The notes beneath the pieces were generated by a model that did no database searches, was not told the DNA's origin, and saw only the letters and a program-made list of their open reading frames with translations. Source: Planctomycetota bacterium (lineage in GTDB: Bacteria > Planctomycetota > Uabimicrobiia > Uabimicrobiales > Uabimicrobiaceae). From it: DNA of 64,000 bases. This document shows, in pieces, positions 1 through 64,000 of this stretch (its first letter is position 1; each line of letters opens with the position of its first letter). Both the position numbers and the translations under genes were made by a program. The stretch is taken from the NCBI GenBank assembly GCA_029260735.1, contig JAJDCR010000020.1, forward strand, positions 62,001-126,000. Direction: 5' to 3'.

Positions 1-72
1 GGAATTATACTATTTTCTTGTTTGTTGTCAAGCAAAAAAAACGCTTTTCTTTTTCTTTGTTCTAAGTTCCTT

Positions 73-525
73 TTAAGAGGGAAGTTGGGTTTTTTCGTCC
101 CAGGTTTGGATATGCCATCCGGGGAGTAGGTTGTGATGATTTTTTACTTTGACTAGGACTAAAACCCAGTCTCGGGTATAGTGCCCTCCGGCAACGATTA
201 GGGAAACTAGGATGCATATACTCCCAAGGGAAAGGCTGGTTAATTTGGTCCAGTCTAGGGCTTGGAGGGTGAGTCCTAGAATGACGGCTAGGCCTCCGAG
301 GGTGCTTTCGAAGCAAATTAGGGCCATTTTTTTTTGGGTGGGGGGAGCTTCTTCTTTGTGTTTTTTTACTAGGAGGAATATGTCTCGGACAAAGCCGTAG
401 AGGAGAAGAACGAGGCCGCTTCCCCATATAAAGACCGATCCGGGTTGCTCAAAGGAGAGGGAGGATTGAAAGGACAAATATATGCCGATAAAAAATGTTA
501 TGCTACAGGTGATATAAAGAATCAT
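73..525 (-). CDS. Small multi-pass membrane protein, unknown function
   Basis: I do not recognise this protein of about 150 residues. It shows about four hydrophobic segments: one at the N-terminus after MILYITCS, one around VFIWGSGLVLLLYGF, one around ALICFESTLGGLAVILGL, and one around LSLGSICILVSLIVAGG. A basic loop (VKKHKEE) lies between the second and third. The soluble tail contains HNLLPGWHIQTWDE. The ATG at 525 is preferred because AAAGGAAG lies just upstream on the minus strand. An in-frame GTG 30 bases further upstream has no such site. It is divergent from the lipoprotein gene at 694. An integral membrane location is the only functional statement I can support. Confidence 0.6.
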   Translation of the reverse strand: MILYITCSITFFIGIYLSFQSSLSFEQPGSVFIWGSGLVLLLYGFVRDIFLLVKKHKEEAPPTQKKMALICFESTLGGLAVILGLTLQALDWTKLTSLSLGSICILVSLIVAGGHYTRDWVLVLVKVKNHHNLLPGWHIQTWDEKTQLPS

Positions 526-693
526 AATAGGCTTCCTTTTTTGGGAATATCTCACTAGGAAATATTTAAAACGCGATTGATTATGCTTTGTTGGGAAAAA
601 AACAGGATTTTTCTTGAATTTATGGTAAAATTTTAGAAACCCGGTAGGGTTTGATTCCTATTTTCTTTTACTAAATTTCGAAGGGAGTGGACT

Positions 694-1788
694 ATGATGC
701 GACTTCTTGTGTTGATTTTTTCCCTGCTCTGTGCCTGTAATACTCCAGCCCCTATCATTGAAGAACCTTGCCAAATTATCCTCTCTGAAGAAAATGAAAA
801 CGTAGGTTGTTTGGAATTAATTCTTACTTCTTCGACGATTCCGCCTGCTTCTTATGAGAAACTTCTTCGTATGCCTTCTGGGGAAGTTCGTGGCAAAGTG
901 GTTTTATGTTTGGCCAAGAGTGCCCATACTCCTGGTTGGGTGCTAGAGGAGTTGGTGACAGATTCATCTCTCTACCACTATGATTTTTCATTTGCAAAAC
1001 ATGGCCCTGGAGATTTTAATTTTCCTCTTTTTGGAAAAGAGAAAGAAATTCCCAAAGTGCGTATTGCCATTGCTCGAAATCCAAATACTAGTCCGAAGCT
1101 TTTAAAGAAGTTAGCCCAAGATAGTTCGGATGAAGTGCGTTTTGCTGTGGCGAAAAACCCTCGAGTTTCTTCTCAAATTCAAAGACGGCTATTTGTATAT
1201 TTTACTACAGACGGGGGATGGAATAAAGATAGTATCCAGTATATTCTTTATCATAAAAAGTGCCCTTTGGTTGTTTTTGCTCATGCCGCTACTCATTTAA
1301 GCTCTGAGGTGCGCTTTCTCGTTGCACGAAATAGAAGAACTCCCGAAAATATTCTTGCTCAGTTAGCCCCTGATACGAGTAAAAAAGTTCGCGTTGCTGT
1401 AGCAAAAAATCCGAATACCTCTCCAGAAACTCTATTTCTTTTATATCGAGATTTGGATCTGCAGAGTGTTATTATCCGTAATCCTCGCTTTCAGGCTCTT
1501 TATCATGGAGCGGAAAATTCTTTTTCGGAGGCGAAGAAAGAGGAAACTCTTTCTCCTCTTTTCTCTCCTAGTGAAACCATAAAAGAAAAAGTACAGGAGA
1601 AAGAGGTAAGTGAGGAAAAAGAGGAGAAAACCGAAGAGACTTGGATTTTTGATGAAGGGGATTATTACGCTCAAATAATCAAGGAGGAAATGGCCGATCA
1701 ACAAATCTCCTTAGTTGATTTGTATCGGATTATGTCTCCCGAAGAAAAAAAGAGATTAAGAACTTACCTTTCTCGTCACCCCGACTAA
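694..1788 (+). CDS. Lipoprotein with LRV/HEAT-like repeats
   Basis: A 364-residue exported lipoprotein. The N-terminus is a short signal peptide ending in L-C-A-C, with Cys15 as the likely lipidated residue. The body carries repeats of about 26 residues whose core reads VRxAVAKNPNTSP or close variants. Copies start near VRIAIARN, VRFAVAKN, VRFLVARN and VRVAVAKN. These resemble leucine-rich-repeat-variant (LRV) or HEAT-like solenoids, which usually bind protein partners. The C-terminal 100 residues are Glu/Lys-rich, followed by a short helical end. The start is supported by AAGGGAG six bases before the ATG. The gene lies 66 bp upstream of a membrane kinase on the same strand, so a shared transcript is plausible. 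The partner is unknown. Confidence 0.75.
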   Translation: MMRLLVLIFSLLCACNTPAPIIEEPCQIILSEENENVGCLELILTSSTIPPASYEKLLRMPSGEVRGKVVLCLAKSAHTPGWVLEELVTDSSLYHYDFSFAKHGPGDFNFPLFGKEKEIPKVRIAIARNPNTSPKLLKKLAQDSSDEVRFAVAKNPRVSSQIQRRLFVYFTTDGGWNKDSIQYILYHKKCPLVVFAHAATHLSSEVRFLVARNRRTPENILAQLAPDTSKKVRVAVAKNPNTSPETLFLLYRDLDLQSVIIRNPRFQALYHGAENSFSEAKKEETLSPLFSPSETIKEKVQEKEVSEEKEEKTEETWIFDEGDYYAQIIKEEMADQQISLVDLYRIMSPEEKKRLRTYLSRHPD

Positions 1789-1854
1789 GACGTATTTTAG
1801 ACATAATAGGTCTATCTGAAAAAAATTTGTGATAAGAAAAATAGAAAAAAAGTT

Positions 1855-4620
1855 ATGAGTTCTAAAGAAGATGTTTTGTTTGCTCAACTGGCCTTAGAGT
1901 CAGAGTTTATTGATAAAAATATGTATAAGAAGTGTCTTCAGATGCATACAAAAGGAGAAACACTTCCTATTAGTGATATTATGTTACGCCATGGTATTTT
2001 GACTCCTTCTCAAGTCGATACCATTGAGCAAAAATTAGAAGAAAAAGGGTTCCCTCGCTCTCTGCCTAAAAAAAAGGCCTCGTTGGTAAACTCCTCCTCT
2101 TTGACAAATATAGTTACTCAAACTTCTGTTCCTGTGACAAGCTTTGGTCGCTACCAGATTTTAGGAGAGATTGGGGCGGGAGGAATGGGGAAAGTTTACA
2201 GGGTTCATGACCCTAAACTAGATCGGACGGTTGCCTTAAAAGTTCTTTTAGCGGGTGGAAAAGCGAGCGAGCAGCAAGTGCGACGCTTTCTGCGAGAAGC
2301 AAGAGCTACCGCTAAATTAGATCACCCAAATATTGTTCGGGTCTATGATATTGGGAATGAAGATGGGCAGAACTTTTTTACGATGGACTTTATTGAGGGA
2401 CATTGTCTTAAAGAGCATCTAAAAAAGTCCCCTCCTGGTTTTCGCCAGAGCGTAGATTTACTCATTAAAATTGGCCGAGCGATTGACCATGCTCACAAAA
2501 GTGGGGTTATTCATCGGGATTTGAAGCCTGCAAATATAATGCTTGATGAGAAAAAGGAGCCCAGGGTAATGGACTTTGGGTTAGCAAAGCTAACAACAGA
2601 AAGTGCTAAGTTGTCTAAAACAGGTACGGTTATGGGAACTTTGCACTATATGCCTCCGGAGCAAGCCGAAGGACGCTCTCGATCAGTTGGGCCTCGCAGT
2701 GATGTCTATGCTTTGGGGGCTATTATGTATGAGATGCTCACTCGAACTACTCCCTTTAATGGAACTTCTTCTGTTCAGCTTTTAACTCAAATCTTAAACA
2801 AAGAGCCGATTGCTCCTCGTAAAATAAAAAAACGAATTCCTAAAGAGTTAGAAACTATTTGTTTAAAGGCTCTGGCGAAAAAACAAGAAAACCGTTATTC
2901 TAGTGCCCAGCAATTTGTTGCTGATTTGGTAAGGTTTTCTAAAGGAGAAAAAGTTAAAGCTCGTCGTGCTTTTTTTGGGCAAAAGGTTTCTATTGCTTTT
3001 CGGAAAAGTTTAGTTTTTTTCTTAGCTTTATTGGTTAGTTCTGTTGTAGGAGTTTATTTGGGAGTTTTTTCTTCTCATAAAACAGAAAAATCGAGTTTTC
3101 GCTTGGTGGAAGCTCGCGTTGTTAACGAAGAAAAATCTCCGCAAGTCATTTTTGAGGATCAAGAAAAAGTCTTATTGGAACTTACTTGGGAAGTGTCCGA
3201 CCCTTCCTTATTAGAGGAAGAAAAGGTGTCTTTCCATGGTTCAGGTTTAGGCTCTTATCAACAAATCTATCAGAATCTTAAAGAAAACCCTCGGCACTTT
3301 TATTACCCTGTATCTTTTGTTTCTTATAGACGTGGACGCTTTGATTTAACCGTCCAAATTATTGCCGAGCAATCTTTGGTCGAAAAGGTACTTACCTTTG
3401 AGACTCAGGGAAGCCTTCCGCCTTTGGAGAGAGAAAAGAAAAAGGAAGCCAAGGAAAAGGACGGTTTGAAAGAAGAGGAAAAAGCGGAGACTTTAGCACA
3501 AGGAGAGATTACCGAGAAACCTTTGCTAAATACAGACCTCATTGCTTTAGAGAAAGAGCCTCACCAAGAGAAAGAGCCTAGCCAAGAAAAAGAGCCTTAC
3601 CAAGAAAAAGAAGAAGGGCCTTTTTTGGAAAAAAATGATTTAGAAAAAAAAGAAGAACTGGCAGAGGAAAAGAAGAATATAGAAGAGGTTACCCCACAAG
3701 AGAAGGTGGAAGAGAAAAAAATAGAAAAGAGTAGCCCTACATTTTTTAGAGGAAAACCGGGTTATTGGCCTTCGAAACTTTGGCAAGACTGCTGGAATGA
3801 AGAAGGCTGGGTAGATTTTACTCAAGTAACTTGGAGAGATGTTCCTTTCTTAAAAAAATTTAAATATACCCAAAGCTACCAAGCATGGTATGCAAAAAAT
3901 TTGAAAGTAAAACATCAAACTCGCTTTGTTTTTAATAAAATCCCTTTTGTTTTGGTCTTTATTCCTCCAGGGCGTTTTTGGATGGGAGCTGAGAATGAAG
4001 ATGCTCCTAAAGACCAAAAGCCTCGTCATAAAGTTACCATAAAAAAACCTTTTTGGATAAGTAAGCACGAGGTTATCAATGCTCAGTGGTATGCTGTTAT
4101 GCAAACCAAACCTTGGCTCGGACGAAGCAAGGCCTCTAGCAAAAACAGTTATCCTGTGGTCTATGTTACCACTGAGGATATGCTAGAGTTTTGTCGTCGA
4201 ACTCAGTTGCAGCTTCCTAGTGAAGCAAGGTGGGAGTATGCCTCTCGGGCTGGAACAGATACTCCCTATTATTGGGGAGAAAAAATCCAGGATAACTATC
4301 TTTGGCATGCCGGAAATAGAGTTTCTGGAAAATATGCTAACTCTGTGGGAAGAAAACTCCCGAATGCTTTTGGGCTTTATGATATGCTGGGTAATGTCGA
4401 GGAGACGTGCTTAGACTTTTGGGCCGATAATTATAAAAAATTTCCTTCTGATGGAAGTGCCTATCTTAAAAACGATGATTCAAAGAAGCACGTTAATAGA
4501 GGCGGTTCTTATAAAGAGGAGAAAAATAAAGATAGCTGTACTTGTGCTTGGCGGGATAAATCTTCTGAAAAAGGGAAGAGTTACGTAGGATTTCGTTTTA
4601 TGAAACCTTTTCGAGAATAG
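1855..4620 (+). CDS. Membrane Ser/Thr protein kinase with C-terminal FGE-sulfatase-like domain
   Basis: A 921-residue Hanks-type kinase. Residues 1-65 form a helical domain that also starts the kinase at 25004. The kinase domain (about 99-360) has the glycine loop GAGGMG (107-112), catalytic Lys129, HRDLKPAN (220-227), DFG (240-242) and PPE (267-269), so it should be active. One transmembrane helix (about 385-405) separates it from an exported part. That part has a Glu/Lys-rich linker with an 18-bp tandem repeat and then an FGE-sulfatase-type domain (about 699-918), recognised by IPPGRFWMGAE, LPSEARWEYA, GLYDMLGN and RGGSY. The Cys pair expected in formylglycine-generating enzymes is not evident, so this domain is probably a ligand-binding or sensory module. 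No clear ribosome binding site precedes the ATG. Confidence 0.9.
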   Translation: MSSKEDVLFAQLALESEFIDKNMYKKCLQMHTKGETLPISDIMLRHGILTPSQVDTIEQKLEEKGFPRSLPKKKASLVNSSSLTNIVTQTSVPVTSFGRYQILGEIGAGGMGKVYRVHDPKLDRTVALKVLLAGGKASEQQVRRFLREARATAKLDHPNIVRVYDIGNEDGQNFFTMDFIEGHCLKEHLKKSPPGFRQSVDLLIKIGRAIDHAHKSGVIHRDLKPANIMLDEKKEPRVMDFGLAKLTTESAKLSKTGTVMGTLHYMPPEQAEGRSRSVGPRSDVYALGAIMYEMLTRTTPFNGTSSVQLLTQILNKEPIAPRKIKKRIPKELETICLKALAKKQENRYSSAQQFVADLVRFSKGEKVKARRAFFGQKVSIAFRKSLVFFLALLVSSVVGVYLGVFSSHKTEKSSFRLVEARVVNEEKSPQVIFEDQEKVLLELTWEVSDPSLLEEEKVSFHGSGLGSYQQIYQNLKENPRHFYYPVSFVSYRRGRFDLTVQIIAEQSLVEKVLTFETQGSLPPLEREKKKEAKEKDGLKEEEKAETLAQGEITEKPLLNTDLIALEKEPHQEKEPSQEKEPYQEKEEGPFLEKNDLEKKEELAEEKKNIEEVTPQEKVEEKKIEKSSPTFFRGKPGYWPSKLWQDCWNEEGWVDFTQVTWRDVPFLKKFKYTQSYQAWYAKNLKVKHQTRFVFNKIPFVLVFIPPGRFWMGAENEDAPKDQKPRHKVTIKKPFWISKHEVINAQWYAVMQTKPWLGRSKASSKNSYPVVYVTTEDMLEFCRRTQLQLPSEARWEYASRAGTDTPYYWGEKIQDNYLWHAGNRVSGKYANSVGRKLPNAFGLYDMLGNVEETCLDFWADNYKKFPSDGSAYLKNDDSKKHVNRGGSYKEEKNKDSCTCAWRDKSSEKGKSYVGFRFMKPFRE
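3553..3606 (+). repeat. 18-bp tandem repeat, three copies, inside kinase linker
   Basis: Three consecutive 18-bp units encode KEPHQE, KEPSQE and KEPYQE in the charged linker between the membrane helix and the FGE-like domain. A fourth, broken unit follows. This is a likely site of length variation between strains. Confidence 0.85.
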
Positions 4621-4656
4621 GCGAGAGACTAGTTTTCTGATTAAGTGAGGAAACTT

Positions 4657-5151
4657 ATGGAGAAGAGCTTTCGTATTTACTTTCACCCTCTTGGTTTTTT
4701 AGGGGGTCAGATTACCGACACGGAAGATGTCGAGATATATAAGTTAAAAGCGCGGTTATGGTATTTCGGAACCCGCTTGAGTTTGGTGGATAAAGGAAAA
4801 GTTTTAGCGGAAGCAAGAATAATACAAGAAGCGCTTGGCTCTTATTATACTCTCAAAGTAGGGGGAAGAGAATTGAAACTTGTGCCTATATCAAAGTTTA
4901 AGGCCGCTTTTTATCGAGCCCATCATTGCCTAAAAGAAGGCGAGACAATCAAGGCTTATTTGAAAAGCTCTTCCCAAAAAAATATGAGAATGGAGAGTGT
5001 CGAAAAAGATATTTTGGCCCAAGCGCAGTTAATGGAATTAGGCTTTTCTAAATACTGGCATGTGGAATACGAAAAATTGTTACCAGAAGAGATTTTATCC
5101 TTGGCTTTGCTTTGTCTTATGGGACAGATCAGTCGAGCTCCTCGTCATTGA
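4657..5151 (+). CDS. Conserved-looking soluble protein, unknown function
   Basis: A 164-residue protein I do not recognise. It has no signal peptide or membrane segment. The first half looks beta-rich, with alternating hydrophobic residues around KARLWYFGTRLSL, YYTLKVGGREL and VPISKFKAAF. The second half is helical (DILAQAQLMELGF, LLPEEILSLALLCL). The ATG at 4657 is preceded by GTGAGG at the right spacing, so the GTG at 4645 belongs to the ribosome binding site rather than being the start. It lies 36 bp after the kinase gene on the same strand and may be co-transcribed with it. A link to the kinase is inferred from position only. Confidence 0.6.
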   Translation: MEKSFRIYFHPLGFLGGQITDTEDVEIYKLKARLWYFGTRLSLVDKGKVLAEARIIQEALGSYYTLKVGGRELKLVPISKFKAAFYRAHHCLKEGETIKAYLKSSSQKNMRMESVEKDILAQAQLMELGFSKYWHVEYEKLLPEEILSLALLCLMGQISRAPRH

Positions 5152-5237
5152 ATTATTTGGTGAACGCTTTAGATAAAAGTACTTTACTAGAACCATAGAA
5201 TTTCCAGTTTATAGGTCTTTGTGAAAGGAGAAAAAAC

Positions 5238-6080
5238 ATGAAAGAAATTATTTTAGAAGGAAAGACTATTCCTGCCATGCTTTATGGGACGGCTTGGAAA
5301 AAACAAGACACTCGAATACTTACAGAAGCAGCGATTAAGGCAGGTTTTCGAGCGATTGATACTGCAAATCAACGTTTGCACTATAATGAATCGGGGGTAG
5401 GAGATGCTATCCAATCGATGATTCAAAAGGGGAGAGTAAAAAGAGAAGATCTTTTTCTTCAGACCAAATATACATATCAACGAGGACAAGGGGGGTACTT
5501 ACCTTATGACCCTAAGGCTAGTTATGCCGACCAAGTTAAGCAGTCTTTGGAAAACTCCCTGGGGCATTTGAGAGAATCTTATGTGGACTCATTTATTCTT
5601 CATGGCCCAGATACTGTTCTTGATCTAAATGATGCTGATTGGGAAGTGTGGGAAGCGATGAGTGATCTTCATAAGTCTGGGCAAGTTAAGTATCTAGGAG
5701 TTTCCAACTTTAACTACAATCAACTTTGTCTTCTTGTTGAAAAAGCCGAAGTGAAGCCTCGTTTTATCCAGAATCGTTGTTTTTCCAGCCGAATGTGGGA
5801 TAAAGAAATTCGTGAATTCTGCCAAGAGCAAGGAATTATCTACCAAGGCTTTTCTCTTTTGACTGCAAATAAGAGAGTTTTGGGGGGACCTGAGATTCAA
5901 ACGATTATGCTTGATCATGATAAGACTCTGGGGCAGGTTATTTTTCGTTTTGCCCGTCAGCTAGGGATGATGGTTTTAACAGGAACCTCTGATCCTATCC
6001 ATATGCGAGAAGATCTAAGCATTGATGACTTTGAGCTCAGTGATAGAGAGCTCAATATAATTGAGAATATTGCTGGCTAA
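5238..6080 (+). CDS. Aldo/keto reductase family oxidoreductase
   Basis: A 280-residue NADPH-dependent aldo/keto reductase. The usual catalytic tetrad can be placed at Asp41 (AIDTANQ), Tyr49 (LHYNESGVG), Lys77 (LQTKYTY) and His122 (FILHGP). The GVSNFN motif near residue 155 and the late nucleotide-binding section (TGTSDPIHMRED) fit the family. Length is normal for a cytosolic monomer. The start has AAAGGAG seven bases upstream. A perfect 14-bp hairpin follows the stop. The physiological substrate cannot be deduced from the sequence, and the neighbours (membrane kinase upstream, membrane protein downstream on the opposite strand) give no clue. Confidence 0.88.
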   Translation: MKEIILEGKTIPAMLYGTAWKKQDTRILTEAAIKAGFRAIDTANQRLHYNESGVGDAIQSMIQKGRVKREDLFLQTKYTYQRGQGGYLPYDPKASYADQVKQSLENSLGHLRESYVDSFILHGPDTVLDLNDADWEVWEAMSDLHKSGQVKYLGVSNFNYNQLCLLVEKAEVKPRFIQNRCFSSRMWDKEIREFCQEQGIIYQGFSLLTANKRVLGGPEIQTIMLDHDKTLGQVIFRFARQLGMMVLTGTSDPIHMREDLSIDDFELSDRELNIIENIAG

Positions 6081-6105
6081 GGTTCTCGGGAAAACTCCTG
6101 GCTTT

Positions 6106-6147
6106 GAAGAGTAAGCTCAAGGAAGAGCTTTCGTGAGCTTACTCTTC
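6106..6147. terminator. Perfect 14-bp hairpin between convergent genes
   Basis: GAAGAGTAAGCTCA (6106-6119) is mirrored exactly at 6134-6147 around a 14-base loop. It sits between two converging genes whose stops are within 30 bp. No long T tract follows on either strand, so it could be a weak bidirectional terminator or a 3'-end RNA-stabilising hairpin. Confidence 0.55.
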
Positions 6148-6152
6148 CTCGA

Positions 6153-7325
6153 CTAATCATATTGTTCTCGGTACATTTTTTCGTAATCTTGGTAATCTTC
6201 GTAATCTTGGTAATATTCGGAAGAAATATTTATACTCACCTTTGAAGACTCCTTCTCTTTGCTTTGATTTACAAAGAGTTGGTACAAAGCTAGAGCAAAT
6301 CTAATTAGGATTAGGAAATAAAGTAAACCGTTTAATTCATAAAATGGTTCTTTTGTGCCAACAAAAGGAGCTGTTGCAAGGGTTATACAGATACCTTGGA
6401 CGATAGGATCATCAAAAATAGAGACAAAAGAGCAATAGATCTTTTCTTTCCAATAGCGATCTCCTGACCAGAAAAGAGGAAATATCTTATTTGAAGAAGG
6501 AGAAAAAGGAATGAGTAATGTACTGTACAAATCGACCCACTGAAGTGTATGGAGAAGGATGAGGAAAGTTTTTAAGGGCAGTGATATATTCTCTATAACT
6601 AAATAGCAATAGAATACTCCCGCCCATAGGAGTATTTTTGCGATGAAAAACACTCTCCACTTGATCTCCCATTCATTGGGAATCTTTTCTTTTTCCTCAA
6701 GGCGTGCCCTAATCTCACCCTCCCACTTAGAAACGTCTGCCTCATCTGTTTTTAAAACTAAGCAGTTCTTTTCATCGAGAAAATAAGATAATCCCTCTCC
6801 TATACTAGCTTTTAGGCGAACTTCTATCGTTAACTTTCCTTTTTCACTGGTTGCTTTGGCTATATCTCGGTAGCTGAGTAAGTGTTTTCCCAAAAACAAA
6901 CCCTTAGAGTTAACTCTAGCCTTTTGCTTAGAAGCAAATTTCCCTTCTTGCTTGTAATAAAAATCCAAGGGTTTTGCTATGTGAGCGATTGCCGAGATCA
7001 AACTAGATAAAGCCATTACGCTTAAGATACACCATGTCTTTTCCATATCGATGTTTAGAAAAACAATACCTAGAGAGCCTAGACAAAGAATTCCTAAGAA
7101 ACTCCAAAGCAAAAACGAAAGAACAGGGAAATGTTTATGGCGAGTTCGGTTGGAGTAAACAATGAAGAAACTTAGAATTAAAAATCCCACTGCGATATCT
7201 TTAAAATAAGGATCTAGTTTTTTTCCCCAATCTTCTGGCATTACAATAGCTAACACACTGAAAAGAAAAAGCCACAATAGAAAAGTGAGAAAAAATGTTC
7301 GAAGTATGGCAATTAAGATTTTCAT
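6153..7325 (-). CDS. Multi-pass membrane protein with PH-like central domain, unknown function
   Basis: About 390 residues. Four hydrophobic segments lie in the first 115 residues. A soluble section of roughly 95 residues follows (from KARVNSKGLFLG to EGEIRARLEEKE), whose beta-strand pattern resembles bacterial PH-like domains. Four more membrane segments come next. The tail is Tyr/Asp/Glu-rich (YYQDYEDYQDYEKMY), encoded by an 18-bp periodic repeat near 6182-6214. The ATG at 7325 has AAGGAAG upstream. A longer reading from 7487 would run through a dispersed repeat and is less likely. I do not recognise the family. It converges with the aldo/keto reductase gene. Confidence 0.65.
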   Translation of the reverse strand: MKILIAILRTFFLTFLLWLFLFSVLAIVMPEDWGKKLDPYFKDIAVGFLILSFFIVYSNRTRHKHFPVLSFLLWSFLGILCLGSLGIVFLNIDMEKTWCILSVMALSSLISAIAHIAKPLDFYYKQEGKFASKQKARVNSKGLFLGKHLLSYRDIAKATSEKGKLTIEVRLKASIGEGLSYFLDEKNCLVLKTDEADVSKWEGEIRARLEEKEKIPNEWEIKWRVFFIAKILLWAGVFYCYLVIENISLPLKTFLILLHTLQWVDLYSTLLIPFSPSSNKIFPLFWSGDRYWKEKIYCSFVSIFDDPIVQGICITLATAPFVGTKEPFYELNGLLYFLILIRFALALYQLFVNQSKEKESSKVSINISSEYYQDYEDYQDYEKMYREQYD

Positions 7326-7449
7326 ACCAATAACTTCCTTCATAAACGACTTAAAATACGATGTAAGGGAGGACTTTAGCTTTGCCTCAATTATAAAGAA
7401 AAAAAGAACATTGTCTGTAACCGTATTGTAAAAAGAAAATAACAAATTT

Positions 7450-7607
7450 AGGATTAAAAATCTCACGCAAAGACGCAAAGGACGCAAAGAAAAATAGATG
7501 AAAACACTATTGACTAGATAATCGTCCGAGAATCGTTGATTTGGCTAAAGTTAATAATTTATAATTTCTTCGCGTTCTTTGCGTCTTTGCGTGAGATTTT
7601 TAATCCC
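7450..7607. repeat. Foldback element with ~41-bp inverted repeats
   Basis: Arms at 7450-7490 and 7567-7607 are reverse complements with about 38 of 41 positions matching. They are built on the core GCAAAGACGCAAAG and separated by 76 bp. A related 24-bp copy (22 of 24 identical) occurs at 50482-50505. The interval 7326-7679 has no convincing gene besides this element. It resembles a small non-coding dispersed repeat or MITE-like structure. Confidence 0.75.
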
Positions 7608-7679
7608 AGTTTGATGCAACGGCCTCCAAAAATGCACTTTTCTCGCTGCCGAATGTAGGATATATTGTATAGAAGTTTA

Positions 7680-9368
7680 TTATGCTAAGAAAGAAGATTG
7701 CCGAACCCAGGCAGACTGGTAAGCACCCAGAGAATATTTGCCTTCGCCTTGAAATCTTAGATTTTCTAAAATATCTTCTCCTCGCACTTCCATCTCTATT
7801 TCCTTACTTCCCAAGTTATGTATAATAAGGAAACTCTCTTCTCCATAATTTCTTTCATAGCGCAGTAGGGGAGAGGATGTTTTAGGACTAAACTGAATTT
7901 GTCCTTGGCGTAAAGCAGGGGATTGAGATCGCTCTCGAAGAAGTTTTTGCAGGCCAGAAAAAATTTGCTGAGCAGGGGAGCCTAGGGTGGATAAATCAGT
8001 TTCGATTTTTGCCCAGTCGAGTTTTCCTCGGCAAAGATTACGAGTATCAGCATGCCCGGTCAATTTGTACATGTAGTCAAAAAAATCTGGGTTGTTTTCT
8101 GTGGCAACTTCGTCTCCGTAGTAGAGAATGGGAGTACCAGGAAGAGTAAAGAGAATAGAGTAAGCGAGAAGAACTTTAGCAGGTTCTTCGTCTAAGAGAT
8201 GGTAGAGCCGAGAGGCAATTCCTTGGCCCTCACGAAAACTCCAAGCAGGATCTTTGCAGTAATAGCGGTTCATCAGGTCTTGTTCATGGGGAGTTGTCAT
8301 CTCTAAGGTGAGTTCATCGTGGCAACGAAGGAAGAGAAACCATTGGCATTTCTCTGGTATGGCAGGAGTTTCTTGGAAAACTCGGCTGAGTTGCTCTTGT
8401 TCTTGGGTTGCTATACAGGCAAAAATTTGTCGCATGAGAGGGAAGTGATAGGCGGCTTGGCATTCGTCTGCTTGTCCAAAATACCTGACAATCTCTTCTG
8501 TGGGTTGGCAAGCTTCGGCCAGTAAAAGAGCTCCTGGTTGAAGGTAATCCATGGCGGCTCGCAAGAGTTTGATAATTTGATGGCATTGGGGTAGACTCTC
8601 GCAATTGCTCCCTTCTTCTTTCCATAAATAGGGAATGGCATCTAAGCGAAAACCATCTATTCCTCTTTGCCGCCAAAAAATCATGATATCAACCATGTAT
8701 TGAATAAGTTTAGGGTTACGATAGTTCCAATCAGGTTGGCTTTCATAAAAACGGTGTAGATAATACTCTTTGTTTTCAGGGACATATTCCCAGTTACTCG
8801 TACATAGTCCTTGGAAAATAATCCGAGCTTGGCTATACTCTTTTCCTGTGGAGCTCCAAATAAAGTAGTCTCGGTAAGGAGATTCTGGATTATTTTTTGC
8901 CTCCTTAAAAAAGGGGTGCTCAAAGGAGCAATGATTTAAGACCAAATCAAAAATAACTCGAATTCCTTCTTCTCTTGCATGGGCAAGAAACTCTTCAAAA
9001 ACAACTAAAGCTTCTTCTTTGGTTTTTACTCCCGCAAGTTCTGGTCGAATGGCAAGATAGTCTCTTACATCATAGCCGGCATCACGCATAGGAGAGTCTA
9101 GTACCGGTAAAAGCCAAAGGCAATTGACCCCCAGGCTTTTGAGGTAGCTGAGTTTACTTTTGAGGCCATGAAAATCTTCTTGAAAAAGATCGACATAGAG
9201 AGAATAGATAACAGCATCTTGGTACCAATGAGGCTCCTTAATGGGATGATGAGCAAAGTGATTTTCTTTGGCTTGGTCTAGCTGAGCAATAAGGCTCTGA
9301 AAGTCTTCTTCGGCTCTTTCTTGGTATAGGGTACTCCAACAAGAACGCATTTTTTCTAAGTATGTCAT
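7680..9368 (-). CDS. GH13 alpha-amylase-family enzyme, trehalose-synthase-like
   Basis: A 562-residue cytosolic GH13 enzyme. The opening WYQDAVIYSLYVDLF and the block DSPMRDAGYDVRDY match the trehalose synthase branch. Conserved regions are DLVLNH (near 149-154 of the longer reading), GFRLDAIP with nucleophile Asp243, LLAEA with acid/base Glu285, and RCHDELTLE with the stabilising His-Asp near 350. YHFPLM after the third region is also typical of trehalose synthases. Length fits that group (maltose to trehalose interconversion), but other maltosidase or glucosidase activities remain possible. The ATG at 9368 has GAGGAG upstream, so the eight-residue longer reading is not preferred. It diverges from a GST-like gene and no other trehalose gene is nearby. 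Confidence 0.85.
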   Translation of the reverse strand: MTYLEKMRSCWSTLYQERAEEDFQSLIAQLDQAKENHFAHHPIKEPHWYQDAVIYSLYVDLFQEDFHGLKSKLSYLKSLGVNCLWLLPVLDSPMRDAGYDVRDYLAIRPELAGVKTKEEALVVFEEFLAHAREEGIRVIFDLVLNHCSFEHPFFKEAKNNPESPYRDYFIWSSTGKEYSQARIIFQGLCTSNWEYVPENKEYYLHRFYESQPDWNYRNPKLIQYMVDIMIFWRQRGIDGFRLDAIPYLWKEEGSNCESLPQCHQIIKLLRAAMDYLQPGALLLAEACQPTEEIVRYFGQADECQAAYHFPLMRQIFACIATQEQEQLSRVFQETPAIPEKCQWFLFLRCHDELTLEMTTPHEQDLMNRYYCKDPAWSFREGQGIASRLYHLLDEEPAKVLLAYSILFTLPGTPILYYGDEVATENNPDFFDYMYKLTGHADTRNLCRGKLDWAKIETDLSTLGSPAQQIFSGLQKLLRERSQSPALRQGQIQFSPKTSSPLLRYERNYGEESFLIIHNLGSKEIEMEVRGEDILENLRFQGEGKYSLGAYQSAWVRQSSFLA

Positions 9369-9459
9369 GAGGGCTCCTCGTTTTATGATCAACTTTTAAT
9401 TTTGCTGTGTTTTATGGTTTTATCTGCTAGTTTTTTTACAAGTCTCCCAGGAAGTAAAG

Positions 9460-10095
9460 ATGGCTATATTATACACTTTTCGACGTTGCCCCTATGCTAT
9501 TCGGGCTCGTATGGCTTTGGCTGCTGCGGAAATACCTTTTGAAATTCGAGAAGTTATTTTACGGAATAAACCGCCAGAGATGTTAGAAATTTCTCCTAAG
9601 GGTACGGTTCCTGTTTTGCTTATTAATGAGAGCAGCAGAGTAATAGAGGAAAGTTTGGATATTATGTATTGGGCTTTAGAGCAAAACAGTTCCTTGCCTT
9701 GGCTTAATTTTTCCTCCGAAGTAAAAAAAGAGATTCTGGGGCTTATCGCTGAAAATGACACTCGTTTTAAACACAGTTTAGATCGGTATAAATATGCTGA
9801 TCGTTATGAGCTTGACCCGCAGGAACATCGTTCTTTAGCGGAGGTTTTTTTACAAGAATTAGAGTTAAGATTAACAGAAGATGTTTTTCTTTTTGGGCCA
9901 GATATTTCTCTTGCCGATATTGCGATATTTCCTTTTATCCGTCAATTTTCCAAAGTTGATTTAGATTGGTTTTCTAAAACTCCTTATGAAAACTTAAAAA
10001 AATGGCTAGAGTATCATTTAGAAAGTGAACTTTTTCTAAGAGTGATGAAGAAGCACTCTCCCTGGAAGAAAGAAAATCCACAAAAAATAAGCTGA
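9460..10095 (+). CDS. Glutathione S-transferase family protein
   Basis: A 211-residue protein with an N-terminal thioredoxin-like domain. CPYAIRARMAL places Cys10 at the usual active-site helix, and SPKGTVPVLL supplies the cis-proline loop. The segment VIEESLDIMYWAL contains the E-S pair that contacts the glutathione backbone. The C-terminal all-helical domain includes FGPDISLADIAIFPFIRQF, with the N-capping-box pattern of GSTs. The start is supported by AGGAAG at 9449-9454. The Cys in the active-site position suggests a glutaredoxin-like or omega/beta-type enzyme rather than a classical conjugating GST. The substrate is unknown. The stop codon overlaps a short motif also found at 22424. Confidence 0.85.
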   Translation: MAILYTFRRCPYAIRARMALAAAEIPFEIREVILRNKPPEMLEISPKGTVPVLLINESSRVIEESLDIMYWALEQNSSLPWLNFSSEVKKEILGLIAENDTRFKHSLDRYKYADRYELDPQEHRSLAEVFLQELELRLTEDVFLFGPDISLADIAIFPFIRQFSKVDLDWFSKTPYENLKKWLEYHLESELFLRVMKKHSPWKKENPQKIS

Positions 10096-10256
10096 ATAAG
10101 GACACGCCCTACTTCATGAGAGAAATCTAAGGGCCTACGAAAAAATCCTTGCAAAGAGAGATCTTTCCATGTAACTTCTGTGATAATATTTTATCGAAAA
10201 ACAAATACAAAACAAATATAAAACAATTCCCCGTTTTTTCCAAACAGGACACTTAT

Positions 10257-12347
10257 ATGAACGAAAAACCTCTTTTGCCTCCTTGCGCAGAAAAAATCGA
10301 CAAAGAAATCCGCTATCATGATGAAACTTTTCAAGATCCTTACTTTTGGCTTCGAGAGAAAGAAAATCCTAAGGTCATTGAACACTTGAAAGCAGAAAAC
10401 AGCTATACGGAGTCTTTTATGAAAGATTCTGGAGAGTTTCAAGAAGAGCTTTACCAGGAAATGAAGGGAAGAATCAAGGAAGTCGATTTCTCGGTTCCTG
10501 TTTTGCGTGATGGTTATTATTACTACTCGCGCAGCGAAGAGAAAAAAGAGTATCGAGTTTGCTGCCGAAAAAAGGGTTCTCTGGATAATCCTGAAGAAAT
10601 CCTTCTCGATTTAAATAAGCTAGCGGAGGGAAAAGAATATCTCTCCTTGGGGGTATACAGTATAAGTCCTAATCATCGCTTTTTGGCCTATTCTCTTGAT
10701 GACGATGGTTCGGAATCCTTCACTTTGTATATTAAGGACTTAGAAAAAAAAGAGCTTTTACCAGAAAAGTTTATTAATACCTCTTATAGTGCTACTTGGG
10801 CTAGCGATAACCAAACTCTTTTTTATACTGTTTTAGATGATATGAAGCGCCCTTACCGACTTTTTAGCCATGAATTGGGAGGAGATCCGAAAGAGGCTCA
10901 CTTGGTCTATGAAGAGAAGGACGAGTCTTTCTTCTTGGGAGTATCCAAATGCAAAAGCAGAGAGTACCTTTTTCTTCAGTTGTCAAGCCAAGTAACTAGT
11001 GAAGTTCATTTTCTTAAAAGCGACAATCCCAAAGGAAATTTTCAGTTAGTTCAAGCTCGGGAACATGGAGTGGAGTATGGCCTTGCCCACCACCAAGACT
11101 ATTTCTATATTCTAACGAACTACGAGGCTCTTAATTTCCAGTTGATGAAAACTCCTCTGACTCAAGTGAGCCGAGAAAATTGGGAAGTAGTGGTTGCCCA
11201 CCGACCAGAAGTTAAGGTCGAGGGGATAGAGACTTTTGAAAAATACTTAGTTCTTTATGAGAGAGAGAAAGGTCTTCTCCAAATCCACATAACGGACCTG
11301 GACAAACAAGAGAGCCATTATGTGAATTTTCCCGAACCAGTCTACACTATTTATTCTCACTCTTTCCCGAACTACCAAGGAAGCCTTTTACGTTTCAGTT
11401 ATACTTCATTAGTCACTCCTCACTCTGTTTTTGACTATGATATGACTACTCGCCAGCGAGAGCTTAAAAAAGAGCAAGAGATTATCGGGGGCTACGAAAA
11501 GAGCCTCTATCATTGTGAGCGTATCTTTGCCCCCTCTCATGATGGAGTCGAAGTCCCTATTTCTCTTGTTTACAAAGGAGAACTAGACAAGAATGGCCTT
11601 CGCCCTCTATACCTTTATGCTTATGGCTCATACGGCTATAGCATTGATCCTTCTTTTAGCCTTTCGCGCTTAAGTCTTTTGGATCGTGGTTTTGTTTTTG
11701 CTATTGCTCATATCCGAGGAGGAAGTTCCCTTGGTCGGTCTTGGTACGAGCAGGGAAAGATGGTGCACAAGAAGAATACTTTCCGAGATTTTATTTCCTG
11801 TGCAGAGCATTTGGTTCAAGAAAGATATACGAACTCAGACCGTATAGCGATTTCAGGAGGTAGTGCGGGCGGACTTTTAATGGGAGCTGTACTTAATATG
11901 CGCGGCGATTTGTTCCAAGTGGCTGTTGCTGATGTTCCTTTTGTCGATGTGATTAACACCATGATGGATTCGAGTCTTCCTCTCACTGTAATAGAGTACG
12001 ATGAGTGGGGAAACCCTAATGAAAAAGAGTACTTCGATTACATGAAAAGCTACTCTCCTTATGATAATGTACAAGCTAAAAATTATCCCAATATTTTGGT
12101 TACAGCAGGACTTAATGACCCTCGTGTACAGTATTGGGAACCAGCTAAGTGGGTAGCCAAACTCCGGGAAATGAAAACAGACGATAATGTCCTTCTACTA
12201 AAGACGAATATGGGAGCAGGACATGGAGGAGCCTCGGGACGCTACGAGAGACTAAAAGAATTGGCTTTTGAATACAGCTTTATTTTTAAAATACTAGGGA
12301 TTAGTAATAAGATGATCGGCTGTGAGGAAAGAAATTTAGCTAGTTAA
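10257..12347 (+). CDS. ptrB: Oligopeptidase B-type serine peptidase (S9A)
   Basis: A 696-residue prolyl-oligopeptidase-family enzyme. The N-terminal half forms the beta-propeller (DPYFWLREKENP opens it). The C-terminal half is an alpha/beta hydrolase with GGSAGG (Ser536), NDPRVQYWEPAKW (Asp621) and GAGHGG (His656) as the catalytic triad. The arrangement and IRGGSSLGRSWYEQGK match oligopeptidase B, which cleaves short peptides after basic residues in the cytosol. The start at 10257 has AGGA seven bases upstream. A 36-residue upstream extension is possible in frame but has unusual composition and no ribosome binding site. There is no signal peptide. Confidence 0.9.
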   Translation: MNEKPLLPPCAEKIDKEIRYHDETFQDPYFWLREKENPKVIEHLKAENSYTESFMKDSGEFQEELYQEMKGRIKEVDFSVPVLRDGYYYYSRSEEKKEYRVCCRKKGSLDNPEEILLDLNKLAEGKEYLSLGVYSISPNHRFLAYSLDDDGSESFTLYIKDLEKKELLPEKFINTSYSATWASDNQTLFYTVLDDMKRPYRLFSHELGGDPKEAHLVYEEKDESFFLGVSKCKSREYLFLQLSSQVTSEVHFLKSDNPKGNFQLVQAREHGVEYGLAHHQDYFYILTNYEALNFQLMKTPLTQVSRENWEVVVAHRPEVKVEGIETFEKYLVLYEREKGLLQIHITDLDKQESHYVNFPEPVYTIYSHSFPNYQGSLLRFSYTSLVTPHSVFDYDMTTRQRELKKEQEIIGGYEKSLYHCERIFAPSHDGVEVPISLVYKGELDKNGLRPLYLYAYGSYGYSIDPSFSLSRLSLLDRGFVFAIAHIRGGSSLGRSWYEQGKMVHKKNTFRDFISCAEHLVQERYTNSDRIAISGGSAGGLLMGAVLNMRGDLFQVAVADVPFVDVINTMMDSSLPLTVIEYDEWGNPNEKEYFDYMKSYSPYDNVQAKNYPNILVTAGLNDPRVQYWEPAKWVAKLREMKTDDNVLLLKTNMGAGHGGASGRYERLKELAFEYSFIFKILGISNKMIGCEERNLAS

Positions 12348-12371
12348 GTAGTCGGTTACTTAACTAGCTAA
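12336..12371 (+). terminator. Perfect 15-bp hairpin overlapping the ptrB stop codon
   Basis: The arms at 12336-12350 and 12357-12371 are exact reverse complements around the six-base loop GTCGGT. The TAA stop of the peptidase gene lies within the left arm. Only a weak T-rich stretch follows (TTCTTTA). It may be a terminator or an attenuating hairpin before the gene at 12400. Confidence 0.6.
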
Positions 12372-12399
12372 TTCTTTACGATTCTAAGGAGCAAAAACT

Positions 12400-12972
12400 G
12401 TGACAGAACAATCTCCAGAAGAAAAAAAGTGGGAGGCCGAAAGGCTGAGACTCTTAGGAAAATTTAATAGAGTGATTAAAGAGCATAATATTCCAGAAAA
12501 AGAGAAAGAAGTCGATCTTATTTTGGATACCTTTCATAAATCTATGCAGGATGGAAAAATTCCACAAGATCAATGGGAAAAGGAAGGCCAGAAGTTACTC
12601 GATACTTTTCAGCTAGCGGCACAACAGTATCGAGTTGTGACCAATCCGATGAGAGTTTATGCCTCGGTGATTTTTTTTGCTTGTGTTATTTTCCTAGGCA
12701 TAGGTTATTACTTTTGGCAAGAGTTTGCTTACATAAGTCAGATGAAAATGGAGACGAATGAGGAAACGAATAAAAAACAGACAAAGCAGGTAAAAACTCT
12801 CGATGAAGAAATTATTACCTTAGAAGTTTTGTTGAGCCAACTTAAGAAAGATGAAGACAAAGAGGTTCGAGCTCATCTTCAAGAGAAAATCAAAGCTTTA
12901 AAAGCCCAGAAAGAGGAAGCAAAAGAAAAAAATTCTGCTAGTTCTGATGAAAAAATAGAAGAGAAAAAATAG
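12400..12972 (+). CDS. Single-pass membrane protein with coiled coil, unknown function
   Basis: A 190-residue protein starting with GTG, supported by AAGGAG at 12386-12391. The first 80 residues are charged and helical. One transmembrane segment (VYASVIFFACVIFLGIGYYFW) follows, and then a Glu/Lys-rich coiled coil (DEEIITLEVLLSQLKKDEDKE). I do not recognise a family. The topology is that of a membrane-anchored scaffold or adaptor, which is inference only. It is separated from ptrB by a strong hairpin and converges almost end-to-end with the next gene. Confidence 0.65.
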   Translation: MTEQSPEEKKWEAERLRLLGKFNRVIKEHNIPEKEKEVDLILDTFHKSMQDGKIPQDQWEKEGQKLLDTFQLAAQQYRVVTNPMRVYASVIFFACVIFLGIGYYFWQEFAYISQMKMETNEETNKKQTKQVKTLDEEIITLEVLLSQLKKDEDKEVRAHLQEKIKALKAQKEEAKEKNSASSDEKIEEKK

Positions 12973-12975
12973 CTC

Positions 12976-15315
12976 TCACTTGTTTGCTTCTATCCACTCA
13001 CTGATAGCTCGGTATTTAGGAGCTTCTTTTAAGGGTTGGTTTTGGTATTCTAAAGTCCCCCACGATCCCCATTTACTGAAACGCCCTATGTGGTTAAAGT
13101 TAACAAATAGATTTATGCCTTCTTTTTGAATCATATTTAGATACTCTTTATACCGAGATCCCATCCGAGGATCTCGGTTTGCTGCCTGTAATATCTCGGT
13201 AAGACGATCATCATTTTCAGCTCCTTGACTCCCCACAAAATGCTGTCCTCCTTCATAGCAAACTAAGTTCCATCCTTGCTCGTTGGCCAATATTTTTTGT
13301 TGTTGGATAGACTCTCGGATTCTTTCGATGGACTTTTGAGATACTGTTGTGACAAGTTCTTCTAAGGAAGGGTAACCATTTTGCTCTATGCTTCTGGGAG
13401 TATAGCTTTCTCCAAAATAAGGGGCTATGGCCAAGCAATTTGGCATGATCATCTCAGGATTAATTTTATGATCGAAAAGAGCTTTGATTCTCATTCGGGT
13501 GAGATAGATGTTCACTGCTTGAGTGGCGAGCACTTTTTGCAAACGACTGTCATCTTGAAATTTGTCGAGGAATATCTTCCAAATTTCCACCGAACGCAAA
13601 GTAGTGTAACGCTGCCCAGATTGCCAGCGATCAGCTCCTAAACCTAATTTCTCTCCTTTGTCCTGAATATAAACTGTCTGAGAAAAAGGCCCTGCTGTGT
13701 TCCAAGTTTCATTTGAGTATTCCACGTAAACTTTAAGAGTAGGGTCTAGTTTTTCTTGGATGAGACGAGCACTTTCCCGAACATAGTTGTCATCGGCAGC
13801 GTGGGGAAGGCAAAACCAGAAATCTTGCTGGAGTCGGTTGGATAGATTGATCATATACTCCAGAGATGCTCCTTGAGCTCGTGTTTGAGTATTAGAAGAA
13901 GGAGTGGTTCGGTCTTTCCATAGCTGAGAAGGAGAGGCGTTGGTTTTTTGCCAATCCATAAAACGCAAACAAGAAAAGTTTTTTAGAGATTCTAAAAATA
14001 AGGGATGAAAAGGAGTTTTGCGATATTTTTGGATAAAATTTGGAGCAATCAAGCGAAAGTCTCGCAGATAATCAGCCCCTCCTGTTTGGTGAATGTCTAA
14101 AGCAAAAGTACCTGATTCATGGACTTCAAACTGGAAGCGCCGGAGACCTTTTCTTTGCGACTGGAGTGATTGGTCTCCTCCTGGCCAGCGTACTCGTAAT
14201 CGTCCTTTTCCTCGAAAGAGGAGAGTGTATTTTCCATAGATTTCTGGTAGGAAAATGATGGTGTGAATAATTTGTGACTCTTGTCCAGAAGTAGGAAAAA
14301 AAGGCACTTGAGTAGCATAACCATTTTTATCACGAGGAATTAGATGGGCTAGGTTACTGTCCCATTGCCCACCACTTTCATTGCGGGTGCGCCAATCCCT
14401 AGAACGCTTAAAAATATCAACAAAAACCCAATGGCTTCCCCAATCAACGATTCCACCTAAATTTGTTCCTATTTGCATTTTCTCCAAAGTAACAGGAATA
14501 AAATTTCCTTTTATTTTGCAATTTTGATCCATCGTAAAAACTAGAGGATTACCTAGACTTGTTTTGCTCCCTTGCCAGCCAGAAAAGCGATACCCCGCCT
14601 CAGGGATAGCTCTAAGAGAGACATCTGTTCCTTCTTTGATTTGATCAGCATCGGGAGTTGTCATGACAACTCCTCCTTGGCTAGAGCTTAACTTTAGAGA
14701 ATAGACCTTACCGGAAAAACTTTTGATTTCAAATTTTGTTAACGTTGTAATATGATTGTAGTTTGCTCCAAAAGCATAGACTCTAAACTCTACTGGCTTG
14801 GTGATTTTTCGATATTTTTTAGGTAGAAAAAAGCTATAGTGATGCTCCTGAGAATTTCCACTTTCAACATAAGGTGTGGTGAAATGAACCTTACTGGTCT
14901 TAAACCCCTTTAGGTTAGAGAGTATGGCGTAGCGACGAGGAGAATGCCAGCTCTCTCTTCGAATAGAAAAGCTAACTTCCATTTCCCCTAGGTTAAGTGC
15001 TTTTTTCGTAGGCTGTAAGCGAAAAGCAATGTACTCTTTTCGGCTGAGAGCATCTGCTAAAGTAGATTCACGTTCAGCAGGGCCGTTTACGCTGAATCCA
15101 AAACCATTGTTTACCTCTCGACGTCCTTCTGCTCCTTCTCCTAAAAACCATCCTGAAAAACGAATTCCAGGAGATAAAGCCTGAAAAGATTTCCACGGAG
15201 TGTTTATTCCAGGACTTTGTCCTTGAAAATCGCAGACTAAAAGATCTTCTGCGGTCAAAACAGAATAAAAAAAGACCAATGGAAGAAAGAAGGGAATTAT
15301 TCTAGAGAAGTGCAT
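12976..15315 (-). CDS. Large secreted protein with InlB-type repeat and glycosidase-like C-terminal half
   Basis: About 779 residues. The ATG at 15315 begins a classical signal peptide (MHFSRIIPFFLPLVFFY, probably cleaved near LTA). A Listeria-Bacteroides/InlB B-type repeat lies near the middle (SQGGVVMTTPDAD to AGYRFSGWQG to CKIKGNFIP). The C-terminal half contains VYVEYSNETWN, AADDNYVRESARL, NLVCYEGGQHF and LFVNFNHIGRF. These recall proteins annotated in planctomycetes as cellulose-binding or glycoside-hydrolase-like, where the E-N pair sits at a TIM-barrel active site. The protein is probably extracellular and active on or attached to polysaccharide; the substrate is unknown. A terminator separates it from the pilin gene upstream. 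Confidence 0.75.
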   Translation of the reverse strand: MHFSRIIPFFLPLVFFYSVLTAEDLLVCDFQGQSPGINTPWKSFQALSPGIRFSGWFLGEGAEGRREVNNGFGFSVNGPAERESTLADALSRKEYIAFRLQPTKKALNLGEMEVSFSIRRESWHSPRRYAILSNLKGFKTSKVHFTTPYVESGNSQEHHYSFFLPKKYRKITKPVEFRVYAFGANYNHITTLTKFEIKSFSGKVYSLKLSSSQGGVVMTTPDADQIKEGTDVSLRAIPEAGYRFSGWQGSKTSLGNPLVFTMDQNCKIKGNFIPVTLEKMQIGTNLGGIVDWGSHWVFVDIFKRSRDWRTRNESGGQWDSNLAHLIPRDKNGYATQVPFFPTSGQESQIIHTIIFLPEIYGKYTLLFRGKGRLRVRWPGGDQSLQSQRKGLRRFQFEVHESGTFALDIHQTGGADYLRDFRLIAPNFIQKYRKTPFHPLFLESLKNFSCLRFMDWQKTNASPSQLWKDRTTPSSNTQTRAQGASLEYMINLSNRLQQDFWFCLPHAADDNYVRESARLIQEKLDPTLKVYVEYSNETWNTAGPFSQTVYIQDKGEKLGLGADRWQSGQRYTTLRSVEIWKIFLDKFQDDSRLQKVLATQAVNIYLTRMRIKALFDHKINPEMIMPNCLAIAPYFGESYTPRSIEQNGYPSLEELVTTVSQKSIERIRESIQQQKILANEQGWNLVCYEGGQHFVGSQGAENDDRLTEILQAANRDPRMGSRYKEYLNMIQKEGINLFVNFNHIGRFSKWGSWGTLEYQNQPLKEAPKYRAISEWIEANK

Positions 15316-15348
15316 GAGTCGATCCTTGTCTGAATGGAAAATGAGGGC

Positions 15349-15391
15349 AAAAAAAAACAACGGATGTCGTTTTGAGGCGAACATTCGTTGT
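15349..15391 (-). terminator. Rho-independent terminator of the pilin gene
   Basis: On the minus strand a stem of 12 pairs, with one mismatch and one bulge, forms between 15378-15391 and 15357-15369. Nine consecutive T residues follow it (15349-15357 read in reverse). It lies just after the pilin stop codon and overlaps the region upstream of the secreted-protein gene. Confidence 0.8.
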
Positions 15392-15408
15392 CTTTGTTTT
15401 GTTCTAAG

Positions 15409-15927
15409 CTATCTTTGAATCCAAAGAGGAATAGGAGTAGAGATGCGATTCTCATCATTTATGTCAAAATTAACAGTTAAATTAAGGTCGGGATTTCCTG
15501 GAATAACCGCTTCGTCAATCTGAGTTTGATTGATCTCTCCTTTGAAGAGCTGATTTCTTTCATCTCCATAAAATGCATTTGCCCCATTATTTTCATTTAA
15601 GGGAATGGCTACGTAAATAAATTTACTAGCGTTACCAACCGTCTCATTGGATTGGTAGTCAAAGGCATAACCTCCTTTGGGGCTGATGTGGGCAAAAAAA
15701 GGTCGAAAATCTGTTGTGTCATCGTTAAAATAAGTTTGCTCATCGTTAGTTGCAGCAAAGCTAGTTGCTGAAACAACGAAATTCCGAACTGCCCCGAAAG
15801 CGGCGCTTTCATTAGCTGTGCGGCGAGCTGTCAAGATGCCAGGGATAGCAATGGATGCTAAAACACCGATGATCGCGACAACGATCATTAGTTCAATTAA
15901 GGTAAAACCCTTGTGTTTAGTCTTCAT
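15409..15927 (-). CDS. Type IV pilin / type II secretion pseudopilin-like protein
   Basis: A 172-residue prepilin. The short basic leader MKTKHKG is followed by FTLIELMIVVAIIGVL, the type III signal sequence cleaved and N-methylated by prepilin peptidase, with Glu5 of the mature protein present. The rest is a small globular domain rich in Asn, Asp and Phe (GYAFDYQSNETVG, FYGDERNQLFKGEI). Such proteins polymerise into pili or pseudopili at the inner membrane. No pilus assembly ATPase is nearby; a PilX-like protein lies 7 kb away at 22798. The gene has its own promoter (16009-16037) and terminator, so it is probably monocistronic and well expressed. Confidence 0.88.
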   Translation of the reverse strand: MKTKHKGFTLIELMIVVAIIGVLASIAIPGILTARRTANESAAFGAVRNFVVSATSFAATNDEQTYFNDDTTDFRPFFAHISPKGGYAFDYQSNETVGNASKFIYVAIPLNENNGANAFYGDERNQLFKGEINQTQIDEAVIPGNPDLNLTVNFDINDENRISTPIPLWIQR

Positions 15928-16008
15928 AATAGAGCCCTTTTTTTAGTGTTTTGATAAATTCTACAAAACTGTTTCTTAGTGCATCCCTATTCCCTAAGAA
16001 CTATTTAT

Positions 16009-16037
16009 AGTATAAACTATTTTAGAGATAATTTCAA
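16009..16037 (-). promoter_or_regulatory. Sigma70-type promoter for the pilin gene
   Basis: Read on the minus strand, TTGAAA (16037-16032) is separated by exactly 17 bases from TATACT (16014-16009). It lies about 80 bp upstream of the pilin ATG. Confidence 0.7.
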
Positions 16038-16192
16038 TCATTCAAGAAATACCTATTTTTATTTGGGAAAAGAGAGTTGTGGTAATCCTCTCTTTTTTCG
16101 CTAAAAACCTGGTATAGGATGGCATTTTTCGCTGGAACCTGGGTATCTAAGAAAAACGTCATCAGGTATCTAAGAGAAAAAAAAGAGAAAAA

Positions 16193-17185
16193 ATGAAAGC
16201 ACTTATCACCGGAGCAACCGGTTTTATCGGCGGAGCTTTAGCCAAAGAGTTGGCTCAAAGGAATTGGCAAGTGACGGCTACAGGCCGAAACTTACGTAAA
16301 GGAGAGGAGCTTCGCCCTTGGGGGATTGATTTTTGTCCAGCTAGTTTGGAGGAGCGGGAGAAGATTATAGGTCTCTGTCAGGGAAAGGATGTTGTCTTTC
16401 ATAGTGGGGCTCTTTCTTCTCCTTGGGGCCGTTATGTGGATTTTTATCAGAGTAATGTTTTGGGAACTCGTAATGTTATCGCGGGTTGTTTAGAGCATGG
16501 CGTGGGGCGTTTGGTTCATGTTTCTTCTCCGGGATTATATTTTAATTACAGGACGCGCTGGGAGATTCGAGAAGAGGATGCTTTTGCTCGCTCTCCGATT
16601 AATGCTTACACCGAGACTAAGTTGATTGCGGAGAGGTCTGTTGATCGGGCTTTTATTGAAGGGCTTGCGGTGGTTACTTTGCGACCTCGGGCTGTTTTTG
16701 GGCCGGGGGATAATGCTATTTTACCTCGAGTGATTCGAGCCTTGCGAGAAAAACGGTTGCCTCGCATTGGCTCCCCTGATACAATAATGGATCTAAGCTA
16801 TATTGACAATGTGGTGGAGGCTCTTATTTTGGCAAGTGTTGCTCCGGGCGTTTTGGGAAAGAAGTATAATATTACCAATGATTCTCCGGTTAAGATTTGG
16901 CCTTTGATTGAGCATATTGCCAAAGAATTGGGGTATTCTCTTGGAGAGAGAGAAATTCCGGCTTCTCTTGTTTTACGAATTGCGAGTATTGTGGAAGGAA
17001 TTCATCGGACTTGTCCTTCTTTGAAAGAACCGAATTTTTTACGCTATAATATAGGGGTTCTTACTACGAGCATGACTTTTGACATTCGAGCGGCCAAAGA
17101 AGATTTGTCATATTGTCCCCAAGTGGGAATAGAGGAAGGGTTAGAGAAATTTATTGATTGGTGGAAAAAATGTATGCCCAGATAA
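16193..17185 (+). CDS. Extended SDR, NAD-dependent epimerase/3beta-HSD family (OleD-like)
   Basis: A 330-residue Rossmann-fold enzyme. GATGFIGG near the N-terminus is the NAD(P) site, and YTETK holds the catalytic Tyr and Lys. RPRAVFGPGDNAILPR and SYIDNVVEALILA match the 3beta-hydroxysteroid dehydrogenase branch that includes OleD, which reduces a beta-keto acyl product. It is the first gene of a tight operon: the metallo-hydrolase start overlaps its end and a KASIII-like synthase follows. Reduction of a condensed long-chain acyl product is a reasonable inference but not proven. Upstream, a short direct repeat (GGTATCTAAGA) occurs at 16141 and 16165. Confidence 0.82.
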   Translation: MKALITGATGFIGGALAKELAQRNWQVTATGRNLRKGEELRPWGIDFCPASLEEREKIIGLCQGKDVVFHSGALSSPWGRYVDFYQSNVLGTRNVIAGCLEHGVGRLVHVSSPGLYFNYRTRWEIREEDAFARSPINAYTETKLIAERSVDRAFIEGLAVVTLRPRAVFGPGDNAILPRVIRALREKRLPRIGSPDTIMDLSYIDNVVEALILASVAPGVLGKKYNITNDSPVKIWPLIEHIAKELGYSLGEREIPASLVLRIASIVEGIHRTCPSLKEPNFLRYNIGVLTTSMTFDIRAAKEDLSYCPQVGIEEGLEKFIDWWKKCMPR

Positions 17186-18003
17186 AATTTTTCTATGCTG
17201 GTTACTGCACTCATCCTGAGCACATTATGTTGCGCGGAGGACGTCGTGATATATTGCAGTTACCTGCGATGTTTGCTCTTATCAGTCATCCTGAGAGAGG
17301 ACATATCTTATTTGATACTGGTTATTCCGAGTTTTTTTTTGAGGCAACGAAAAAGCTTCCTTTTCTTCTCTATCGCAAGTTACTTCCTGTGCATTTGGAG
17401 CCCGAAAATACTGCTCGGGAACAGTTAAAAAGAGCGGGAGTTGATCCAAGGGATATTGAATATGTTATGATCTCTCATTTTCATGGGGATCATATTGCTG
17501 CTTTGCACGACTTTCCTCAATCCAAGTTTATTTATCTCGATAAAGGCTTTCGGTACTTCCAGCCTCGAAAAGGAATTTTTGCTTTAATGAAGGGATTTGT
17601 TCCTGCTTTAGTTCCTTCTGATATTTTGGAGAGATCTTGGACTTTAGATCAAACAGAGCCCAGTATTTTGCCTCCAGACTACTTTCCTTTTACGGGGGGG
17701 TGGGATTTGTTTCAAGATGGAAGCATTTGGGTGGTCGAATTGCCGGGGCATGCCCGAGGACAAATTGGAGTTTTTGTTAACACGGATGAAAAAAATCGTT
17801 ATTTTCTTGTTGCAGACGCTTGCTGGTTAAAAGCCGCTTACGAAAGATTGATTTTGCCTCACCCGGTGACTCGGCTTCTTAAGGACGATTTTCTGGAGTA
17901 CCGAAGTACTTTAGAGAAAATTCACCATCTTCACCAAAATGCTCCTCAACTCCATATTATTCCCTCGCATTGCCAAGAAACGTTGGAGAAGCACTTTTGT
18001 TAG
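17170..18003 (+). CDS. MBL-fold metallo-hydrolase
   Basis: A protein of about 277 residues with the metallo-beta-lactamase fold. SHFHGDHIAAL supplies the HxHxDH metal site, ELPGHARGQIGVF a further metal His, VADACW the bridging Asp and IIPSHC the final His. The ATG at 17170 overlaps the SDR gene by 16 bp, which suggests translational coupling. A TTG four codons earlier is possible but less likely. Its position between a dehydrogenase and a ketoacyl synthase suggests a hydrolase for a thioester, lactone or ester intermediate. That role is inference from context. Confidence 0.82.
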   Translation: MYAQIKFFYAGYCTHPEHIMLRGGRRDILQLPAMFALISHPERGHILFDTGYSEFFFEATKKLPFLLYRKLLPVHLEPENTAREQLKRAGVDPRDIEYVMISHFHGDHIAALHDFPQSKFIYLDKGFRYFQPRKGIFALMKGFVPALVPSDILERSWTLDQTEPSILPPDYFPFTGGWDLFQDGSIWVVELPGHARGQIGVFVNTDEKNRYFLVADACWLKAAYERLILPHPVTRLLKDDFLEYRSTLEKIHHLHQNAPQLHIIPSHCQETLEKHFC

Positions 18004-18033
18004 ACATTTGGCTTTTTGGAGAAATATTACTTT

Positions 18034-19020
18034 ATGCCCATCCCCATGAAAATAGCTGGTGTTGGACACTACCTCCCTTCCCGTATTGTCACAAATGAAT
18101 GGCTTGAAAATGAATGCAATCTAAAGAAGGGCTGGATTAAGCGTCGTACAGGAGTCGAAGAGAGAAGATGGGTAGAGGGAGAAAGTAACTCAGAGATGGG
18201 AGCAAAAGCAGCAGAAGAAGCTTTAAGAATGGCCCAAATACTTCCTGATCAATTGGATTTAATCATCAATGCTTCGGGAACCCCTGAGCAAGCAATACCT
18301 GATGGAGGAGCACTTCTTCAGAGAGCTTTAGGCCTTGGAAAGTCAGGGATTCCTGCTTGGACAATCCACGCCACTTGCTTGAGTTTTTTAGTGGCTTTAG
18401 ATACCGCTAGTCATTTTCTGTGGAGCGGGCGCTATCGAAATATCTTAATCGTTTCTTCTGAAGTTGCTTCGGTGGGATTGAATAGAAAAGATCCGGAAAC
18501 TTACTCCCTCTTTGGTGATGGAGCTGCTGCTGTCGTAATTTGTCCTTCTGAGACGAAAGATTCTTTTTTGGAGCAGGCTCTTTTTGCTACTTATGGAGAA
18601 GGGGCAGAGCTGACAGAAATTCGAGGTTGTGGAACAAAAAATCACCCTTCTAAGCCACATGTCCCTTTGGAAGATCATTTTTTTTCCATGAAGGGTCGGT
18701 CCACTTTACGTTGGATACGCAAATATAAAAGTTCTTTTTTAGAAGAGCTTTTGCCTGGACTTTCTCAAGGACTGGGAGATATAAAGCATGTGGTTCCTCA
18801 CCAAGCTAGTGGGGTAGGATTAAGAGTTATGGAAAGCTTAGGCTGGCCTTCAGAAAAAATCACAAGGACTCTTCCTTATTGGGGGAATTGTGTAAGTGCT
18901 TCTCTTCCTCTTACTTTGTACCAAGCGCTTCGTGAAAAACAAATTCAACGAGGAGATAAAATTCTTCTCATTGGAACGGGAGCCGGACTTTCCTTAGGTG
19001 GAATAATTTTGAAATATTAG
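18034..19020 (+). CDS. 3-oxoacyl-ACP synthase III-like condensing enzyme (FabH/OleA-like)
   Basis: About 328 residues with the thiolase fold. The catalytic triad is visible as Cys in HATCLSF, His in VVPHQAS and Asn in WGNCVSAS. GWIKRRTGVEERRW is the usual N-terminal motif of this family. The ATG at 18034 is preferred over a TTG six codons upstream; GGAG lies 12 bases before it. It closes the SDR/metallo-hydrolase operon, which argues for a dedicated lipid or secondary-metabolite condensation rather than housekeeping fatty-acid initiation. It could act as an OleA-type or KASIII-type enzyme. Confidence 0.85.
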   Translation: MPIPMKIAGVGHYLPSRIVTNEWLENECNLKKGWIKRRTGVEERRWVEGESNSEMGAKAAEEALRMAQILPDQLDLIINASGTPEQAIPDGGALLQRALGLGKSGIPAWTIHATCLSFLVALDTASHFLWSGRYRNILIVSSEVASVGLNRKDPETYSLFGDGAAAVVICPSETKDSFLEQALFATYGEGAELTEIRGCGTKNHPSKPHVPLEDHFFSMKGRSTLRWIRKYKSSFLEELLPGLSQGLGDIKHVVPHQASGVGLRVMESLGWPSEKITRTLPYWGNCVSASLPLTLYQALREKQIQRGDKILLIGTGAGLSLGGIILKY

Positions 19021-19064
19021 AACCGCTAGGTGCGCCCTAATATCAAAAGGAGAGAGTTGACAAA

Positions 19065-19343
19065 ATGACAGAACTAGAAAACACTCTACCAGGCCGAGTA
19101 GATGAATTACCCTCAGAGACAAAGCAGCGTTATTTAAGTGAAGACTACTTTCGTAGTCTTCTACGAGTAAACAGGATGCTACGCTTTATTGTTTTTCTCC
19201 AGTGGCTTCTCATCGTTGCTTTGGTTTTTGGTATTTACTACACAAGCCAAGATTCCCTTGTAAAAATTCGGGAGATGCAGAATAAAAAACAAGAGAAACA
19301 GGAGCCTGGGGAGATGCTTAATGAAAAAAATAGTGGCGGTTAA
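19065..19343 (+). CDS. Small single-pass membrane protein, unknown function
   Basis: 92 residues: an acidic N-terminal part, one transmembrane helix (MLRFIVFLQWLLIVALVFGIYY) and a charged Lys/Glu tail. AGGAG lies at 19048-19052 before the ATG. It follows the condensing-enzyme gene by 44 bp on the same strand and ends 22 bp from the convergent arginase gene. No family is recognised. It may be a membrane anchor for the upstream enzymes, but only position suggests this. Confidence 0.55.
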   Translation: MTELENTLPGRVDELPSETKQRYLSEDYFRSLLRVNRMLRFIVFLQWLLIVALVFGIYYTSQDSLVKIREMQNKKQEKQEPGEMLNEKNSGG

Positions 19344-19365
19344 AAATAAAACCCATATTTTACAC

Positions 19366-20277
19366 TCAAATAATACGCTGTCCCATACTCGAAGCAACTA
19401 AGTCTACCGTAAATTCAGCACTTTTATTTTTGCTATCAATAATAGGATTTACCTCGACGACTTCGAGAGAAGACATACAGCCAAACTCCGCGATAGTTTC
19501 CATAATTAAATGAGACTCTCGATAGCTTAACCCACCAGGTACAGGTGTTCCTACTCCAGGAGCTTCATTGGGATCTACAACATCTACATCAAAGCTGACA
19601 TGTACATGATCGAGTTTATTATGAAATTGTTTTAAGATTTCTTTAATCACAGTGTAAGCCCCGTGTTTATCAATTTCGTGCATTGTGTAAACTGGTAGGC
19701 CCACTTTTTTAATGTTTTCTCTCTCCAAGGCATCAATACTTCGAATTCCTACCAAAGCACAATTTTCTGGTTTTACCTTAGGAGTAAATCCCATAATATT
19801 GGCTAGGTCAGGGTTTCCGATTCCTAAAGAAGCAGAAAGGGGCATCCCGTGAATATTACCAGAAGGGGTTGTTTCTTCCGTATTCATATCGGAGTGAGCA
19901 TCAATCCAGATAATTCCGAAACTTTTGTTGTGTTTGCGGCAATGAGAGGCGACCCCTGCAATGGTTCCTAAAGCCATACTGTGGTCTCCTCCTAAACAAA
20001 GAGGAAAGTTACCACGCTCCAGAACTTGCTCGACCCCTTCACCTAAAGTTTGAGAGGCCTTAATAATTTCGTCTAGGTACTTTAGCTTTGGATTAGCAAT
20101 TTTTTGATTGGCTCGGTGTGTAATCAGAACATCCCCATGATCAATTACGTCATATCCTAGTTCTTGGAGTTTTTCTTCTAGGCCAGCAATACGGATAGCA
20201 GAAGGCCCCATATCTACTCCACGACGATCCGCTCCTAAATCCATCGGAAAACCAATAACCTCAATCGTCTGTTCCAT
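19366..20277 (-). CDS. rocF: Arginase
   Basis: A 303-residue ureohydrolase. The binuclear manganese ligands are all present: His99 in GGDHS, Asp126, His128 and Asp130 in DAHSDMNT, and Asp230 and Asp232 in SFDVDVVDP. LGADRRGVDMGPSAIR and NIHGMPLS are typical of true arginases, which hydrolyse arginine to ornithine and urea. Agmatinase or formimidoylglutamase is less likely. The start has AAGGAAAA upstream. It follows nadC on the same strand with a 67-bp gap. It may supply ornithine or dispose of nitrogen; no urease or arginine transporter is nearby. Confidence 0.93.
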   Translation of the reverse strand: MEQTIEVIGFPMDLGADRRGVDMGPSAIRIAGLEEKLQELGYDVIDHGDVLITHRANQKIANPKLKYLDEIIKASQTLGEGVEQVLERGNFPLCLGGDHSMALGTIAGVASHCRKHNKSFGIIWIDAHSDMNTEETTPSGNIHGMPLSASLGIGNPDLANIMGFTPKVKPENCALVGIRSIDALERENIKKVGLPVYTMHEIDKHGAYTVIKEILKQFHNKLDHVHVSFDVDVVDPNEAPGVGTPVPGGLSYRESHLIMETIAEFGCMSSLEVVEVNPIIDSKNKSAEFTVDLVASSMGQRII

Positions 20278-20344
20278 ATGTTATTTTCCTTAAGTATAAA
20301 GGGACTTTTTAAGTCCCATGAAACGAATTAATTATCCTTGGTAT

Positions 20345-21184
20345 TTACACGCTAATGTACATACTAATATCTAAACTCATTGAACGATTGGTTAGCGCTC
20401 CTGCTGAGATATAATCAATTTCCAAAGAGGCCAATTCCCGTGCTTTCTCTACAGTGATTCCTCCTGAAACCTCAATCTCTACACTTTTATTGATAATTTT
20501 AATCGCTTCTATCATAGTTTCTTTATCCATATTGTCGAGCATAATGCGATCGATTTTATGAGTGCAGGCTTCTTTGACTTCTTCCAAGGTTCTTGCTTCG
20601 ACAATGATCGGGTATTTATTTCCATGAAGGGATAATACTTTTTCAACGGCAGGAGTGATTCCTCCAGCAATGCTGACGTGGTTATCTTTTATCATTACGG
20701 CATCATATAGTCCGTGGCGATAGTTGACCCCACCCCCCATTTGAACAGCATATTTTTCCATCGCTCTTAAAGTGGGAGTTGTTTTTCGAGTATCTAAGAT
20801 TTTAATTCCACTACCGGCGACAGCTTCAACATATTGGGATGTTAGGGTAGCAATTCCGCTCAGTCGTTGTAAAAAATTCAAGGCTGTTCGTTCACCGACC
20901 AAAAGGCTATTGACAGGGGCAGAAATTTCTAAGGCAACCTCTCCTGAAGAAACTTTAGCTCCCTCGTTTGCTTTTGTGGTGAACTTGGTTTTGGGAAAAA
21001 GAGAACTAAAAACTTTAGTTGCAAAAGGTAATCCTGCTAGAATCCCCGTTTCTTTAAAGACTATTTTTGCCTTTCCCCATTGATCTTTCGGGACGATCGC
21101 TTCAGTTGTGATATCTCCTGGCCCCATATCTTCTAAAAGAGCTTCGGCTACCGTTTTCTGAATTAATATTTCGAGATGATTCAT
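20345..21184 (-). CDS. nadC: Nicotinate-nucleotide pyrophosphorylase (quinolinate phosphoribosyltransferase)
   Basis: A 279-residue enzyme that converts quinolinate and PRPP to nicotinate mononucleotide in NAD synthesis. Recognisable blocks are EDMGPGDITTEA, TALNFLQRLSGIAT, LDTRKTTPTLR, GGGVNYRHGLYDAVMIKDNH, IMLDNM and EVSGGI, including the Arg/His/Lys active-site residues. The ATG at 21184 is chosen; GGA lies about ten bases upstream, and the in-frame TTG four codons earlier adds nothing conserved. nadA and nadB are not in the window. Confidence 0.95.
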   Translation of the reverse strand: MNHLEILIQKTVAEALLEDMGPGDITTEAIVPKDQWGKAKIVFKETGILAGLPFATKVFSSLFPKTKFTTKANEGAKVSSGEVALEISAPVNSLLVGERTALNFLQRLSGIATLTSQYVEAVAGSGIKILDTRKTTPTLRAMEKYAVQMGGGVNYRHGLYDAVMIKDNHVSIAGGITPAVEKVLSLHGNKYPIIVEARTLEEVKEACTHKIDRIMLDNMDKETMIEAIKIINKSVEIEVSGGITVEKARELASLEIDYISAGALTNRSMSLDISMYISV

Positions 21185-21411
21185 TGAGTTTTCCAATAGA
21201 TGGTCAACATAGAAAAAGTTTTTTACGTATTAATAATTGTTCGTTCATATGTGGCTTATCCTAACAACTTTTTTCAATAAACTCAAGCCATTGAGCGATT
21301 TTCCGGTAATTAATTCCCTGAAATGGAAAAATTTAGTATAATAGCGGTTTTCAGGGACGTTTATAAAACTCTCTAAAGCAACAAAGCACGTCTTGGTTTA
21401 GGATAAAAAAC

Positions 21412-22425
21412 ATGCATATCTTCTTTTGCGAAACCTGTGAAAAAATCTTTTCTGATGAAGATCTCCGCCAAGGAGTCATTGAAAAGAAAAAAGGAAAGAT
21501 TATTTGCCAAAGTTGTCTCAACCCCAAATCAATGGACGGTGGCTATTTTACCTGTCATTGTAATCGTAAACACTCTATCGATGCTCTTTTAAGTGGTGAA
21601 GCGATTCTTATAACAGATAAAAACGGTAAAAAAGGCCAGATTTACTGTAAAAGATGTCGTCATCATGGAGAAAGAAAATCTCGTGAGTCATTAGATATTA
21701 AATATCTTATTGCTATCTTCATTGTTTTTCTGGGAATACCTTTTATGATTGGGACGGGGATATCTTTAAATCGATACCTTCAAGAAAACAAGTCTTCCCA
21801 AGATAAACTAGGAAATGGCCGTGAGTTAGTCGATGAAATGAGGCAAACCTTTCAAGATGAAATTACTCGTTTGCGTAAAGAAATGAGTCAGGTGCAAAAG
21901 GAAACCAAGACTCTTCCAGAGAATAAGAGCACTTCTGTAAATTCCTCTCTAGAGGATGAATTGTCTTTTGCGGAAAAAAACCTGGGAAGTGTAAAACCTC
22001 AAGAACAAAAAAGAGAAGTTCCTGATAAAAAGTTATCTCAAAACTCACTAAATCAAATGCTCCAAGAAATAGCTCAAAAATCTATCCTTTCTATTGAAAA
22101 GAGTATTCTATCCTCTTCTTTAGAAGAAAAGTTGAAAGCTTTTTCTCAAATTGCCCTCTACAGGCAACAAGCCGCTATTCCCCTTTTAGAAAAAACTCTC
22201 GATGATTCAGACCCCTTTATTCGTAGTTTGGCGATAAAGACATTAGGAGTTTTAGGAGCCCGTCAAAGCGTCAATCGTCTCTTTTCTATGACCTCTGACC
22301 CTGAGCCTCAAGTGCGTAAGTCAGCAGCCGCAGTTCTTACTCTTTTGACAAGAGAGAAATTTATTCTTTATGAAGATCTTTCGGAGAAAGATTGGGAAAT
22401 ACTAGAAAGGTTTCGCAACAAATAG
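21412..22425 (+). CDS. Zinc-ribbon membrane protein with coiled coil and HEAT repeats
   Basis: A 337-residue protein with an unusual modular build. The N-terminal 90 residues hold Cys pairs (C6/C9, C32/C35, then CHC and CKRC) consistent with two zinc-binding ribbons. One transmembrane helix follows (YLIAIFIVFLGIPFMIGTGI), then a polar coiled-coil region, then two HEAT-like repeats (AIPLLEKTLDDSDPFIRSLA, SVNRLFSMTSDPEPQVRKSA). The ribbons should face the cytosol. It resembles planctomycete regulatory or scaffold proteins rather than a known enzyme. A TATAAT box at 21337-21342 lies 70 bp upstream without a good -35. Confidence 0.72.
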   Translation: MHIFFCETCEKIFSDEDLRQGVIEKKKGKIICQSCLNPKSMDGGYFTCHCNRKHSIDALLSGEAILITDKNGKKGQIYCKRCRHHGERKSRESLDIKYLIAIFIVFLGIPFMIGTGISLNRYLQENKSSQDKLGNGRELVDEMRQTFQDEITRLRKEMSQVQKETKTLPENKSTSVNSSLEDELSFAEKNLGSVKPQEQKREVPDKKLSQNSLNQMLQEIAQKSILSIEKSILSSSLEEKLKAFSQIALYRQQAAIPLLEKTLDDSDPFIRSLAIKTLGVLGARQSVNRLFSMTSDPEPQVRKSAAAVLTLLTREKFILYEDLSEKDWEILERFRNK

Positions 22426-22797
22426 GCGTGTCCTCATTCAGTGTCTAAAGAATAAACACTTTGTGTCTATTTTCTAGAAATTGTTTCTTTTTTTTCTTTA
22501 CTTCCCCTAAAAAATCTTTATAATCGTTAATAACCTTTTTCCACCAAAAGCATTATTATTATTATTTTATAACCTGTAGTCGTGATGAGAACTTTTAACC
22601 TCAATGATTTCAGAGTAAGATGCTTTTCTTGGTCAACCATTGCTTTGGAAATAGTTTTTTTATTTGGTACAGTAATCGCTGTATCCATACAGCAGATAAA
22701 CATTTGATAAAATTTTTTTCTGCTCAGGTAGTTAAGCAATAATGAAATGAATTTAAAGCGGTTCATGATATTTTGCTTTCTATATAAGGAAAGAACC
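22426..22797. other. AT-rich intergenic region
   Basis: No gene, RNA or strong hairpin was found here. The first 16 bases belong to a GGCGTGTCC motif that overlaps the stop of the previous gene and also occurs, inverted, at 10092-10110. A run of TTA triplets lies near 22550. The reading frame crossing it on the minus strand has no ribosome binding site and looks fortuitous. Confidence 0.5.
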
Positions 22798-24747
22798 ATG
22801 AAAAAGCAATTCCGAAACACAAAAACGGGTACAGCACTTATTATTGTTATGATTACCTTTGTTGCCACATTCGGCTTTACCACTGCTTCTTTGATGATTT
22901 CTAATTCAGCTCTACAAAATGTAAACTACAATGGAGCAAAAATGAAATCTCAATATATCGCTAACTCTGGCTTAGAGAAAGCGATTGGTGAACTTAAGAC
23001 TCGCTCGGTCAAAGCCCAAGGCAACTGGGATCTTGTTGATTCTATTACTAATTTAGATTCCTCTTTTTTTAATGAAACTTTTCAGAGTGAAGGAATCTCT
23101 TTAGGGCAATTCAACATCACAATAACAATCTTGGATGCCACGGATAGTTTAGAAAGAACTTATCTTGTTGAGTCACAAGGGGCTGTTGCCCGAGGAAAAA
23201 ATCCTGAGTTTGCTAAAACAAAAGTTTCTGCAACAGTTCGACTTCATTATGACAAAAGCGAAGGATTTCAGTTCAGTTACTTTATGAACCATTTTGGCTG
23301 GATGGCTTCAAACTCTAACTGGGTTTTTAATGGTAATATGGGGTCAGCGGGAATCTTTGATTGGTTTAATTCTCCTCTTTCGGTTAATGGAACTCCCCAA
23401 TTTAAAAGCTTTAACGATGAAACAGGTAGTTTAGAAAATCCTGTTTTTCATACTCCAAAAAATGATTCTAGTGTGAATAATTTGATGGAGGGGGGCACAA
23501 TATCGGGCTTTGATATTCAGTCGGGAGGAAATATTACAGGGCAACCTTATAATGAGTATCCTCACCAGCCGATGCCAAAAATGCCTGTGATTAACGAAGA
23601 ATATTTTAGTCGAGCAAGAGAAGAGGCTTACAGCCAAGAAAATTATATAAAAGTGGGAGACACTTTTGTTTCGGATGGCGTTTACGGGGACAAACAAATG
23701 CCTTCTAATCAAGATTGGCAAAACACTCTTTTAGCAAATGGATACCAAGGACAGTACGAAGTTTCCAGTGGAAATTTATATCTCGAAGGAACGGATGCTA
23801 ATCCAATCGAAATAAAGGGATCTGTGGTTGTTGAAGGTAATTTGATTATCAAAGGAAAGGTCAAAGGACAAGGAGCCATTAGTGCAAAGGGAAATATTTA
23901 CATCGCTGGCGACATTGAGTATGTAAATCCTTTGACAGATCCTTCTCAGGCGACCACTCAATCGAGTATTGAAAACTGGATTTCGGATAATGAAAATAAA
24001 GATGCTTTAGGTCTCTATGCTAAGGGCACAATCGGAGCAGGTGGCTACGACACCTATATCAATAGTGGTTCTGTAGAAAGTTGGTTGGACCACCCTTCAA
24101 ACGAAAGTGCTGAGAAAAAAAATGGTTTTGATGGAATGCCTAATACTAATGATGAAGGGGAAGATGGAGCTGACTCTAACATTTTTAATGTAGAGAGATA
24201 CACGGCAGAAGATAGCCTCCTCGGAAGAATCCCAGCAGGAAGCCTTGTCGGGGATGTTGTTCCTGGAACAGGAGAAGATTTTGACGGAGATGGGAAAAAC
24301 GATAGCCGCATAGACCAAGACGATTTCCGCCCTCGGGGTGGAGATGATATGGAAGATAAAAATACCAATTACGAAAATGTTAATCTCAGCCTTTGGGGTA
24401 ACGCTCCCATTAGTTCAGAGGAAACTCTTACCGAAACAAACCGAGCAACTCCTCTTAATCCAGAAAACATTAGTAGCTCAGAGCACAACTTAGGCAACCT
24501 TTCTACAAATAGTATCCGTCGCTTGGATGTTGTCCTTTTTACAAACAAGGCTTTTACCTCTTACTTGACAGGAAATGGAGCTTTGATTTGGAACGGTGCC
24601 TTGATCTCTCGACTTGAGGCCGCTATTGTCGGCGGACAATGGGTTTTTAACTTTGATCGACGATTAATGGGAGGTGGAGGAAACCTAGGATTTGAAATTC
24701 CTGTGGTTTGGCAAGAAATAGAAATAAGTAATTACAATACAAAATAG
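22798..24747 (+). CDS. PilX-like type IV pilus accessory / exported surface protein
   Basis: About 649 residues. The N-terminus MKKQFRNTKTGTALIIVMI and its hydrophobic stretch are those of PilX/PilY-associated pilus proteins. QYIANSGLEKAIGEL is the usual amphipathic segment behind it. A later region (GSVVVEGNLIIKGKV, GNIYIAGDIEYV) looks like the short beta repeats of PilX-type C-terminal domains. An EF-hand-like calcium motif (DFDGDGKNDSRIDQDD) lies near residue 500. AAGGAAAG precedes the ATG at 22798, so a 17-residue longer reading is rejected. A perfect terminator follows. It is likely a pilus- or secretion-linked surface protein, but its exact place in the system is uncertain. Confidence 0.72.
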   Translation: MKKQFRNTKTGTALIIVMITFVATFGFTTASLMISNSALQNVNYNGAKMKSQYIANSGLEKAIGELKTRSVKAQGNWDLVDSITNLDSSFFNETFQSEGISLGQFNITITILDATDSLERTYLVESQGAVARGKNPEFAKTKVSATVRLHYDKSEGFQFSYFMNHFGWMASNSNWVFNGNMGSAGIFDWFNSPLSVNGTPQFKSFNDETGSLENPVFHTPKNDSSVNNLMEGGTISGFDIQSGGNITGQPYNEYPHQPMPKMPVINEEYFSRAREEAYSQENYIKVGDTFVSDGVYGDKQMPSNQDWQNTLLANGYQGQYEVSSGNLYLEGTDANPIEIKGSVVVEGNLIIKGKVKGQGAISAKGNIYIAGDIEYVNPLTDPSQATTQSSIENWISDNENKDALGLYAKGTIGAGGYDTYINSGSVESWLDHPSNESAEKKNGFDGMPNTNDEGEDGADSNIFNVERYTAEDSLLGRIPAGSLVGDVVPGTGEDFDGDGKNDSRIDQDDFRPRGGDDMEDKNTNYENVNLSLWGNAPISSEETLTETNRATPLNPENISSSEHNLGNLSTNSIRRLDVVLFTNKAFTSYLTGNGALIWNGALISRLEAAIVGGQWVFNFDRRLMGGGGNLGFEIPVVWQEIEISNYNTK

Positions 24748-24842
24748 ATTTAAATGGGTGTTAACTACCCGCTATAAGAATCTCTCATAATTAGGGAACG
24801 AAGTTCTCCATCTGAGTTCCCTAGTTCCATAACACTGCTCAT

Positions 24843-24870
24843 AAACCCGACTATCTTGTCGGGTTTTTTT
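24843..24870 (+). terminator. Rho-independent terminator
   Basis: AAACCCGAC (24843-24851) pairs perfectly with GTCGGGTTT (24858-24866) around the loop TATCTT, followed by a T run. It ends the PilX-like transcript. Confidence 0.9.
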
Positions 24871-24913
24871 CTTTATCTTCAAAAAAAATTTCTTAGTGGC
24901 ACCAGGAAAAACA

Positions 24914-24942
24914 TTGCCTGGAGTATATTTCTAAGGTAACAT
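24914..24942 (+). promoter_or_regulatory. Probable promoter of the second kinase gene
   Basis: TTGCCT (24914-24919) and TAACAT (24937-24942) are 17 bases apart, about 60 bp before the kinase ATG and just after the preceding terminator. The match to sigma70 elements is moderate. Confidence 0.4.
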
Positions 24943-25003
24943 AGAAAAAGCTAAACAAGACAATAAGCCTTATCTTCATCACTATAGGTAGAGTTGTAAT
25001 CCG

Positions 25004-27442
25004 ATGAATCCCCAAGAAAAAAAAATTCTCCAACTAGCTGTTTCCTTTAAATTCCTTACTGAGCAACAAATTAAAGATGCTGTTATCCAGCAACAAAACC
25101 TAGCTCAACGAGGACAACAAATCTCTATTCTCCAAATAGTCGGGCAATTACTGAACCAGCAACAAAAAGAATTTCTCCAGCAAAAATTGCAAGTCCAAAC
25201 GATTGAATTATCGGAAGATTCTCTTCTGGATAGTTCTGAGAATTCTTCTTTAGATCGCTATGAAACGACAAAAGAGTTTGAGCTTCCCAAGGAATTTGGT
25301 CGCTATGAAATTATCCGCGAACTGGGTAAAGGGAATATGGGAAGAGTGTTTTTAGTGAAAGATGCTCAAAAAACAAAGCCGATTGCCTTAAAAGTAATGC
25401 TTGCAGGAGTGATGGCCGACTCAATGAGCGAAGATCGTTTTCTCCGAGAAATAGATTCGATGAAAGAGTTGGATCACCCTAATATTATCAAAATCTATGA
25501 AGCGGGGCAGCAGGCGGGAGTGAACTATTTTACGATGGAGTATATAGAGGGGACACCTCTTCATGAAACCATCAGCAATAAAAAATTAGGTTCCCGCCGA
25601 GCGGCAGAAATTGCTTCCCAAGTTGCTCGTGCTATCCACTATGCTCATACCAAAAATATTATTCACCGTGATATTAAGCCTTCTAATATTGTACTTAAGG
25701 GAAAAAAACCTATTGTGATGGATTTTGGTTTAGCTCGTAAAATCCAAGGCGGTAGTAAACTTACCCGAACAGGGTCTATTTTGGGAACACCTTCTTACAT
25801 GGCACCAGAGCAAACCACGGGAAAAAACTCTGCCATAGATGAAAGAACAGACGTTTATGCGATTGGAGCAACTCTCTATGAACTTCTGACGAAGAAAGTC
25901 CCCTTTCCTGGCTCTGACCCTTTAAGCGTTTTAATGAAGGTTGTACGTAACCCTGTTCCATCTCCCCGTTCCATAAACCCATTAATTCCCCAAGATTTAG
26001 AAAACATTTGTTTAAAAGCTTTGGAGAAGAAAAAAGAAAATCGCTACCAAAGCGCTTTAGAGATGGCAGAAAGCCTGGAGAACTTTATCGAAGGAGTTGC
26101 GGTAGAATCAGGATCTAAAGGTGTTAGTTCTTCTAGAGGAGTTCGTTCTTGGTTAGAACAAAATAAAATTATCTTAGTGATGTTTTTTTCTTTCATATGT
26201 TTACTGATTTTTCCCTCTCTATGGGCTTTGGAAAGAATCCAAGATGCCGAAAAGGTGGGAAGAGAAAACGTGGAATTAACTCAAAAAAGTAACAAACAAA
26301 AAAGCAACTATGAAAAGCTAAAAGAGGAGAATAATCAAAATAGACGAGATATTGTTCTTTTAAAGGAACTAGTCTCTTTTGTTAGCGAAGAAAATACTGA
26401 AAGCGTTGTAGAAATAGAGGAACAACTCCAAAACATTTGGAGCACAGGAGAAAATGTTAAGGCGAAAACCGAAGCCATCATGGTGGAGTTAGTTAGAATA
26501 ACAAAGCAAGAAAAGTTCATTTTTCAAGAAAGGTACGGATCTCTCTCTCTTCCTACTCCTACTCCTCCCTTAAAAATATCCTTGCTTGAAATAGAGACTT
26601 TGCTTTTAGAAAGTTTTCAAGAAACTAGTCTTTCCGAAAAATCTCTTGTCTTAGAAAAGGCTTTTTTTAGATGCAATCAAGCTATTGATAAAGGCAAAGA
26701 AAAACCAAACCCTTCCCTTTTCTATTCACTTTATTTACTTGTTCATAGGATGGGGATGGAGTACTCTCATGACTGTTTTTTTCCCCTTAAACCATTTACC
26801 ATTAGCCAACGCTTGGAAGAAGTCTTAGATACTTTAGATTTTTCCGAAAAAATACAATACCTCCGATACAAAGAAGCTTTTCATCAGAATACTCTTGCTT
26901 TTAAACAACCTGGAAACGAAGGAAAAGAAAAATCGGAGAAGCTACAAAGAGACAGCCTGAAAACGCTTGGCCGAATCTCAGGAAAAAAATCAATACCAGC
27001 TCAGCTTTTAGAAGCGTACCTTCTCTACAGGCATGCTGAAGATTATAAAAAAGCTAAAACTATCTATGAATCTCTTATAAAAGAAGAAACACTTTCGCCT
27101 TTGGCACATTTTGAGTTAGGAAACATTGCTTGGCGGGAAGAGGACGACAAAAAAGGCCTAGGCCAAAAAAGAGATTATACTCGTGCCGAAAAATATTTTG
27201 AGCAGGCACTTAAAGGTAACTCAAATTTTCCAGCTTATCTTTTTCGGTATGGCCGAGCAAAAGGTAAGCAAAAGAATTTTCTTGGATCGATATCTGAGTT
27301 AAATAAAGCAAAAGAAGCTTTGGAGAAAGCCGAGCAAGAGAAAAGCTTTCAAGGACTTTATCGTCCGGAATACTCTTTAGAACAGATTGATGAGGAAATG
27401 AAAAAAATAAATTGGCTTATCCCGAGAGATTCTAATAAATAG
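25004..27442 (+). CDS. Membrane Ser/Thr protein kinase with coiled-coil/TPR-like C-terminal region
   Basis: 812 residues. Residues 1-65 form the same helical N-terminal domain seen in the kinase at 1855. The kinase domain (about 98-362) has GKGNMG (108-113), Lys130, HRDIKPSN (221-228), DFG (240-242) and APE (267-269), so it is expected to be active. One membrane helix (about 387-407) is followed by a coiled coil (VELTQKSNKQKSNYEKLKEENN). A long helical region follows whose end looks TPR-like (LAHFELGNIAWREEDD, YTRAEKYFEQALKGN). The topology puts the kinase inside and the repeats outside the membrane. The gene has its own promoter and ends before an untranslated region. Confidence 0.9.
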   Translation: MNPQEKKILQLAVSFKFLTEQQIKDAVIQQQNLAQRGQQISILQIVGQLLNQQQKEFLQQKLQVQTIELSEDSLLDSSENSSLDRYETTKEFELPKEFGRYEIIRELGKGNMGRVFLVKDAQKTKPIALKVMLAGVMADSMSEDRFLREIDSMKELDHPNIIKIYEAGQQAGVNYFTMEYIEGTPLHETISNKKLGSRRAAEIASQVARAIHYAHTKNIIHRDIKPSNIVLKGKKPIVMDFGLARKIQGGSKLTRTGSILGTPSYMAPEQTTGKNSAIDERTDVYAIGATLYELLTKKVPFPGSDPLSVLMKVVRNPVPSPRSINPLIPQDLENICLKALEKKKENRYQSALEMAESLENFIEGVAVESGSKGVSSSRGVRSWLEQNKIILVMFFSFICLLIFPSLWALERIQDAEKVGRENVELTQKSNKQKSNYEKLKEENNQNRRDIVLLKELVSFVSEENTESVVEIEEQLQNIWSTGENVKAKTEAIMVELVRITKQEKFIFQERYGSLSLPTPTPPLKISLLEIETLLLESFQETSLSEKSLVLEKAFFRCNQAIDKGKEKPNPSLFYSLYLLVHRMGMEYSHDCFFPLKPFTISQRLEEVLDTLDFSEKIQYLRYKEAFHQNTLAFKQPGNEGKEKSEKLQRDSLKTLGRISGKKSIPAQLLEAYLLYRHAEDYKKAKTIYESLIKEETLSPLAHFELGNIAWREEDDKKGLGQKRDYTRAEKYFEQALKGNSNFPAYLFRYGRAKGKQKNFLGSISELNKAKEALEKAEQEKSFQGLYRPEYSLEQIDEEMKKINWLIPRDSNK

Positions 27443-27648
27443 GTTTTCCCATTCTAGCGGAATTGGTGGTGAATTAGATTTTTAGCAGGGCTGTCTTGTA
27501 GCTTAGACTTGCAGCCAGTAAAGTGTTTTATTTTCAGCGTGTCCCCCCTAAGCTCGTACCTCGCTTCTCTCCCCTCCGCAGTGAATACCTTCTCTACTCT
27601 TATTTCAACAATAGCCGAGTTTTACCAGCGGAAATTATGATCAATAGC
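27443..27648. other. Intergenic region after the second kinase
   Basis: No gene recognised. It contains AGCGTGTCC near 27536, a partial match to the motif at 10092 and 22424, and a stretch reading GCGGAATTGGTGG that superficially recalls a tRNA D-arm but has no matching acceptor or T arm. Confidence 0.4.
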
Positions 27649-27678
27649 AAAAAAAAAGCAGTCCATTAGGACTGCTTT
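27649..27678 (-). terminator. Rho-independent terminator ending the envelope block
   Basis: On the minus strand AAAGCAGTCC pairs perfectly with GGACTGCTTT around a four-base loop and runs into nine Ts. It lies about 165 bp after the last lipoprotein stop, in the right orientation to end the minus-strand transcript. Confidence 0.8.
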
Positions 27679-27683
27679 CCTCT

Positions 27684-27789
27684 AAAAGGTTTTATCATGC
27701 GAATTTCTAAGTAATTTATTGATTTTTGCAAGCCTTATCCCTGTCTGCAAAAGTCAATAAATCCTTATTTTCCCTATCGAAAACCTTTT
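27684..27789. repeat. Nested inverted-repeat structure
   Basis: Outer arms AAAAGGTTTT (27684-27693) and AAAACCTTTT (27780-27789) are exact reverse complements. Inner arms at 27715-27730 and 27746-27761 match at 15 of 16 positions around a 15-base loop. The one mismatch can form a G-U pair when transcribed. It lies in the 3' region of the minus-strand block, before the terminator. It could be a structured 3' UTR, a small RNA or a mobile foldback remnant. Confidence 0.6.
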
Positions 27790-27841
27790 TGCGGATAATA
27801 TTATATATAAATTAATTTATGGCGATACCTTACGGCAACAC

Positions 27842-28492
27842 CTAGTAGTTGATAAAGTAGGAGTCTTTAAATTGATTTCTTCCTTGGTAAATCATGTCGA
27901 CAACTTTCTCTTGTAAAGAAGTTGCTTCTAAAGACTTCATCGATTCGAATCCACCAATATCAACCACCCGATAATTCCCTGATTTCCGAGAAGTAGCATT
28001 CGGAATGCCATTTTTGGATAGAAAATTGACGATTTGATCTGCCATTTCCTTAAAGTAATCGTGGTCATCCAAAGAAATTATTCGCAAATAATAAAGCTGC
28101 TTTTTCGCTATAGATTTTACCGGTTTTTGAACTTCGGGCTCTTTTTCTATAGGGGCAGCGACTGGAATGATTTTTGCTTTTTCTCGTTCCTGTTTTTGCA
28201 TTTTAATAATTTCTTTTTGTTGTCCTTCTACCCTTTGAAGTCGCCCATCGATTTTGTCGAGTTTCTCTTCAATCTCAGGGTTGTAAGTTACAACAACTGG
28301 ATCCTCAGGAGGAACATCTTGAACAAAATTTACTTTTTCAGGACGTGCTTCTGTTGGAATACTTGCTTGGATAACCGGTCCAGTATCTACTCTTTCTTGC
28401 AGACTAGGGTAAATCACTTCGGGCTCTGATTGACATCCCATAATCACAAAAACAGATAAAAGAAGAATAAAGAGTTGCCTCAACATAATCAT
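27842..28492 (-). CDS. Lipoprotein with SPOR-like C-terminal domain (paralogue 2)
   Basis: A 216-residue lipoprotein. The signal peptide ends at IMGC with Cys20 as the lipid site. A Pro/Val-rich stretch and a coiled coil (EEKLDKIDGRLQRVEGQQKEI) follow. The last 85 residues (YYLRIISLDDHDYFKEMADQ to NQFKDSYFINY) form a compact alternating alpha/beta domain whose pattern resembles SPOR-type peptidoglycan-binding domains. GGAGG six bases before the ATG supports the start. It is the last gene of the minus-strand block and a clear paralogue of its upstream neighbour. Confidence 0.75.
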   Translation of the reverse strand: MIMLRQLFILLLSVFVIMGCQSEPEVIYPSLQERVDTGPVIQASIPTEARPEKVNFVQDVPPEDPVVVTYNPEIEEKLDKIDGRLQRVEGQQKEIIKMQKQEREKAKIIPVAAPIEKEPEVQKPVKSIAKKQLYYLRIISLDDHDYFKEMADQIVNFLSKNGIPNATSRKSGNYRVVDIGGFESMKSLEATSLQEKVVDMIYQGRNQFKDSYFINY

Positions 28493-28524
28493 GATTGCCT
28501 CCGGTAAAAAAATAGTGATTTACC

Positions 28525-29196
28525 CTACATTTGCTTCTGAGAATCATCTTCTTTCGTAACTGAAGCAGAGGGGCCGTTAATGAAGTAGGCATCTTTGAAT
28601 TGTTGAATGCCTTGGTATTTCATGGTACGGATTTTTTCTTGAAACTCTTTGGCTTTACTATTATTTATCGAATCAAACCCGTTGATATCGATAACCAAAT
28701 GTTGCCCAACTTGACGAACATCAGTGTTCTCAATGCCTTGTTCTTCTAGGAAAGCAACAATTTTCGCAGCCATTTTTTTGTAGTAATCCTGAGCTTCTAG
28801 AGAGATTATTCGAAGAGCGAATTTACTTTTAGAAACTTCTTCGGGATCAATTTTTTCTGCTACAGGAATGATTTCTGCTTTTTCCTCTACTAGTTTTTGA
28901 GGAACTACTGCTATCTCTGCTTGGGCTAAAAGAGCTTGCTCTTTCTTTGCTTCTTCTTTTGCCTTGGCTACTTGTTCTTCTTGTTGCTTTTCTAGAAGAG
29001 CAATTCGTCCATTAAGAGAGTTGATGGTTTTTTTGAGTTTTTGATTTTCTTGTTTTTCTTGTTGGAGCTGCTTATTATCCTTGATCGTTACAACTTTGGG
29101 AGGAGCAGGATATTTCTCCACCTTTACTGGGGCAGAGTTAGAACTACAAGCGACAAACAAAAATACCGACAGAACGAGAGTTATAATCGACTTCAT
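28525..29196 (-). CDS. Lipoprotein with SPOR-like C-terminal domain (paralogue 1)
   Basis: A 223-residue lipoprotein with a signal peptide ending in VAC (Cys17). A long coiled coil (KQLQQEKQENQKLKKTINSL and onward) leads to a C-terminal domain shared with the next gene: LRIISLEAQDYYKKMAAKIV, HLVIDINGFDS and QFKDAYFING align closely with LRIISLDDHDYFKEMADQIV, YRVVDIGGFES and QFKDSYFINY. GGAGG lies seven bases before the ATG. The two genes arose by tandem duplication. Their place behind ftsQ-like and LysM genes suggests an envelope or division role, with the coiled coil reaching from membrane to cell wall; this is inference. Confidence 0.75.
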   Translation of the reverse strand: MKSIITLVLSVFLFVACSSNSAPVKVEKYPAPPKVVTIKDNKQLQQEKQENQKLKKTINSLNGRIALLEKQQEEQVAKAKEEAKKEQALLAQAEIAVVPQKLVEEKAEIIPVAEKIDPEEVSKSKFALRIISLEAQDYYKKMAAKIVAFLEEQGIENTDVRQVGQHLVIDINGFDSINNSKAKEFQEKIRTMKYQGIQQFKDAYFINGPSASVTKEDDSQKQM

Positions 29197-29288
29197 AATA
29201 GCCTCCTATGCTGAGAACCCGAAAATTTATATTGCTATTTTTCGGATAAGCTTTAGGTAAAATTTTTTTCCAGAAGTGCAAAAAAACT

Positions 29289-29717
29289 TTACCTTCCTTG
29301 TTTGTTTTGAGATAACCGTCCAAGAAAGTCTTTTCTTTCTTCTTTGGTTAAGGGAATATAAATTTGTTCACCAACCTTCAAGGTTGACTCTTGAATAAAC
29401 TTTTCTCTATTTGCTAAATAAATTCTACGCCATTCTCGGGGATTGTTATAGTAATAGCCCGCCAATATTCTCAAATTTTCGCTTTCTTGTACCTGATGAG
29501 GATGAAAATATTGCTCTTCTTGACGACTAGCCAACCATAAGGCTGCCCCAAGCAAACTTATGAGTAAAAAGAAAAATAAAAACAGAAACCATGATGGTTT
29601 TTCTTCTTTGGTGTTATCCACCAAATATTTTAGATTTAATCCCGGACGCTTCTCTTTTGTCTCATTTTCAAGAGATTCATCTGGAATAATTTCTTCTGCT
29701 TTATTTGGTTGCAACAT
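29289..29717 (-). CDS. Small membrane protein with LysM-like domain
   Basis: 142 residues: a cytosolic Glu/Lys-rich segment, one transmembrane helix (FLFLFFFLLISLLGAALWLA) and a periplasmic domain. In that domain LRILAGYYYNNPREWRRIY to LKVGEQIYIPL follows the LysM plan (initial helix, YYxNPxxWxxIYxANR, LKxGxxIxIP). LysM domains bind peptidoglycan glycan chains. The ATG at 29717 is eight bases after the FtsQ-like stop, with AAGGAT overlapping that stop, so the two are co-translated. A longer reading that overlaps the FtsQ-like gene is rejected. Confidence 0.75.
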   Translation of the reverse strand: MLQPNKAEEIIPDESLENETKEKRPGLNLKYLVDNTKEEKPSWFLFLFFFLLISLLGAALWLASRQEEQYFHPHQVQESENLRILAGYYYNNPREWRRIYLANREKFIQESTLKVGEQIYIPLTKEERKDFLGRLSQNKQGR

Positions 29718-29725
29718 AGCAAAGA

Positions 29726-30652
29726 TTATCCTTTTTCTTTGATGATGGCAAAACCATATTGAATATCGATGTTCGCAAGCTCTTTCAAGTCGGCAGACAT
29801 TTTTTTTCCAACTTGAAGCCGGATTAATCTTTCTAATGCTTTTAAACGCTGATCTGCACTTATTTGGGGGACTTCCGAGTGAAGAGTGCTTCCCCAAATA
29901 ATTTCGGTTTCATGCTGAGTGAGTAACACAATCTGAGGATTTTCCATATTTTTTGGATAGTGAAGAGAAACCTCGAGGATTGGTATATACTTGAGAACTT
30001 CATCTTTTTGATAAAGATAGGTTATGAGAGGAAGAGTATTTAAGAGATTAAACCCTTCCCATTTCTGTCCAACGGGAGGAGTTATTGCTCTAACTCCACT
30101 CACAACCATCAATAAAGAAGAGGGTAAAGTATCTCTGTTATACTCTCCTGGTAAACGAACTCCTCTATTATCACAAATATAGTAAATATCATTTTGCTTA
30201 ATAGCAGCCAAAGGCTTACGAAGAACAAGCTCTGCATGAATGTAGTTAGGGTAGTACTTAGCAACCGAAACTACTTTTCTCACCCAAGGGTTTTTTAAGT
30301 ACGCTTGGGATGCTTTTCTAGTTAAATCTTGATCAAATATACTCATCTTTGCATCTAATCCCTGGGGAGTGATGTTTTTTGTGTAGGGTTGTAGCCAAGA
30401 TGGAACATTTTGAATAACCATTTGCTCAGAGGAAACCTGAAAACGTGGCAGACATAGAGTTCGGTCTGTCAGCTTCCAAGTACCAGCTGTGATTATCACA
30501 GAACAGCAAAGAACAAAAATTGTTTTTGTCCAAGGAAAACGCTGGAGCAATCCTTCGTAAAAAGACTCTGTCTGTTTTAGATAAAACAGATGAATACCTT
30601 TTACTACAGGTATGGTCTGGTTCCAAATTTTTGTTGTTATATTTGATTTCAT
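29726..30652 (-). CDS. FtsQ/DivIB-like division protein
   Basis: A 308-residue bitopic protein: a cytosolic N-terminus of about 45 residues, one membrane helix (TIFVLCCSVIITAGTW) and a periplasmic part. The region from DAKMSIFDQDLTRKASQAYL through NPWVRKVVSVAKYYPNYIHAELVLRKPLAAI to YICDNRGVRLP has the layout of the POTRA plus FtsQ domains. FtsQ scaffolds FtsL, FtsB, FtsW and FtsI at the septum. Position behind the mur/fts genes agrees. No Shine-Dalgarno is visible before the ATG; instead a hairpin (30665-30691) lies 12 bases upstream. Sequence similarity is remote, so the name is given as like. Confidence 0.72.
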   Translation of the reverse strand: MKSNITTKIWNQTIPVVKGIHLFYLKQTESFYEGLLQRFPWTKTIFVLCCSVIITAGTWKLTDRTLCLPRFQVSSEQMVIQNVPSWLQPYTKNITPQGLDAKMSIFDQDLTRKASQAYLKNPWVRKVVSVAKYYPNYIHAELVLRKPLAAIKQNDIYYICDNRGVRLPGEYNRDTLPSSLLMVVSGVRAITPPVGQKWEGFNLLNTLPLITYLYQKDEVLKYIPILEVSLHYPKNMENPQIVLLTQHETEIIWGSTLHSEVPQISADQRLKALERLIRLQVGKKMSADLKELANIDIQYGFAIIKEKG

Positions 30653-30988
30653 AGGATTTTTTTTGATTAGCTTGACATTGCCAAGCTAATCATTGCATGA
30701 ATATAGTACGTAAGATGCGGCAATGAGTAAAATACTTCCAATTTAGGATTTCCTAAGAATTTTCTTAGAGAGTATTCCTAGAGAATATCAGTAAGAATAC
30801 CTGGCCTAGTAATCTTATTGAGTTCCTTAAGCAAAAGATTTCCCTCATTATCAAAGAGTTACAACATTACAACATTAATAGTAAGTGACAGACAATAGTT
30901 TTTAGCCTATCCGGTTTTTTGTAGAAAAGTCGGAACAGGCAAAAACTTTTGCCTCGTCACGAAATAACCAAGGGCATATCCTTAAAGG
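30653..30988. other. Intergenic leader before the FtsQ-like gene
   Basis: This 336-bp gap inside the minus-strand block holds no gene. A perfect 10-bp hairpin, GATTAGCTTG/CAAGCTAATC, lies at 30665-30691, directly before the FtsQ-like start. Another short hairpin (AGGCAAAA/TTTTGCCT) lies near 30938-30953, after the LysM gene. The gap may hold an internal promoter or terminator. Confidence 0.5.
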
Positions 30989-31852
30989 TTATCGTTTACT
31001 TGCCAATGGGGGAATCCAAATACGAGTTCCCGGTCTCAAAACGTGTGGGTTTTTCAACACTTTCTTGTTGTGATCATAAATTACTAGAAAAGGAACTCCT
31101 GAAAGCTTAGCAATTTTTGTTAAAGTTTCTCCTCTTTGTACCTCGTGGTAAGAGTTTGGCTTTACTCCGTAGCTATGCTTAGATTTTTTTGAACTGGTTA
31201 TTTTAGGAGAAATTTTTCCAGCTCTTCGAGTTGTTTTTTCTACTTTAGCAATTATTTGAGAACTTTGCTTTACCGTAGGAATAACAATTTTAGTTCCTAG
31301 TTTCAAACGATTGGGGTTAATCTGCGGATTGGCCGCTTTGATTTTTTGCCAGTAAGAAGCTTTTTGGTAGTATTTTTGAGCAATAGAGCCCAAAGTTTCT
31401 CCTCCTGCCACAGTATGATAGCGAGACCCATTGCTATCAACTTTTGGCAGAGACTTCTTCTGGCTGTTGTGACCAGGTAGCGCCAGTTCGTGAGCACTTT
31501 GGTCATGAATACTAAGCATGGAGCTAGATTCCGGAGAATTTGTTGAAAGAACACTTTCTTCGGTATTTACACCAGGCATATTCATTACGATATCATTACT
31601 AGAACTTAAAACAGTGCTATTTGATATTGAATTATCAGGATGCGGAGGAGGAGTTGTAACTCCTGTGTCCGAATCCATGATCGCTTCGGTTGTCTCGTGA
31701 GAAACAACTTCTTGCTGAGTTTCCAAAGGACTAACTTGATTTCGATCAATCAAGATGATCGCTAGAGCAACCGCAACAAGCATAACCATAACAACGGTTC
31801 TAGCTTTGCGGACTTTGCGAAGCCCTCTCTCCATACTCGTGTGAGATTTCAC
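30989..31852 (-). CDS. Membrane-anchored protein with two LysM domains
   Basis: 287 residues. A basic N-terminus leads into one membrane helix (TVVMVMLVAVALAIILI), then a Ser/Thr-rich linker. The first LysM domain (YHTVAGGETLGSIAQKYY to LKLGTKIVIP) is joined by a Lys-rich segment to a second (YHEVQRGETLTKIAKLSG to LRPGTRIWIP). It should bind periplasmic peptidoglycan. The GTG start is supported by GGAGGG six bases upstream. It lies between murB and the FtsQ-like gene, in the place where ddl and ftsQ usually follow murB, so it is probably part of the envelope or division module. Confidence 0.85.
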   Translation of the reverse strand: MKSHTSMERGLRKVRKARTVVMVMLVAVALAIILIDRNQVSPLETQQEVVSHETTEAIMDSDTGVTTPPPHPDNSISNSTVLSSSNDIVMNMPGVNTEESVLSTNSPESSSMLSIHDQSAHELALPGHNSQKKSLPKVDSNGSRYHTVAGGETLGSIAQKYYQKASYWQKIKAANPQINPNRLKLGTKIVIPTVKQSSQIIAKVEKTTRRAGKISPKITSSKKSKHSYGVKPNSYHEVQRGETLTKIAKLSGVPFLVIYDHNKKVLKNPHVLRPGTRIWIPPLASKR

Positions 31853-32013
31853 GTATATCCCTCCTACACGTTCGAGGTTTACTCTGTGCTTCTAGTCGTA
31901 GCACCTAGTCACACAGAGATTTCCAAAATAAGCCAAAAGAGTTGCACACAAACCGATGAATTCTAAAGAAAAAACACTAAAAAATTATTTTAATGAATCT
32001 TTTATTTGGAATA

Positions 32014-32943
32014 TCACCATATCTTGACCTCCACTGCTAAAGCAACACCAGAAGCCTGAAAGACTTTTTCGCGAATGAGATTAATGAGTTCCCAAATATC
32101 TTGAGCTCTCGCTCCTCCGCGGTTGACAATAAAATTACAATGTTTATCAGAAATCGCTGCTCCTCCTACTTTTTGACCAGTTAAGGCAGCATCGCTGATC
32201 AATCGCCAAGCTGCTCCTTGAGGTGGATTTTTAAAAATGCAACCAGCACTCTTGGCATTAAAAGGTTGATTTGCTAGCTTTTTCTGAAAAAAACGTTTCC
32301 AGCGTTCCGTTAAAGTGGAGACATCTGAAAAACGTGTTTCAAGAGTTGTACTCAAAATGAGATAAGGTCGTAAGCTACTATTGCGGTACTCAAAGGTGAT
32401 ATCTTCTTTTTTTAGCTCAAGAACTTGACCAAACTTTGTGATAACTCTTACCTTGTTGACAAAATCTCCCATTTCAGTAGGAATATTTTCAGGCTTACTA
32501 CCCGCGTTACCAGCTAGCGAACCACCTACAGAACCAGGAATACCAACAAGGGTTTCTATTCCTGCCAATCCGTGATTGACAGATTTTTTAACAAGAAGAG
32601 GTAAAGATGTACCAGATAGTACCTTTACCCGATTCCCATCAAACTCTAGCCCTTTGAGTTTTCGAGTGGAAATAACTACCGGGATCTCTTCGGTTAAAAT
32701 CAATAAATTGTAACCACCTCCCAATATGCGAGGCAAAACGTCTTGATTTATACATACTTGGTAAGCCCGGATCATTTCCTCTTCATTTTCAGGTGCTAGA
32801 AAAATTTTTGCTATTCCCCCTACTCGAAAAGAAGTATAGGGAGCCAATGGTTTATCTCTCTCAAAGCAATTACCTAATCCTTCTTTATGGAGTATTTCGG
32901 CTAAATCATCTATAGAAGAAGTAACCTTGGTTAGTACACTCAT
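32014..32943 (-). CDS. murB: UDP-N-acetylenolpyruvoylglucosamine reductase
   Basis: 309 residues. The FAD-binding region is recognisable by TSFRVGGIAKIFLAP, ILGGGYNLLI and GIPGSVGGSLAGNAGS. The active-site serine and substrate loops are in SAGCIFKNPPQGAAWRLI, and the C-terminal ISDKHCNFIVNRGGA contributes the catalytic region. It reduces UDP-GlcNAc-enolpyruvate to UDP-MurNAc with NADPH. The length and the YRNSSLR motif fit the type I/IIb enzymes. Its ATG overlaps the murC stop (ATGA), indicating coupling. Confidence 0.93.
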   Translation of the reverse strand: MSVLTKVTSSIDDLAEILHKEGLGNCFERDKPLAPYTSFRVGGIAKIFLAPENEEEMIRAYQVCINQDVLPRILGGGYNLLILTEEIPVVISTRKLKGLEFDGNRVKVLSGTSLPLLVKKSVNHGLAGIETLVGIPGSVGGSLAGNAGSKPENIPTEMGDFVNKVRVITKFGQVLELKKEDITFEYRNSSLRPYLILSTTLETRFSDVSTLTERWKRFFQKKLANQPFNAKSAGCIFKNPPQGAAWRLISDAALTGQKVGGAAISDKHCNFIVNRGGARAQDIWELINLIREKVFQASGVALAVEVKIW

Positions 32944-34331
32944 AGGGATTGTCCTTGAGTAAGAGCTTGTCGAAAATCAATTTTTCGTGGCAAAGAGTGA
33001 GTAAACTTGGAAATACTCCCTGCTCCCATGCAAAGAATGACATCATTGGGTTGCCATCTCATTTGCACAAATTCTACAATATTCTCAAACTGTGCAATAT
33101 AGCGGGCAGAAACATTCTCTGCTCTAATTCTAGAAACTAAATCAGCACTGCTTACCCGCTGCCGATCTTCTTCGGTGTCACGGGCATAATAAATATCTGT
33201 TACAATAACTTCATCGGCTTCGCCAAAAGACAGTCCAAAATCATCCAATAAATGATAGGTTCGGCTCGCTTGATGAGGTTGGAAAATAGCCCAGATTCGA
33301 GATTCTGGATAACGTTCGCGAGTGCTGCTCAAAACAGCTTTGATCTCTGTCGGATGATGGGCATAGTCATCAATAATTGTAACGGGATCTGAAAGGACGA
33401 TATCAAAACGTCTTTTGGCTCCCTTATACTCAGCAACCGCTTTTTTAACGGCATCTCTGTTTACCTTTAAGTGATCACAAAGAGCTATTACTGATAAACA
33501 GTTGGCTATATTGTGCTCTCCCGCTAAAGCTGTCTCAAATTCACCATAGTGCTGGCCTTCTTTTTTTACAATGAAGCGACTTTTGTAGGTTTCTTTTCCT
33601 AGGATGTCTACTTGCCATTGAGCTTCTGGATCAGAAAGACTGTATGTTATAATATTTGCCTGAGTTTGATAGCGAATCATTGGTTTAACTTTGCTTTCGA
33701 CAACTAATACCCCATCGCTAGGGACGAGTGCAGAAAATTCGGCAAAAGTTTCTTGGATTTGTTCAAAACTATCATAGTAGTCTAAATGATCTAGCTCAAC
33801 GTTGGTGATGATGGCATTTTTAGGAGTTAAATGAAGAAAAGACTTTTTATATTCACAAGCTTCTGCCACAAAGTAACGTCCATCTCCTCGTCTTCCGTTG
33901 CCTTGTAGTTGAGGAACATCTCCACCAATGACAAAAGAAGGATCTTCTTCTGCTAGGCTGAGAGCATAAGCTAGTAAGCCCGATGTTGTTGTTTTACCAT
34001 GAGTTCCGGTTACAGCTAAGCCTGTCTTTTGTGACATTAGCCATCCTAAGAGCTCAGAGTAAAGAAGAATATGAAGGCCTCGTTTTTTCGCTGCCTCAAT
34101 CTCTGGATTATTTTCCATGATGGCTGCTGATGCGACAACTGTATCTGTATAAGCACTTAAATTTGCCTCTCCATGACCTCGGCAAATAGTTGCACCATTT
34201 AGATAAAGTCTACGAGAAAGGCTTCCCGGTGAGAGATCAGATCCTGATACCCGGTAGCCTGATGAAAGGAGAATTTGGGCGGCAGCGCTGGTTCCAACGC
34301 CTTCAATGCCGACAAAGTGAAAATTTTGCAT
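32940..34331 (-). CDS. murC: UDP-N-acetylmuramate--L-alanine ligase
   Basis: 463 residues. GIEGVGTSAAAQ is the N-terminal UDP-binding loop (slightly divergent from GIGGIGMSG). TGTHGKTTTS is the Mur-ligase ATP site, NVELDHLDYYDS carries metal and substrate residues, and DDYAHHPTEIKA is diagnostic for MurC. It adds L-alanine to UDP-MurNAc in the cytosol. AAGGGAG is nine bases before the ATG. It follows the ftsW-murG fusion by 51 bp and overlaps murB by four bases. Confidence 0.95.
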   Translation of the reverse strand: MQNFHFVGIEGVGTSAAAQILLSSGYRVSGSDLSPGSLSRRLYLNGATICRGHGEANLSAYTDTVVASAAIMENNPEIEAAKKRGLHILLYSELLGWLMSQKTGLAVTGTHGKTTTSGLLAYALSLAEEDPSFVIGGDVPQLQGNGRRGDGRYFVAEACEYKKSFLHLTPKNAIITNVELDHLDYYDSFEQIQETFAEFSALVPSDGVLVVESKVKPMIRYQTQANIITYSLSDPEAQWQVDILGKETYKSRFIVKKEGQHYGEFETALAGEHNIANCLSVIALCDHLKVNRDAVKKAVAEYKGAKRRFDIVLSDPVTIIDDYAHHPTEIKAVLSSTRERYPESRIWAIFQPHQASRTYHLLDDFGLSFGEADEVIVTDIYYARDTEEDRQRVSSADLVSRIRAENVSARYIAQFENIVEFVQMRWQPNDVILCMGAGSISKFTHSLPRKIDFRQALTQGQSL

Positions 34332-34382
34332 ATCTTGAACTCCCTTATAAAGGTATCTATAAGTACTAATATCTCAACCGAG

Positions 34383-36677
34383 TTAAGCCTGGAGAGGCTT
34401 GGGTAGCTTGTTAGAGCTTTTTTTGACAATCAAGGCCTGGTTTTTTTTTTCGTCTTGCTTCAGTAAATTAAATATATGGCGAACTATTTTAAAAGCAGCT
34501 TGGGGCTCTCCCATAGACTTAGCTTTTACAATCATTTTGTCTATTTTCTGAGGGCTTTTTAATAAATCAGAAATATGATTTGCCAATTTCTCTGGAGAAA
34601 GCTCCTTTTCGAGAAGAACAATCGCTGCTCCTCTTCTTTCTAATTTTTGTGCATTTGCTTCTTGGTGACCATCAGCAGAGCGAGCAAAAGGTATTATGAT
34701 AGATGGTAAACCCAAAGCTGTTATTTCGGCCAAAGTACTACCACCAGCTCGACAAATCACAAAGTGGCTCTGTTTATAAAGCTCTTCAATGTTATGATGA
34801 AAAGGAAAAACATGGGCCGTAAATTCGTATTTTTGGTAGTCCTTTTGCATTTGTAGAAAATCATGTTCTCCTGTAATATGAAGAAAACGGAGATCATTGC
34901 AGACATCTTTTAGGAGAGGCAATGTTGAGCTCACCAGATTATTGATACAACCTGCTCCTTGGCTTCCTCCCATGATTAAAATAGTAAATGGTTTAGGCAA
35001 AGAAGTTTGAGGAGGCTTTAACTCTTCTCGGATAGGTACTCCCAAAGGAACAACTTTATTCCGAGCGATTTGTTCGACTAAATGAGGAGTATAAACCGCT
35101 TCACTCCAGCTAGAAAGTTTTCGAACTACCTTTCCAGGGATAGCATTGCTTTCTAAAAGAACCAAAGGAACTCCCCTCATCTTTGCTAATAAACCTGCCG
35201 AAAAGGAACCATATCCTCCTAGTCCTATTACCATATCAGGCTTTAATCGATGAAATAACTTTGCCGTTTTGATTAAGCTTGTTAAAAATCTCCAAGAAAA
35301 TTCAGGGTACTGTTTTTTACTTTGAGGAAAAGAGCGCATTGGATTTATTTCCCAAGCAAAATCATTTTTCTTCATAACAGCTAAATCGACAGGTTTACCT
35401 GGAACTTGGAAGTAGACTTGGCTTCGAGGACTTTGTTTCTGAATTTCTTTGGCTAAACAAATACCTGGAATTAAATGTCCTCCTGTTCCTCCTCCTGCAA
35501 CAAGAAAGGTAAATTTCTTTTCTGAAGAAGTCATGACAGGAATTTCCTCTTTAGATTCTTTAGGAGTTATGTCTTGACAATTTCCTGCAATATTTAAAAG
35601 TAATCCCACTCCCATCATTGTGAAGAGTAGTCCCGTTCCCCCAAAACTGATAAAAGGTAAAGATATTCCTTTTGCTGGGACACTTTGAGTGACCACAGCG
35701 ATATTAAAAGTTGCTTGCAAACCAATCGTGAATGTAATGCCTAGAGCAAGAATTCGGGCAAAGTTATCAGGAGCATACTTTACCACTTTTAAGCCGTAGT
35801 ATAGAAGGCTAATGAATAGGACTAATATCAATGAAGTCCCTAAAAATCCTAACTCTTCCCCTACAATCGAAAAAATAAAATCGGTACTCTCTTCGCTTAG
35901 AAAAAATAGTTTTTGTTGGCTCCAACCTAAACCGACTCCAAACTTGCCGCCTGTTCCTATGGCAATCAATGATTGTCGTATTTGGTATCCCTTCCCTAAT
36001 GGATCAAGCTCTGGATTTAAGAACACATCAATTCTTTGTTTGATGTGATTAAATTTAAAAAATGCTAATATAAAAACAACGGGTAAGCTAGCGAAACAAA
36101 TCGGAACTAAATGTTGCCAACGAATACCAGCGACGAGCAACAATGTAATGGAAACAACAAAAATAAAGCAACAAGTGCCAAAGTCAGGTTCTAACAAAAT
36201 TAAAAAACAGGCCAAGGAAATTAGGCTAAAAATCGGTAAAAATCCGGCGTAAAAGTGTTTGAGCTTGTGGTGGTTGCGATGGGCATAAGTGGCTACCAGT
36301 ATCACCGCAGCTAATTTCATCATATCGGAAGGCTGTCCTCCAAAGCCAGCAAAGCGAATCCAACGACGAGCACCATTGTACTTGGTTCCAATTCCTGGAA
36401 TGAGCACTAAAGCTAAGAGAAGGAGAGTGCCTCCAAAAATCCAGTATCCATAGCGTTCCAACAAACGGTAAGGCATGTCCATGCAAGCAATCATCATCGC
36501 CATAGCTAAAAGACACCACATAACTTGCTTCTTAATAAAGAAGTAAGCATTATCGGTACTTTGATCCATTTGAGCAACAATGGCACTCGTGGAGTAAACC
36601 ATTACCAAGCCAATGGAAACGAGTATTAAGACAATGGCAAGAATAGATTTTTGTAAATACTGGGCATTGGGATTCAT
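34383..36677 (-). CDS. ftsW-murG: FtsW-MurG fusion protein
   Basis: 764 residues in one uninterrupted frame. Residues 1 to about 365 are FtsW: ten hydrophobic segments, GARRWIR, EPDFGT, YQIRQSLIAIGTGG and ISFGGTGLL are SEDS glycosyltransferase motifs. After a 15-residue linker, MurG begins at residue 382 (GGGTGGHLIPG) and continues with IGLGGYGS, MGGSQGA and CRAGGSTLAEI. It reaches a normal end. FtsW polymerises lipid II at the septum and MurG makes lipid II on the inner leaflet, so the fusion ties the two steps together. An internal ATG at 35534 has GAGGAA upstream, so free MurG might also be made. The ATG at 36677 is chosen, with AGGTAG upstream. Confidence 0.92.
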   Translation of the reverse strand: MNPNAQYLQKSILAIVLILVSIGLVMVYSTSAIVAQMDQSTDNAYFFIKKQVMWCLLAMAMMIACMDMPYRLLERYGYWIFGGTLLLLALVLIPGIGTKYNGARRWIRFAGFGGQPSDMMKLAAVILVATYAHRNHHKLKHFYAGFLPIFSLISLACFLILLEPDFGTCCFIFVVSITLLLVAGIRWQHLVPICFASLPVVFILAFFKFNHIKQRIDVFLNPELDPLGKGYQIRQSLIAIGTGGKFGVGLGWSQQKLFFLSEESTDFIFSIVGEELGFLGTSLILVLFISLLYYGLKVVKYAPDNFARILALGITFTIGLQATFNIAVVTQSVPAKGISLPFISFGGTGLLFTMMGVGLLLNIAGNCQDITPKESKEEIPVMTSSEKKFTFLVAGGGTGGHLIPGICLAKEIQKQSPRSQVYFQVPGKPVDLAVMKKNDFAWEINPMRSFPQSKKQYPEFSWRFLTSLIKTAKLFHRLKPDMVIGLGGYGSFSAGLLAKMRGVPLVLLESNAIPGKVVRKLSSWSEAVYTPHLVEQIARNKVVPLGVPIREELKPPQTSLPKPFTILIMGGSQGAGCINNLVSSTLPLLKDVCNDLRFLHITGEHDFLQMQKDYQKYEFTAHVFPFHHNIEELYKQSHFVICRAGGSTLAEITALGLPSIIIPFARSADGHQEANAQKLERRGAAIVLLEKELSPEKLANHISDLLKSPQKIDKMIVKAKSMGEPQAAFKIVRHIFNLLKQDEKKNQALIVKKSSNKLPKPLQA

Positions 36678-36684
36678 AGCCAAA

Positions 36685-37794
36685 CTACCTGATTTTTAAG
36701 GTTGCAATGGCAAAAATTGCCAAAAGGACTTCTATAATCCAGAAACGAATGGTCACTTTAGTTTCATCCCATCCCCCCAAGCGGAAATGGTAATGGATGG
36801 GAGCACAACGAAAAATTCTTTTCCCAGTTAACTTAAAAGAACCCACTTGTAAAATTACTGAGAGGGCTTCGATAACAAAGATACCGCCGACAAAAAAGAG
36901 GAGAAGTTCTTGGCGCAAAGCTACTGCTACATAACCCAAGAAACCACCAAGCATAAGAGCTCCACAATCTCCCATGAAAACACTGGCAGGAAAGCAGTTG
37001 TACCATAAGTAAGCCAAACCAGCTCCGACCATTGCAAAGCAACAAATGGCCAGTTCACCACCTCCGGGGATGTAGGCCACCGAAAGATAGGTCGCAAAAT
37101 CTTTTCGTCCGACAATATAGGCAATAACAGTGAAAGCGGTACTTACTATAATCGCACAACCAATTGCTAGTCCATCCATTCCATCTGTTAGGTTGACAGC
37201 ATTCGAGCATCCTATTATCACGACTGTGGCAAATATCATAAAAAGAGCACCACCACCCAAAGCTAAGCTGATTTTCCAATCTCGGAAAAAAGGAAAGTAC
37301 AAGTAGGTTAACTCAGGATTATTACGAACTGTTCTCCAGAGAGCAACTGCTAAAGAAACAGATACGATTAGCATCAAGGCCGTTTTATTCTTGCTACTCA
37401 ACCCTTTTTCTTGGGTGCTTGCTTTGACTAAGTCGTCTAAAAAACCCACTAAACTGAAGCCCACAGTCGCCAGAATAGCCCAAAGGACATAACGGTTATC
37501 TAATCGAGCCCATAGTAAGACAGAAATAAGAAAAGAAAACATAATCATAATTCCCCCCATAGTAGGGGTATTCTTTTTCTTAGCTCCATCTTGCCGAAGA
37601 GCTTCTACATCTACTTTTTCGGTGTCTTCTATAAACTGTAGTTTAGAAAGCCAACGGATAAAGTAAGGTCCCGTAATTAATCCTATGAAGAAAGCTGTAA
37701 AGCCAGCCATTGCTCCTCGTAGAGTAGTTTGCTGTGTCCCTTCTAAAAAAGAGGGAGGCGAATCTATAAACTGAAAGAAAAAATAGTACCACAT
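36685..37794 (-). CDS. mraY: Phospho-N-acetylmuramoyl-pentapeptide transferase
   Basis: 369 residues with ten hydrophobic segments. KKKNTPTMGG and the following DDLVK carry the Mg and UDP contacts. NAVNLTDGMDGLA is the diagnostic catalytic loop, and FMGDCGALMLGG and IHYHFRLGGWDETKV complete the active site. It forms lipid I from UDP-MurNAc-pentapeptide and undecaprenyl phosphate. The gene sits between murF and the ftsW-murG fusion with an eight-base gap to the latter; murD, which usually follows mraY, is absent. Confidence 0.95.
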   Translation of the reverse strand: MWYYFFFQFIDSPPSFLEGTQQTTLRGAMAGFTAFFIGLITGPYFIRWLSKLQFIEDTEKVDVEALRQDGAKKKNTPTMGGIMIMFSFLISVLLWARLDNRYVLWAILATVGFSLVGFLDDLVKASTQEKGLSSKNKTALMLIVSVSLAVALWRTVRNNPELTYLYFPFFRDWKISLALGGGALFMIFATVVIIGCSNAVNLTDGMDGLAIGCAIIVSTAFTVIAYIVGRKDFATYLSVAYIPGGGELAICCFAMVGAGLAYLWYNCFPASVFMGDCGALMLGGFLGYVAVALRQELLLFFVGGIFVIEALSVILQVGSFKLTGKRIFRCAPIHYHFRLGGWDETKVTIRFWIIEVLLAIFAIATLKIR

Positions 37795-37834
37795 GGGTGA
37801 GAATTACCTTATTAATGACAACCATAAAACGTAT

Positions 37835-39259
37835 TTAAGTGCTTTGGTAGCCTTTACTCAAAAAAGGAACGTCTATTTCGTTTTCTAATTCTTCTTTAAT
37901 TTCACTAATAATAGTCTCTAGTTCGATGCCACGGGATGCCTTTAGAAGGACTACATCTTCGGGACTTAAAAAGTCTTGTAAGGAAGAAAGAACTTTATGT
38001 TTACCTGGAAAACAGCGAACCTTACTTAAAGGCATTCCTGCATTTAGTGCTCCTGATGCAATTCCGTAAGCTTGTGAACCGACGACCCAAAGAGCATCTA
38101 ATGATTTTTGGGCAGCTACCTTTCCTACTTTTTCATGGAGCTCTTTGCTGTTCTCTCCCAGCTCAAGCATGGCTCCCAATATGGCAAGTTTTCTTTTTCC
38201 TGAATACTCCTCAAGAGTATCAAGGGCACTAATCATAGACTGTGGGTTTGCATTATAAGCATCATTAAGAATGCTTACAGCTCCTAGTTGTTTGACTTCC
38301 ATGCGCATAGGGGGTAGCGATAATGTTAGAAGTTGCTTTTGGATTTTCTCAATACTGACACCATGCTCCAAAGCTATAACCATTGCAACTAGTACGTTGT
38401 AAAGATTGTGCCGCCCTAGAATGGGAGCGACCCAACTTTTCTCAGCAAGCTTAAAATGTAGTTTTTCTTCTCGATACTTAATGTCTGTTGCCTGGTAGTC
38501 TGCTTTTTTCTTTATTCCGAAAGTTTTTACTCTACCGGAGAATTTTTGAGCAATTTCTCTACATCTAGGATCATCAGCATTGGTGATGAATAGTCCTCCA
38601 GGGGCAATACCTTCGATTACTTCTGCTTTTGCTTGAGAAACTCCATCTAGGTCACCAAAACCTTCCAGATGGCTTTCTGCAACACAGGTTAAAACAGCAA
38701 CCTCTGGCTGAATCAACCGAGACAAATAGCGAATTTCTCCAAAGGCGTTGGTTCCCATTTCAAAAACAGCCATCTCGTGTTTTGCCTCTAGCTTGAGAAT
38801 AGTCCAGGGCACCCCAATAAAGTTGTTAAAGCTTTTTTCTGATTTCAAAGTTTGGTATTGAGCGCTGAGTAAATGTGCCGTTATCTCTTTGCTTGTTGTT
38901 TTTCCTAAAGAGCCTGTAATTGCAATGCGAAAAGCAGGCATTTGTTCTCGGTAGAACTGCCCAATTTTTCCTAGTGCTAGCAAAGTATCTTCTACCAGAA
39001 GAAAAGGAAAATCATCAGGAAGCGACTGCTCCACTCTTGGGTCAGAGGCCAAGATAGCAGAGGCTCCTAATTCCACCGCTTTTGTGACAAAGCGATGTCC
39101 ATCCATTTTCTCTCCTTTGAGAGCAATAAAAAGGTTCCCCTGCTCTAAAGAGCGGGTATCAGAGCTAACCCCTTTAATCTCTCGGTTAGAGTAGTTTCTA
39201 TGGGTGCTTGCTTCGGTAACAAAAATAAGCTTTTCTAATGACAAAGTTAACATCTTCAC
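37835..39259 (-). CDS. murF: UDP-N-acetylmuramoyl-tripeptide--D-alanyl-D-alanine ligase
   Basis: 474 residues. GVSSDTRSLEQGNLFIAL is the N-terminal substrate domain, TGSLGKTTSKE the ATP loop, FEMGTNAFGEIRYL the MurF-specific metal region, and LNDAYNANPQSM is diagnostic for MurF. It adds D-Ala-D-Ala to the UDP-MurNAc tripeptide. The GTG at 39259 overlaps the murE stop (GTGA); an ATG two codons later is an alternative, with AGGAA serving either. Confidence 0.94.
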   Translation of the reverse strand: MKMLTLSLEKLIFVTEASTHRNYSNREIKGVSSDTRSLEQGNLFIALKGEKMDGHRFVTKAVELGASAILASDPRVEQSLPDDFPFLLVEDTLLALGKIGQFYREQMPAFRIAITGSLGKTTSKEITAHLLSAQYQTLKSEKSFNNFIGVPWTILKLEAKHEMAVFEMGTNAFGEIRYLSRLIQPEVAVLTCVAESHLEGFGDLDGVSQAKAEVIEGIAPGGLFITNADDPRCREIAQKFSGRVKTFGIKKKADYQATDIKYREEKLHFKLAEKSWVAPILGRHNLYNVLVAMVIALEHGVSIEKIQKQLLTLSLPPMRMEVKQLGAVSILNDAYNANPQSMISALDTLEEYSGKRKLAILGAMLELGENSKELHEKVGKVAAQKSLDALWVVGSQAYGIASGALNAGMPLSKVRCFPGKHKVLSSLQDFLSPEDVVLLKASRGIELETIISEIKEELENEIDVPFLSKGYQST

Positions 39260-40788
39260 ACTTTTCCTAAAGGGGATAATCTTGCCTGTCGTTTCTTTTT
39301 GAGAGATGTTCGAGCAACCTCACGATCATCAAAAGGTTTTGTGATGTCGCCAATAATCTGTCCTGTTTCATGTCCCTTGCCAGCGATTAAAACAGTATCT
39401 CCTGGTTGAGCTTCACGGATTGCTTTTTCAATGGCCTCTTCTCTGTCTAGACAAAGAGAATACTTTTGCTTAGAGGAAAAAGCAGAAGCAATTTTTTCGG
39501 CGATGTCTCGAGGATTTTCTTGACGAGGATTATCATTTGTAATCCAGCAAAAATCACTTTTTTCATTTGCGACCCTTCCCATTTGTGCTCTTTTTTCTTG
39601 GTCTCGGTTACCTCCGCAACCAAAAACTAAAAGAAGTCGATGAGGGCTAACTTGACGCAAACTAAGAAGTACTTTCTCTAAGGCATCTGCTGTATGAGCA
39701 AAGTCTACGATAACACGAAACTCTTGTCCCTCTTCAATACTCTCCATTCTTCCTGGTATCTGGGTTAATCTTTCGATACCAGTTTTGATTTTGTCTAAAG
39801 AGATTCCCTCAGACAAGGCGCAAGCTGCTGCTGCTAAGCAATTCTCAATATTATGTTCTCCTGGCAAAGAGCAGATAATTTCTGTGCTTCCCATAGGGGT
39901 ATCTAAATCAAAAATATATTTTTGATCCAAAATTCGAATATTGATAGCTCGAATATCTGCTTTAGCCCAACCTTCTCTTGATTCAACCCCATAGAACAAT
40001 TTTCCTGCGAGGGTTTGACTAGAGAAATAGTTGGCGACAGGGTCACAAGCATTTATAACAGCAGTTCCCTGACTAGATAGGGAATGAAATAGTTTTGCTT
40101 TCGTATTGCGATAAGACTCAAAGGTTTTATGATAATCAAGATGCTCGTGGCTCATATTCGTTAAAATAGCTGTATTAAACTCAATGCCGTCTGTTCTATG
40201 TTGAGCCAGTGCATGAGAAGATACTTCCATGACTAAGTCAGTTACACCATCCTCGACCATTTGGGCCATATAATTGTGTAAAGTAACCGGATCTGGGGTT
40301 GTTAGACTAGCAGGGATTTCTCGTCCGTTGTATTCGTAAGCAATTGTCCCCATTAATCCAGATGTTTTTTCTGCAGCATTCCAAATGGAGCGTAGATAGT
40401 AGCTTGTAGTTGTTTTCCCATTAGTTCCGGTAACTCCTACCATATTGAGTTTCTCAGCCGGATTGTGAAAGAGCAATGCCATTAATTGGCTTAAGGTCAA
40501 GCGAGCATTTTCTGTAATTCCCAGAACCTGTTTAGTTATTTCAACGGGTATTTTTTCTGTTATGATCGCTTTTGCTCCCCGAGCAATAGCATCTTTCATA
40601 TACCTAGCTTCGCGCTGAAGATCCCGAGTTTGTCCAAAATGACAACCGCAAACAGAGACGTAAAGACCACCAGGTTCAATTTTCCGAGAGTCAAAATGAA
40701 TATTAGAAATATTCAAGTTTCGGAAGTTGTGCCACTGAATTCCCGTGAAATGATTTCGTATTCTTTCGAGAGAAAGTGTTGGTATCAT
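39256..40788 (-). CDS. murE: UDP-N-acetylmuramoyl-L-alanyl-D-glutamate ligase for the third amino acid
   Basis: 510 residues. The N-terminal domain contains HFDSRKIEPGGLYVSV. TGTNGKTTTSYYL is the ATP loop, LTNMSHEHLDYH supplies metal and carbamoyl-region residues, and VDFAHTADALEKVL the central domain. DNPRQENPRDI is the stretch where meso-diaminopimelate-adding enzymes usually read DNPRxExP. This pattern favours diaminopimelate over lysine, giving a DAP-type peptidoglycan. It overlaps ftsI and murF by four bases each. Confidence 0.94.
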   Translation of the reverse strand: MIPTLSLERIRNHFTGIQWHNFRNLNISNIHFDSRKIEPGGLYVSVCGCHFGQTRDLQREARYMKDAIARGAKAIITEKIPVEITKQVLGITENARLTLSQLMALLFHNPAEKLNMVGVTGTNGKTTTSYYLRSIWNAAEKTSGLMGTIAYEYNGREIPASLTTPDPVTLHNYMAQMVEDGVTDLVMEVSSHALAQHRTDGIEFNTAILTNMSHEHLDYHKTFESYRNTKAKLFHSLSSQGTAVINACDPVANYFSSQTLAGKLFYGVESREGWAKADIRAINIRILDQKYIFDLDTPMGSTEIICSLPGEHNIENCLAAAACALSEGISLDKIKTGIERLTQIPGRMESIEEGQEFRVIVDFAHTADALEKVLLSLRQVSPHRLLLVFGCGGNRDQEKRAQMGRVANEKSDFCWITNDNPRQENPRDIAEKIASAFSSKQKYSLCLDREEAIEKAIREAQPGDTVLIAGKGHETGQIIGDITKPFDDREVARTSLKKKRQARLSPLGKV

Positions 40789-42485
40789 GGTCGTCCCCCT
40801 TTGATCAATACAGCCTGTCGCAAAATTTCAGCTACATAAGGAGCGGCTACAACACCGCCATAGGAAGATCCTACAGGTTCATCAACTGTAATAATACAGC
40901 AGTACATGGGTTTATAGTAAGGAGCAAACCCTACAAAAGATGCTACATGTTTGGAATGCGAGTACCTTCCGTCGACTATTTTTTGAGCTGTTCCCGTTTT
41001 ACCTCCGACGAAAGCACCTTTAATGTTAGCTCTTTTGGCAGTGCCTCTAACGACAACTTCTCGTAGAATGTTTCTCATTTCTTTGACAACATGCATCGGA
41101 AAAATTCTTACTAGGTTAGGAGGAAGATAGCGATGTTGTTCTTTTCCATCAGGATAGACAATTTTGCGAACGATATAAGGAGGACGATAGATGCCGTCTC
41201 CAACCAAAGTTGTAAAGGCTGAGACCAACTGCAAAGGAGTCATACTAATCTCGTGCCCCATTGGAATCGAAAGCATGGTGCTGGGAGTCCAATATTTGTG
41301 ATTTTTTAGGATTCCACTGGATTCTCCTGGAAGATAGATTTTACTTTTATTCCCTAATCCCAAGTGTTGAAGGTAAGTATGAAGTTTTTTTGCTCCGAAC
41401 ATTTCTCCTAGTTGAGCTGCTCCGATATTACTAGAGTAAATCAGAATTTCTGCCACCGTTAAATCTCCATAACGATGATGATCGTGTAAAGTTCGGCCTT
41501 TGATTCGGTAAGCTCCGTTATGGCAATTAATAATGGTTTTAGAGTGAACTAAGTTCTCTCCCATACAAGCTCCCGCAACAAGGGGCTTAACCACTGATCC
41601 TAGCTCATAAGAGTCGGTTATGGCGATATTACGCCAAGAGTTTTGGGGAGATTTTTGATAATGGTTAGAATCAAAGTTAGGTCGGGAAGTCATGGCTAAA
41701 ACTTCCCCTGTTTTAACAGATAATAAAATTGCAGATGCTTTTTTCGGGCGAAATTTTTCTACGGCTTTTTCCAGTTGTTGTTCTGCAATTTCTTGGAGTT
41801 CATAGTCCAAAGTAAGATAAATATCTGCTCCATTGACCGGAGGTATGCCAGGGGCTTCTGATCGATAAATGGCATAACGAGCTAGGCGTCCATCCACTAA
41901 TTGCCAAGTGTAGCCTGGTTGCCCTGAAAGCTCTTTTTGGAAGTTTGCTTCGATCCCTTCTAAACCTTTGTTTTCTAAACCAACAAAGCCTAAAACGTGA
42001 GCAGCAAATTTTCCTCCTGGATAGGCTCTTCTTGATTCTTTGCGAAATCCTATTCCACGAATGTCCAAAGCTTTAACTTTTTCGTATTGCTCTTCTGCTA
42101 ACTGGCGTTTAAGCCAAATGAATTTTCGATTTTTTCTTTTTAGTCGCGAAGACAAAAATGCACTTTTTTTGTCTAAAAGTAGGCTGAGTTGTTCGGCAAC
42201 TTCTTCTGGATTTTCAACTGCTTGAGGATTAGCGTAGCAAGAATAACCAGGAACAGAGATAGCAAGAATATTACCTTGTCTATCTTTGATGGTTCCTCGG
42301 TGGTTGGGCAAAATTTTCTTTTTCCACTGTTGCCCAAAGGCTTTCTTTTGATAATAGTCATGTTGGTGACATTGTAACCAATAAAGACGACCGATTAAGG
42401 CTAGCATACAAAACATTAAGACCCCTAGAGCTATGGGAGCTTTTTGTTGGATACTTTTTTCAAAAGTGTCTTCTGCGTAGGTCAT
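40785..42485 (-). CDS. ftsI: Septal peptidoglycan transpeptidase (PBP3/FtsI family)
   Basis: A 566-residue class B penicillin-binding protein. One membrane helix (about 18-36) is followed by the dimerisation domain (KDRQGNILAIS) and the transpeptidase domain with SVVK (nucleophile Ser297), YSSN and GGKTGTAQK. The sequence ends without PASTA domains. It cross-links septal peptidoglycan together with FtsW. The ATG at 42485 is eight bases after the ftsL-like stop, and the 3' end overlaps murE by four bases. SPMGHEISMTPLQL-type spacing before KTG is also typical. Confidence 0.93.
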   Translation of the reverse strand: MTYAEDTFEKSIQQKAPIALGVLMFCMLALIGRLYWLQCHQHDYYQKKAFGQQWKKKILPNHRGTIKDRQGNILAISVPGYSCYANPQAVENPEEVAEQLSLLLDKKSAFLSSRLKRKNRKFIWLKRQLAEEQYEKVKALDIRGIGFRKESRRAYPGGKFAAHVLGFVGLENKGLEGIEANFQKELSGQPGYTWQLVDGRLARYAIYRSEAPGIPPVNGADIYLTLDYELQEIAEQQLEKAVEKFRPKKASAILLSVKTGEVLAMTSRPNFDSNHYQKSPQNSWRNIAITDSYELGSVVKPLVAGACMGENLVHSKTIINCHNGAYRIKGRTLHDHHRYGDLTVAEILIYSSNIGAAQLGEMFGAKKLHTYLQHLGLGNKSKIYLPGESSGILKNHKYWTPSTMLSIPMGHEISMTPLQLVSAFTTLVGDGIYRPPYIVRKIVYPDGKEQHRYLPPNLVRIFPMHVVKEMRNILREVVVRGTAKRANIKGAFVGGKTGTAQKIVDGRYSHSKHVASFVGFAPYYKPMYCCIITVDEPVGSSYGGVVAAPYVAEILRQAVLIKGGRP

Positions 42486-42493
42486 AATTACAC

Positions 42494-42769
42494 CTATGGT
42501 TCTTTCGGTAACTCAAGCCAATCTTCTGGAGGAACTAAATCAAGTTGTAGTTCTTCGTTTTTTTTTATTAAAGCTATGGGGGATTGAAGAGCTATGCGCT
42601 TTGCTTGTAAACTTCGGCCTTCTTCTAGAAGCTTATCTTTCTCTTTTTCTAGCTGAGCAATTTCATATCCCAGTTGAAAAGATTCCATCCTGTTTTTGGC
42701 AATCCAAAAACTGGCCAATAAAAGTATGCTCATTAAAGTAGCAAAAGTAACAAACTCAGAACGCTTCAT
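42494..42769 (-). CDS. ftsL: FtsL-like small division protein
   Basis: 91 residues: a short basic N-terminus (MKRSEF), one membrane helix (VTFATLMSILLLASFWI) and a periplasmic leucine-rich coiled coil (LGYEIAQLEKEKDKLLEEG). This topology and its place between rsmH and ftsI identify FtsL, which bridges FtsQ to FtsW/FtsI; sequence conservation in this family is low. The ATG at 42769 overlaps the rsmH stop (ATGA) and has AAAGGAC seven bases upstream. A seven-residue longer reading starts inside rsmH and is rejected. Confidence 0.8.
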   Translation of the reverse strand: MKRSEFVTFATLMSILLLASFWIAKNRMESFQLGYEIAQLEKEKDKLLEEGRSLQAKRIALQSPIALIKKNEELQLDLVPPEDWLELPKEP

Positions 42770-43662
42770 GTAGATGTCCTTTGAGCACATCTTACTTTTG
42801 CACTGCGACTACGTGGATTTTGTTTGGTTTCTTCTCGAGTAGGTAAAGTGGGTTTAGAGGTTAATATCTCCAAAACACCCTCGCTACTTTTCTTTTTAAA
42901 GAACTGCTTTGCAATGCGATCTTCTAGAGAATGAAAACTAATGACAACGATTCGTCCTCCAGGAGCTAGCTTACGAGTAATTGCATCTAAGGCCATTGTT
43001 AGCTCTTCAAGTTCTCGATTTGTTTCTATTCGTAAAGCTTGAAAAACTTTTGTTGCCGGATGAATTTTACCTTTGCGAAAAGAAACTTCCTGATTGATAA
43101 TTTGAGCAAGTTGCAAAGTGCTCTTTAAAGGAAACTTTTTTCGTGCTTCGACTATTGCTCGAGCAAAACGAAAGGCTCTACTCTCTTCTCCAAACTCCCG
43201 AAAAATGCGGACCAACTCTTCTTCGCTGTACTTGTTTAATATATCCGTAGCATTTTTCTCTTGGCTTTTATCCATTCTCATATCTAAAGGACCTTCTTTT
43301 TGGAAGCTAAATCCTCTTTGGCTTTGATCAAGCTGAAGAGAAGATACTCCTAAATCGAAAAGCACTCCATCAATCTGAGGAATGGACATTTTCTTTAAAA
43401 CTTGGGAAGCTTTAGAGAAAGGACTATGGCAAAAATGACAAATGTTGTAGGAAGACAAGTTTTCCGAAGCAATCTTTAGAATTTCAGCATCTCGATCTAA
43501 GCCAATAAATGTCCCTTGGTTTTGCATTTTTTCTAAAATTCCCTGAGCATGACCACCAGCTCCTAATGTCATATCAAGGTAAACACGGCCTGGTGTAGGA
43601 TTCAACAAGGAAAGTACCTCGGATAGCATAACCGGTAGATGCACTTTTCCTTGTTCACTCAT
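42766..43662 (-). CDS. rsmH: 16S rRNA m4C1402 methyltransferase
   Basis: 298 residues. VHLPVMLSEVL opens the protein, YLDMTLGAGGHAQGIL is the SAM-binding loop, FDLGVSSLQLDQSQRGFSF and GPLDMRMD are diagnostic for RsmH (MraW), and the end carries ISFHSLEDRIAKQFF and NPRSRSAKVR. It methylates N4 of C1402 in 16S rRNA. AAGGTGG precedes the ATG. It is the first gene of the minus-strand dcw operon; mraZ, usually upstream, is absent here. Confidence 0.95.
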   Translation of the reverse strand: MSEQGKVHLPVMLSEVLSLLNPTPGRVYLDMTLGAGGHAQGILEKMQNQGTFIGLDRDAEILKIASENLSSYNICHFCHSPFSKASQVLKKMSIPQIDGVLFDLGVSSLQLDQSQRGFSFQKEGPLDMRMDKSQEKNATDILNKYSEEELVRIFREFGEESRAFRFARAIVEARKKFPLKSTLQLAQIINQEVSFRKGKIHPATKVFQALRIETNRELEELTMALDAITRKLAPGGRIVVISFHSLEDRIAKQFFKKKSSEGVLEILTSKPTLPTREETKQNPRSRSAKVRCAQRTST

Positions 43663-44238
43663 ACAATAACCACCTTAAATTAGCTTAGAAGGAGAAAATG
43701 AAGTCGCTCAGGGATTTAAATTTACTTGCCAAAAGAAATTTGATATATATGTGAACACATTTTTGTTTGAAGTAGTTGCATCTTCTAAATGTAATTTCAG
43801 CAAAGTCATATTTTTCTCATTAAGTGGTATACTTCTAATTGAGGAAAAATACGTTTTTGTGAAAAGAACAACATGTAAACATACATATCTAACTTCTAAA
43901 GTATACTTCCAATGAAGATAATGTCAATAAATATTTTTCCTAAAATTTCTCGCCCAAAAACCCTTGAGTACAAGAATCTATTTGCTTTTAAGTCAGTTTT
44001 TTTCTTAAATTGAGAGGCTCTTCATAAAAAATATTAGAAATCTAGTAGATCTTTATCTTTCTAATTTTATGCCCTTCTTTTACAGATAATAACTATGTTT
44101 TTGAACCTTGGCAGGAAATAATATTGATAGCTATGTTTGTCTAAAAAAAATTTATGTGAGCAGGGATAAATCCCTAAAGGTGCTTGGGCAGTCCGTACGG
44201 GAAAAATATTTTTTATAAATTTTATTAAGATTCTAGAT
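43663..44238. other. Divergent intergenic region upstream of the dcw block and rnhB
   Basis: 576 AT-rich bases without a gene. It holds the dcw promoter at 43900-43927 and so a leader of about 230 bases before rsmH. Near rnhB a GC-richer block (44159-44201) starts with the palindrome AGGGATAAATCCCT (44162-44175) and stands out from the surrounding A/T runs. Its role is unknown. Confidence 0.5.
43900..43927 (-). promoter_or_regulatory. Strong sigma70-type promoter of the dcw operon
   Basis: On the minus strand TTGACA (43927-43922) is followed, after 16 bases, by TATACT (43905-43900). This is a consensus -35 and a near-consensus -10, oriented toward rsmH. Confidence 0.75.
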
Positions 44239-44886
44239 ATGAAAACATTAGGAATTGATGAGGCTGGAAGAGGTTGTGTAATTGGTCCGATGGTGATGGG
44301 GGCAGTTTTACTATCTCGAAGAAGCTGGGATCAGTTATTGAAAATGGGAGTAGATGACTCTAAGAAACTAACCCCTAAAAAACGTTCGGAGTTAGTTAAA
44401 GTGATTCGAGATATTGCTCTGGGGACAGAAGTCGCTATAATTCCTCCTTACAAAATAGATGAATACTGCAATAAAAACCGACTCAATGTCCTTGAAGCAG
44501 AAGTCGCGGTTGACTTAATACGGCAAAGAAAACCTAATGTGGTTTACATCGATGCTCCTGGAAGAGGAATTGAAAAGTTTACCAAGCAAGTTGAGCAAAT
44601 GTTAGACGAAAGAGAGGTTTGCATTGTTGCGGAAAATCACGCGGATAGTAAATATGTAGCTGTTGCAGCTGCTTCTATTCTGGCCAAAGTAACGCGCGAT
44701 GAGGAAGTGGCAAAACTTCGAGAAGAGTTCGGGGATTTTGGCTCAGGCTATCCTTCCGATCCAAAAACCCAAAACTTTCTAAAAGAAATTTGCCAACAAG
44801 CAGAAGAGCTCCCTAGCTACATACGTCAGAGCTGGAGCACAGTAAAAAAAATTATGGAAGGTGAGCAGGGCCAACTCTCTTTCTAG
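44239..44886 (+). CDS. rnhB: Ribonuclease HII, archaeal-like subtype
   Basis: A 215-residue enzyme removing RNA from RNA-DNA hybrids. GIDEAGRG holds the first two catalytic acids (Asp7, Glu8), YIDAPG the third, and AENHADSKYVAVAAASILAK the fourth. The tail FGSGYPSDPKTQNFL and the stretch SYIRQSWSTVKKI match archaeal RNase HII proteins, where bacterial homologues normally read GYGTKKH-like at that place. IGPMVMGAV and DSKKLTPKKR are also archaeal-like. This suggests an old transfer or a lineage-specific subtype. A weak ribosome binding site (AAGA) precedes the ATG. Confidence 0.9.
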   Translation: MKTLGIDEAGRGCVIGPMVMGAVLLSRRSWDQLLKMGVDDSKKLTPKKRSELVKVIRDIALGTEVAIIPPYKIDEYCNKNRLNVLEAEVAVDLIRQRKPNVVYIDAPGRGIEKFTKQVEQMLDEREVCIVAENHADSKYVAVAAASILAKVTRDEEVAKLREEFGDFGSGYPSDPKTQNFLKEICQQAEELPSYIRQSWSTVKKIMEGEQGQLSF

Positions 44887-44932
44887 AGGGAAATTTCATC
44901 ATTTAGAAAACCGTTAAAATTTTTTTTAAGAA

Positions 44933-44961
44933 TTGATTTTCTTGAAAAAATTTGCCATAAT
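44933..44961 (+). promoter_or_regulatory. Probable promoter of the zinc-ribbon gene
   Basis: TTGATT (44933-44938) and CATAAT (44956-44961) are 17 bases apart, about 115 bp before the ATG at 45078. Confidence 0.45.
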
Positions 44962-45077
44962 CGAAAGCGAATGTGCTGTCTTTATAAGGACTTCCCATTA
45001 TGAGGGAGTCTTAGCTAGAATGGTAAGAATTAGGTGACGTTTAGTTGTCCCTAATAGTGTAGGAAGTAATTTCTCTT

Positions 45078-45641
45078 ATGCCTATCCTTTTTGATTGCCC
45101 ATTCTGTAGCTACTGCAAAGAAGTTCCGGATTCTTACAATGGGAAAAAGATAAAGTGTCCACGTTGTTTGGCAACGATAACTTTAGGGTTACCTCAACCA
45201 ACCGCTCTAACCGCTTTGCCTTTGCCCGATGAAGATGAAACTGATCTCAACGCAACAGCTATAGAGCTTGATAAAGACTCGGACTCTCTTATTGAATGTC
45301 CTCTTTGCTTTCACTTAATAAACTCTCAAGAGTCCCGGTGTCCTATATACAAAGAGTACACAAAAAAAGATGTCTCAGCGACCGATTCTGCTATTCTTTT
45401 TGATTACCAATCCATTGCTCAAAAAGCTCGCTCTTATTTTTATCTAGGATTGGCCTCCGCTTTACTTTTTGGCCTAGGGCTATTTCTAGGACCTTGGGTA
45501 ATTTGGAAGGGGCTAAGGGTGCGCCCTCTTCTTTGTGCTAATCTCGAAGCTGAAAACAGAAAAATGTTGGATGCAGGTATTTTTATGAGCGGAGTTGGAA
45601 TAATTTCATCGACCTTTTTTCTCACATCCGTCTTTTTTTAG
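45078..45641 (+). CDS. Zinc-ribbon protein with two transmembrane helices, unknown function
   Basis: 187 residues. The N-terminal ribbon has CPFC (C7/C10) and CPRC (C27/C30). A second ribbon is degenerate: CPLC is followed by CPIY, so the last Cys is replaced by Tyr. A linker leads to two membrane helices (YLGLASALLFGLGLFLGPWVIW and AGIFMSGVGIISSTFFLTSVFF) separated by a basic loop, like small DUF4190-type membrane modules. AGGAAG lies 11 bases before the ATG. The ribbons may sense or bind a partner at the membrane; the function is not known. It converges with a lipoprotein gene. Confidence 0.65.
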   Translation: MPILFDCPFCSYCKEVPDSYNGKKIKCPRCLATITLGLPQPTALTALPLPDEDETDLNATAIELDKDSDSLIECPLCFHLINSQESRCPIYKEYTKKDVSATDSAILFDYQSIAQKARSYFYLGLASALLFGLGLFLGPWVIWKGLRVRPLLCANLEAENRKMLDAGIFMSGVGIISSTFFLTSVFF

Positions 45642-45693
45642 TTTATCGAGTTTTTATTTGACCGAGCTTTTATTTTATTGAGCTTTTTCTTTG

Positions 45694-46107
45694 TTAATGA
45701 TTTTTAAACATCCTATTGCGTTTCTTTTCCAAGTCTCTTTTTGCATCAGAAATCAAGCTATAGTTTCTTTGAAGTAAATATAGTTTTTGACTTCGGCTTA
45801 ATTTCTTAGGAAGAGCTGGTCCTACTGGATAACCCCGCCGTTTATTTTTCATCTGAATATTCCGTAACTCAATCTCTTTGTACATAGCTTTTTTTGCATT
45901 ATAGCTCTCTAAAGCGTATTGCAGATTAATAATTGCTTTCATTTCTCTCTCTAAAGCTTCGATCTTATCAGAAACCTGATGATACTCCTTTGGTAGGGCG
46001 TGGTTTGTCGTAGATGAAGGTTGAGATGTGCAAGAAAAAATCAAAGCTACAAAGATATATAGTAAACATTTTTGTCCATTTTCCTGAAAAAAAAACTCTT
46101 TTTTCAT
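45694..46107 (-). CDS. Small lipoprotein, unknown function
   Basis: About 137 residues. A signal peptide ends at IFSC, giving Cys26 as the likely lipid site. The mature part is helical and basic, with a coiled coil (EYHQVSDKIEALEREMKAI) and a Lys/Arg-rich C-terminus (KRDLEKKRNRMFKN). AAGGAA lies six bases before the ATG at 46107, so a 12-residue longer reading is not chosen. No family is recognised. Three imperfect repeats of about 16 bp containing GAGCTTTT-like cores lie just after its stop (45642-45690). Confidence 0.6.
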   Translation of the reverse strand: MKKEFFFQENGQKCLLYIFVALIFSCTSQPSSTTNHALPKEYHQVSDKIEALEREMKAIINLQYALESYNAKKAMYKEIELRNIQMKNKRRGYPVGPALPKKLSRSQKLYLLQRNYSLISDAKRDLEKKRNRMFKNH

Positions 46108-46282
46108 TTCTTTTTCCTTTGCCATTGTTAAGAAATGTTTCATAATGATAATAAGAATCTTCTAAAAGTCTTTAACTTATGGAGAATATGTATTAAAGGT
46201 TAAAAAATATAAAGAAACTTTTTGATATGTTTAGAACAGATCAAGAAGTTCTAAAAAAACCGGAACTACATATTATTATGCT

Positions 46283-46891
46283 ATGAAAAAACTTTTTTGT
46301 TTAATTATTTTTTTTATTTTTGGGATAGGTATATTCTCCCAAGCTCAGTGCAATAACTATAAAGATGATAACTACTCTTCCTCTTATCGATCAAACAACC
46401 ATTCGCGTAGTTATCAGCATTCTAATCATTCTAATTACTCTAGTCATTCTCGCCGTTCTACTAACTATAGTAGCTGCCATTGTCCGAATAGAAAATATGG
46501 TAGACATCTAAAAAACTGTTCTCGAGTACAAAGTTTATGCCATTGTCCAAACAGAAAACATGGTAGACATCTAAGAAATTGTCATCTTTTAAAGAGAGCC
46601 TGTAGTTGCCCTGTAACAAAGTATGGAATCAATCATCGTAATAATTGCCGTTTTCACAATAGCAACAATTATCGAAACCATAACAATGCGCGTAATTATG
46701 GTAACAGTAGACACAAAAACTATAATAATCAGCATCGTTACTACCCTGGGAACCAAGCTTACCACAACAACCAGTTCCGAGGTCACAATTACAATCAAGG
46801 GCACGGATCTAAATACCAGAAGAATAAGAGGGTCCACTACCCAAATAAACGTTTAGTGTATTACAAAGGCCGCTATTATTATGTTAGATAG
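46283..46891 (+). CDS. Secreted Cys/Asn/His-rich repeat protein, unknown function
   Basis: A 202-residue protein with a signal peptide (MKKLFCLIIFFIFGIGIF, likely cleaved after QAQ). The mature part is very rich in Asn, Tyr, His, Ser and Arg. Residues 65-127 hold three copies of a 21-residue unit of form CxCPNRKxGRHLxNC, giving nine cysteines with CxC spacing. The third copy is degenerate. The rest is low-complexity (NNYRNHNN, YNNQHRYYPGN). It is positively charged and could be metal-binding or an extracellular matrix/surface component, which is speculation. A strong terminator follows, so it is probably expressed alone. Confidence 0.7.
   Translation: MKKLFCLIIFFIFGIGIFSQAQCNNYKDDNYSSSYRSNNHSRSYQHSNHSNYSSHSRRSTNYSSCHCPNRKYGRHLKNCSRVQSLCHCPNRKHGRHLRNCHLLKRACSCPVTKYGINHRNNCRFHNSNNYRNHNNARNYGNSRHKNYNNQHRYYPGNQAYHNNQFRGHNYNQGHGSKYQKNKRVHYPNKRLVYYKGRYYYVR
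46475..46663 (+). repeat. 63-bp tandem repeat, three copies
   Basis: Units start at 46475, 46538 and 46601 with an exact 63-base period. The first two are very similar, and the third is diverged after its first third. Each encodes one CxC...C module. Confidence 0.9.
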
Positions 46892-46953
46892 ATACTATAG
46901 ATAATAGTATAGATAGATATTGGCAAAATTTCATCGAAAATAATCGTTTGAAA

Positions 46954-46995
46954 ACCCCATTCGTTCTCCCTTTGGCTGAGTGGGGTAGTTTTTTT
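46954..46995 (+). terminator. Rho-independent terminator
   Basis: ACCCCATTC (46954-46962) pairs with GAGTGGGGT (46978-46986) over nine positions, including one G-T, followed by seven Ts. It ends the Cys-repeat gene transcript. Confidence 0.85.
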
Positions 46996-47271
46996 GTTTT
47001 GGGTGGAATTTTGCAAGCTCTTAACTACGCTACAATAAAGAATACGTGCGCAATCTCCCCATACTACTTAAACAACCTCCCCATAATACACCTCACTTAA
47101 CAACTCATTTGCTTGATATCCCCCTTTCAAATTCTGTGTTTTTTAATTCTTGATATATCTTTCTAATCGCTCAAGACTTTTTTCTTTCTTCAGAAATGGT
47201 ATAATAATCCCCAAATATTATTCCGAATCTTTGGGGCATGTCATTGTTTGGTTTTTTCCAAGCACTTAATC
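46996..47271. other. Intergenic region with extended -10 box and hairpin before recQ
   Basis: TGGTATAAT at 47197-47205 is an extended -10 element without a clear -35. A seven-base hairpin CCCCAAA/TTTGGGG lies at 47209-47236, within the probable start of the recQ transcript. No gene is seen. Confidence 0.45.
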
Positions 47272-49455
47272 ATGATAAGCTCCATCTCATCAAAAGTTGA
47301 AAGAATGTACAATACTCTAAAAAATATTTTTGGTTTTCAGTCTTTTCGTCCTAACCAAGAGGCTATTGTTCGTAGTATCTTAAATAGACAAGATGTTTTT
47401 GCTGCGATGCCTACAGGTGGGGGAAAATCTCTTTGCTATCAATTGCCCGCTAAAATACTAAGTGGTACAACTTTAGTTGTTAGCCCGTTAATCTCTTTAA
47501 TGAAAGATCAAGTGGATGCAGCTTTAGAAAATGGCATTAGTGCAGCTCTTTTGAACAGCTCTCTTAGCTCCCAGGAAGCAAGTGCTGTTTATCATAAGCT
47601 TTTTAGAGGGGCTTTAGATTTGCTTTATGTTGCTCCTGAACGCTTAGCTATGGATCATTTTGTCGAAAAACTCCATCAAGTCCACCTTTCTCTTTTTGCC
47701 ATAGATGAAGCACACTGCATCTCGGAATGGGGGCATGATTTTCGGCCAGACTATCTTTCTTTGTCCATTTTACCTCAAAGATTTCCTCAGATTCCTATCG
47801 CTGCTTTTACGGCAACAGCAACAGAGCAAGTTCAGCAGGACATTATTCATAAACTTGGACTACGCAATCCTCTTATTATAAGAGCTTCTTTTAATAGAGG
47901 AAATCTTTTTTATCAAGTTGACCGAAAGAAAAAAGGAAATACTCAAATCATTGATTTCTTGAAGGAATACGGGGGGCAAGCAGGAATAATTTACAGAGCA
48001 ACTCGAGACTCTGTTGAGCAGACGGCTAAGTTTCTTAGCTCAAAAGGATTTTTAGCACTTCCTTATCACGCGGGACTTCCAATAGAGGTTAGGCAAAAAA
48101 ACCAAGAGGCTTTTAATCGAGATGAGGTGGAGGTTATTGTTGCCACAATTGCCTTTGGAATGGGGATAGATAAGTCTAATGTTCGCTTTGTTGTTCATAT
48201 GGACTTACCTAAAAACATTGAAAACTACTACCAAGAAACCGGCAGAGCCGGGAGGGATGGATCTCCTGCTCATTGTCGGCTGTTCTTTAGCGCAGGAGAC
48301 ATCCTTAAGCAAAAATACTTTTTAGAACAAATGACCAATGAGCAAGAAAAAGGAATTGCTAACGAAAAGCTCAAAAAAATGATCCGCTTCGCTACTCATT
48401 ATATTTGCCGAAGACGACAATTACTAAAGTACTTCTCCGAAATATACCCCCAAGAAAAATGTGATAGTTGCGATGTGTGTTTAGCTAACTTGGAAAAAAC
48501 TGATGCGACGAAAGAAGCGCAGATTTTTCTTTCTGCAGTGGTGAGAACTCAGCAAAAATATGGCATTGGCCATATTATAGATATTGTCACAGGAGCAAAA
48601 ACAAAGCGAATATCGCAACTACGACATAATAGAATAAAAACATATGCAAAGGGGGAATACAAAAGTAAAGACTACTGGAGATTTTTAGTTGATGAAATGT
48701 TAGTTCAAAATCTTATTGAGCAAGATGGTGGAAGATATCCTATTTTATGCCTAACTTCTAAAGGAGTAGATACTTTATATAAAGGAAATACCTTTCTTCT
48801 CATTCGCCGTGAAATGGTTACGAGTAAAGTATCTCAAGAAGAGTCTTGCGATGAAATTCTTTTTCAAAAATTACGGCATCTAAGAAAAGAGATTGCCCAA
48901 GAACAAGGTGTTCCTCCCTTTATTATCTTTTCTGATAAAACTTTGAGAGAAATTTCTTCTAAATATCCACAAACTCTCTCTGAAGTGGAAAAAATTGGTG
49001 GAATTGGTAAAGTAAAACTAGAGCAATATGGAGATGATCTTGTTCGTTTAGTTCGGGAATACCAACAAGAAAGAGCACCTCTTGAGTCGGAAGTAAAGGA
49101 AGTAAAAGAAGAAAAACAGGAAGAAAATTCTCAGCAGAGTAAGATTAATAAGAATCCTCGACTAAACAAAACTTACGAACTATTCCAACAAGGATTGAGC
49201 TTAGAGGAGATAGCCGAGCAAAGTAACTTGCTCACAGCAACGATTTCTGGGCATATTGAAATGCTTATCCAAGAAGGATGGGATATTGACATGGATCGTC
49301 TAGTGCCTCCCGAAAAATGCAAAGAAATTATCGAGTTTTTTCAAAAGCAAGAAGGATGGTTTTTGAGTCCTGTTGTCGAGTATTTTGGTGGGCGGGTAGA
49401 CTACGATGAAGCTAAGTTTGTTCGAGGTTACCTAAAAGCACTTGATAAAAAGTAA
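47272..49455 (+). CDS. recQ: ATP-dependent DNA helicase RecQ
   Basis: About 727 residues. The helicase core shows MPTGGGKSLCYQLP (motif I), DEAHCISEWGHDFRPDY (motif II and aromatic loop), TATATEQV (III), ATIAFGMGIDKSNVRFVVH (V) and QETGRAGRDG (VI). A zinc site (CRRRQLL to CDSCDVC) and winged helix form the RQC region, followed by an HRDC domain (LRKEIAQEQGVPPFIIF). After this lies a helix-turn-helix-like extension (LSLEEIAEQSNLLTATISGHIEML), as in longer bacterial RecQ proteins. The start is uncertain: ATG at 47272 or 47305, neither with a good ribosome binding site. A weak hairpin with Ts follows the stop. Confidence 0.93.
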   Translation: MISSISSKVERMYNTLKNIFGFQSFRPNQEAIVRSILNRQDVFAAMPTGGGKSLCYQLPAKILSGTTLVVSPLISLMKDQVDAALENGISAALLNSSLSSQEASAVYHKLFRGALDLLYVAPERLAMDHFVEKLHQVHLSLFAIDEAHCISEWGHDFRPDYLSLSILPQRFPQIPIAAFTATATEQVQQDIIHKLGLRNPLIIRASFNRGNLFYQVDRKKKGNTQIIDFLKEYGGQAGIIYRATRDSVEQTAKFLSSKGFLALPYHAGLPIEVRQKNQEAFNRDEVEVIVATIAFGMGIDKSNVRFVVHMDLPKNIENYYQETGRAGRDGSPAHCRLFFSAGDILKQKYFLEQMTNEQEKGIANEKLKKMIRFATHYICRRRQLLKYFSEIYPQEKCDSCDVCLANLEKTDATKEAQIFLSAVVRTQQKYGIGHIIDIVTGAKTKRISQLRHNRIKTYAKGEYKSKDYWRFLVDEMLVQNLIEQDGGRYPILCLTSKGVDTLYKGNTFLLIRREMVTSKVSQEESCDEILFQKLRHLRKEIAQEQGVPPFIIFSDKTLREISSKYPQTLSEVEKIGGIGKVKLEQYGDDLVRLVREYQQERAPLESEVKEVKEEKQEENSQQSKINKNPRLNKTYELFQQGLSLEEIAEQSNLLTATISGHIEMLIQEGWDIDMDRLVPPEKCKEIIEFFQKQEGWFLSPVVEYFGGRVDYDEAKFVRGYLKALDKK

Positions 49456-49494
49456 TCTTGATTGACAGGCTAAAATCTTTTAGGCTTTTTGGTT

Positions 49495-50400
49495 CTAAGA
49501 AGTTCCGTTCTCCAGCATCCAGGCAAATTCAGTTTCATTTAGCAGACTCTCGATTTCTTTGAAATTCTTTATGATATCTTTTAGCGGAAAAGGATTTGTT
49601 TTATTATAGCGAATCGATGTTTCTTCGAGTGCAGGGATATTAAGGAATTCGCAAATTTTCTTATAGGCTGATAATGGGTTAGCAAAGATATCTTCTTCAT
49701 AGCTCAGATAAAGAGGTTTTTCGGGTGCTAGAATGTTTTTTAGGTTTTTGTATTTTTGCTGGGTGTTTCTCAAGTAGTCCAGTAATTTTTGGCGAGTACG
49801 TTCAATATGAAAATCATTTGCATTGATCTCAATAGAAGTTAAGTTTGAGGGAACATCTTTGGTTATGTGAAAGCGAGCATTATGCTGGGAGACAGAATGA
49901 GAAACGGCAACTCGAAGATAGTTTTTTCTTTCCAAGATAATAAACCGCCGAACTCCTATACCTTTAAGTTTTTCGATATATTCCTTTAACTCTATCCCCC
50001 CTAATTCTAAATGGTGAGACTGGACTTCTATGCCAAAAAAATTAGTCGGAGTGGACTGCTCCTTTATTTTTTCTAAAACAGAAATGACATTCTCTCCGAT
50101 CAAAAAATCTTGCCCTTTTCCCTCTCTCATTTTTTGATACTCTTCTAGGAGAGTTGGATAATGTTTGCTTTTATAGTATTTTTCTACTTTCTCTTCTCCT
50201 AAAGAAAGCAAGTATTTGTTATTCCAAACGGCGAGAAGTTTTTCGTAAACTTCTCCTATCCATAAAACAGAAGGATGCTGATCGAGTAAATCCCCTAAAA
50301 CCGTACTCCCTGCTCTACTTTCATGGAAAACAATTACAAATTCTCCTGAGAGCCAGTTTTGAAAACGATTTTTAAAGTTTTTTAAAAAGGAATTTGGCAT
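49495..50400 (-). CDS. Sulfotransferase family protein
   Basis: A 301-residue protein with the PAPS-dependent sulfotransferase fold. FHESRAGSTVLGDLLDQHP is the 5'-phosphosulfate-binding loop, followed by the GEVYEKL helix. FIILERKNYLRVAVSHSVS corresponds to the 3'-phosphate-binding strand (R..NxLxxxxS). YLSYEEDIFANPLSAYKKICEFLNI is the usual C-terminal region. No signal peptide is present. It resembles sulfotransferases acting on carbohydrates or lipids; the acceptor is unknown. GGAG lies nine bases before the ATG. It converges with recQ and has no glycosyltransferase neighbours. Confidence 0.82.
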   Translation of the reverse strand: MPNSFLKNFKNRFQNWLSGEFVIVFHESRAGSTVLGDLLDQHPSVLWIGEVYEKLLAVWNNKYLLSLGEEKVEKYYKSKHYPTLLEEYQKMREGKGQDFLIGENVISVLEKIKEQSTPTNFFGIEVQSHHLELGGIELKEYIEKLKGIGVRRFIILERKNYLRVAVSHSVSQHNARFHITKDVPSNLTSIEINANDFHIERTRQKLLDYLRNTQQKYKNLKNILAPEKPLYLSYEEDIFANPLSAYKKICEFLNIPALEETSIRYNKTNPFPLKDIIKNFKEIESLLNETEFAWMLENGTS

Positions 50401-50793
50401 ACTATTTTACTCCGAAGCTCTACTCAAGATGTTTTTTTTAATGTGAACTACTATTTTTCACAGGCTTCTCACACTTTGCTTTTCTTTGCGCCTTTGCGTG
50501 AAATTCTTTTCTACTCAAAATCCACCGCAGGGAGAAAAAAATATAAAGACTACAGCTTAACTTAATGCTACTGGTGCCTGGCGCGACTAAACCTTATAAA
50601 ATATGGGCCTAGATTAAATGCATGTTTTTCAGGTATCGTATAAATAGTGCGTTTCAGTGAAGCACTTTAGTTTGAAAGCTTAGCATAAAATGTTTGGCAT
50701 TATTTTAGTTAAGTAATAAGATATCCATAAGGAAGTTCTCAATCCTCTTTAAACGAGATTTTTTGCCCCTCAGTTTCTTTTAGGACACAATTC
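50401..50793. other. Divergent intergenic region with dispersed repeat copy
   Basis: No gene. Bases 50482-50505 match 22 of 24 positions of the foldback-arm core at 7575-7598 in the same orientation. A GC-rich spot GGTGCCTGGCGCG lies near 50573. Promoters for both flanking genes probably lie here, but no convincing -35/-10 pair was found. Confidence 0.5.
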
Positions 50794-52080
50794 ATGATTG
50801 GAAGTATTCTTTTTAATGGGAATGCTCTACGAGAGCAAGATTTTATCCACCAATTTAAGGATCGTATTCTTAAAAGTAACCATGTTGATTCCGAAGTGCA
50901 AGCCAAAAAAAAAGTTCTCTTAATTACAGGAGCCTGGAAAGAAAACGAATTTCAAGAGCAACATGTAAAAAAAGCGCTCCGAGATATTGGGATACCAGTG
51001 AACTATCAAAATGGTTTTGATGACAACATTCAAAATCTCTGCGTTTACCATGAACTGTTAAATTACTACAAACAAAATCCCTATGTTCATGACGTTTACA
51101 TGCAAACTATGATGACCTTAGAAAAGGTGAGACAGCTCTACCAAGAGAGAAGTATAGAGCTTTTTCGCCTTATGCAAAAACATACAAAAATGCTTAAGCA
51201 TGAATTTCCGAAAACCCCTTTATCTGATATTCTTTCTTCTGCGAGTAGTGATCATCAGTGGCAAATATCCCAGCTCGACTCATCGGAACTTTTGAAGCAA
51301 TATGCTTGCCAAGAAGTGAGAAAAACCTTAGGCTACCTTGTGGGAGGAGATGAGCTCCAAGCTAAAATATCTGCTGAACTTCAAGAATATGCTAAAGGAA
51401 AATCAGGAATTTTTGGCGACCCAGTATATCAAAATACTCGGCAAAAACTTGTCGAGAGAATCCTTTCTTGTAGCTCCATTTTTATTTTTGGAGGAGATAT
51501 TGATTCTCTCTATCATTCCTTACAGTTTTGGCAACTACAAGGAGCTTTAGCAGAAGCCCTTCTCAGAGGAACAAACTTTTATACTATCTCAGCAGGTTCT
51601 ATGGTCTTAGCCCAAAAAATCATCGTCTTTGACAATTTTGTGGATAAAGAAGGCAATAATAACCAACATTTTGAATTTTTTGATAACGGCTTTGGACTTG
51701 TCACTAAAATAACTCTTTTACCTCATTGCCAAGAGCGCATTCAAACAGACGATCCAGACAATCTTGCTTATCTGGCTCATCGATTTGAAGGGAGGGTTTG
51801 CGTTGGGTTGAATGAAGGCAGTTACCTGCTTCTGGATGCCCATCGAGATGAAAATGGAAGGCTCTATCCTCGCTATACTTCTGTAGGAACTGAAGATGGT
51901 GTCTATGTTTTTAATCGAGCAGGAGAAAAAATCCGTTTAGATTATGGAGAGCAAGTTCTTGTTCCTGGTACTTTGGTCTGGGAAAAACGCTACTCTGGTA
52001 CTCCCCTTACCCCTACCCCCTCTTTTCAACCAAAGGGATTTGTTTATAAAGGACAGACACTTTGGGCAGCAGATAAGTAG
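50794..52080 (+). CDS. Peptidase S51 / cyanophycinase-like protein with helical insertion
   Basis: A 428-residue protein related to the class I glutamine-amidotransferase-like S51 group. IFIFGGDIDSLY and TISAGSMVLA correspond to the substrate and nucleophile-elbow regions (nucleophile Ser in SAGS). VCVGLNEGSYLLL resembles the conserved late Glu region. VLLITGAWKENEF is the first strand of the fold. A helical insertion of about 100 residues (MTLEKVRQLYQERSIELFRLM to ELQEYAKG) separates the first strand from the core and makes it much longer than dipeptidase E or cyanophycinase. The substrate is unknown. AGGAC precedes the ATG. Confidence 0.7.
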   Translation: MIGSILFNGNALREQDFIHQFKDRILKSNHVDSEVQAKKKVLLITGAWKENEFQEQHVKKALRDIGIPVNYQNGFDDNIQNLCVYHELLNYYKQNPYVHDVYMQTMMTLEKVRQLYQERSIELFRLMQKHTKMLKHEFPKTPLSDILSSASSDHQWQISQLDSSELLKQYACQEVRKTLGYLVGGDELQAKISAELQEYAKGKSGIFGDPVYQNTRQKLVERILSCSSIFIFGGDIDSLYHSLQFWQLQGALAEALLRGTNFYTISAGSMVLAQKIIVFDNFVDKEGNNNQHFEFFDNGFGLVTKITLLPHCQERIQTDDPDNLAYLAHRFEGRVCVGLNEGSYLLLDAHRDENGRLYPRYTSVGTEDGVYVFNRAGEKIRLDYGEQVLVPGTLVWEKRYSGTPLTPTPSFQPKGFVYKGQTLWAADK

Positions 52081-52137
52081 GGCCTTCTTATTACTTGATA
52101 AATCACTTGGGAAAGCATCCCAAAAAAGAGACACATA

Positions 52138-52911
52138 ATGGAAACTATATCCTTTCAAAATACTCTACTCTATCAATTCAAAAGCTTGAGAGCTTTCTCA
52201 CAAGTTAAACATGTCATTAGCACAAAATCTTCCGGGAATATCTCTTTTAAGACGGGTGAATCAAAAGATGTTATTGCCGTTCGTCAAAGAGTGAGTGACT
52301 TTTTGGAGGTTCCGCTGGCAAGCCTAGTTGTTCCTCAACAAACGCATAGTAATAAAGTTGCAATAGTTGGCCGAGAGGATCAGGGCAAAGGGGCTTTCGA
52401 GCATGATAGTGCTATTGCGGGAGTAGATGCTCTGATTACGAAAGAAAAAAAAACTCCTCTTATGGCTCTTTCAGCTGATTGTCCCGTCATTGCTTTTTTT
52501 GATCCGCTCCAAGAAATTATCGCTGTTGCTCATGCCGGTTGGCGAGGAGCTGTAGCTCAAATGGCTCTAGCAACTGTTGAAAAGATGAAAAAAGAACTGG
52601 GAGCAAATCCTAAGGACATTTGTGCTTGGATTGCCCCTGCGATTGGCCCTTGTTGCTATGAGGTAAGTGCTGATCTTGCTCGTGAAGTGGTCGAAAAACT
52701 CCCTCAAGGGGAGACTTTTATTCATGAGAAAGAAGGGCAAGTTTTTTTTGATTTGTGGAAAGCCAATCGTTTTCAACTGTTGTCCGCAGGAGTTGAACAA
52801 GTTGAAGTGGCTCAGACTTGTACTCTTTGTCATCCTCAAGAGCATTTTTATTCTTATCGCTCAGATAAAGAAAAAGCAGGACGTTTTGGTTTTTTCTTGA
52901 GTTTGGTTTAA
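52138..52911 (+). CDS. pgeF: Laccase-domain protein, PgeF/YfiH family
   Basis: 257 residues. QQTHSNKVAIV, ADCPVIAFFDP, VAHAGWRGAV and IGPCCYEVS are the diagnostic blocks holding the Cys/His metal site. Proteins of this family act as purine nucleoside phosphorylase/deaminase-type enzymes and as editors of peptidoglycan precursors carrying L-Ser in place of L-Ala. That second role would fit a genome segment full of mur genes, though the gene is 9 kb from them. The gene starts 57 bp after the S51-like gene; no strong ribosome binding site is seen. Confidence 0.88.
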   Translation: METISFQNTLLYQFKSLRAFSQVKHVISTKSSGNISFKTGESKDVIAVRQRVSDFLEVPLASLVVPQQTHSNKVAIVGREDQGKGAFEHDSAIAGVDALITKEKKTPLMALSADCPVIAFFDPLQEIIAVAHAGWRGAVAQMALATVEKMKKELGANPKDICAWIAPAIGPCCYEVSADLAREVVEKLPQGETFIHEKEGQVFFDLWKANRFQLLSAGVEQVEVAQTCTLCHPQEHFYSYRSDKEKAGRFGFFLSLV

Positions 52912-53125
52912 GAGAATTCTGATAAAAACACAAAAGTGGTTGATATCTCAATATTTTCCTTTAGAATGCCTGTATAAGATACAATAACCAAGCAAAGTTT
53001 GTGCTATAGTATACTTAAAAAGCTTTGCAGTTACGGTTAATATATGGTAACATGACCACTTAGTATTTTCTAGAAAAACAAATAAAAAGTTACCATTTTT
53101 CTGACAAAAGAGGAAATCTAATTCT

Positions 53126-54160
53126 ATGGACAGCCCAAGACCTGTGAGTCCAAATGAATGGGAAGATGAAAACAATTTTGAGGCGAGTTTACGTCCTTCT
53201 AGCTTTCAGCATTTTGTGGGGCAATCCCAGTTGATAGAAAACTTGCAAACCTATATTGAGGCTGCTCGTAAACGTTCAGATGTTCTAGATCATGTACTCC
53301 TTTCTGGCCCTCCTGGTTTAGGTAAAACCACTCTAGCTCGCATCATGGCTAGAGAACTGGGTACCGAGATTAAGATTACTTCTGGCCCAGTTTTAAAAAT
53401 CGCGGGAGATTTGGCTGGTATTTTAACGAATTTGAATCCGGGGGACATTCTTTTTATCGATGAGGTTCATCGTCTCTATCCAGTGGTGGAAGAGTTCTTA
53501 TATTCAGCCATGGAAGATTTCTCCATTGATATTATTCTCGATCAAGGAGCCAGTGCTCGTTCTGTTAACTTGAAGCTAAAACCATTTACTCTAATTGGAG
53601 CGACCACCCGCGAAGGCCTTCTGTCGTCCCCTTTTAGAGCTCGCTTTCTTATCCAAGAGAAATTGATGCTCTACCCCGCAGGGGATATATTTAAAATCCT
53701 CAAACGCAATTCGGACATCCTTAAAGTAGATTTAACCGATGAAGGAGCAGGGATAATCGCTGGGCGAAGTAGAGGAACTCCTCGTGTTGCTAACCGCCTT
53801 TTGAGGCGTTTGCGCGATGTTGCTCAAGTGCGCTCCGATGGTGTTATTGATGAAAAAGTAGCCAAGTCTGGTTTGCAAATGATGGGGGTAGATGAGAACG
53901 GCCTTGACAACATGGATCGAAAAATTTTGCAAACAATTATTGAACATGATGGAGGCCCTATCGGCCTAAAAACTCTTGCTGTTTCTGTTGGGGAAGAAGA
54001 AGATAGTATTGATTCCGTTTACGAGCCCTTTTTGATGCAAGAAGGGTATCTTCAAAGAACCCCTAGAGGAAGAGTTGTTACCTCAAAAGCTTACCGTGCC
54101 TTAGGCATTAAAATGAACCGCCAAGTCAGTCTATTTGATGAGATTGAGGAAGATGATTGA
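53126..54160 (+). CDS. ruvB: Holliday junction branch migration helicase RuvB
   Basis: A 344-residue AAA+ ATPase. LRPSSFQHFVGQ opens the protein, GPPGLGKTT (61-69) is Walker A, LFIDEVHRL is Walker B, GATTREGLLSSPFRARF is the sensor/arginine-finger region, and GTPRVANRLLRRLRD and the C-terminal winged helix complete it. It drives branch migration with RuvA, which is not in the window. AGAGGAAAT precedes the ATG. The stop overlaps the start of the SpoIID-like gene by one base. Confidence 0.96.
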   Translation: MDSPRPVSPNEWEDENNFEASLRPSSFQHFVGQSQLIENLQTYIEAARKRSDVLDHVLLSGPPGLGKTTLARIMARELGTEIKITSGPVLKIAGDLAGILTNLNPGDILFIDEVHRLYPVVEEFLYSAMEDFSIDIILDQGASARSVNLKLKPFTLIGATTREGLLSSPFRARFLIQEKLMLYPAGDIFKILKRNSDILKVDLTDEGAGIIAGRSRGTPRVANRLLRRLRDVAQVRSDGVIDEKVAKSGLQMMGVDENGLDNMDRKILQTIIEHDGGPIGLKTLAVSVGEEEDSIDSVYEPFLMQEGYLQRTPRGRVVTSKAYRALGIKMNRQVSLFDEIEEDD

Positions 54161-55356
54161 TGATTGCCAATTCTTTTAAGTTTATCAAAAGTATACTTCT
54201 TCTCCTGTGTTATGTTCTTTTTGTATCTTGTAGTTCCACTCCGAACCAGCAAAACTATTTCAACTACCAAGAGCCCCAAATTCGAGTTCTTTTAGTCCAT
54301 GCTTCCAATAAAAAAGGAGGAGCAAGTTTATCTGTGGGGGGATCATATAATGTTCTTGATGCAACTCGTCGTATCATTGCTCAAGGTAAGAGCATTGAAG
54401 GAGCGAAAGTCGCTTGTTCAAATCAAGGGATTCAGGTTGGTAACCACCTCTTTAAAACAAGCACTATATTAGTCCAAGCACAAAACGATCATAAAATCAA
54501 AATCAACAAGATCGAGTACCTAGGGATAATTGAGTTTTCAGGGACAAAACCAGGAAAACTATCCACTTTAAACCTAGTTCCGATGGAAACATATTTATCT
54601 GGTGTAATTGGAAGCGAAATGCCTCTCAGCTGGCCAGATTCTGCTCTCCAGGCCCAAGCGATCACGGCCCGAACCTATGCTCTTTATGAATATGGTGAGT
54701 CGCGCAAAAGAAAGCGTCCTTTTGATGTCTACGATACTGTTGCTAGCCAAGTTTATAAGGGAGAAAAAAGTGCTTCACCTCGTTCGCGTAAAATCATTGA
54801 CGATACTCGTGGATTAACAATGCTTTACAACAACATGGTTTTTAAAGCTTTTTTTCATAGCACTTGCGGAGGTCACACAGCCAGTAGTTCTCCTGTTTTT
54901 GACTATCATAACTTTGCTTGTCTCTATGGTCGATCCTGTCCTTATTGCCAAGGAACAAAATACTATTCTTGGGAATGCAAATTAGATCTTTCTGATTTGC
55001 AACAATTTCTAATAGATATGAAACTTCCCGGACCTTTCTTAAGTATAGGGCCTTACAACCAGGATCAAGCCGGACGCCTGCAGAACTTAAAAGTTCTGCA
55101 TGGGACTAATCAAACAACAATCGTCAAAGCTTCTCGTTTTCGCACTCTCATCACTGCAAAAGGAAAAAATATTCGTAGCACTAAGTTTACGATGAGTCCT
55201 ATTCCTAATGGAATCCTCATTCGAGGTAATGGGTGGGGGCATGGAGTCGGAATGTGTCAGGTAGGAGCTTCGAAAATGTCACAAAAGGGTTTCTCCTGCC
55301 AAGACATTATTCAGTTTTACTACCCAGGAGTCATCCTTTATCGAATGTGGAAGTAA
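54160..55356 (+). CDS. SpoIID/LytB-domain lipoprotein
   Basis: About 398 residues. A lipoprotein signal ends at FVSC (Cys24). The mature part is a SpoIID domain: IRVLLVHASN, GVIGSEMPLSWPDSALQAQA, ITARTYALYEYG, STCGGHTAS and GNGWGHGVGMCQVGAS are its conserved blocks. SpoIID-type proteins are lytic transglycosylases acting on denuded glycan strands in spores and, in non-sporulating bacteria, in division or amidase activation (LytB). Linkage to ruvB is a common arrangement. The ATG at 54160 overlaps the ruvB stop (TGATG), so translation is coupled. Confidence 0.9.
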   Translation: MIANSFKFIKSILLLLCYVLFVSCSSTPNQQNYFNYQEPQIRVLLVHASNKKGGASLSVGGSYNVLDATRRIIAQGKSIEGAKVACSNQGIQVGNHLFKTSTILVQAQNDHKIKINKIEYLGIIEFSGTKPGKLSTLNLVPMETYLSGVIGSEMPLSWPDSALQAQAITARTYALYEYGESRKRKRPFDVYDTVASQVYKGEKSASPRSRKIIDDTRGLTMLYNNMVFKAFFHSTCGGHTASSSPVFDYHNFACLYGRSCPYCQGTKYYSWECKLDLSDLQQFLIDMKLPGPFLSIGPYNQDQAGRLQNLKVLHGTNQTTIVKASRFRTLITAKGKNIRSTKFTMSPIPNGILIRGNGWGHGVGMCQVGASKMSQKGFSCQDIIQFYYPGVILYRMWK

Positions 55357-55357
55357 A

Positions 55358-56422
55358 ATGCCATACATACATAGCGTATCTTGCGCTTTTCCCAAAAACT
55401 ACTATGACCAAGAAAGTCTTCTCCAAGAGCTGCGAAAGTATTGGAAAAAGAAATACTTTAATGTGGATCGAATCGAAGCTTTTCATCGTAATGTCTTAGT
55501 TGGAGGCCGTCATCTTGCTTTGCCTTTAGAGGAATACGGAAAACTCTCTGGCTTTGGAGATAGAAATGATGCTTGGATCAGAGTTGCTTTGGAAGTTGCC
55601 ACAGAAGCGGTTTCTAAGCTCTTAGAAAAAAGTCAAATTTCTCCCCAAGAGATCGAACTTTTAGCAAGTGCCACAGTTACGGGCTTAGCAGTACCTAGCT
55701 TAGAGGCACGCTTAATGAATAAGATTCCTTTTTCTCGCAAGACCAAGCGTTTACCTATATTCGGCTTAGGTTGCTTAGCAGGAGCAGCCGGAATTAATAG
55801 GGTAGCAGACTATTTAAAAGGGCATCCCAAAGCGGCTGCCATTTTTTTTAGCGTTGAACTCTGTTCTCTCACGATTCAGTTTGAAGATCTCAGCATTCAA
55901 AACATCATCTCTACAGGCTTATTTGGGGATGGAGGAGCCGCTGTCCTTGTGGTAGGGGATGAACATTCTTTGGCTGGGGAATCTCCCTTAGAGCTTCTTT
56001 CGTGGCAATCGGCTTTTTTCCCCGAGACCGAACGAGTGATGGGTTGGGATATTGTGGACAGTGGATTTAAAGTGGTTCTTAGTAAAAGTGTTCCTGAAAT
56101 TGTCGCTGAGGAAATGCCTAAAGAAGTTAGCGAACTTCTTCAGCAATCAGAATTAAAAAATAAGTTACTCCAATTTTTTATTGCCCATCCTGGTGGCCCA
56201 AAAGTTCTCGAAAGCATGGAAAAAGTGTTTTCCCTCGAAAAGGGTGAGCTTAAATATAGCTGGGAAAGCTTGGCTAGCCATGGCAATATGAGCTCCGTTT
56301 CTGTTCTCTTTGTTTTGGCAAAAACTTTAGAGAATCTTCCCCCACGTGATTCCCTTGGCCTAATTAGTGCTATGGGACCAGCTTTTTGCGCAGAGTTAGG
56401 TTTATTACGATGTTCTTACTAA
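55358..56422 (+). CDS. Type III polyketide synthase (chalcone synthase/BpsA-like)
   Basis: A 354-residue thiolase-fold synthase with the type III triad: Cys139 in GLGCLAGAAGI, His277 in AHPGGPKVLE and Asn310 in SHGNMSSVSV. GFGDRNDAW and AVPSLEARLMN are family features. It extends a fatty acyl starter with malonyl-CoA to make alkylpyrones or alkylresorcinols. It starts two bases after the SpoIID-like gene and leads an operon with an ICMT-like methyltransferase, an acyl carrier protein, a fatty acyl-AMP ligase and an FAD oxidoreductase. The starter is probably a long-chain acyl group delivered on the carrier protein; the exact product cannot be read from sequence. Confidence 0.88.
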   Translation: MPYIHSVSCAFPKNYYDQESLLQELRKYWKKKYFNVDRIEAFHRNVLVGGRHLALPLEEYGKLSGFGDRNDAWIRVALEVATEAVSKLLEKSQISPQEIELLASATVTGLAVPSLEARLMNKIPFSRKTKRLPIFGLGCLAGAAGINRVADYLKGHPKAAAIFFSVELCSLTIQFEDLSIQNIISTGLFGDGGAAVLVVGDEHSLAGESPLELLSWQSAFFPETERVMGWDIVDSGFKVVLSKSVPEIVAEEMPKEVSELLQQSELKNKLLQFFIAHPGGPKVLESMEKVFSLEKGELKYSWESLASHGNMSSVSVLFVLAKTLENLPPRDSLGLISAMGPAFCAELGLLRCSY

Positions 56423-56997
56423 AAATATCTGATTTTAATTCTTTCCCCGTTTATTTAGTTCTCGTCATACTAATTGCCATACAGCGTCTTTTTGAAATTA
56501 AGCGTTCTCGAAAAAACGAAGCTAAGCTTAAGGCAAGAGGAGGAATGGAATTAAGTTCCGGGCACTTTACTTACATGCGACTTCTTCATATATTTTGGCT
56601 TTGGGCCTGTATTTTAGAAGCGTACTTGAGACAAACTCCTCCCCTTTGGTATATCTCTTTGGGCGCTTTTGCTGCTCTTTTGCTCGGGCAAATCTTTCGT
56701 TTGGCTGCGATTCACACCTTAAAAGAAAGATGGACAGTACGTATTATTGTTCTAGAGGGAGAGGCTCCTGTTACTACAGGAATCTATCGTTACCTCCGTC
56801 ACCCTAACTATTTAGGAGTCATCATAGAGATAGCAGCTCTTCCTCTCATTTTTGGTTGTTGGTGGACAGCAAGTGTTTTTAGTGTCCTCAATGGCATTAT
56901 TTTATATACTCGCATTGGAGCCGAAGAAAAAGCCCTTAGCTCTACGAGCAACTACGAAGAAAGATTTGAAGACAAAAAACGCTTTTTCCTTTTTTAG
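56410..56997 (+). CDS. Isoprenylcysteine carboxyl methyltransferase family membrane protein (BpsB-like)
   Basis: About 195 residues with four to five membrane helices. The C-terminal SAM-binding signature GIYRYLRHPNYLGVIIE and later EEKAL are those of ICMT/phospholipid methyltransferase proteins. In Bacillus the neighbour of BpsA, BpsB, has this fold and O-methylates alkylpyrones; here it overlaps the type III PKS by 13 bases. That pairing supports methylation of the PKS product in the membrane. The ATG at 56410 is chosen because the longer reading lies within the PKS gene. Confidence 0.82.
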   Translation: MFLLKISDFNSFPVYLVLVILIAIQRLFEIKRSRKNEAKLKARGGMELSSGHFTYMRLLHIFWLWACILEAYLRQTPPLWYISLGAFAALLLGQIFRLAAIHTLKERWTVRIIVLEGEAPVTTGIYRYLRHPNYLGVIIEIAALPLIFGCWWTASVFSVLNGIILYTRIGAEEKALSSTSNYEERFEDKKRFFLF

Positions 56998-57034
56998 ATG
57001 CCTGTTATAAAAACTTTAGATACCAAGAAAAACT

Positions 57035-57304
57035 ATGGACATAGACAAAACAACTATCTACCAAACAGTGAGTCAAATCCTTCATGAGGATTGTCATATC
57101 CCTCACGAAACCATTACCTTAGAATCTCGTTTACAAGAAGATCTTGGGTTAGACAGTGTGGGCCTAATGACCTTGGCTTTAGAAATTGAAAACCATTGGG
57201 AGTTGATCTTAGAAGAATCTTCCGAAAGTCCTCCTGAAACAGTAAGTCAAATTATTGACCTTATTTCGATTCGCTTGCAAGAACAAAAAGAAAGAGAATC
57301 TTAG
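57035..57304 (+). CDS. Acyl carrier protein
   Basis: An 89-residue helical protein. LGLDSVGLM carries Ser41, the phosphopantetheine attachment site. The surrounding helices (LQEDLGLDSVGLMTLALEIE) and acidic character are typical. It is too divergent to be the housekeeping AcpP and sits directly before a fatty acyl-AMP ligase (no gap), which normally loads such a dedicated carrier. It probably supplies the acyl starter to the type III synthase. Confidence 0.85.
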   Translation: MDIDKTTIYQTVSQILHEDCHIPHETITLESRLQEDLGLDSVGLMTLALEIENHWELILEESSESPPETVSQIIDLISIRLQEQKERES

Positions 57305-59071
57305 ATGGTAAACTCTCTTGGGGAACTTCTTGAACAAGCAGCCGAAAAAAATGTAGCCCAAGTTCATTTTTGGCATAATGCCAAAAAAATCGAAACGATT
57401 AGCTATCCAGAAATATTAGAGAGATCTCTTCTTATAACAGGCGCTTTACAAAAGCAAGGTGTTGAGCCTGGTGATAGGGTGGCCTTAGTTCTCCCTACTC
57501 ATCCAGAGTTTTATTACGCTTTTTTTGGAATTATTTTAGCCGGGGCTATCCCCGCAGCATTATACCCTCCTGTTCGTTTAGGCAAAGTAGGTGAATGGAA
57601 GCTTAGAACTAGCCGTATGCTAAAGGCTCTTTCTGCTCGCCTGGTGTTGACCAATACTAGTCTTTTGGGGATGATGGGGGAGCCTGTTCGAGAAGCTTCT
57701 CCTCGTTTTGGTTGTAAAACAGTAAAAAAACTACTTCAGCAGAATGACAAAGGAAAGTACATTCCGAAAAAAAAAGAAGACACTGTTGTTGTGCAGTTTA
57801 GCTCAGGAACAACTGGTCACCCCAAACCCATTGCTCTAAGTCATGAAAACATTTTAAGTAACGCCTCAGCTATCTTAGCAAGCTTTCCTGGTGAAGTTTC
57901 TGGGCATAGTGGAGTTAGTTGGCTTCCCCTCTACCATGATATGGGGTTGGTCGGGTGTATGATTAGTGCAATTATGGTCATGGGAGACCTGACCTTGATT
58001 CGACCAGAGCAGTTTGTCGCTCGGCCCAGAATCTGGCTAGAGGCCCTTAGTCATACCAAAGCAACGATTTCAGTTGCCCCGAACTTTGCCTTCGGACTTT
58101 GTAACAATCGAATTTCCGAAAAAGAGCTGAGTGGTTTAGATTTAAGTTCTTGGAAAATTGCTCTTTGTGGAGCGGAAGCGGTTCATCCTGATACTCTGGA
58201 AACCTTTGCCCAAAAATTTTCCTCGGTCGGTTTTGAGAAAAAGGCTCTTACTCCAGTTTATGGATTGGCCGAAGCAACCTTAGCAGTATCTTTTTCTCCG
58301 ACCGAAGAGCCCCCTCTCTATACTTTATTCCATCGCGAAAAGATGGAACAAGAAGGAAAAGCCGTAATTGATGAGAAAAATGGAGTTTCTTTGGCCTCAG
58401 TAGGGGCACCTCTTGTCGGAGTCGAAATTGAAATTAGAGACGAAGAAGGAAAGATACTACCTTTAGGAACAGTAGGCCGTGTTTGTTGCCGAGGGAAAAG
58501 TGTCTTCAAAGAGTATTTGGATTTACCAGAAGAAACTCTTCAGGCTAAACCCGAAGGATGGCTTGATACTGGAGATAGAGGTTTCATCTTCGAAGGAAAC
58601 CTTTATCTTTGTGGGCGCTATAAAGACGTAATTATTTTACGAGGAAGAAATTACGATCCTGCCCAAGTAGAGCAAGCGCTAGAAGGTATTCAAGGATTGC
58701 GCTCTGGGTGTGTTGCTGCTTTTGGAGTGACGGACTCAAAAACAGGTACGGAAAAATTAGTTTTGCTCAGTGAGTACAAAGAACCCCTCCATAAAAAAGA
58801 AGACATGGAGGCAGAAATCAAAGCTCAAGTTCTCGTTCATTGCAATCTTCAGGTAGCTGAACTGGAACTATTGGTTCCTGGAACTTTACCTCGCACTTCC
58901 TCTGGGAAAATTCGCCGCGGAGAAGCACGTCGTCTTTGGTTAGCAGGTGATCTTGAAGCCCCTGTAAAAGCAGGCGTCGCAACTTTTGCTCGCCACACTC
59001 TTACGGGAATGTGGAGTCATTACCAAGCAAAGCAAGAACAAGAAAACCTCCCTGTAAATGACGACAAATAG
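57305..59071 (+). CDS. Fatty acyl-AMP ligase (FAAL)
   Basis: A 588-residue ANL-superfamily enzyme. VVQFSSGTTGHPKPIALSH is the ATP loop, SWLPLYHDMGLVG and the long YGLAEATLAVSF region are FAAL-typical, GWLDTGDRGFI and LCGRYKDVIILRGRNYDP form the hinge, and LPRTSSGKIRR holds the late Lys. FAALs form acyl-adenylates and pass them to a carrier protein rather than to CoA; the acyl carrier protein is encoded immediately upstream. It would activate the fatty acid starter for the polyketide. An FAAL rather than a CoA ligase is supported by motif style and context, not by measurement. Confidence 0.85.
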   Translation: MVNSLGELLEQAAEKNVAQVHFWHNAKKIETISYPEILERSLLITGALQKQGVEPGDRVALVLPTHPEFYYAFFGIILAGAIPAALYPPVRLGKVGEWKLRTSRMLKALSARLVLTNTSLLGMMGEPVREASPRFGCKTVKKLLQQNDKGKYIPKKKEDTVVVQFSSGTTGHPKPIALSHENILSNASAILASFPGEVSGHSGVSWLPLYHDMGLVGCMISAIMVMGDLTLIRPEQFVARPRIWLEALSHTKATISVAPNFAFGLCNNRISEKELSGLDLSSWKIALCGAEAVHPDTLETFAQKFSSVGFEKKALTPVYGLAEATLAVSFSPTEEPPLYTLFHREKMEQEGKAVIDEKNGVSLASVGAPLVGVEIEIRDEEGKILPLGTVGRVCCRGKSVFKEYLDLPEETLQAKPEGWLDTGDRGFIFEGNLYLCGRYKDVIILRGRNYDPAQVEQALEGIQGLRSGCVAAFGVTDSKTGTEKLVLLSEYKEPLHKKEDMEAEIKAQVLVHCNLQVAELELLVPGTLPRTSSGKIRRGEARRLWLAGDLEAPVKAGVATFARHTLTGMWSHYQAKQEQENLPVNDDK

Positions 59072-59079
59072 GTGAATCT

Positions 59080-60279
59080 ATGAATTTGCCTATCGCCATT
59101 ATCGGAGGTGGGCCTACTGGTTTAGCAACTGCTATTGCCTTAGCCCAAAAAGAAATCCCTGTGGTTGTTTTTGAAAAAAATACTTGGCCACAAGACAAGG
59201 TTTGCGGAGAAGGCTTAATGCCAAGCGGCGTTGAGTTCCTGAAGAAATGGGGAGTTTTTCCTTACTTGTCAAAAGAGATGATGCGACCTTTTCAAGGAAT
59301 CTACTACCGCGACCCACTAGGGATCATAGCTCAAGGAAAATTTAAGGAAGGTCCTGGGCTGGGTATTCGGCGCACGAATCTTAGTCAAGCTCTATGGCTA
59401 AAGGCCCAAGAAGAAAAAAGAATTGAGCTTAGAGAAGAAACCCAATTTATCCGTTTCACTTTGTTAGAAAAATCCATTCAAGTAACAAGCCAAAAACAAA
59501 ACGAGTTGAAAGAAGAAAAATTCTCACTTCTTATCGGTGCCGATGGCCTACGTTCTCAAGTTCGAAAGCAAGCTAATTTAGAAGCTGCTTCACCGGGAAA
59601 ACAAAAGAGATGGGGAGCCCGCCAGCATTTCGCTATTTCTCCTTGGAATGATCATGTCGAAATTTGGTGGGAGAGAGGCATTGAGGCTTATATTACTCCT
59701 TCGGGAGAAAAACAAGTAGAAGTAGCTTTTCTTTGGGATCGAGAACAGTTTCGTCCCATCAAAGCAAAGGGAATCGAAGGTTTTTTGCCTTTTTTTCCAG
59801 GTTTAGCTCAGCGCCTAGAGAAAGCACAGGCTCTCTCTGCATTTCGAGGGATTGGCCCGCTAGCCGTAGCTGCTGACAAACCCACAGCGCAGAGAATTCT
59901 CTTAATAGGTGACGCATTTACCTATTTAGACGGTATTACCGGGGAGGGAATTTCTATTGGTTTTGCCCAAGCGCAAATCTTAGCAGAAAAACTCCCCTCT
60001 CTCTGGAAAGAAAATAAACTGAATAATCCAGACCTTTTTTCTTTAGGTAAACAAATCCAAGAAAAAACTCGAACATACCTAACCATGACTCACTTAGCCT
60101 TAGTTTTAACACGCTATCCCTTCTTGCGCACCCAAGTGATCAAAGCCCTTTCTCGCTCTCCTCTATTTTTTCAGCATTTTCTAGAGGTCAATATGGGCAA
60201 ACGCCCTTTATGGAAAATTCCCCTCAGGGCTATCCCCCAACTCATCTGGGGTTTAGTCGATCCTCGTCGTTTTTCTTAA
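59080..60279 (+). CDS. FAD-dependent oxidoreductase (geranylgeranyl reductase/monooxygenase type)
   Basis: A 399-residue flavoprotein. GGGPTGLATAIALAQ binds FAD, VVVFEKNTWPQDKVCGEGLMPSG is the second motif that places it with geranylgeranyl reductase- and halogenase-like monooxygenases, and LLIGDAFTYLDGITGEGIS is the late FAD-ribityl motif. Enzymes of this type often follow type III PKS genes and hydroxylate or reduce the alkyl-aromatic product. AGGTGA lies just before the ATG. The reaction here is inferred. It is the last clear enzyme of the operon. Confidence 0.8.
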   Translation: MNLPIAIIGGGPTGLATAIALAQKEIPVVVFEKNTWPQDKVCGEGLMPSGVEFLKKWGVFPYLSKEMMRPFQGIYYRDPLGIIAQGKFKEGPGLGIRRTNLSQALWLKAQEEKRIELREETQFIRFTLLEKSIQVTSQKQNELKEEKFSLLIGADGLRSQVRKQANLEAASPGKQKRWGARQHFAISPWNDHVEIWWERGIEAYITPSGEKQVEVAFLWDREQFRPIKAKGIEGFLPFFPGLAQRLEKAQALSAFRGIGPLAVAADKPTAQRILLIGDAFTYLDGITGEGISIGFAQAQILAEKLPSLWKENKLNNPDLFSLGKQIQEKTRTYLTMTHLALVLTRYPFLRTQVIKALSRSPLFFQHFLEVNMGKRPLWKIPLRAIPQLIWGLVDPRRFS

Positions 60280-60369
60280 GAATCTATTTCTTTCTTCCAC
60301 GGCATTTGTTTATAATAAGCCCAAAAATTATGCTTAGAAAAATTAGAGAAAAAGGATATCAGACAAGAA

Positions 60370-61950
60370 ATGCTCGATCAAGAACACAATCTACCACAAA
60401 ACCAACTGATTGGAGAAGGTAGATCTGGACAGGTATTTTCCTCTTACGACGAAGAGGGGAGGCATCTTGCCAACAAAGTATTTGTAGGAGAAACTCTTGC
60501 CAAGCTAGTTACTTACATTCTTTCCGGAGCTCCCCAAGGCTATATTTGGAATAGAGATGCTATTTCCTGTGCCCACCATCGAAGAAGAATACTCGCTCTT
60601 TTAGTCGAGTATTGGTTTCCCGAGAAACTTCGCGTAGCACAATCTTATGGAGTAGCCTGGAATGAAGAATTTTTAGGCTTTGAGCTTCATACTCGGTTTG
60701 TCGAAGGACGCTATGCTAAACTAACAAATCCTTTTTCAGGGGAAGGAAAAAAAGAGTTTAAAGAGCTTGTTCACTCCATTATGGAACCTATCCAAGGGAA
60801 ACTCTTAGAGTCAGGTTTTGATGGATTGGTTTGGCAAGCAGGTTATGGCAATCCTGTTGCCGCCAATAACTTTCTCTTGGAATACAAAGAAGATGGCCAA
60901 AGAGTTTGGCATTGGATTGATTTAGAGTCAGGGGTTCCTGCCCTTTTTCCGATCAATCCACTCAAGCTTTTAACCTTCTATCTTCCCAAATCATTTGAGC
61001 ATAAAAGAGCTCTTTTTGACGATGTCAACACCTCGAAGCTTGAGAATTATTTTCAAGAACATCGTAGTGCTTTAGAGGAACAGTTTGGTTCTGCAGCGAT
61101 CAAAGAATTTGAAGTGGACTTAGAAAGACTAGCTCATCACCAAAAAGAGTGGAAGTCTCTCTCGCGAGTTCAAGGAGCTATCCGCTATAACGAAGCCAAG
61201 CAAAAAATAACCACTGAACAAGCCGACTGGTACATCCGCCATCCTCTACTCTGGTATTTACGAGAGTCCAGTCGCATGCTTGTACAGGGAACAAAAAAAG
61301 TTATAACCGAAGCCATCCCTAAAATAATATCCGCTATCCTCCGAATTAAGTACTTAGACTCCCTTAAAACAACGGTTAAGCTTATCATTTCTTCCGATTT
61401 TCGCATCAAAAAAACGAAAGAATATACCTTTAATCGAATCCAAGAGTGGGGACAACGACAACAGCTTAGTCCCGAAGAAAAAGGGAAGCTCGAAGATCAG
61501 CTAGACCACATCGGAGAAAAATCCTATCTCATGGATTTTGGGGTTCATATAACGCTGTGGCCCCTTGTAAAATTACTCCAATACTTTATCTTTCCCTCTC
61601 TTTATGCCATGGGTTTAGTCAATGGCTACTTTGTCCTTTTTTGCTTAGTATTTGCCGGATCTATCTCACGTACTCTCTATACTTTAGGGAAAATTATTTT
61701 CGGGAAAGGCCCTGAAAAGCCTTGGCTTGCCCTTATTGTCGGGATGATCCCCAAGGCCGGAAATGGAGCTTACCTCTTACAAATGCTTTATAGTGCGAGC
61801 AAGAATAAAGAAATTGCTAAGTTTCTTTGGTATGACTTGTTCTCTAAAGTCGGAGCCTCGTTTCCCATTTGGGGAGGGGAAGATACCCAAACCGAACATT
61901 TTTTTAACTGGCTGGCCCACTGGCTGGTGCGAAGGCAAGAGACCGAGTAA
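60370..61950 (+). CDS. Kinase-fold-like membrane protein, unknown function
   Basis: A 526-residue protein. The N-terminal third looks like a divergent protein- or sugar-kinase fold: IGEGRSGQVFSSYD resembles a glycine-rich loop, LANKVF a VAIK-type strand, GNPVAANNFLLEY a catalytic loop with Asn, and WHWIDLESGVPA a DFG-like metal site. The usual HRD is missing. A helical middle part leads to two or three membrane helices (FGVHITLWPLVKLLQYFIF, GLVNGYFVLFCLVFAGSI). It lies 90 bp after the FAD enzyme on the same strand. It may phosphorylate a lipid or glycoside, or be a pseudokinase; I cannot tell which. Confidence 0.6.
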   Translation: MLDQEHNLPQNQLIGEGRSGQVFSSYDEEGRHLANKVFVGETLAKLVTYILSGAPQGYIWNRDAISCAHHRRRILALLVEYWFPEKLRVAQSYGVAWNEEFLGFELHTRFVEGRYAKLTNPFSGEGKKEFKELVHSIMEPIQGKLLESGFDGLVWQAGYGNPVAANNFLLEYKEDGQRVWHWIDLESGVPALFPINPLKLLTFYLPKSFEHKRALFDDVNTSKLENYFQEHRSALEEQFGSAAIKEFEVDLERLAHHQKEWKSLSRVQGAIRYNEAKQKITTEQADWYIRHPLLWYLRESSRMLVQGTKKVITEAIPKIISAILRIKYLDSLKTTVKLIISSDFRIKKTKEYTFNRIQEWGQRQQLSPEEKGKLEDQLDHIGEKSYLMDFGVHITLWPLVKLLQYFIFPSLYAMGLVNGYFVLFCLVFAGSISRTLYTLGKIIFGKGPEKPWLALIVGMIPKAGNGAYLLQMLYSASKNKEIAKFLWYDLFSKVGASFPIWGGEDTQTEHFFNWLAHWLVRRQETE

Positions 61951-61955
61951 ATCCT

Positions 61956-61984
61956 TGCGTTCTTATCTCGTCAGATTTACAATA
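61956..61984 (+). promoter_or_regulatory. Probable promoter of the third kinase gene
   Basis: TTGCGT (61956-61961) and TACAAT (61979-61984) are exactly 17 bases apart, 73 bp before the kinase ATG. Confidence 0.5.
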
Positions 61985-62056
61985 CTGTCATATTTTTGTC
62001 AAGTGCTTGCCAAGTGAATTTTTCATAGAAGCTTCCTCGTTTCAAGGAAAAATACT

Positions 62057-63262
62057 ATGTCTTCTGATTTATTAGATTTTGTTTGTCCTCACTGCCAACG
62101 TATTATTAAGATAAAAAAAGAATCCAATCCTATAGGAAAAAAAATATCTTGTAAAGGGTGTCAGCAGGTTTTCTCTCTGGAAAAAAAATATCTGCTCTAT
62201 CCCGAAACAAAAACCCCTATCCTCGATACCTTAATCTTTATTTGTTCTCACTGTGCAAGAGAGGCTAAGGTTGCTGCTCAGAGTGGATTGTTTGGGAAAA
62301 AAATGAAGTGTAAGGGATGCCAAGAAGTTTTTGTTTTAGATCAAAATAGTCAAAAAGATTTTTCTCCCTCTCCCGAAGAAAAAACAGCAATAGAGTCTCC
62401 CACCCAAAAAGGAGCAATCGGAGAGAAAGAAGAAATGGTTGAGGAGAAAGAGGATCTCTTTGAATTTGGAGGATACAAGGTATTAGAAAGACTTGGAAAA
62501 GGAGGAATGGGAGAAGTTTTTCGAGCTTTTGACGCCCACCTGCAAATAGAAGTGGCTTTAAAAATGTTAATTTTGGATCTAGAAGAAAACTCAGACTGCT
62601 CAACACGCTTTCTACGAGAAGCTAAAGTCTGCTCAAGGTTAGACCACCCTAACATTGTTAAATTCTATGATGTGGGATGTATGGACGAAAAGTATTATTT
62701 TACCATGGAATTAATCGAAGGAACCTCTTTTGATCAAGTAATCAAATCTCTTTCCTTAAAAGAGTCTTTGAGAATATTAATCCAAACAGCTCATGCTATT
62801 GCTCATTCTCACGAGCTAGGAATTCTCCATCGCGATCTTAAGCCTAGTAACATTATGCTAACAAAAGATAATCAAGCTAAGGTTATGGATTTCGGATTAG
62901 CTAAGCTAGTCAATGAAGCTTCTGGCTTAACCGAAACAGGCACTATTCTAGGAACTTTTGACTACATGTCACCTGAGCAAGTCAAAGGGAAGTCAAAAAT
63001 TTTAGATTCTCTCAGTGATGTTTACTCTTTGGGAATAATTCTCTACGAAATTTTAGTTGGAGAAACTCCTTTCAAAGGAAAAACCTACATCCAAAAAATG
63101 CTCCAAATCGTTCGAACTCCCGCAATACCACCTTGCGAAATTAAGCAAGAAATCCCTCAAGCCCTTTCTGATATTTGCTTAAAAGCGATTGCTAAGGAGA
63201 AAGAAGACCGCTACTGCACAGCGACAGATTTTGCTTTAGCACTGGAGCCGTTTGTTCAATGA
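62057..63262 (+). CDS. Soluble Ser/Thr protein kinase with two N-terminal zinc ribbons
   Basis: 401 residues without a membrane helix. Two ribbons start the protein: C10/C13 with C32/C35, and C63/C66 with C85/C88, the second a near copy of the first. A charged linker leads to a complete kinase domain (about 138-400) with GKGGMG (147-152), Lys169, HRDLKPSN (258-265), DFG (278-280) and SPE (306-308). It should be active in the cytosol; the ribbons probably recruit a partner or sense metal/redox state. AAGGAAAA precedes the ATG. The last seven bases overlap the end of the convergent WD40 gene. Confidence 0.9.
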   Translation: MSSDLLDFVCPHCQRIIKIKKESNPIGKKISCKGCQQVFSLEKKYLLYPETKTPILDTLIFICSHCAREAKVAAQSGLFGKKMKCKGCQEVFVLDQNSQKDFSPSPEEKTAIESPTQKGAIGEKEEMVEEKEDLFEFGGYKVLERLGKGGMGEVFRAFDAHLQIEVALKMLILDLEENSDCSTRFLREAKVCSRLDHPNIVKFYDVGCMDEKYYFTMELIEGTSFDQVIKSLSLKESLRILIQTAHAIAHSHELGILHRDLKPSNIMLTKDNQAKVMDFGLAKLVNEASGLTETGTILGTFDYMSPEQVKGKSKILDSLSDVYSLGIILYEILVGETPFKGKTYIQKMLQIVRTPAIPPCEIKQEIPQALSDICLKAIAKEKEDRYCTATDFALALEPFVQ

Positions 63263-64000
63263 GAGCTATGGCGAATTATTTTTGCTCTTTCCGAAGCGTC
63301 CCAAACCCAAGCCTTAGGCTGATTTTCGGAGCTAAAGCTAAAGATTTTGTCCCCCTTTAGGCTAAATAGACATTTAGTGATAGGAAAATCTTGCGAAAGA
63401 ACAAGTAGAGGGCGCTCCTCTTCAACCGTAACCACTGTATCCCAAATAAACATATTTTGCTCAGAGGAAGCAAGGATACGCTTTCCTGATGAACTAAAGG
63501 AGTAAGAAGTAATTTTTTCCTGAGGCCCCATAAAACGAGCTAAAGGCTCGTATTTTTCCTTTTCACTGTCACAAAGAATGAGCTTTTCCTCAGAAACAAG
63601 CAAAATCTTTGCTTCAAAAGGATGAAAAAGACAATGAGTTAAATTCAAACTATCAGAGGGAATTTCCCAACTCTTCCCAAAGCTAGATCTCCAGTTTAGA
63701 AAATACAACTTGTTGTCTTCATCCATCATAGCAATCGTTTCTCCACTTGAGTTGAAAGAGCAAGAGGAGAAGGAGAAGTGCTTGGATTGGTCAGAGGAAA
63801 ATATTTTTCTTAGATCATTACGGGTATACTCTTTGATTTTACTCTGGGTCTTCACATCCCAAATAACAACCCCTTCTCCGACCAGACAAAACCAATCTTT
63901 CTCGTCTTGGATATAGCTAGTTCCACTTAAAACGGGAAAAGTGAGTTTCTCCGACCAAATTTCATTGCCGCGGGAGACATCCCACATTTTAACAAGAGCG
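63256..64000 (-). CDS. WD40-repeat protein, C-terminal part (runs off the window)
   Basis: Only the last 245 or so residues are inside the window; the frame stays open to base 64000 (ALVKMWDVSRGNEIW), so the true start lies beyond the edge. At least four blade ends are visible: KMWDVSRG, VVIWDVKTQ, MFIWDTVVT and AWVWDASER, with the LLVSEEKLILCD and RILASSEQ strands between. WD40 propellers are binding scaffolds; in planctomycetes they are often fused to Ser/Thr kinases, so the missing N-terminus could be one. It ends on top of the kinase gene at 62057. Confidence 0.85.
   Translation of the reverse strand, partial: ALVKMWDVSRGNEIWSEKLTFPVLSGTSYIQDEKDWFCLVGEGVVIWDVKTQSKIKEYTRNDLRKIFSSDQSKHFSFSSCSFNSSGETIAMMDEDNKLYFLNWRSSFGKSWEIPSDSLNLTHCLFHPFEAKILLVSEEKLILCDSEKEKYEPLARFMGPQEKITSYSFSSSGKRILASSEQNMFIWDTVVTVEEERPLLVLSQDFPITKCLFSLKGDKIFSFSSENQPKAWVWDASERAKIIRHSSH

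Follow-up and report, generated by a model that had tools for sequence, protein, structure and literature searches.

The involvement of a fatty acyl-AMP ligase (FAAL) in a type III polyketide synthase (PKS) pathway is known from Myxococcus xanthus FtpA (Hayashi et al. 2011, as cited in PMC10896814 and PMC8460268). FtpA forms alkylresorcylic acid, and PMC11837247 lists in vitro data for C18:0. The products of FtpA and of SrsA are oxidized to alkylquinones according to PMC10896814. In the bacterium Mor1, a cluster encoding a stilbene synthase, a methyltransferase, an AMP-dependent synthetase and a monooxygenase is reported to show high identity to the M. xanthus pathway and to share its ORF organization (PMC5006271). 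In planctomycetes, a three-gene operon of methyltransferase, oxidoreductase and PKS makes alkylresorcinols, and a planctomycetal version with FAAL and acyl carrier protein (ACP) is not described in the consulted text of that source (PMC10896814). In the cylindrocyclophane pathway the FAAL CylA loads a free fatty acid on the ACP CylB, and the type III PKS CylI ends the pathway; type I PKS machinery operates between ACP and CylI (PMC11837247).

The window, i.e. the whole analyzed stretch of 64,000 nucleotides from a Planctomycetota bacterium, contains a five-gene block (55358-60279) followed by a sixth gene:

55358-56422, + strand: type III PKS, 354 amino acids (Chal_sti_synt_C, 69 bits; catalytic triad and Trp230)
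56410-56997, + strand: ICMT/PEMT-type membrane methyltransferase (PF04140 (ICMT), 98 bits)
57035-57304, + strand: stand-alone ACP, 89 amino acids (PP-binding, 31 bits; serine motif GLDSVG)
57305-59071, + strand: FAAL, 588 amino acids (AMP-binding, 202 bits; FAAL-type insertion between YGLAE and SVGAPL)
59080-60279, + strand: FAD-dependent oxidoreductase/monooxygenase of the UbiH / geranylgeranyl-reductase group, 399 amino acids (FAD_binding_3, 61 bits)
60370-61950, + strand: kinase-fold-like protein (KLP), 526 amino acids (kinase-like N-terminal domain in the AlphaFold model; a neighbor and not a general pathway member)

Gene identity and gene order were observed directly: as claimed in the preliminary description, the five genes of the block lie contiguously on the + strand, and each enzyme scored above its curated Pfam threshold. 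The same description had called the genes overlapping, which holds for PKS and methyltransferase only. These two share 13 bases when the methyltransferase starts at the likelier ATG 56410, or 37 bases with the TTG 56386 given in the ORF list. Elsewhere the genes are separated by 37 (methyltransferase to ACP), 0 (ACP to FAAL) and 8 bases (FAAL to FAD oxidoreductase). Upstream, a gene with a SpoIID/LytB domain ends 1 base before the PKS; transcription of the operon may therefore start further upstream. The KLP gene begins 90 bases downstream of the FAD oxidoreductase. Promoter and terminator scans of the region gave values near those of shuffled sequence, and consequently the operon boundaries are not readable from these scans.

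The block shares with the M. xanthus FtpA and Mor1 systems a type III PKS that is clustered with its own FAAL, a methyltransferase and a monooxygenase. Four features of an FtpA-type system are found in the window: a PKS with the catalytic triad, an adjacent FAAL, an adjacent stand-alone ACP with its serine, and both a methyltransferase and an FAD monooxygenase. M. xanthus belongs to a phylum other than that of the window, and the likeness is drawn from the published description and from related clusters. The planctomycetal mtr-fdo-t3pks operon and cyanobacterial hidABC also use a methyltransferase, an FAD oxidoreductase and a type III PKS to make alkylresorcinols, but differ in having the order methyltransferase-oxidoreductase-PKS and, as far as PMC10896814 describes them, neither FAAL nor ACP. 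In the window block the PKS is the first gene and not the last as in the hidABC-type order. Streptomyces griseus srsABC and the mycobacterial polyketide quinone operons resemble the block in using PKS, methyltransferase and hydroxylase, there for the formation of alkylquinones. srsABC is not known to include a FAAL or an ACP. At the M. montefiorense locus (L058) only PKS, ICMT and FAD oxidoreductase were found, without FAAL or ACP.

Judged from its sequence, the block is very probably an FtpA-type, FAAL/ACP-primed operon for a type III polyketide lipid. The FAAL would adenylate a free long-chain fatty acid and load it onto the phosphopantetheine of the ACP encoded in the operon, from which the acyl chain would pass to Cys139 of the PKS. 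The PKS would then add three malonyl units to the chain, with methylmalonyl possibly taking the place of at least one of them, and ring closure would yield an alkylresorcinol or alkylresorcylic acid. Genes of the methylmalonyl-CoA mutase family are encoded in the genome. Subsequently, the membrane-bound ICMT-like enzyme would methylate the PKS product and the FAD enzyme would hydroxylate the ring, giving a methylated alkylresorcinol which might end as a membrane alkyl-benzoquinone. Each of these reaction steps is predicted, as are the chain length, the methylation site and the quinone end point.

The key residues of the PKS were observed in the sequence. Motif positions identify Cys139-His277-Asn310 as the catalytic triad, and Trp230 is located in VMGWDIV, the MGWD motif. 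The protein shares 67% identity with its counterpart in the sister genome (G001). Among solved structures, PKS11 of Mycobacterium tuberculosis and CylI, from cylindrocyclophane synthesis, match it best. CylI differs in carrying Leu (MGLD) at the position of Trp230. The best NCBIfam model would label the enzyme DpgA (dihydroxyphenylacetyl-CoA synthase); this label was rejected, since the score of 157 bits is far under the cut-off of 425. Tryptophan at the MGWD position, which is also Trp230 in MMAR_2474, is reported to be essential in ArsB for the formation of resorcinols and is conserved in FtpA, SrsA, PKS10, PKS11 and MMAR_2474 (PMC5916927). Because this resorcinol-associated residue is present in the PKS, an alkylpyrone is less likely than a product of the resorcinol type. 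Trp230 is supportive and not decisive, since PKS11, annotated as a pyrone synthase, has the same tryptophan. The same enzymes might thus release an alkylpyrone by lactonization, with methylation to follow, similar to systems of the PKS11 or BpsA/BpsB kind: this annotated alpha-pyrone synthase is the nearest solved structure, and the residue is compatible with pyrones. We consider this outcome unlikely, given that the Trp position is reportedly required for resorcinol formation in ArsB and kept in FtpA, SrsA, PKS10 and MMAR_2474 (PMC5916927), that a ring-hydroxylating enzyme is best explained by an aromatic substrate, and that the product of FtpA is an alkylresorcylic acid. On the basis of these residues and precedents we favor an alkylresorcinol or alkylresorcylic acid, methylated and perhaps oxidized to a quinone, over a simple alkylpyrone. 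Where an alkylpyrone or an alkylresorcinol had originally been proposed, the methylated and oxidized phenolic lipid is retained, and the alkylpyrone has become less likely in view of the MGWD tryptophan and the FtpA precedent.

The ligase was compared with solved structures and with NCBIfam models. FAALs, led by E. coli FAAL 3PBK, outranked every acyl-CoA ligase among its solved relatives, and the identity of an acyl-CoA ligase was consequently rejected for 57305-59071. The best NCBIfam model is "fatty acyl-AMP ligase" with 432 bits, which is below the model's cut-off of 600. The region from YGLAE to SVGAPL, which we take to be the place of the extra segment of FAALs, comprises 46 residues and aligns to EcFAAL 3PBK with short gaps only. 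The FAAL-type insertion has been described (PMC8460268, PMC11837247). The attachment serine of the ACP lies in LGLDSVGL, and its DS motif was present in all matched ACPs. Two phosphopantetheinyl transferases of the ACPS type are encoded in the genome and are candidates for the production of holo-ACP.

Conservation of the block as a unit was observed among 43 PKS relatives from named genome contigs, a set whose retrieval is biased to relatives close to the query PKS. The complete five-gene set in the window's order on one strand was present at 12 of the 43. At a further locus (L037) all five genes are present, but methyltransferase and oxidoreductase are divergent. The check for conserved gene order proposed in the preliminary description was carried out with a positive result: when the sister genome is included, 13 of the 14 other complete clusters keep the window's gene order on one strand. 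Complete clusters occur in Myxococcota, Planctomycetota, Spirochaetota (Leptospirales), Acidobacteriota, Vulcanimicrobiota and unclassified bacteria. Distances between pairs of clusters are correlated among the five proteins (Mantel r 0.64-0.87, p 0.001-0.002, with shared species history left in the test), as would be expected if the five genes move as a unit. Species history alone is an unlikely cause of this correlation, because the PKS tree mixes phyla.

FAAL and ACP might nevertheless serve another acyl-transfer pathway and merely adjoin a PKS that uses acyl-CoA. Characterized relatives of the PKS accept acyl-CoA in vitro (PMC5916927), and ACP and FAAL were not found near many close PKS relatives (e.g. 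L039, L040, L045 and L051); therefore, this type of PKS does not need delivery by an ACP. Among 392 sampled genomes of the phylum, PKS matches with E values up to 1e-20 were obtained in 134, 18 of them above 280 bits, and ACP and FAAL adjoin the PKS in 4 of these 18 (the window's genome G000, G001, G048 and G068). Neither ACP nor FAAL was present at the 11 lower-scoring PKS loci of the phylum that were examined. Against a separate FAAL/ACP pathway stand the FtpA precedent and the identical order PKS-methyltransferase-ACP-FAAL-FAD oxidoreductase across phyla with correlated divergence, and we regard it as very unlikely. The dedicated starter supply by FAAL and ACP that had been suggested for this locus is thus supported by a unit conserved across phyla, by the correlated divergence, by the FAAL-type insertion and by FtpA. 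The idea of a FAAL-fed type III PKS is well supported and was already known from FtpA; the window presents the FtpA kind in a new lineage.

Variants of the cluster were seen in Bacteriovoracaceae. At four loci (L039, L040, L043 and L050), with a PKS of the window's clade, an FAD oxidoreductase precedes PKS and methyltransferase, and no ACP or FAAL was found. A fifth locus of this family (L054) contains both ACP and FAAL.

In a quick tree of PKS proteins, those of the window and of the sister genome fall into a fully supported set of 14 together with Myxococcota, Bdellovibrionota and one row from Planctomycetota (L037). The nearest rows outside the window's family belong to Myxococcota and Bdellovibrionota. 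The type III PKSs of 11 other loci of the phylum in the tree are placed in a different clade, and this separation suggests that the operon was acquired from outside the phylum.

The surrounding clade (L031-L054) is rich in Myxococcota and Bdellovibrionota, both of which have many predatory members, like 'Ca. Uabimicrobium'; this may be coincidence. The window's family apparently has a relative in 'Ca. Uabimicrobium', which engulfs bacteria and reportedly encodes 610 putative kinases (PMC11032199). A first look yielded 283 protein kinase candidates in the window's genome and 640 in the sister genome, with up to 131 scored, and these large numbers would fit a relative of this organism. The window itself contains Ser/Thr kinases at 1855-4620, 25004-27442 and 62057-63262, of which one is a fusion with an FGE-sulfatase domain and one has an MJ0042-type zinc ribbon in front of it. 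The presence of several such kinases agrees with a large expansion of kinases in the family. Elsewhere in the window, an ORF of 766 residues (34383-36683, - strand) combines an FtsW/RodA/SpoVE domain (residues 13-366) with both glycosyltransferase 28 domains of the MurG type (residues 393-729). This apparent FtsW-MurG fusion is surrounded by a peptidoglycan gene cluster with a Mur ligase (40788 being the end of the gene starting at 39256) and a penicillin-binding protein (40785-42485).

The KLP encoded downstream of the block gave no match in Pfam (ABC1 included), in NCBIfam or in a sequence search against solved structures. Its AlphaFold model (mean pLDDT 82.8) shows kinase topology in the N-terminal part; after it comes a helical region containing a single strongly hydrophobic segment (residues 406-440). 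The top Foldseek matches include Rio2, the ABC1-like Rv3197 and COQ8A/ADCK3, all weak, with E about 1e-3 and TM about 0.2 on the whole query. Lys36, Asn167 and Asp184 are invariant in the family alignment. Active protein-kinase-like enzymes, UbiB/ADCK included, carry Asp five residues before the metal-binding Asn, together with a DFG-type Asp; the KLP has the invariant Pro162 at this catalytic position, and a classical kinase reaction is therefore unlikely. Model and alignment together indicate an orphan, catalytically degenerate kinase-fold family.

Of 294 genomes of the phylum, 13 encode homologues of the KLP, counting those of the window and the sister. Ten of the 11 other carriers have no match to the window's PKS, and the remaining match is weak and partial. 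No conserved neighborhood was found in 11 KLP regions; the ORFs shared among them mostly represent the same genes read in overlapping frames, or neighbors common to close relatives. The KLP was also not found nearby in any PKS cluster retrieved from named genomes. A tailoring or regulatory role in the pathway, as had been suggested for it, is not supported, as the clusters of named genomes lack it and most of its carriers lack such a PKS. If the KLP were a lineage-specific sixth member, regulating or handling the lipid like UbiB/ADCK for ubiquinone, this would be compatible with the five-enzyme operon. In both analyzed genomes of the family the KLP stays within about 1.1 kb of the cluster, though window and sister genome have no other flanking gene in common, and Rio2, Rv3197 and COQ8A/ADCK3 point in the same direction. 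However, the 11 further carriers in the phylum, 10 of them without a PKS match, the KLP regions without common neighbors, the opposite strand in the sister genome, the weak structural scores and the missing ABC1 match in Pfam make such a member improbable. Its proximity in the two genomes could be inherited and without function. Least probable is the fuller scenario, built on analogy, in which an FtpA-type operon acquired from outside was joined in the window's family by a degenerate, membrane-associated KLP that would control or handle its quinone-like lipid as UbiB/ADCK does for ubiquinone.

The five-gene block, read as an FtpA-type operon, indicates that FAAL/ACP-primed type III PKS operons, biochemically known from Myxococcus, form a stable unit widely shared among several phyla. 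Here the carrier is a planctomycete lineage, and the better-studied relatives of this lineage rely on another operon, one of three genes. In large-genomed planctomycetes, the operon of the window is a clear target in the search for a new phenolic or quinone lipid of the membrane.
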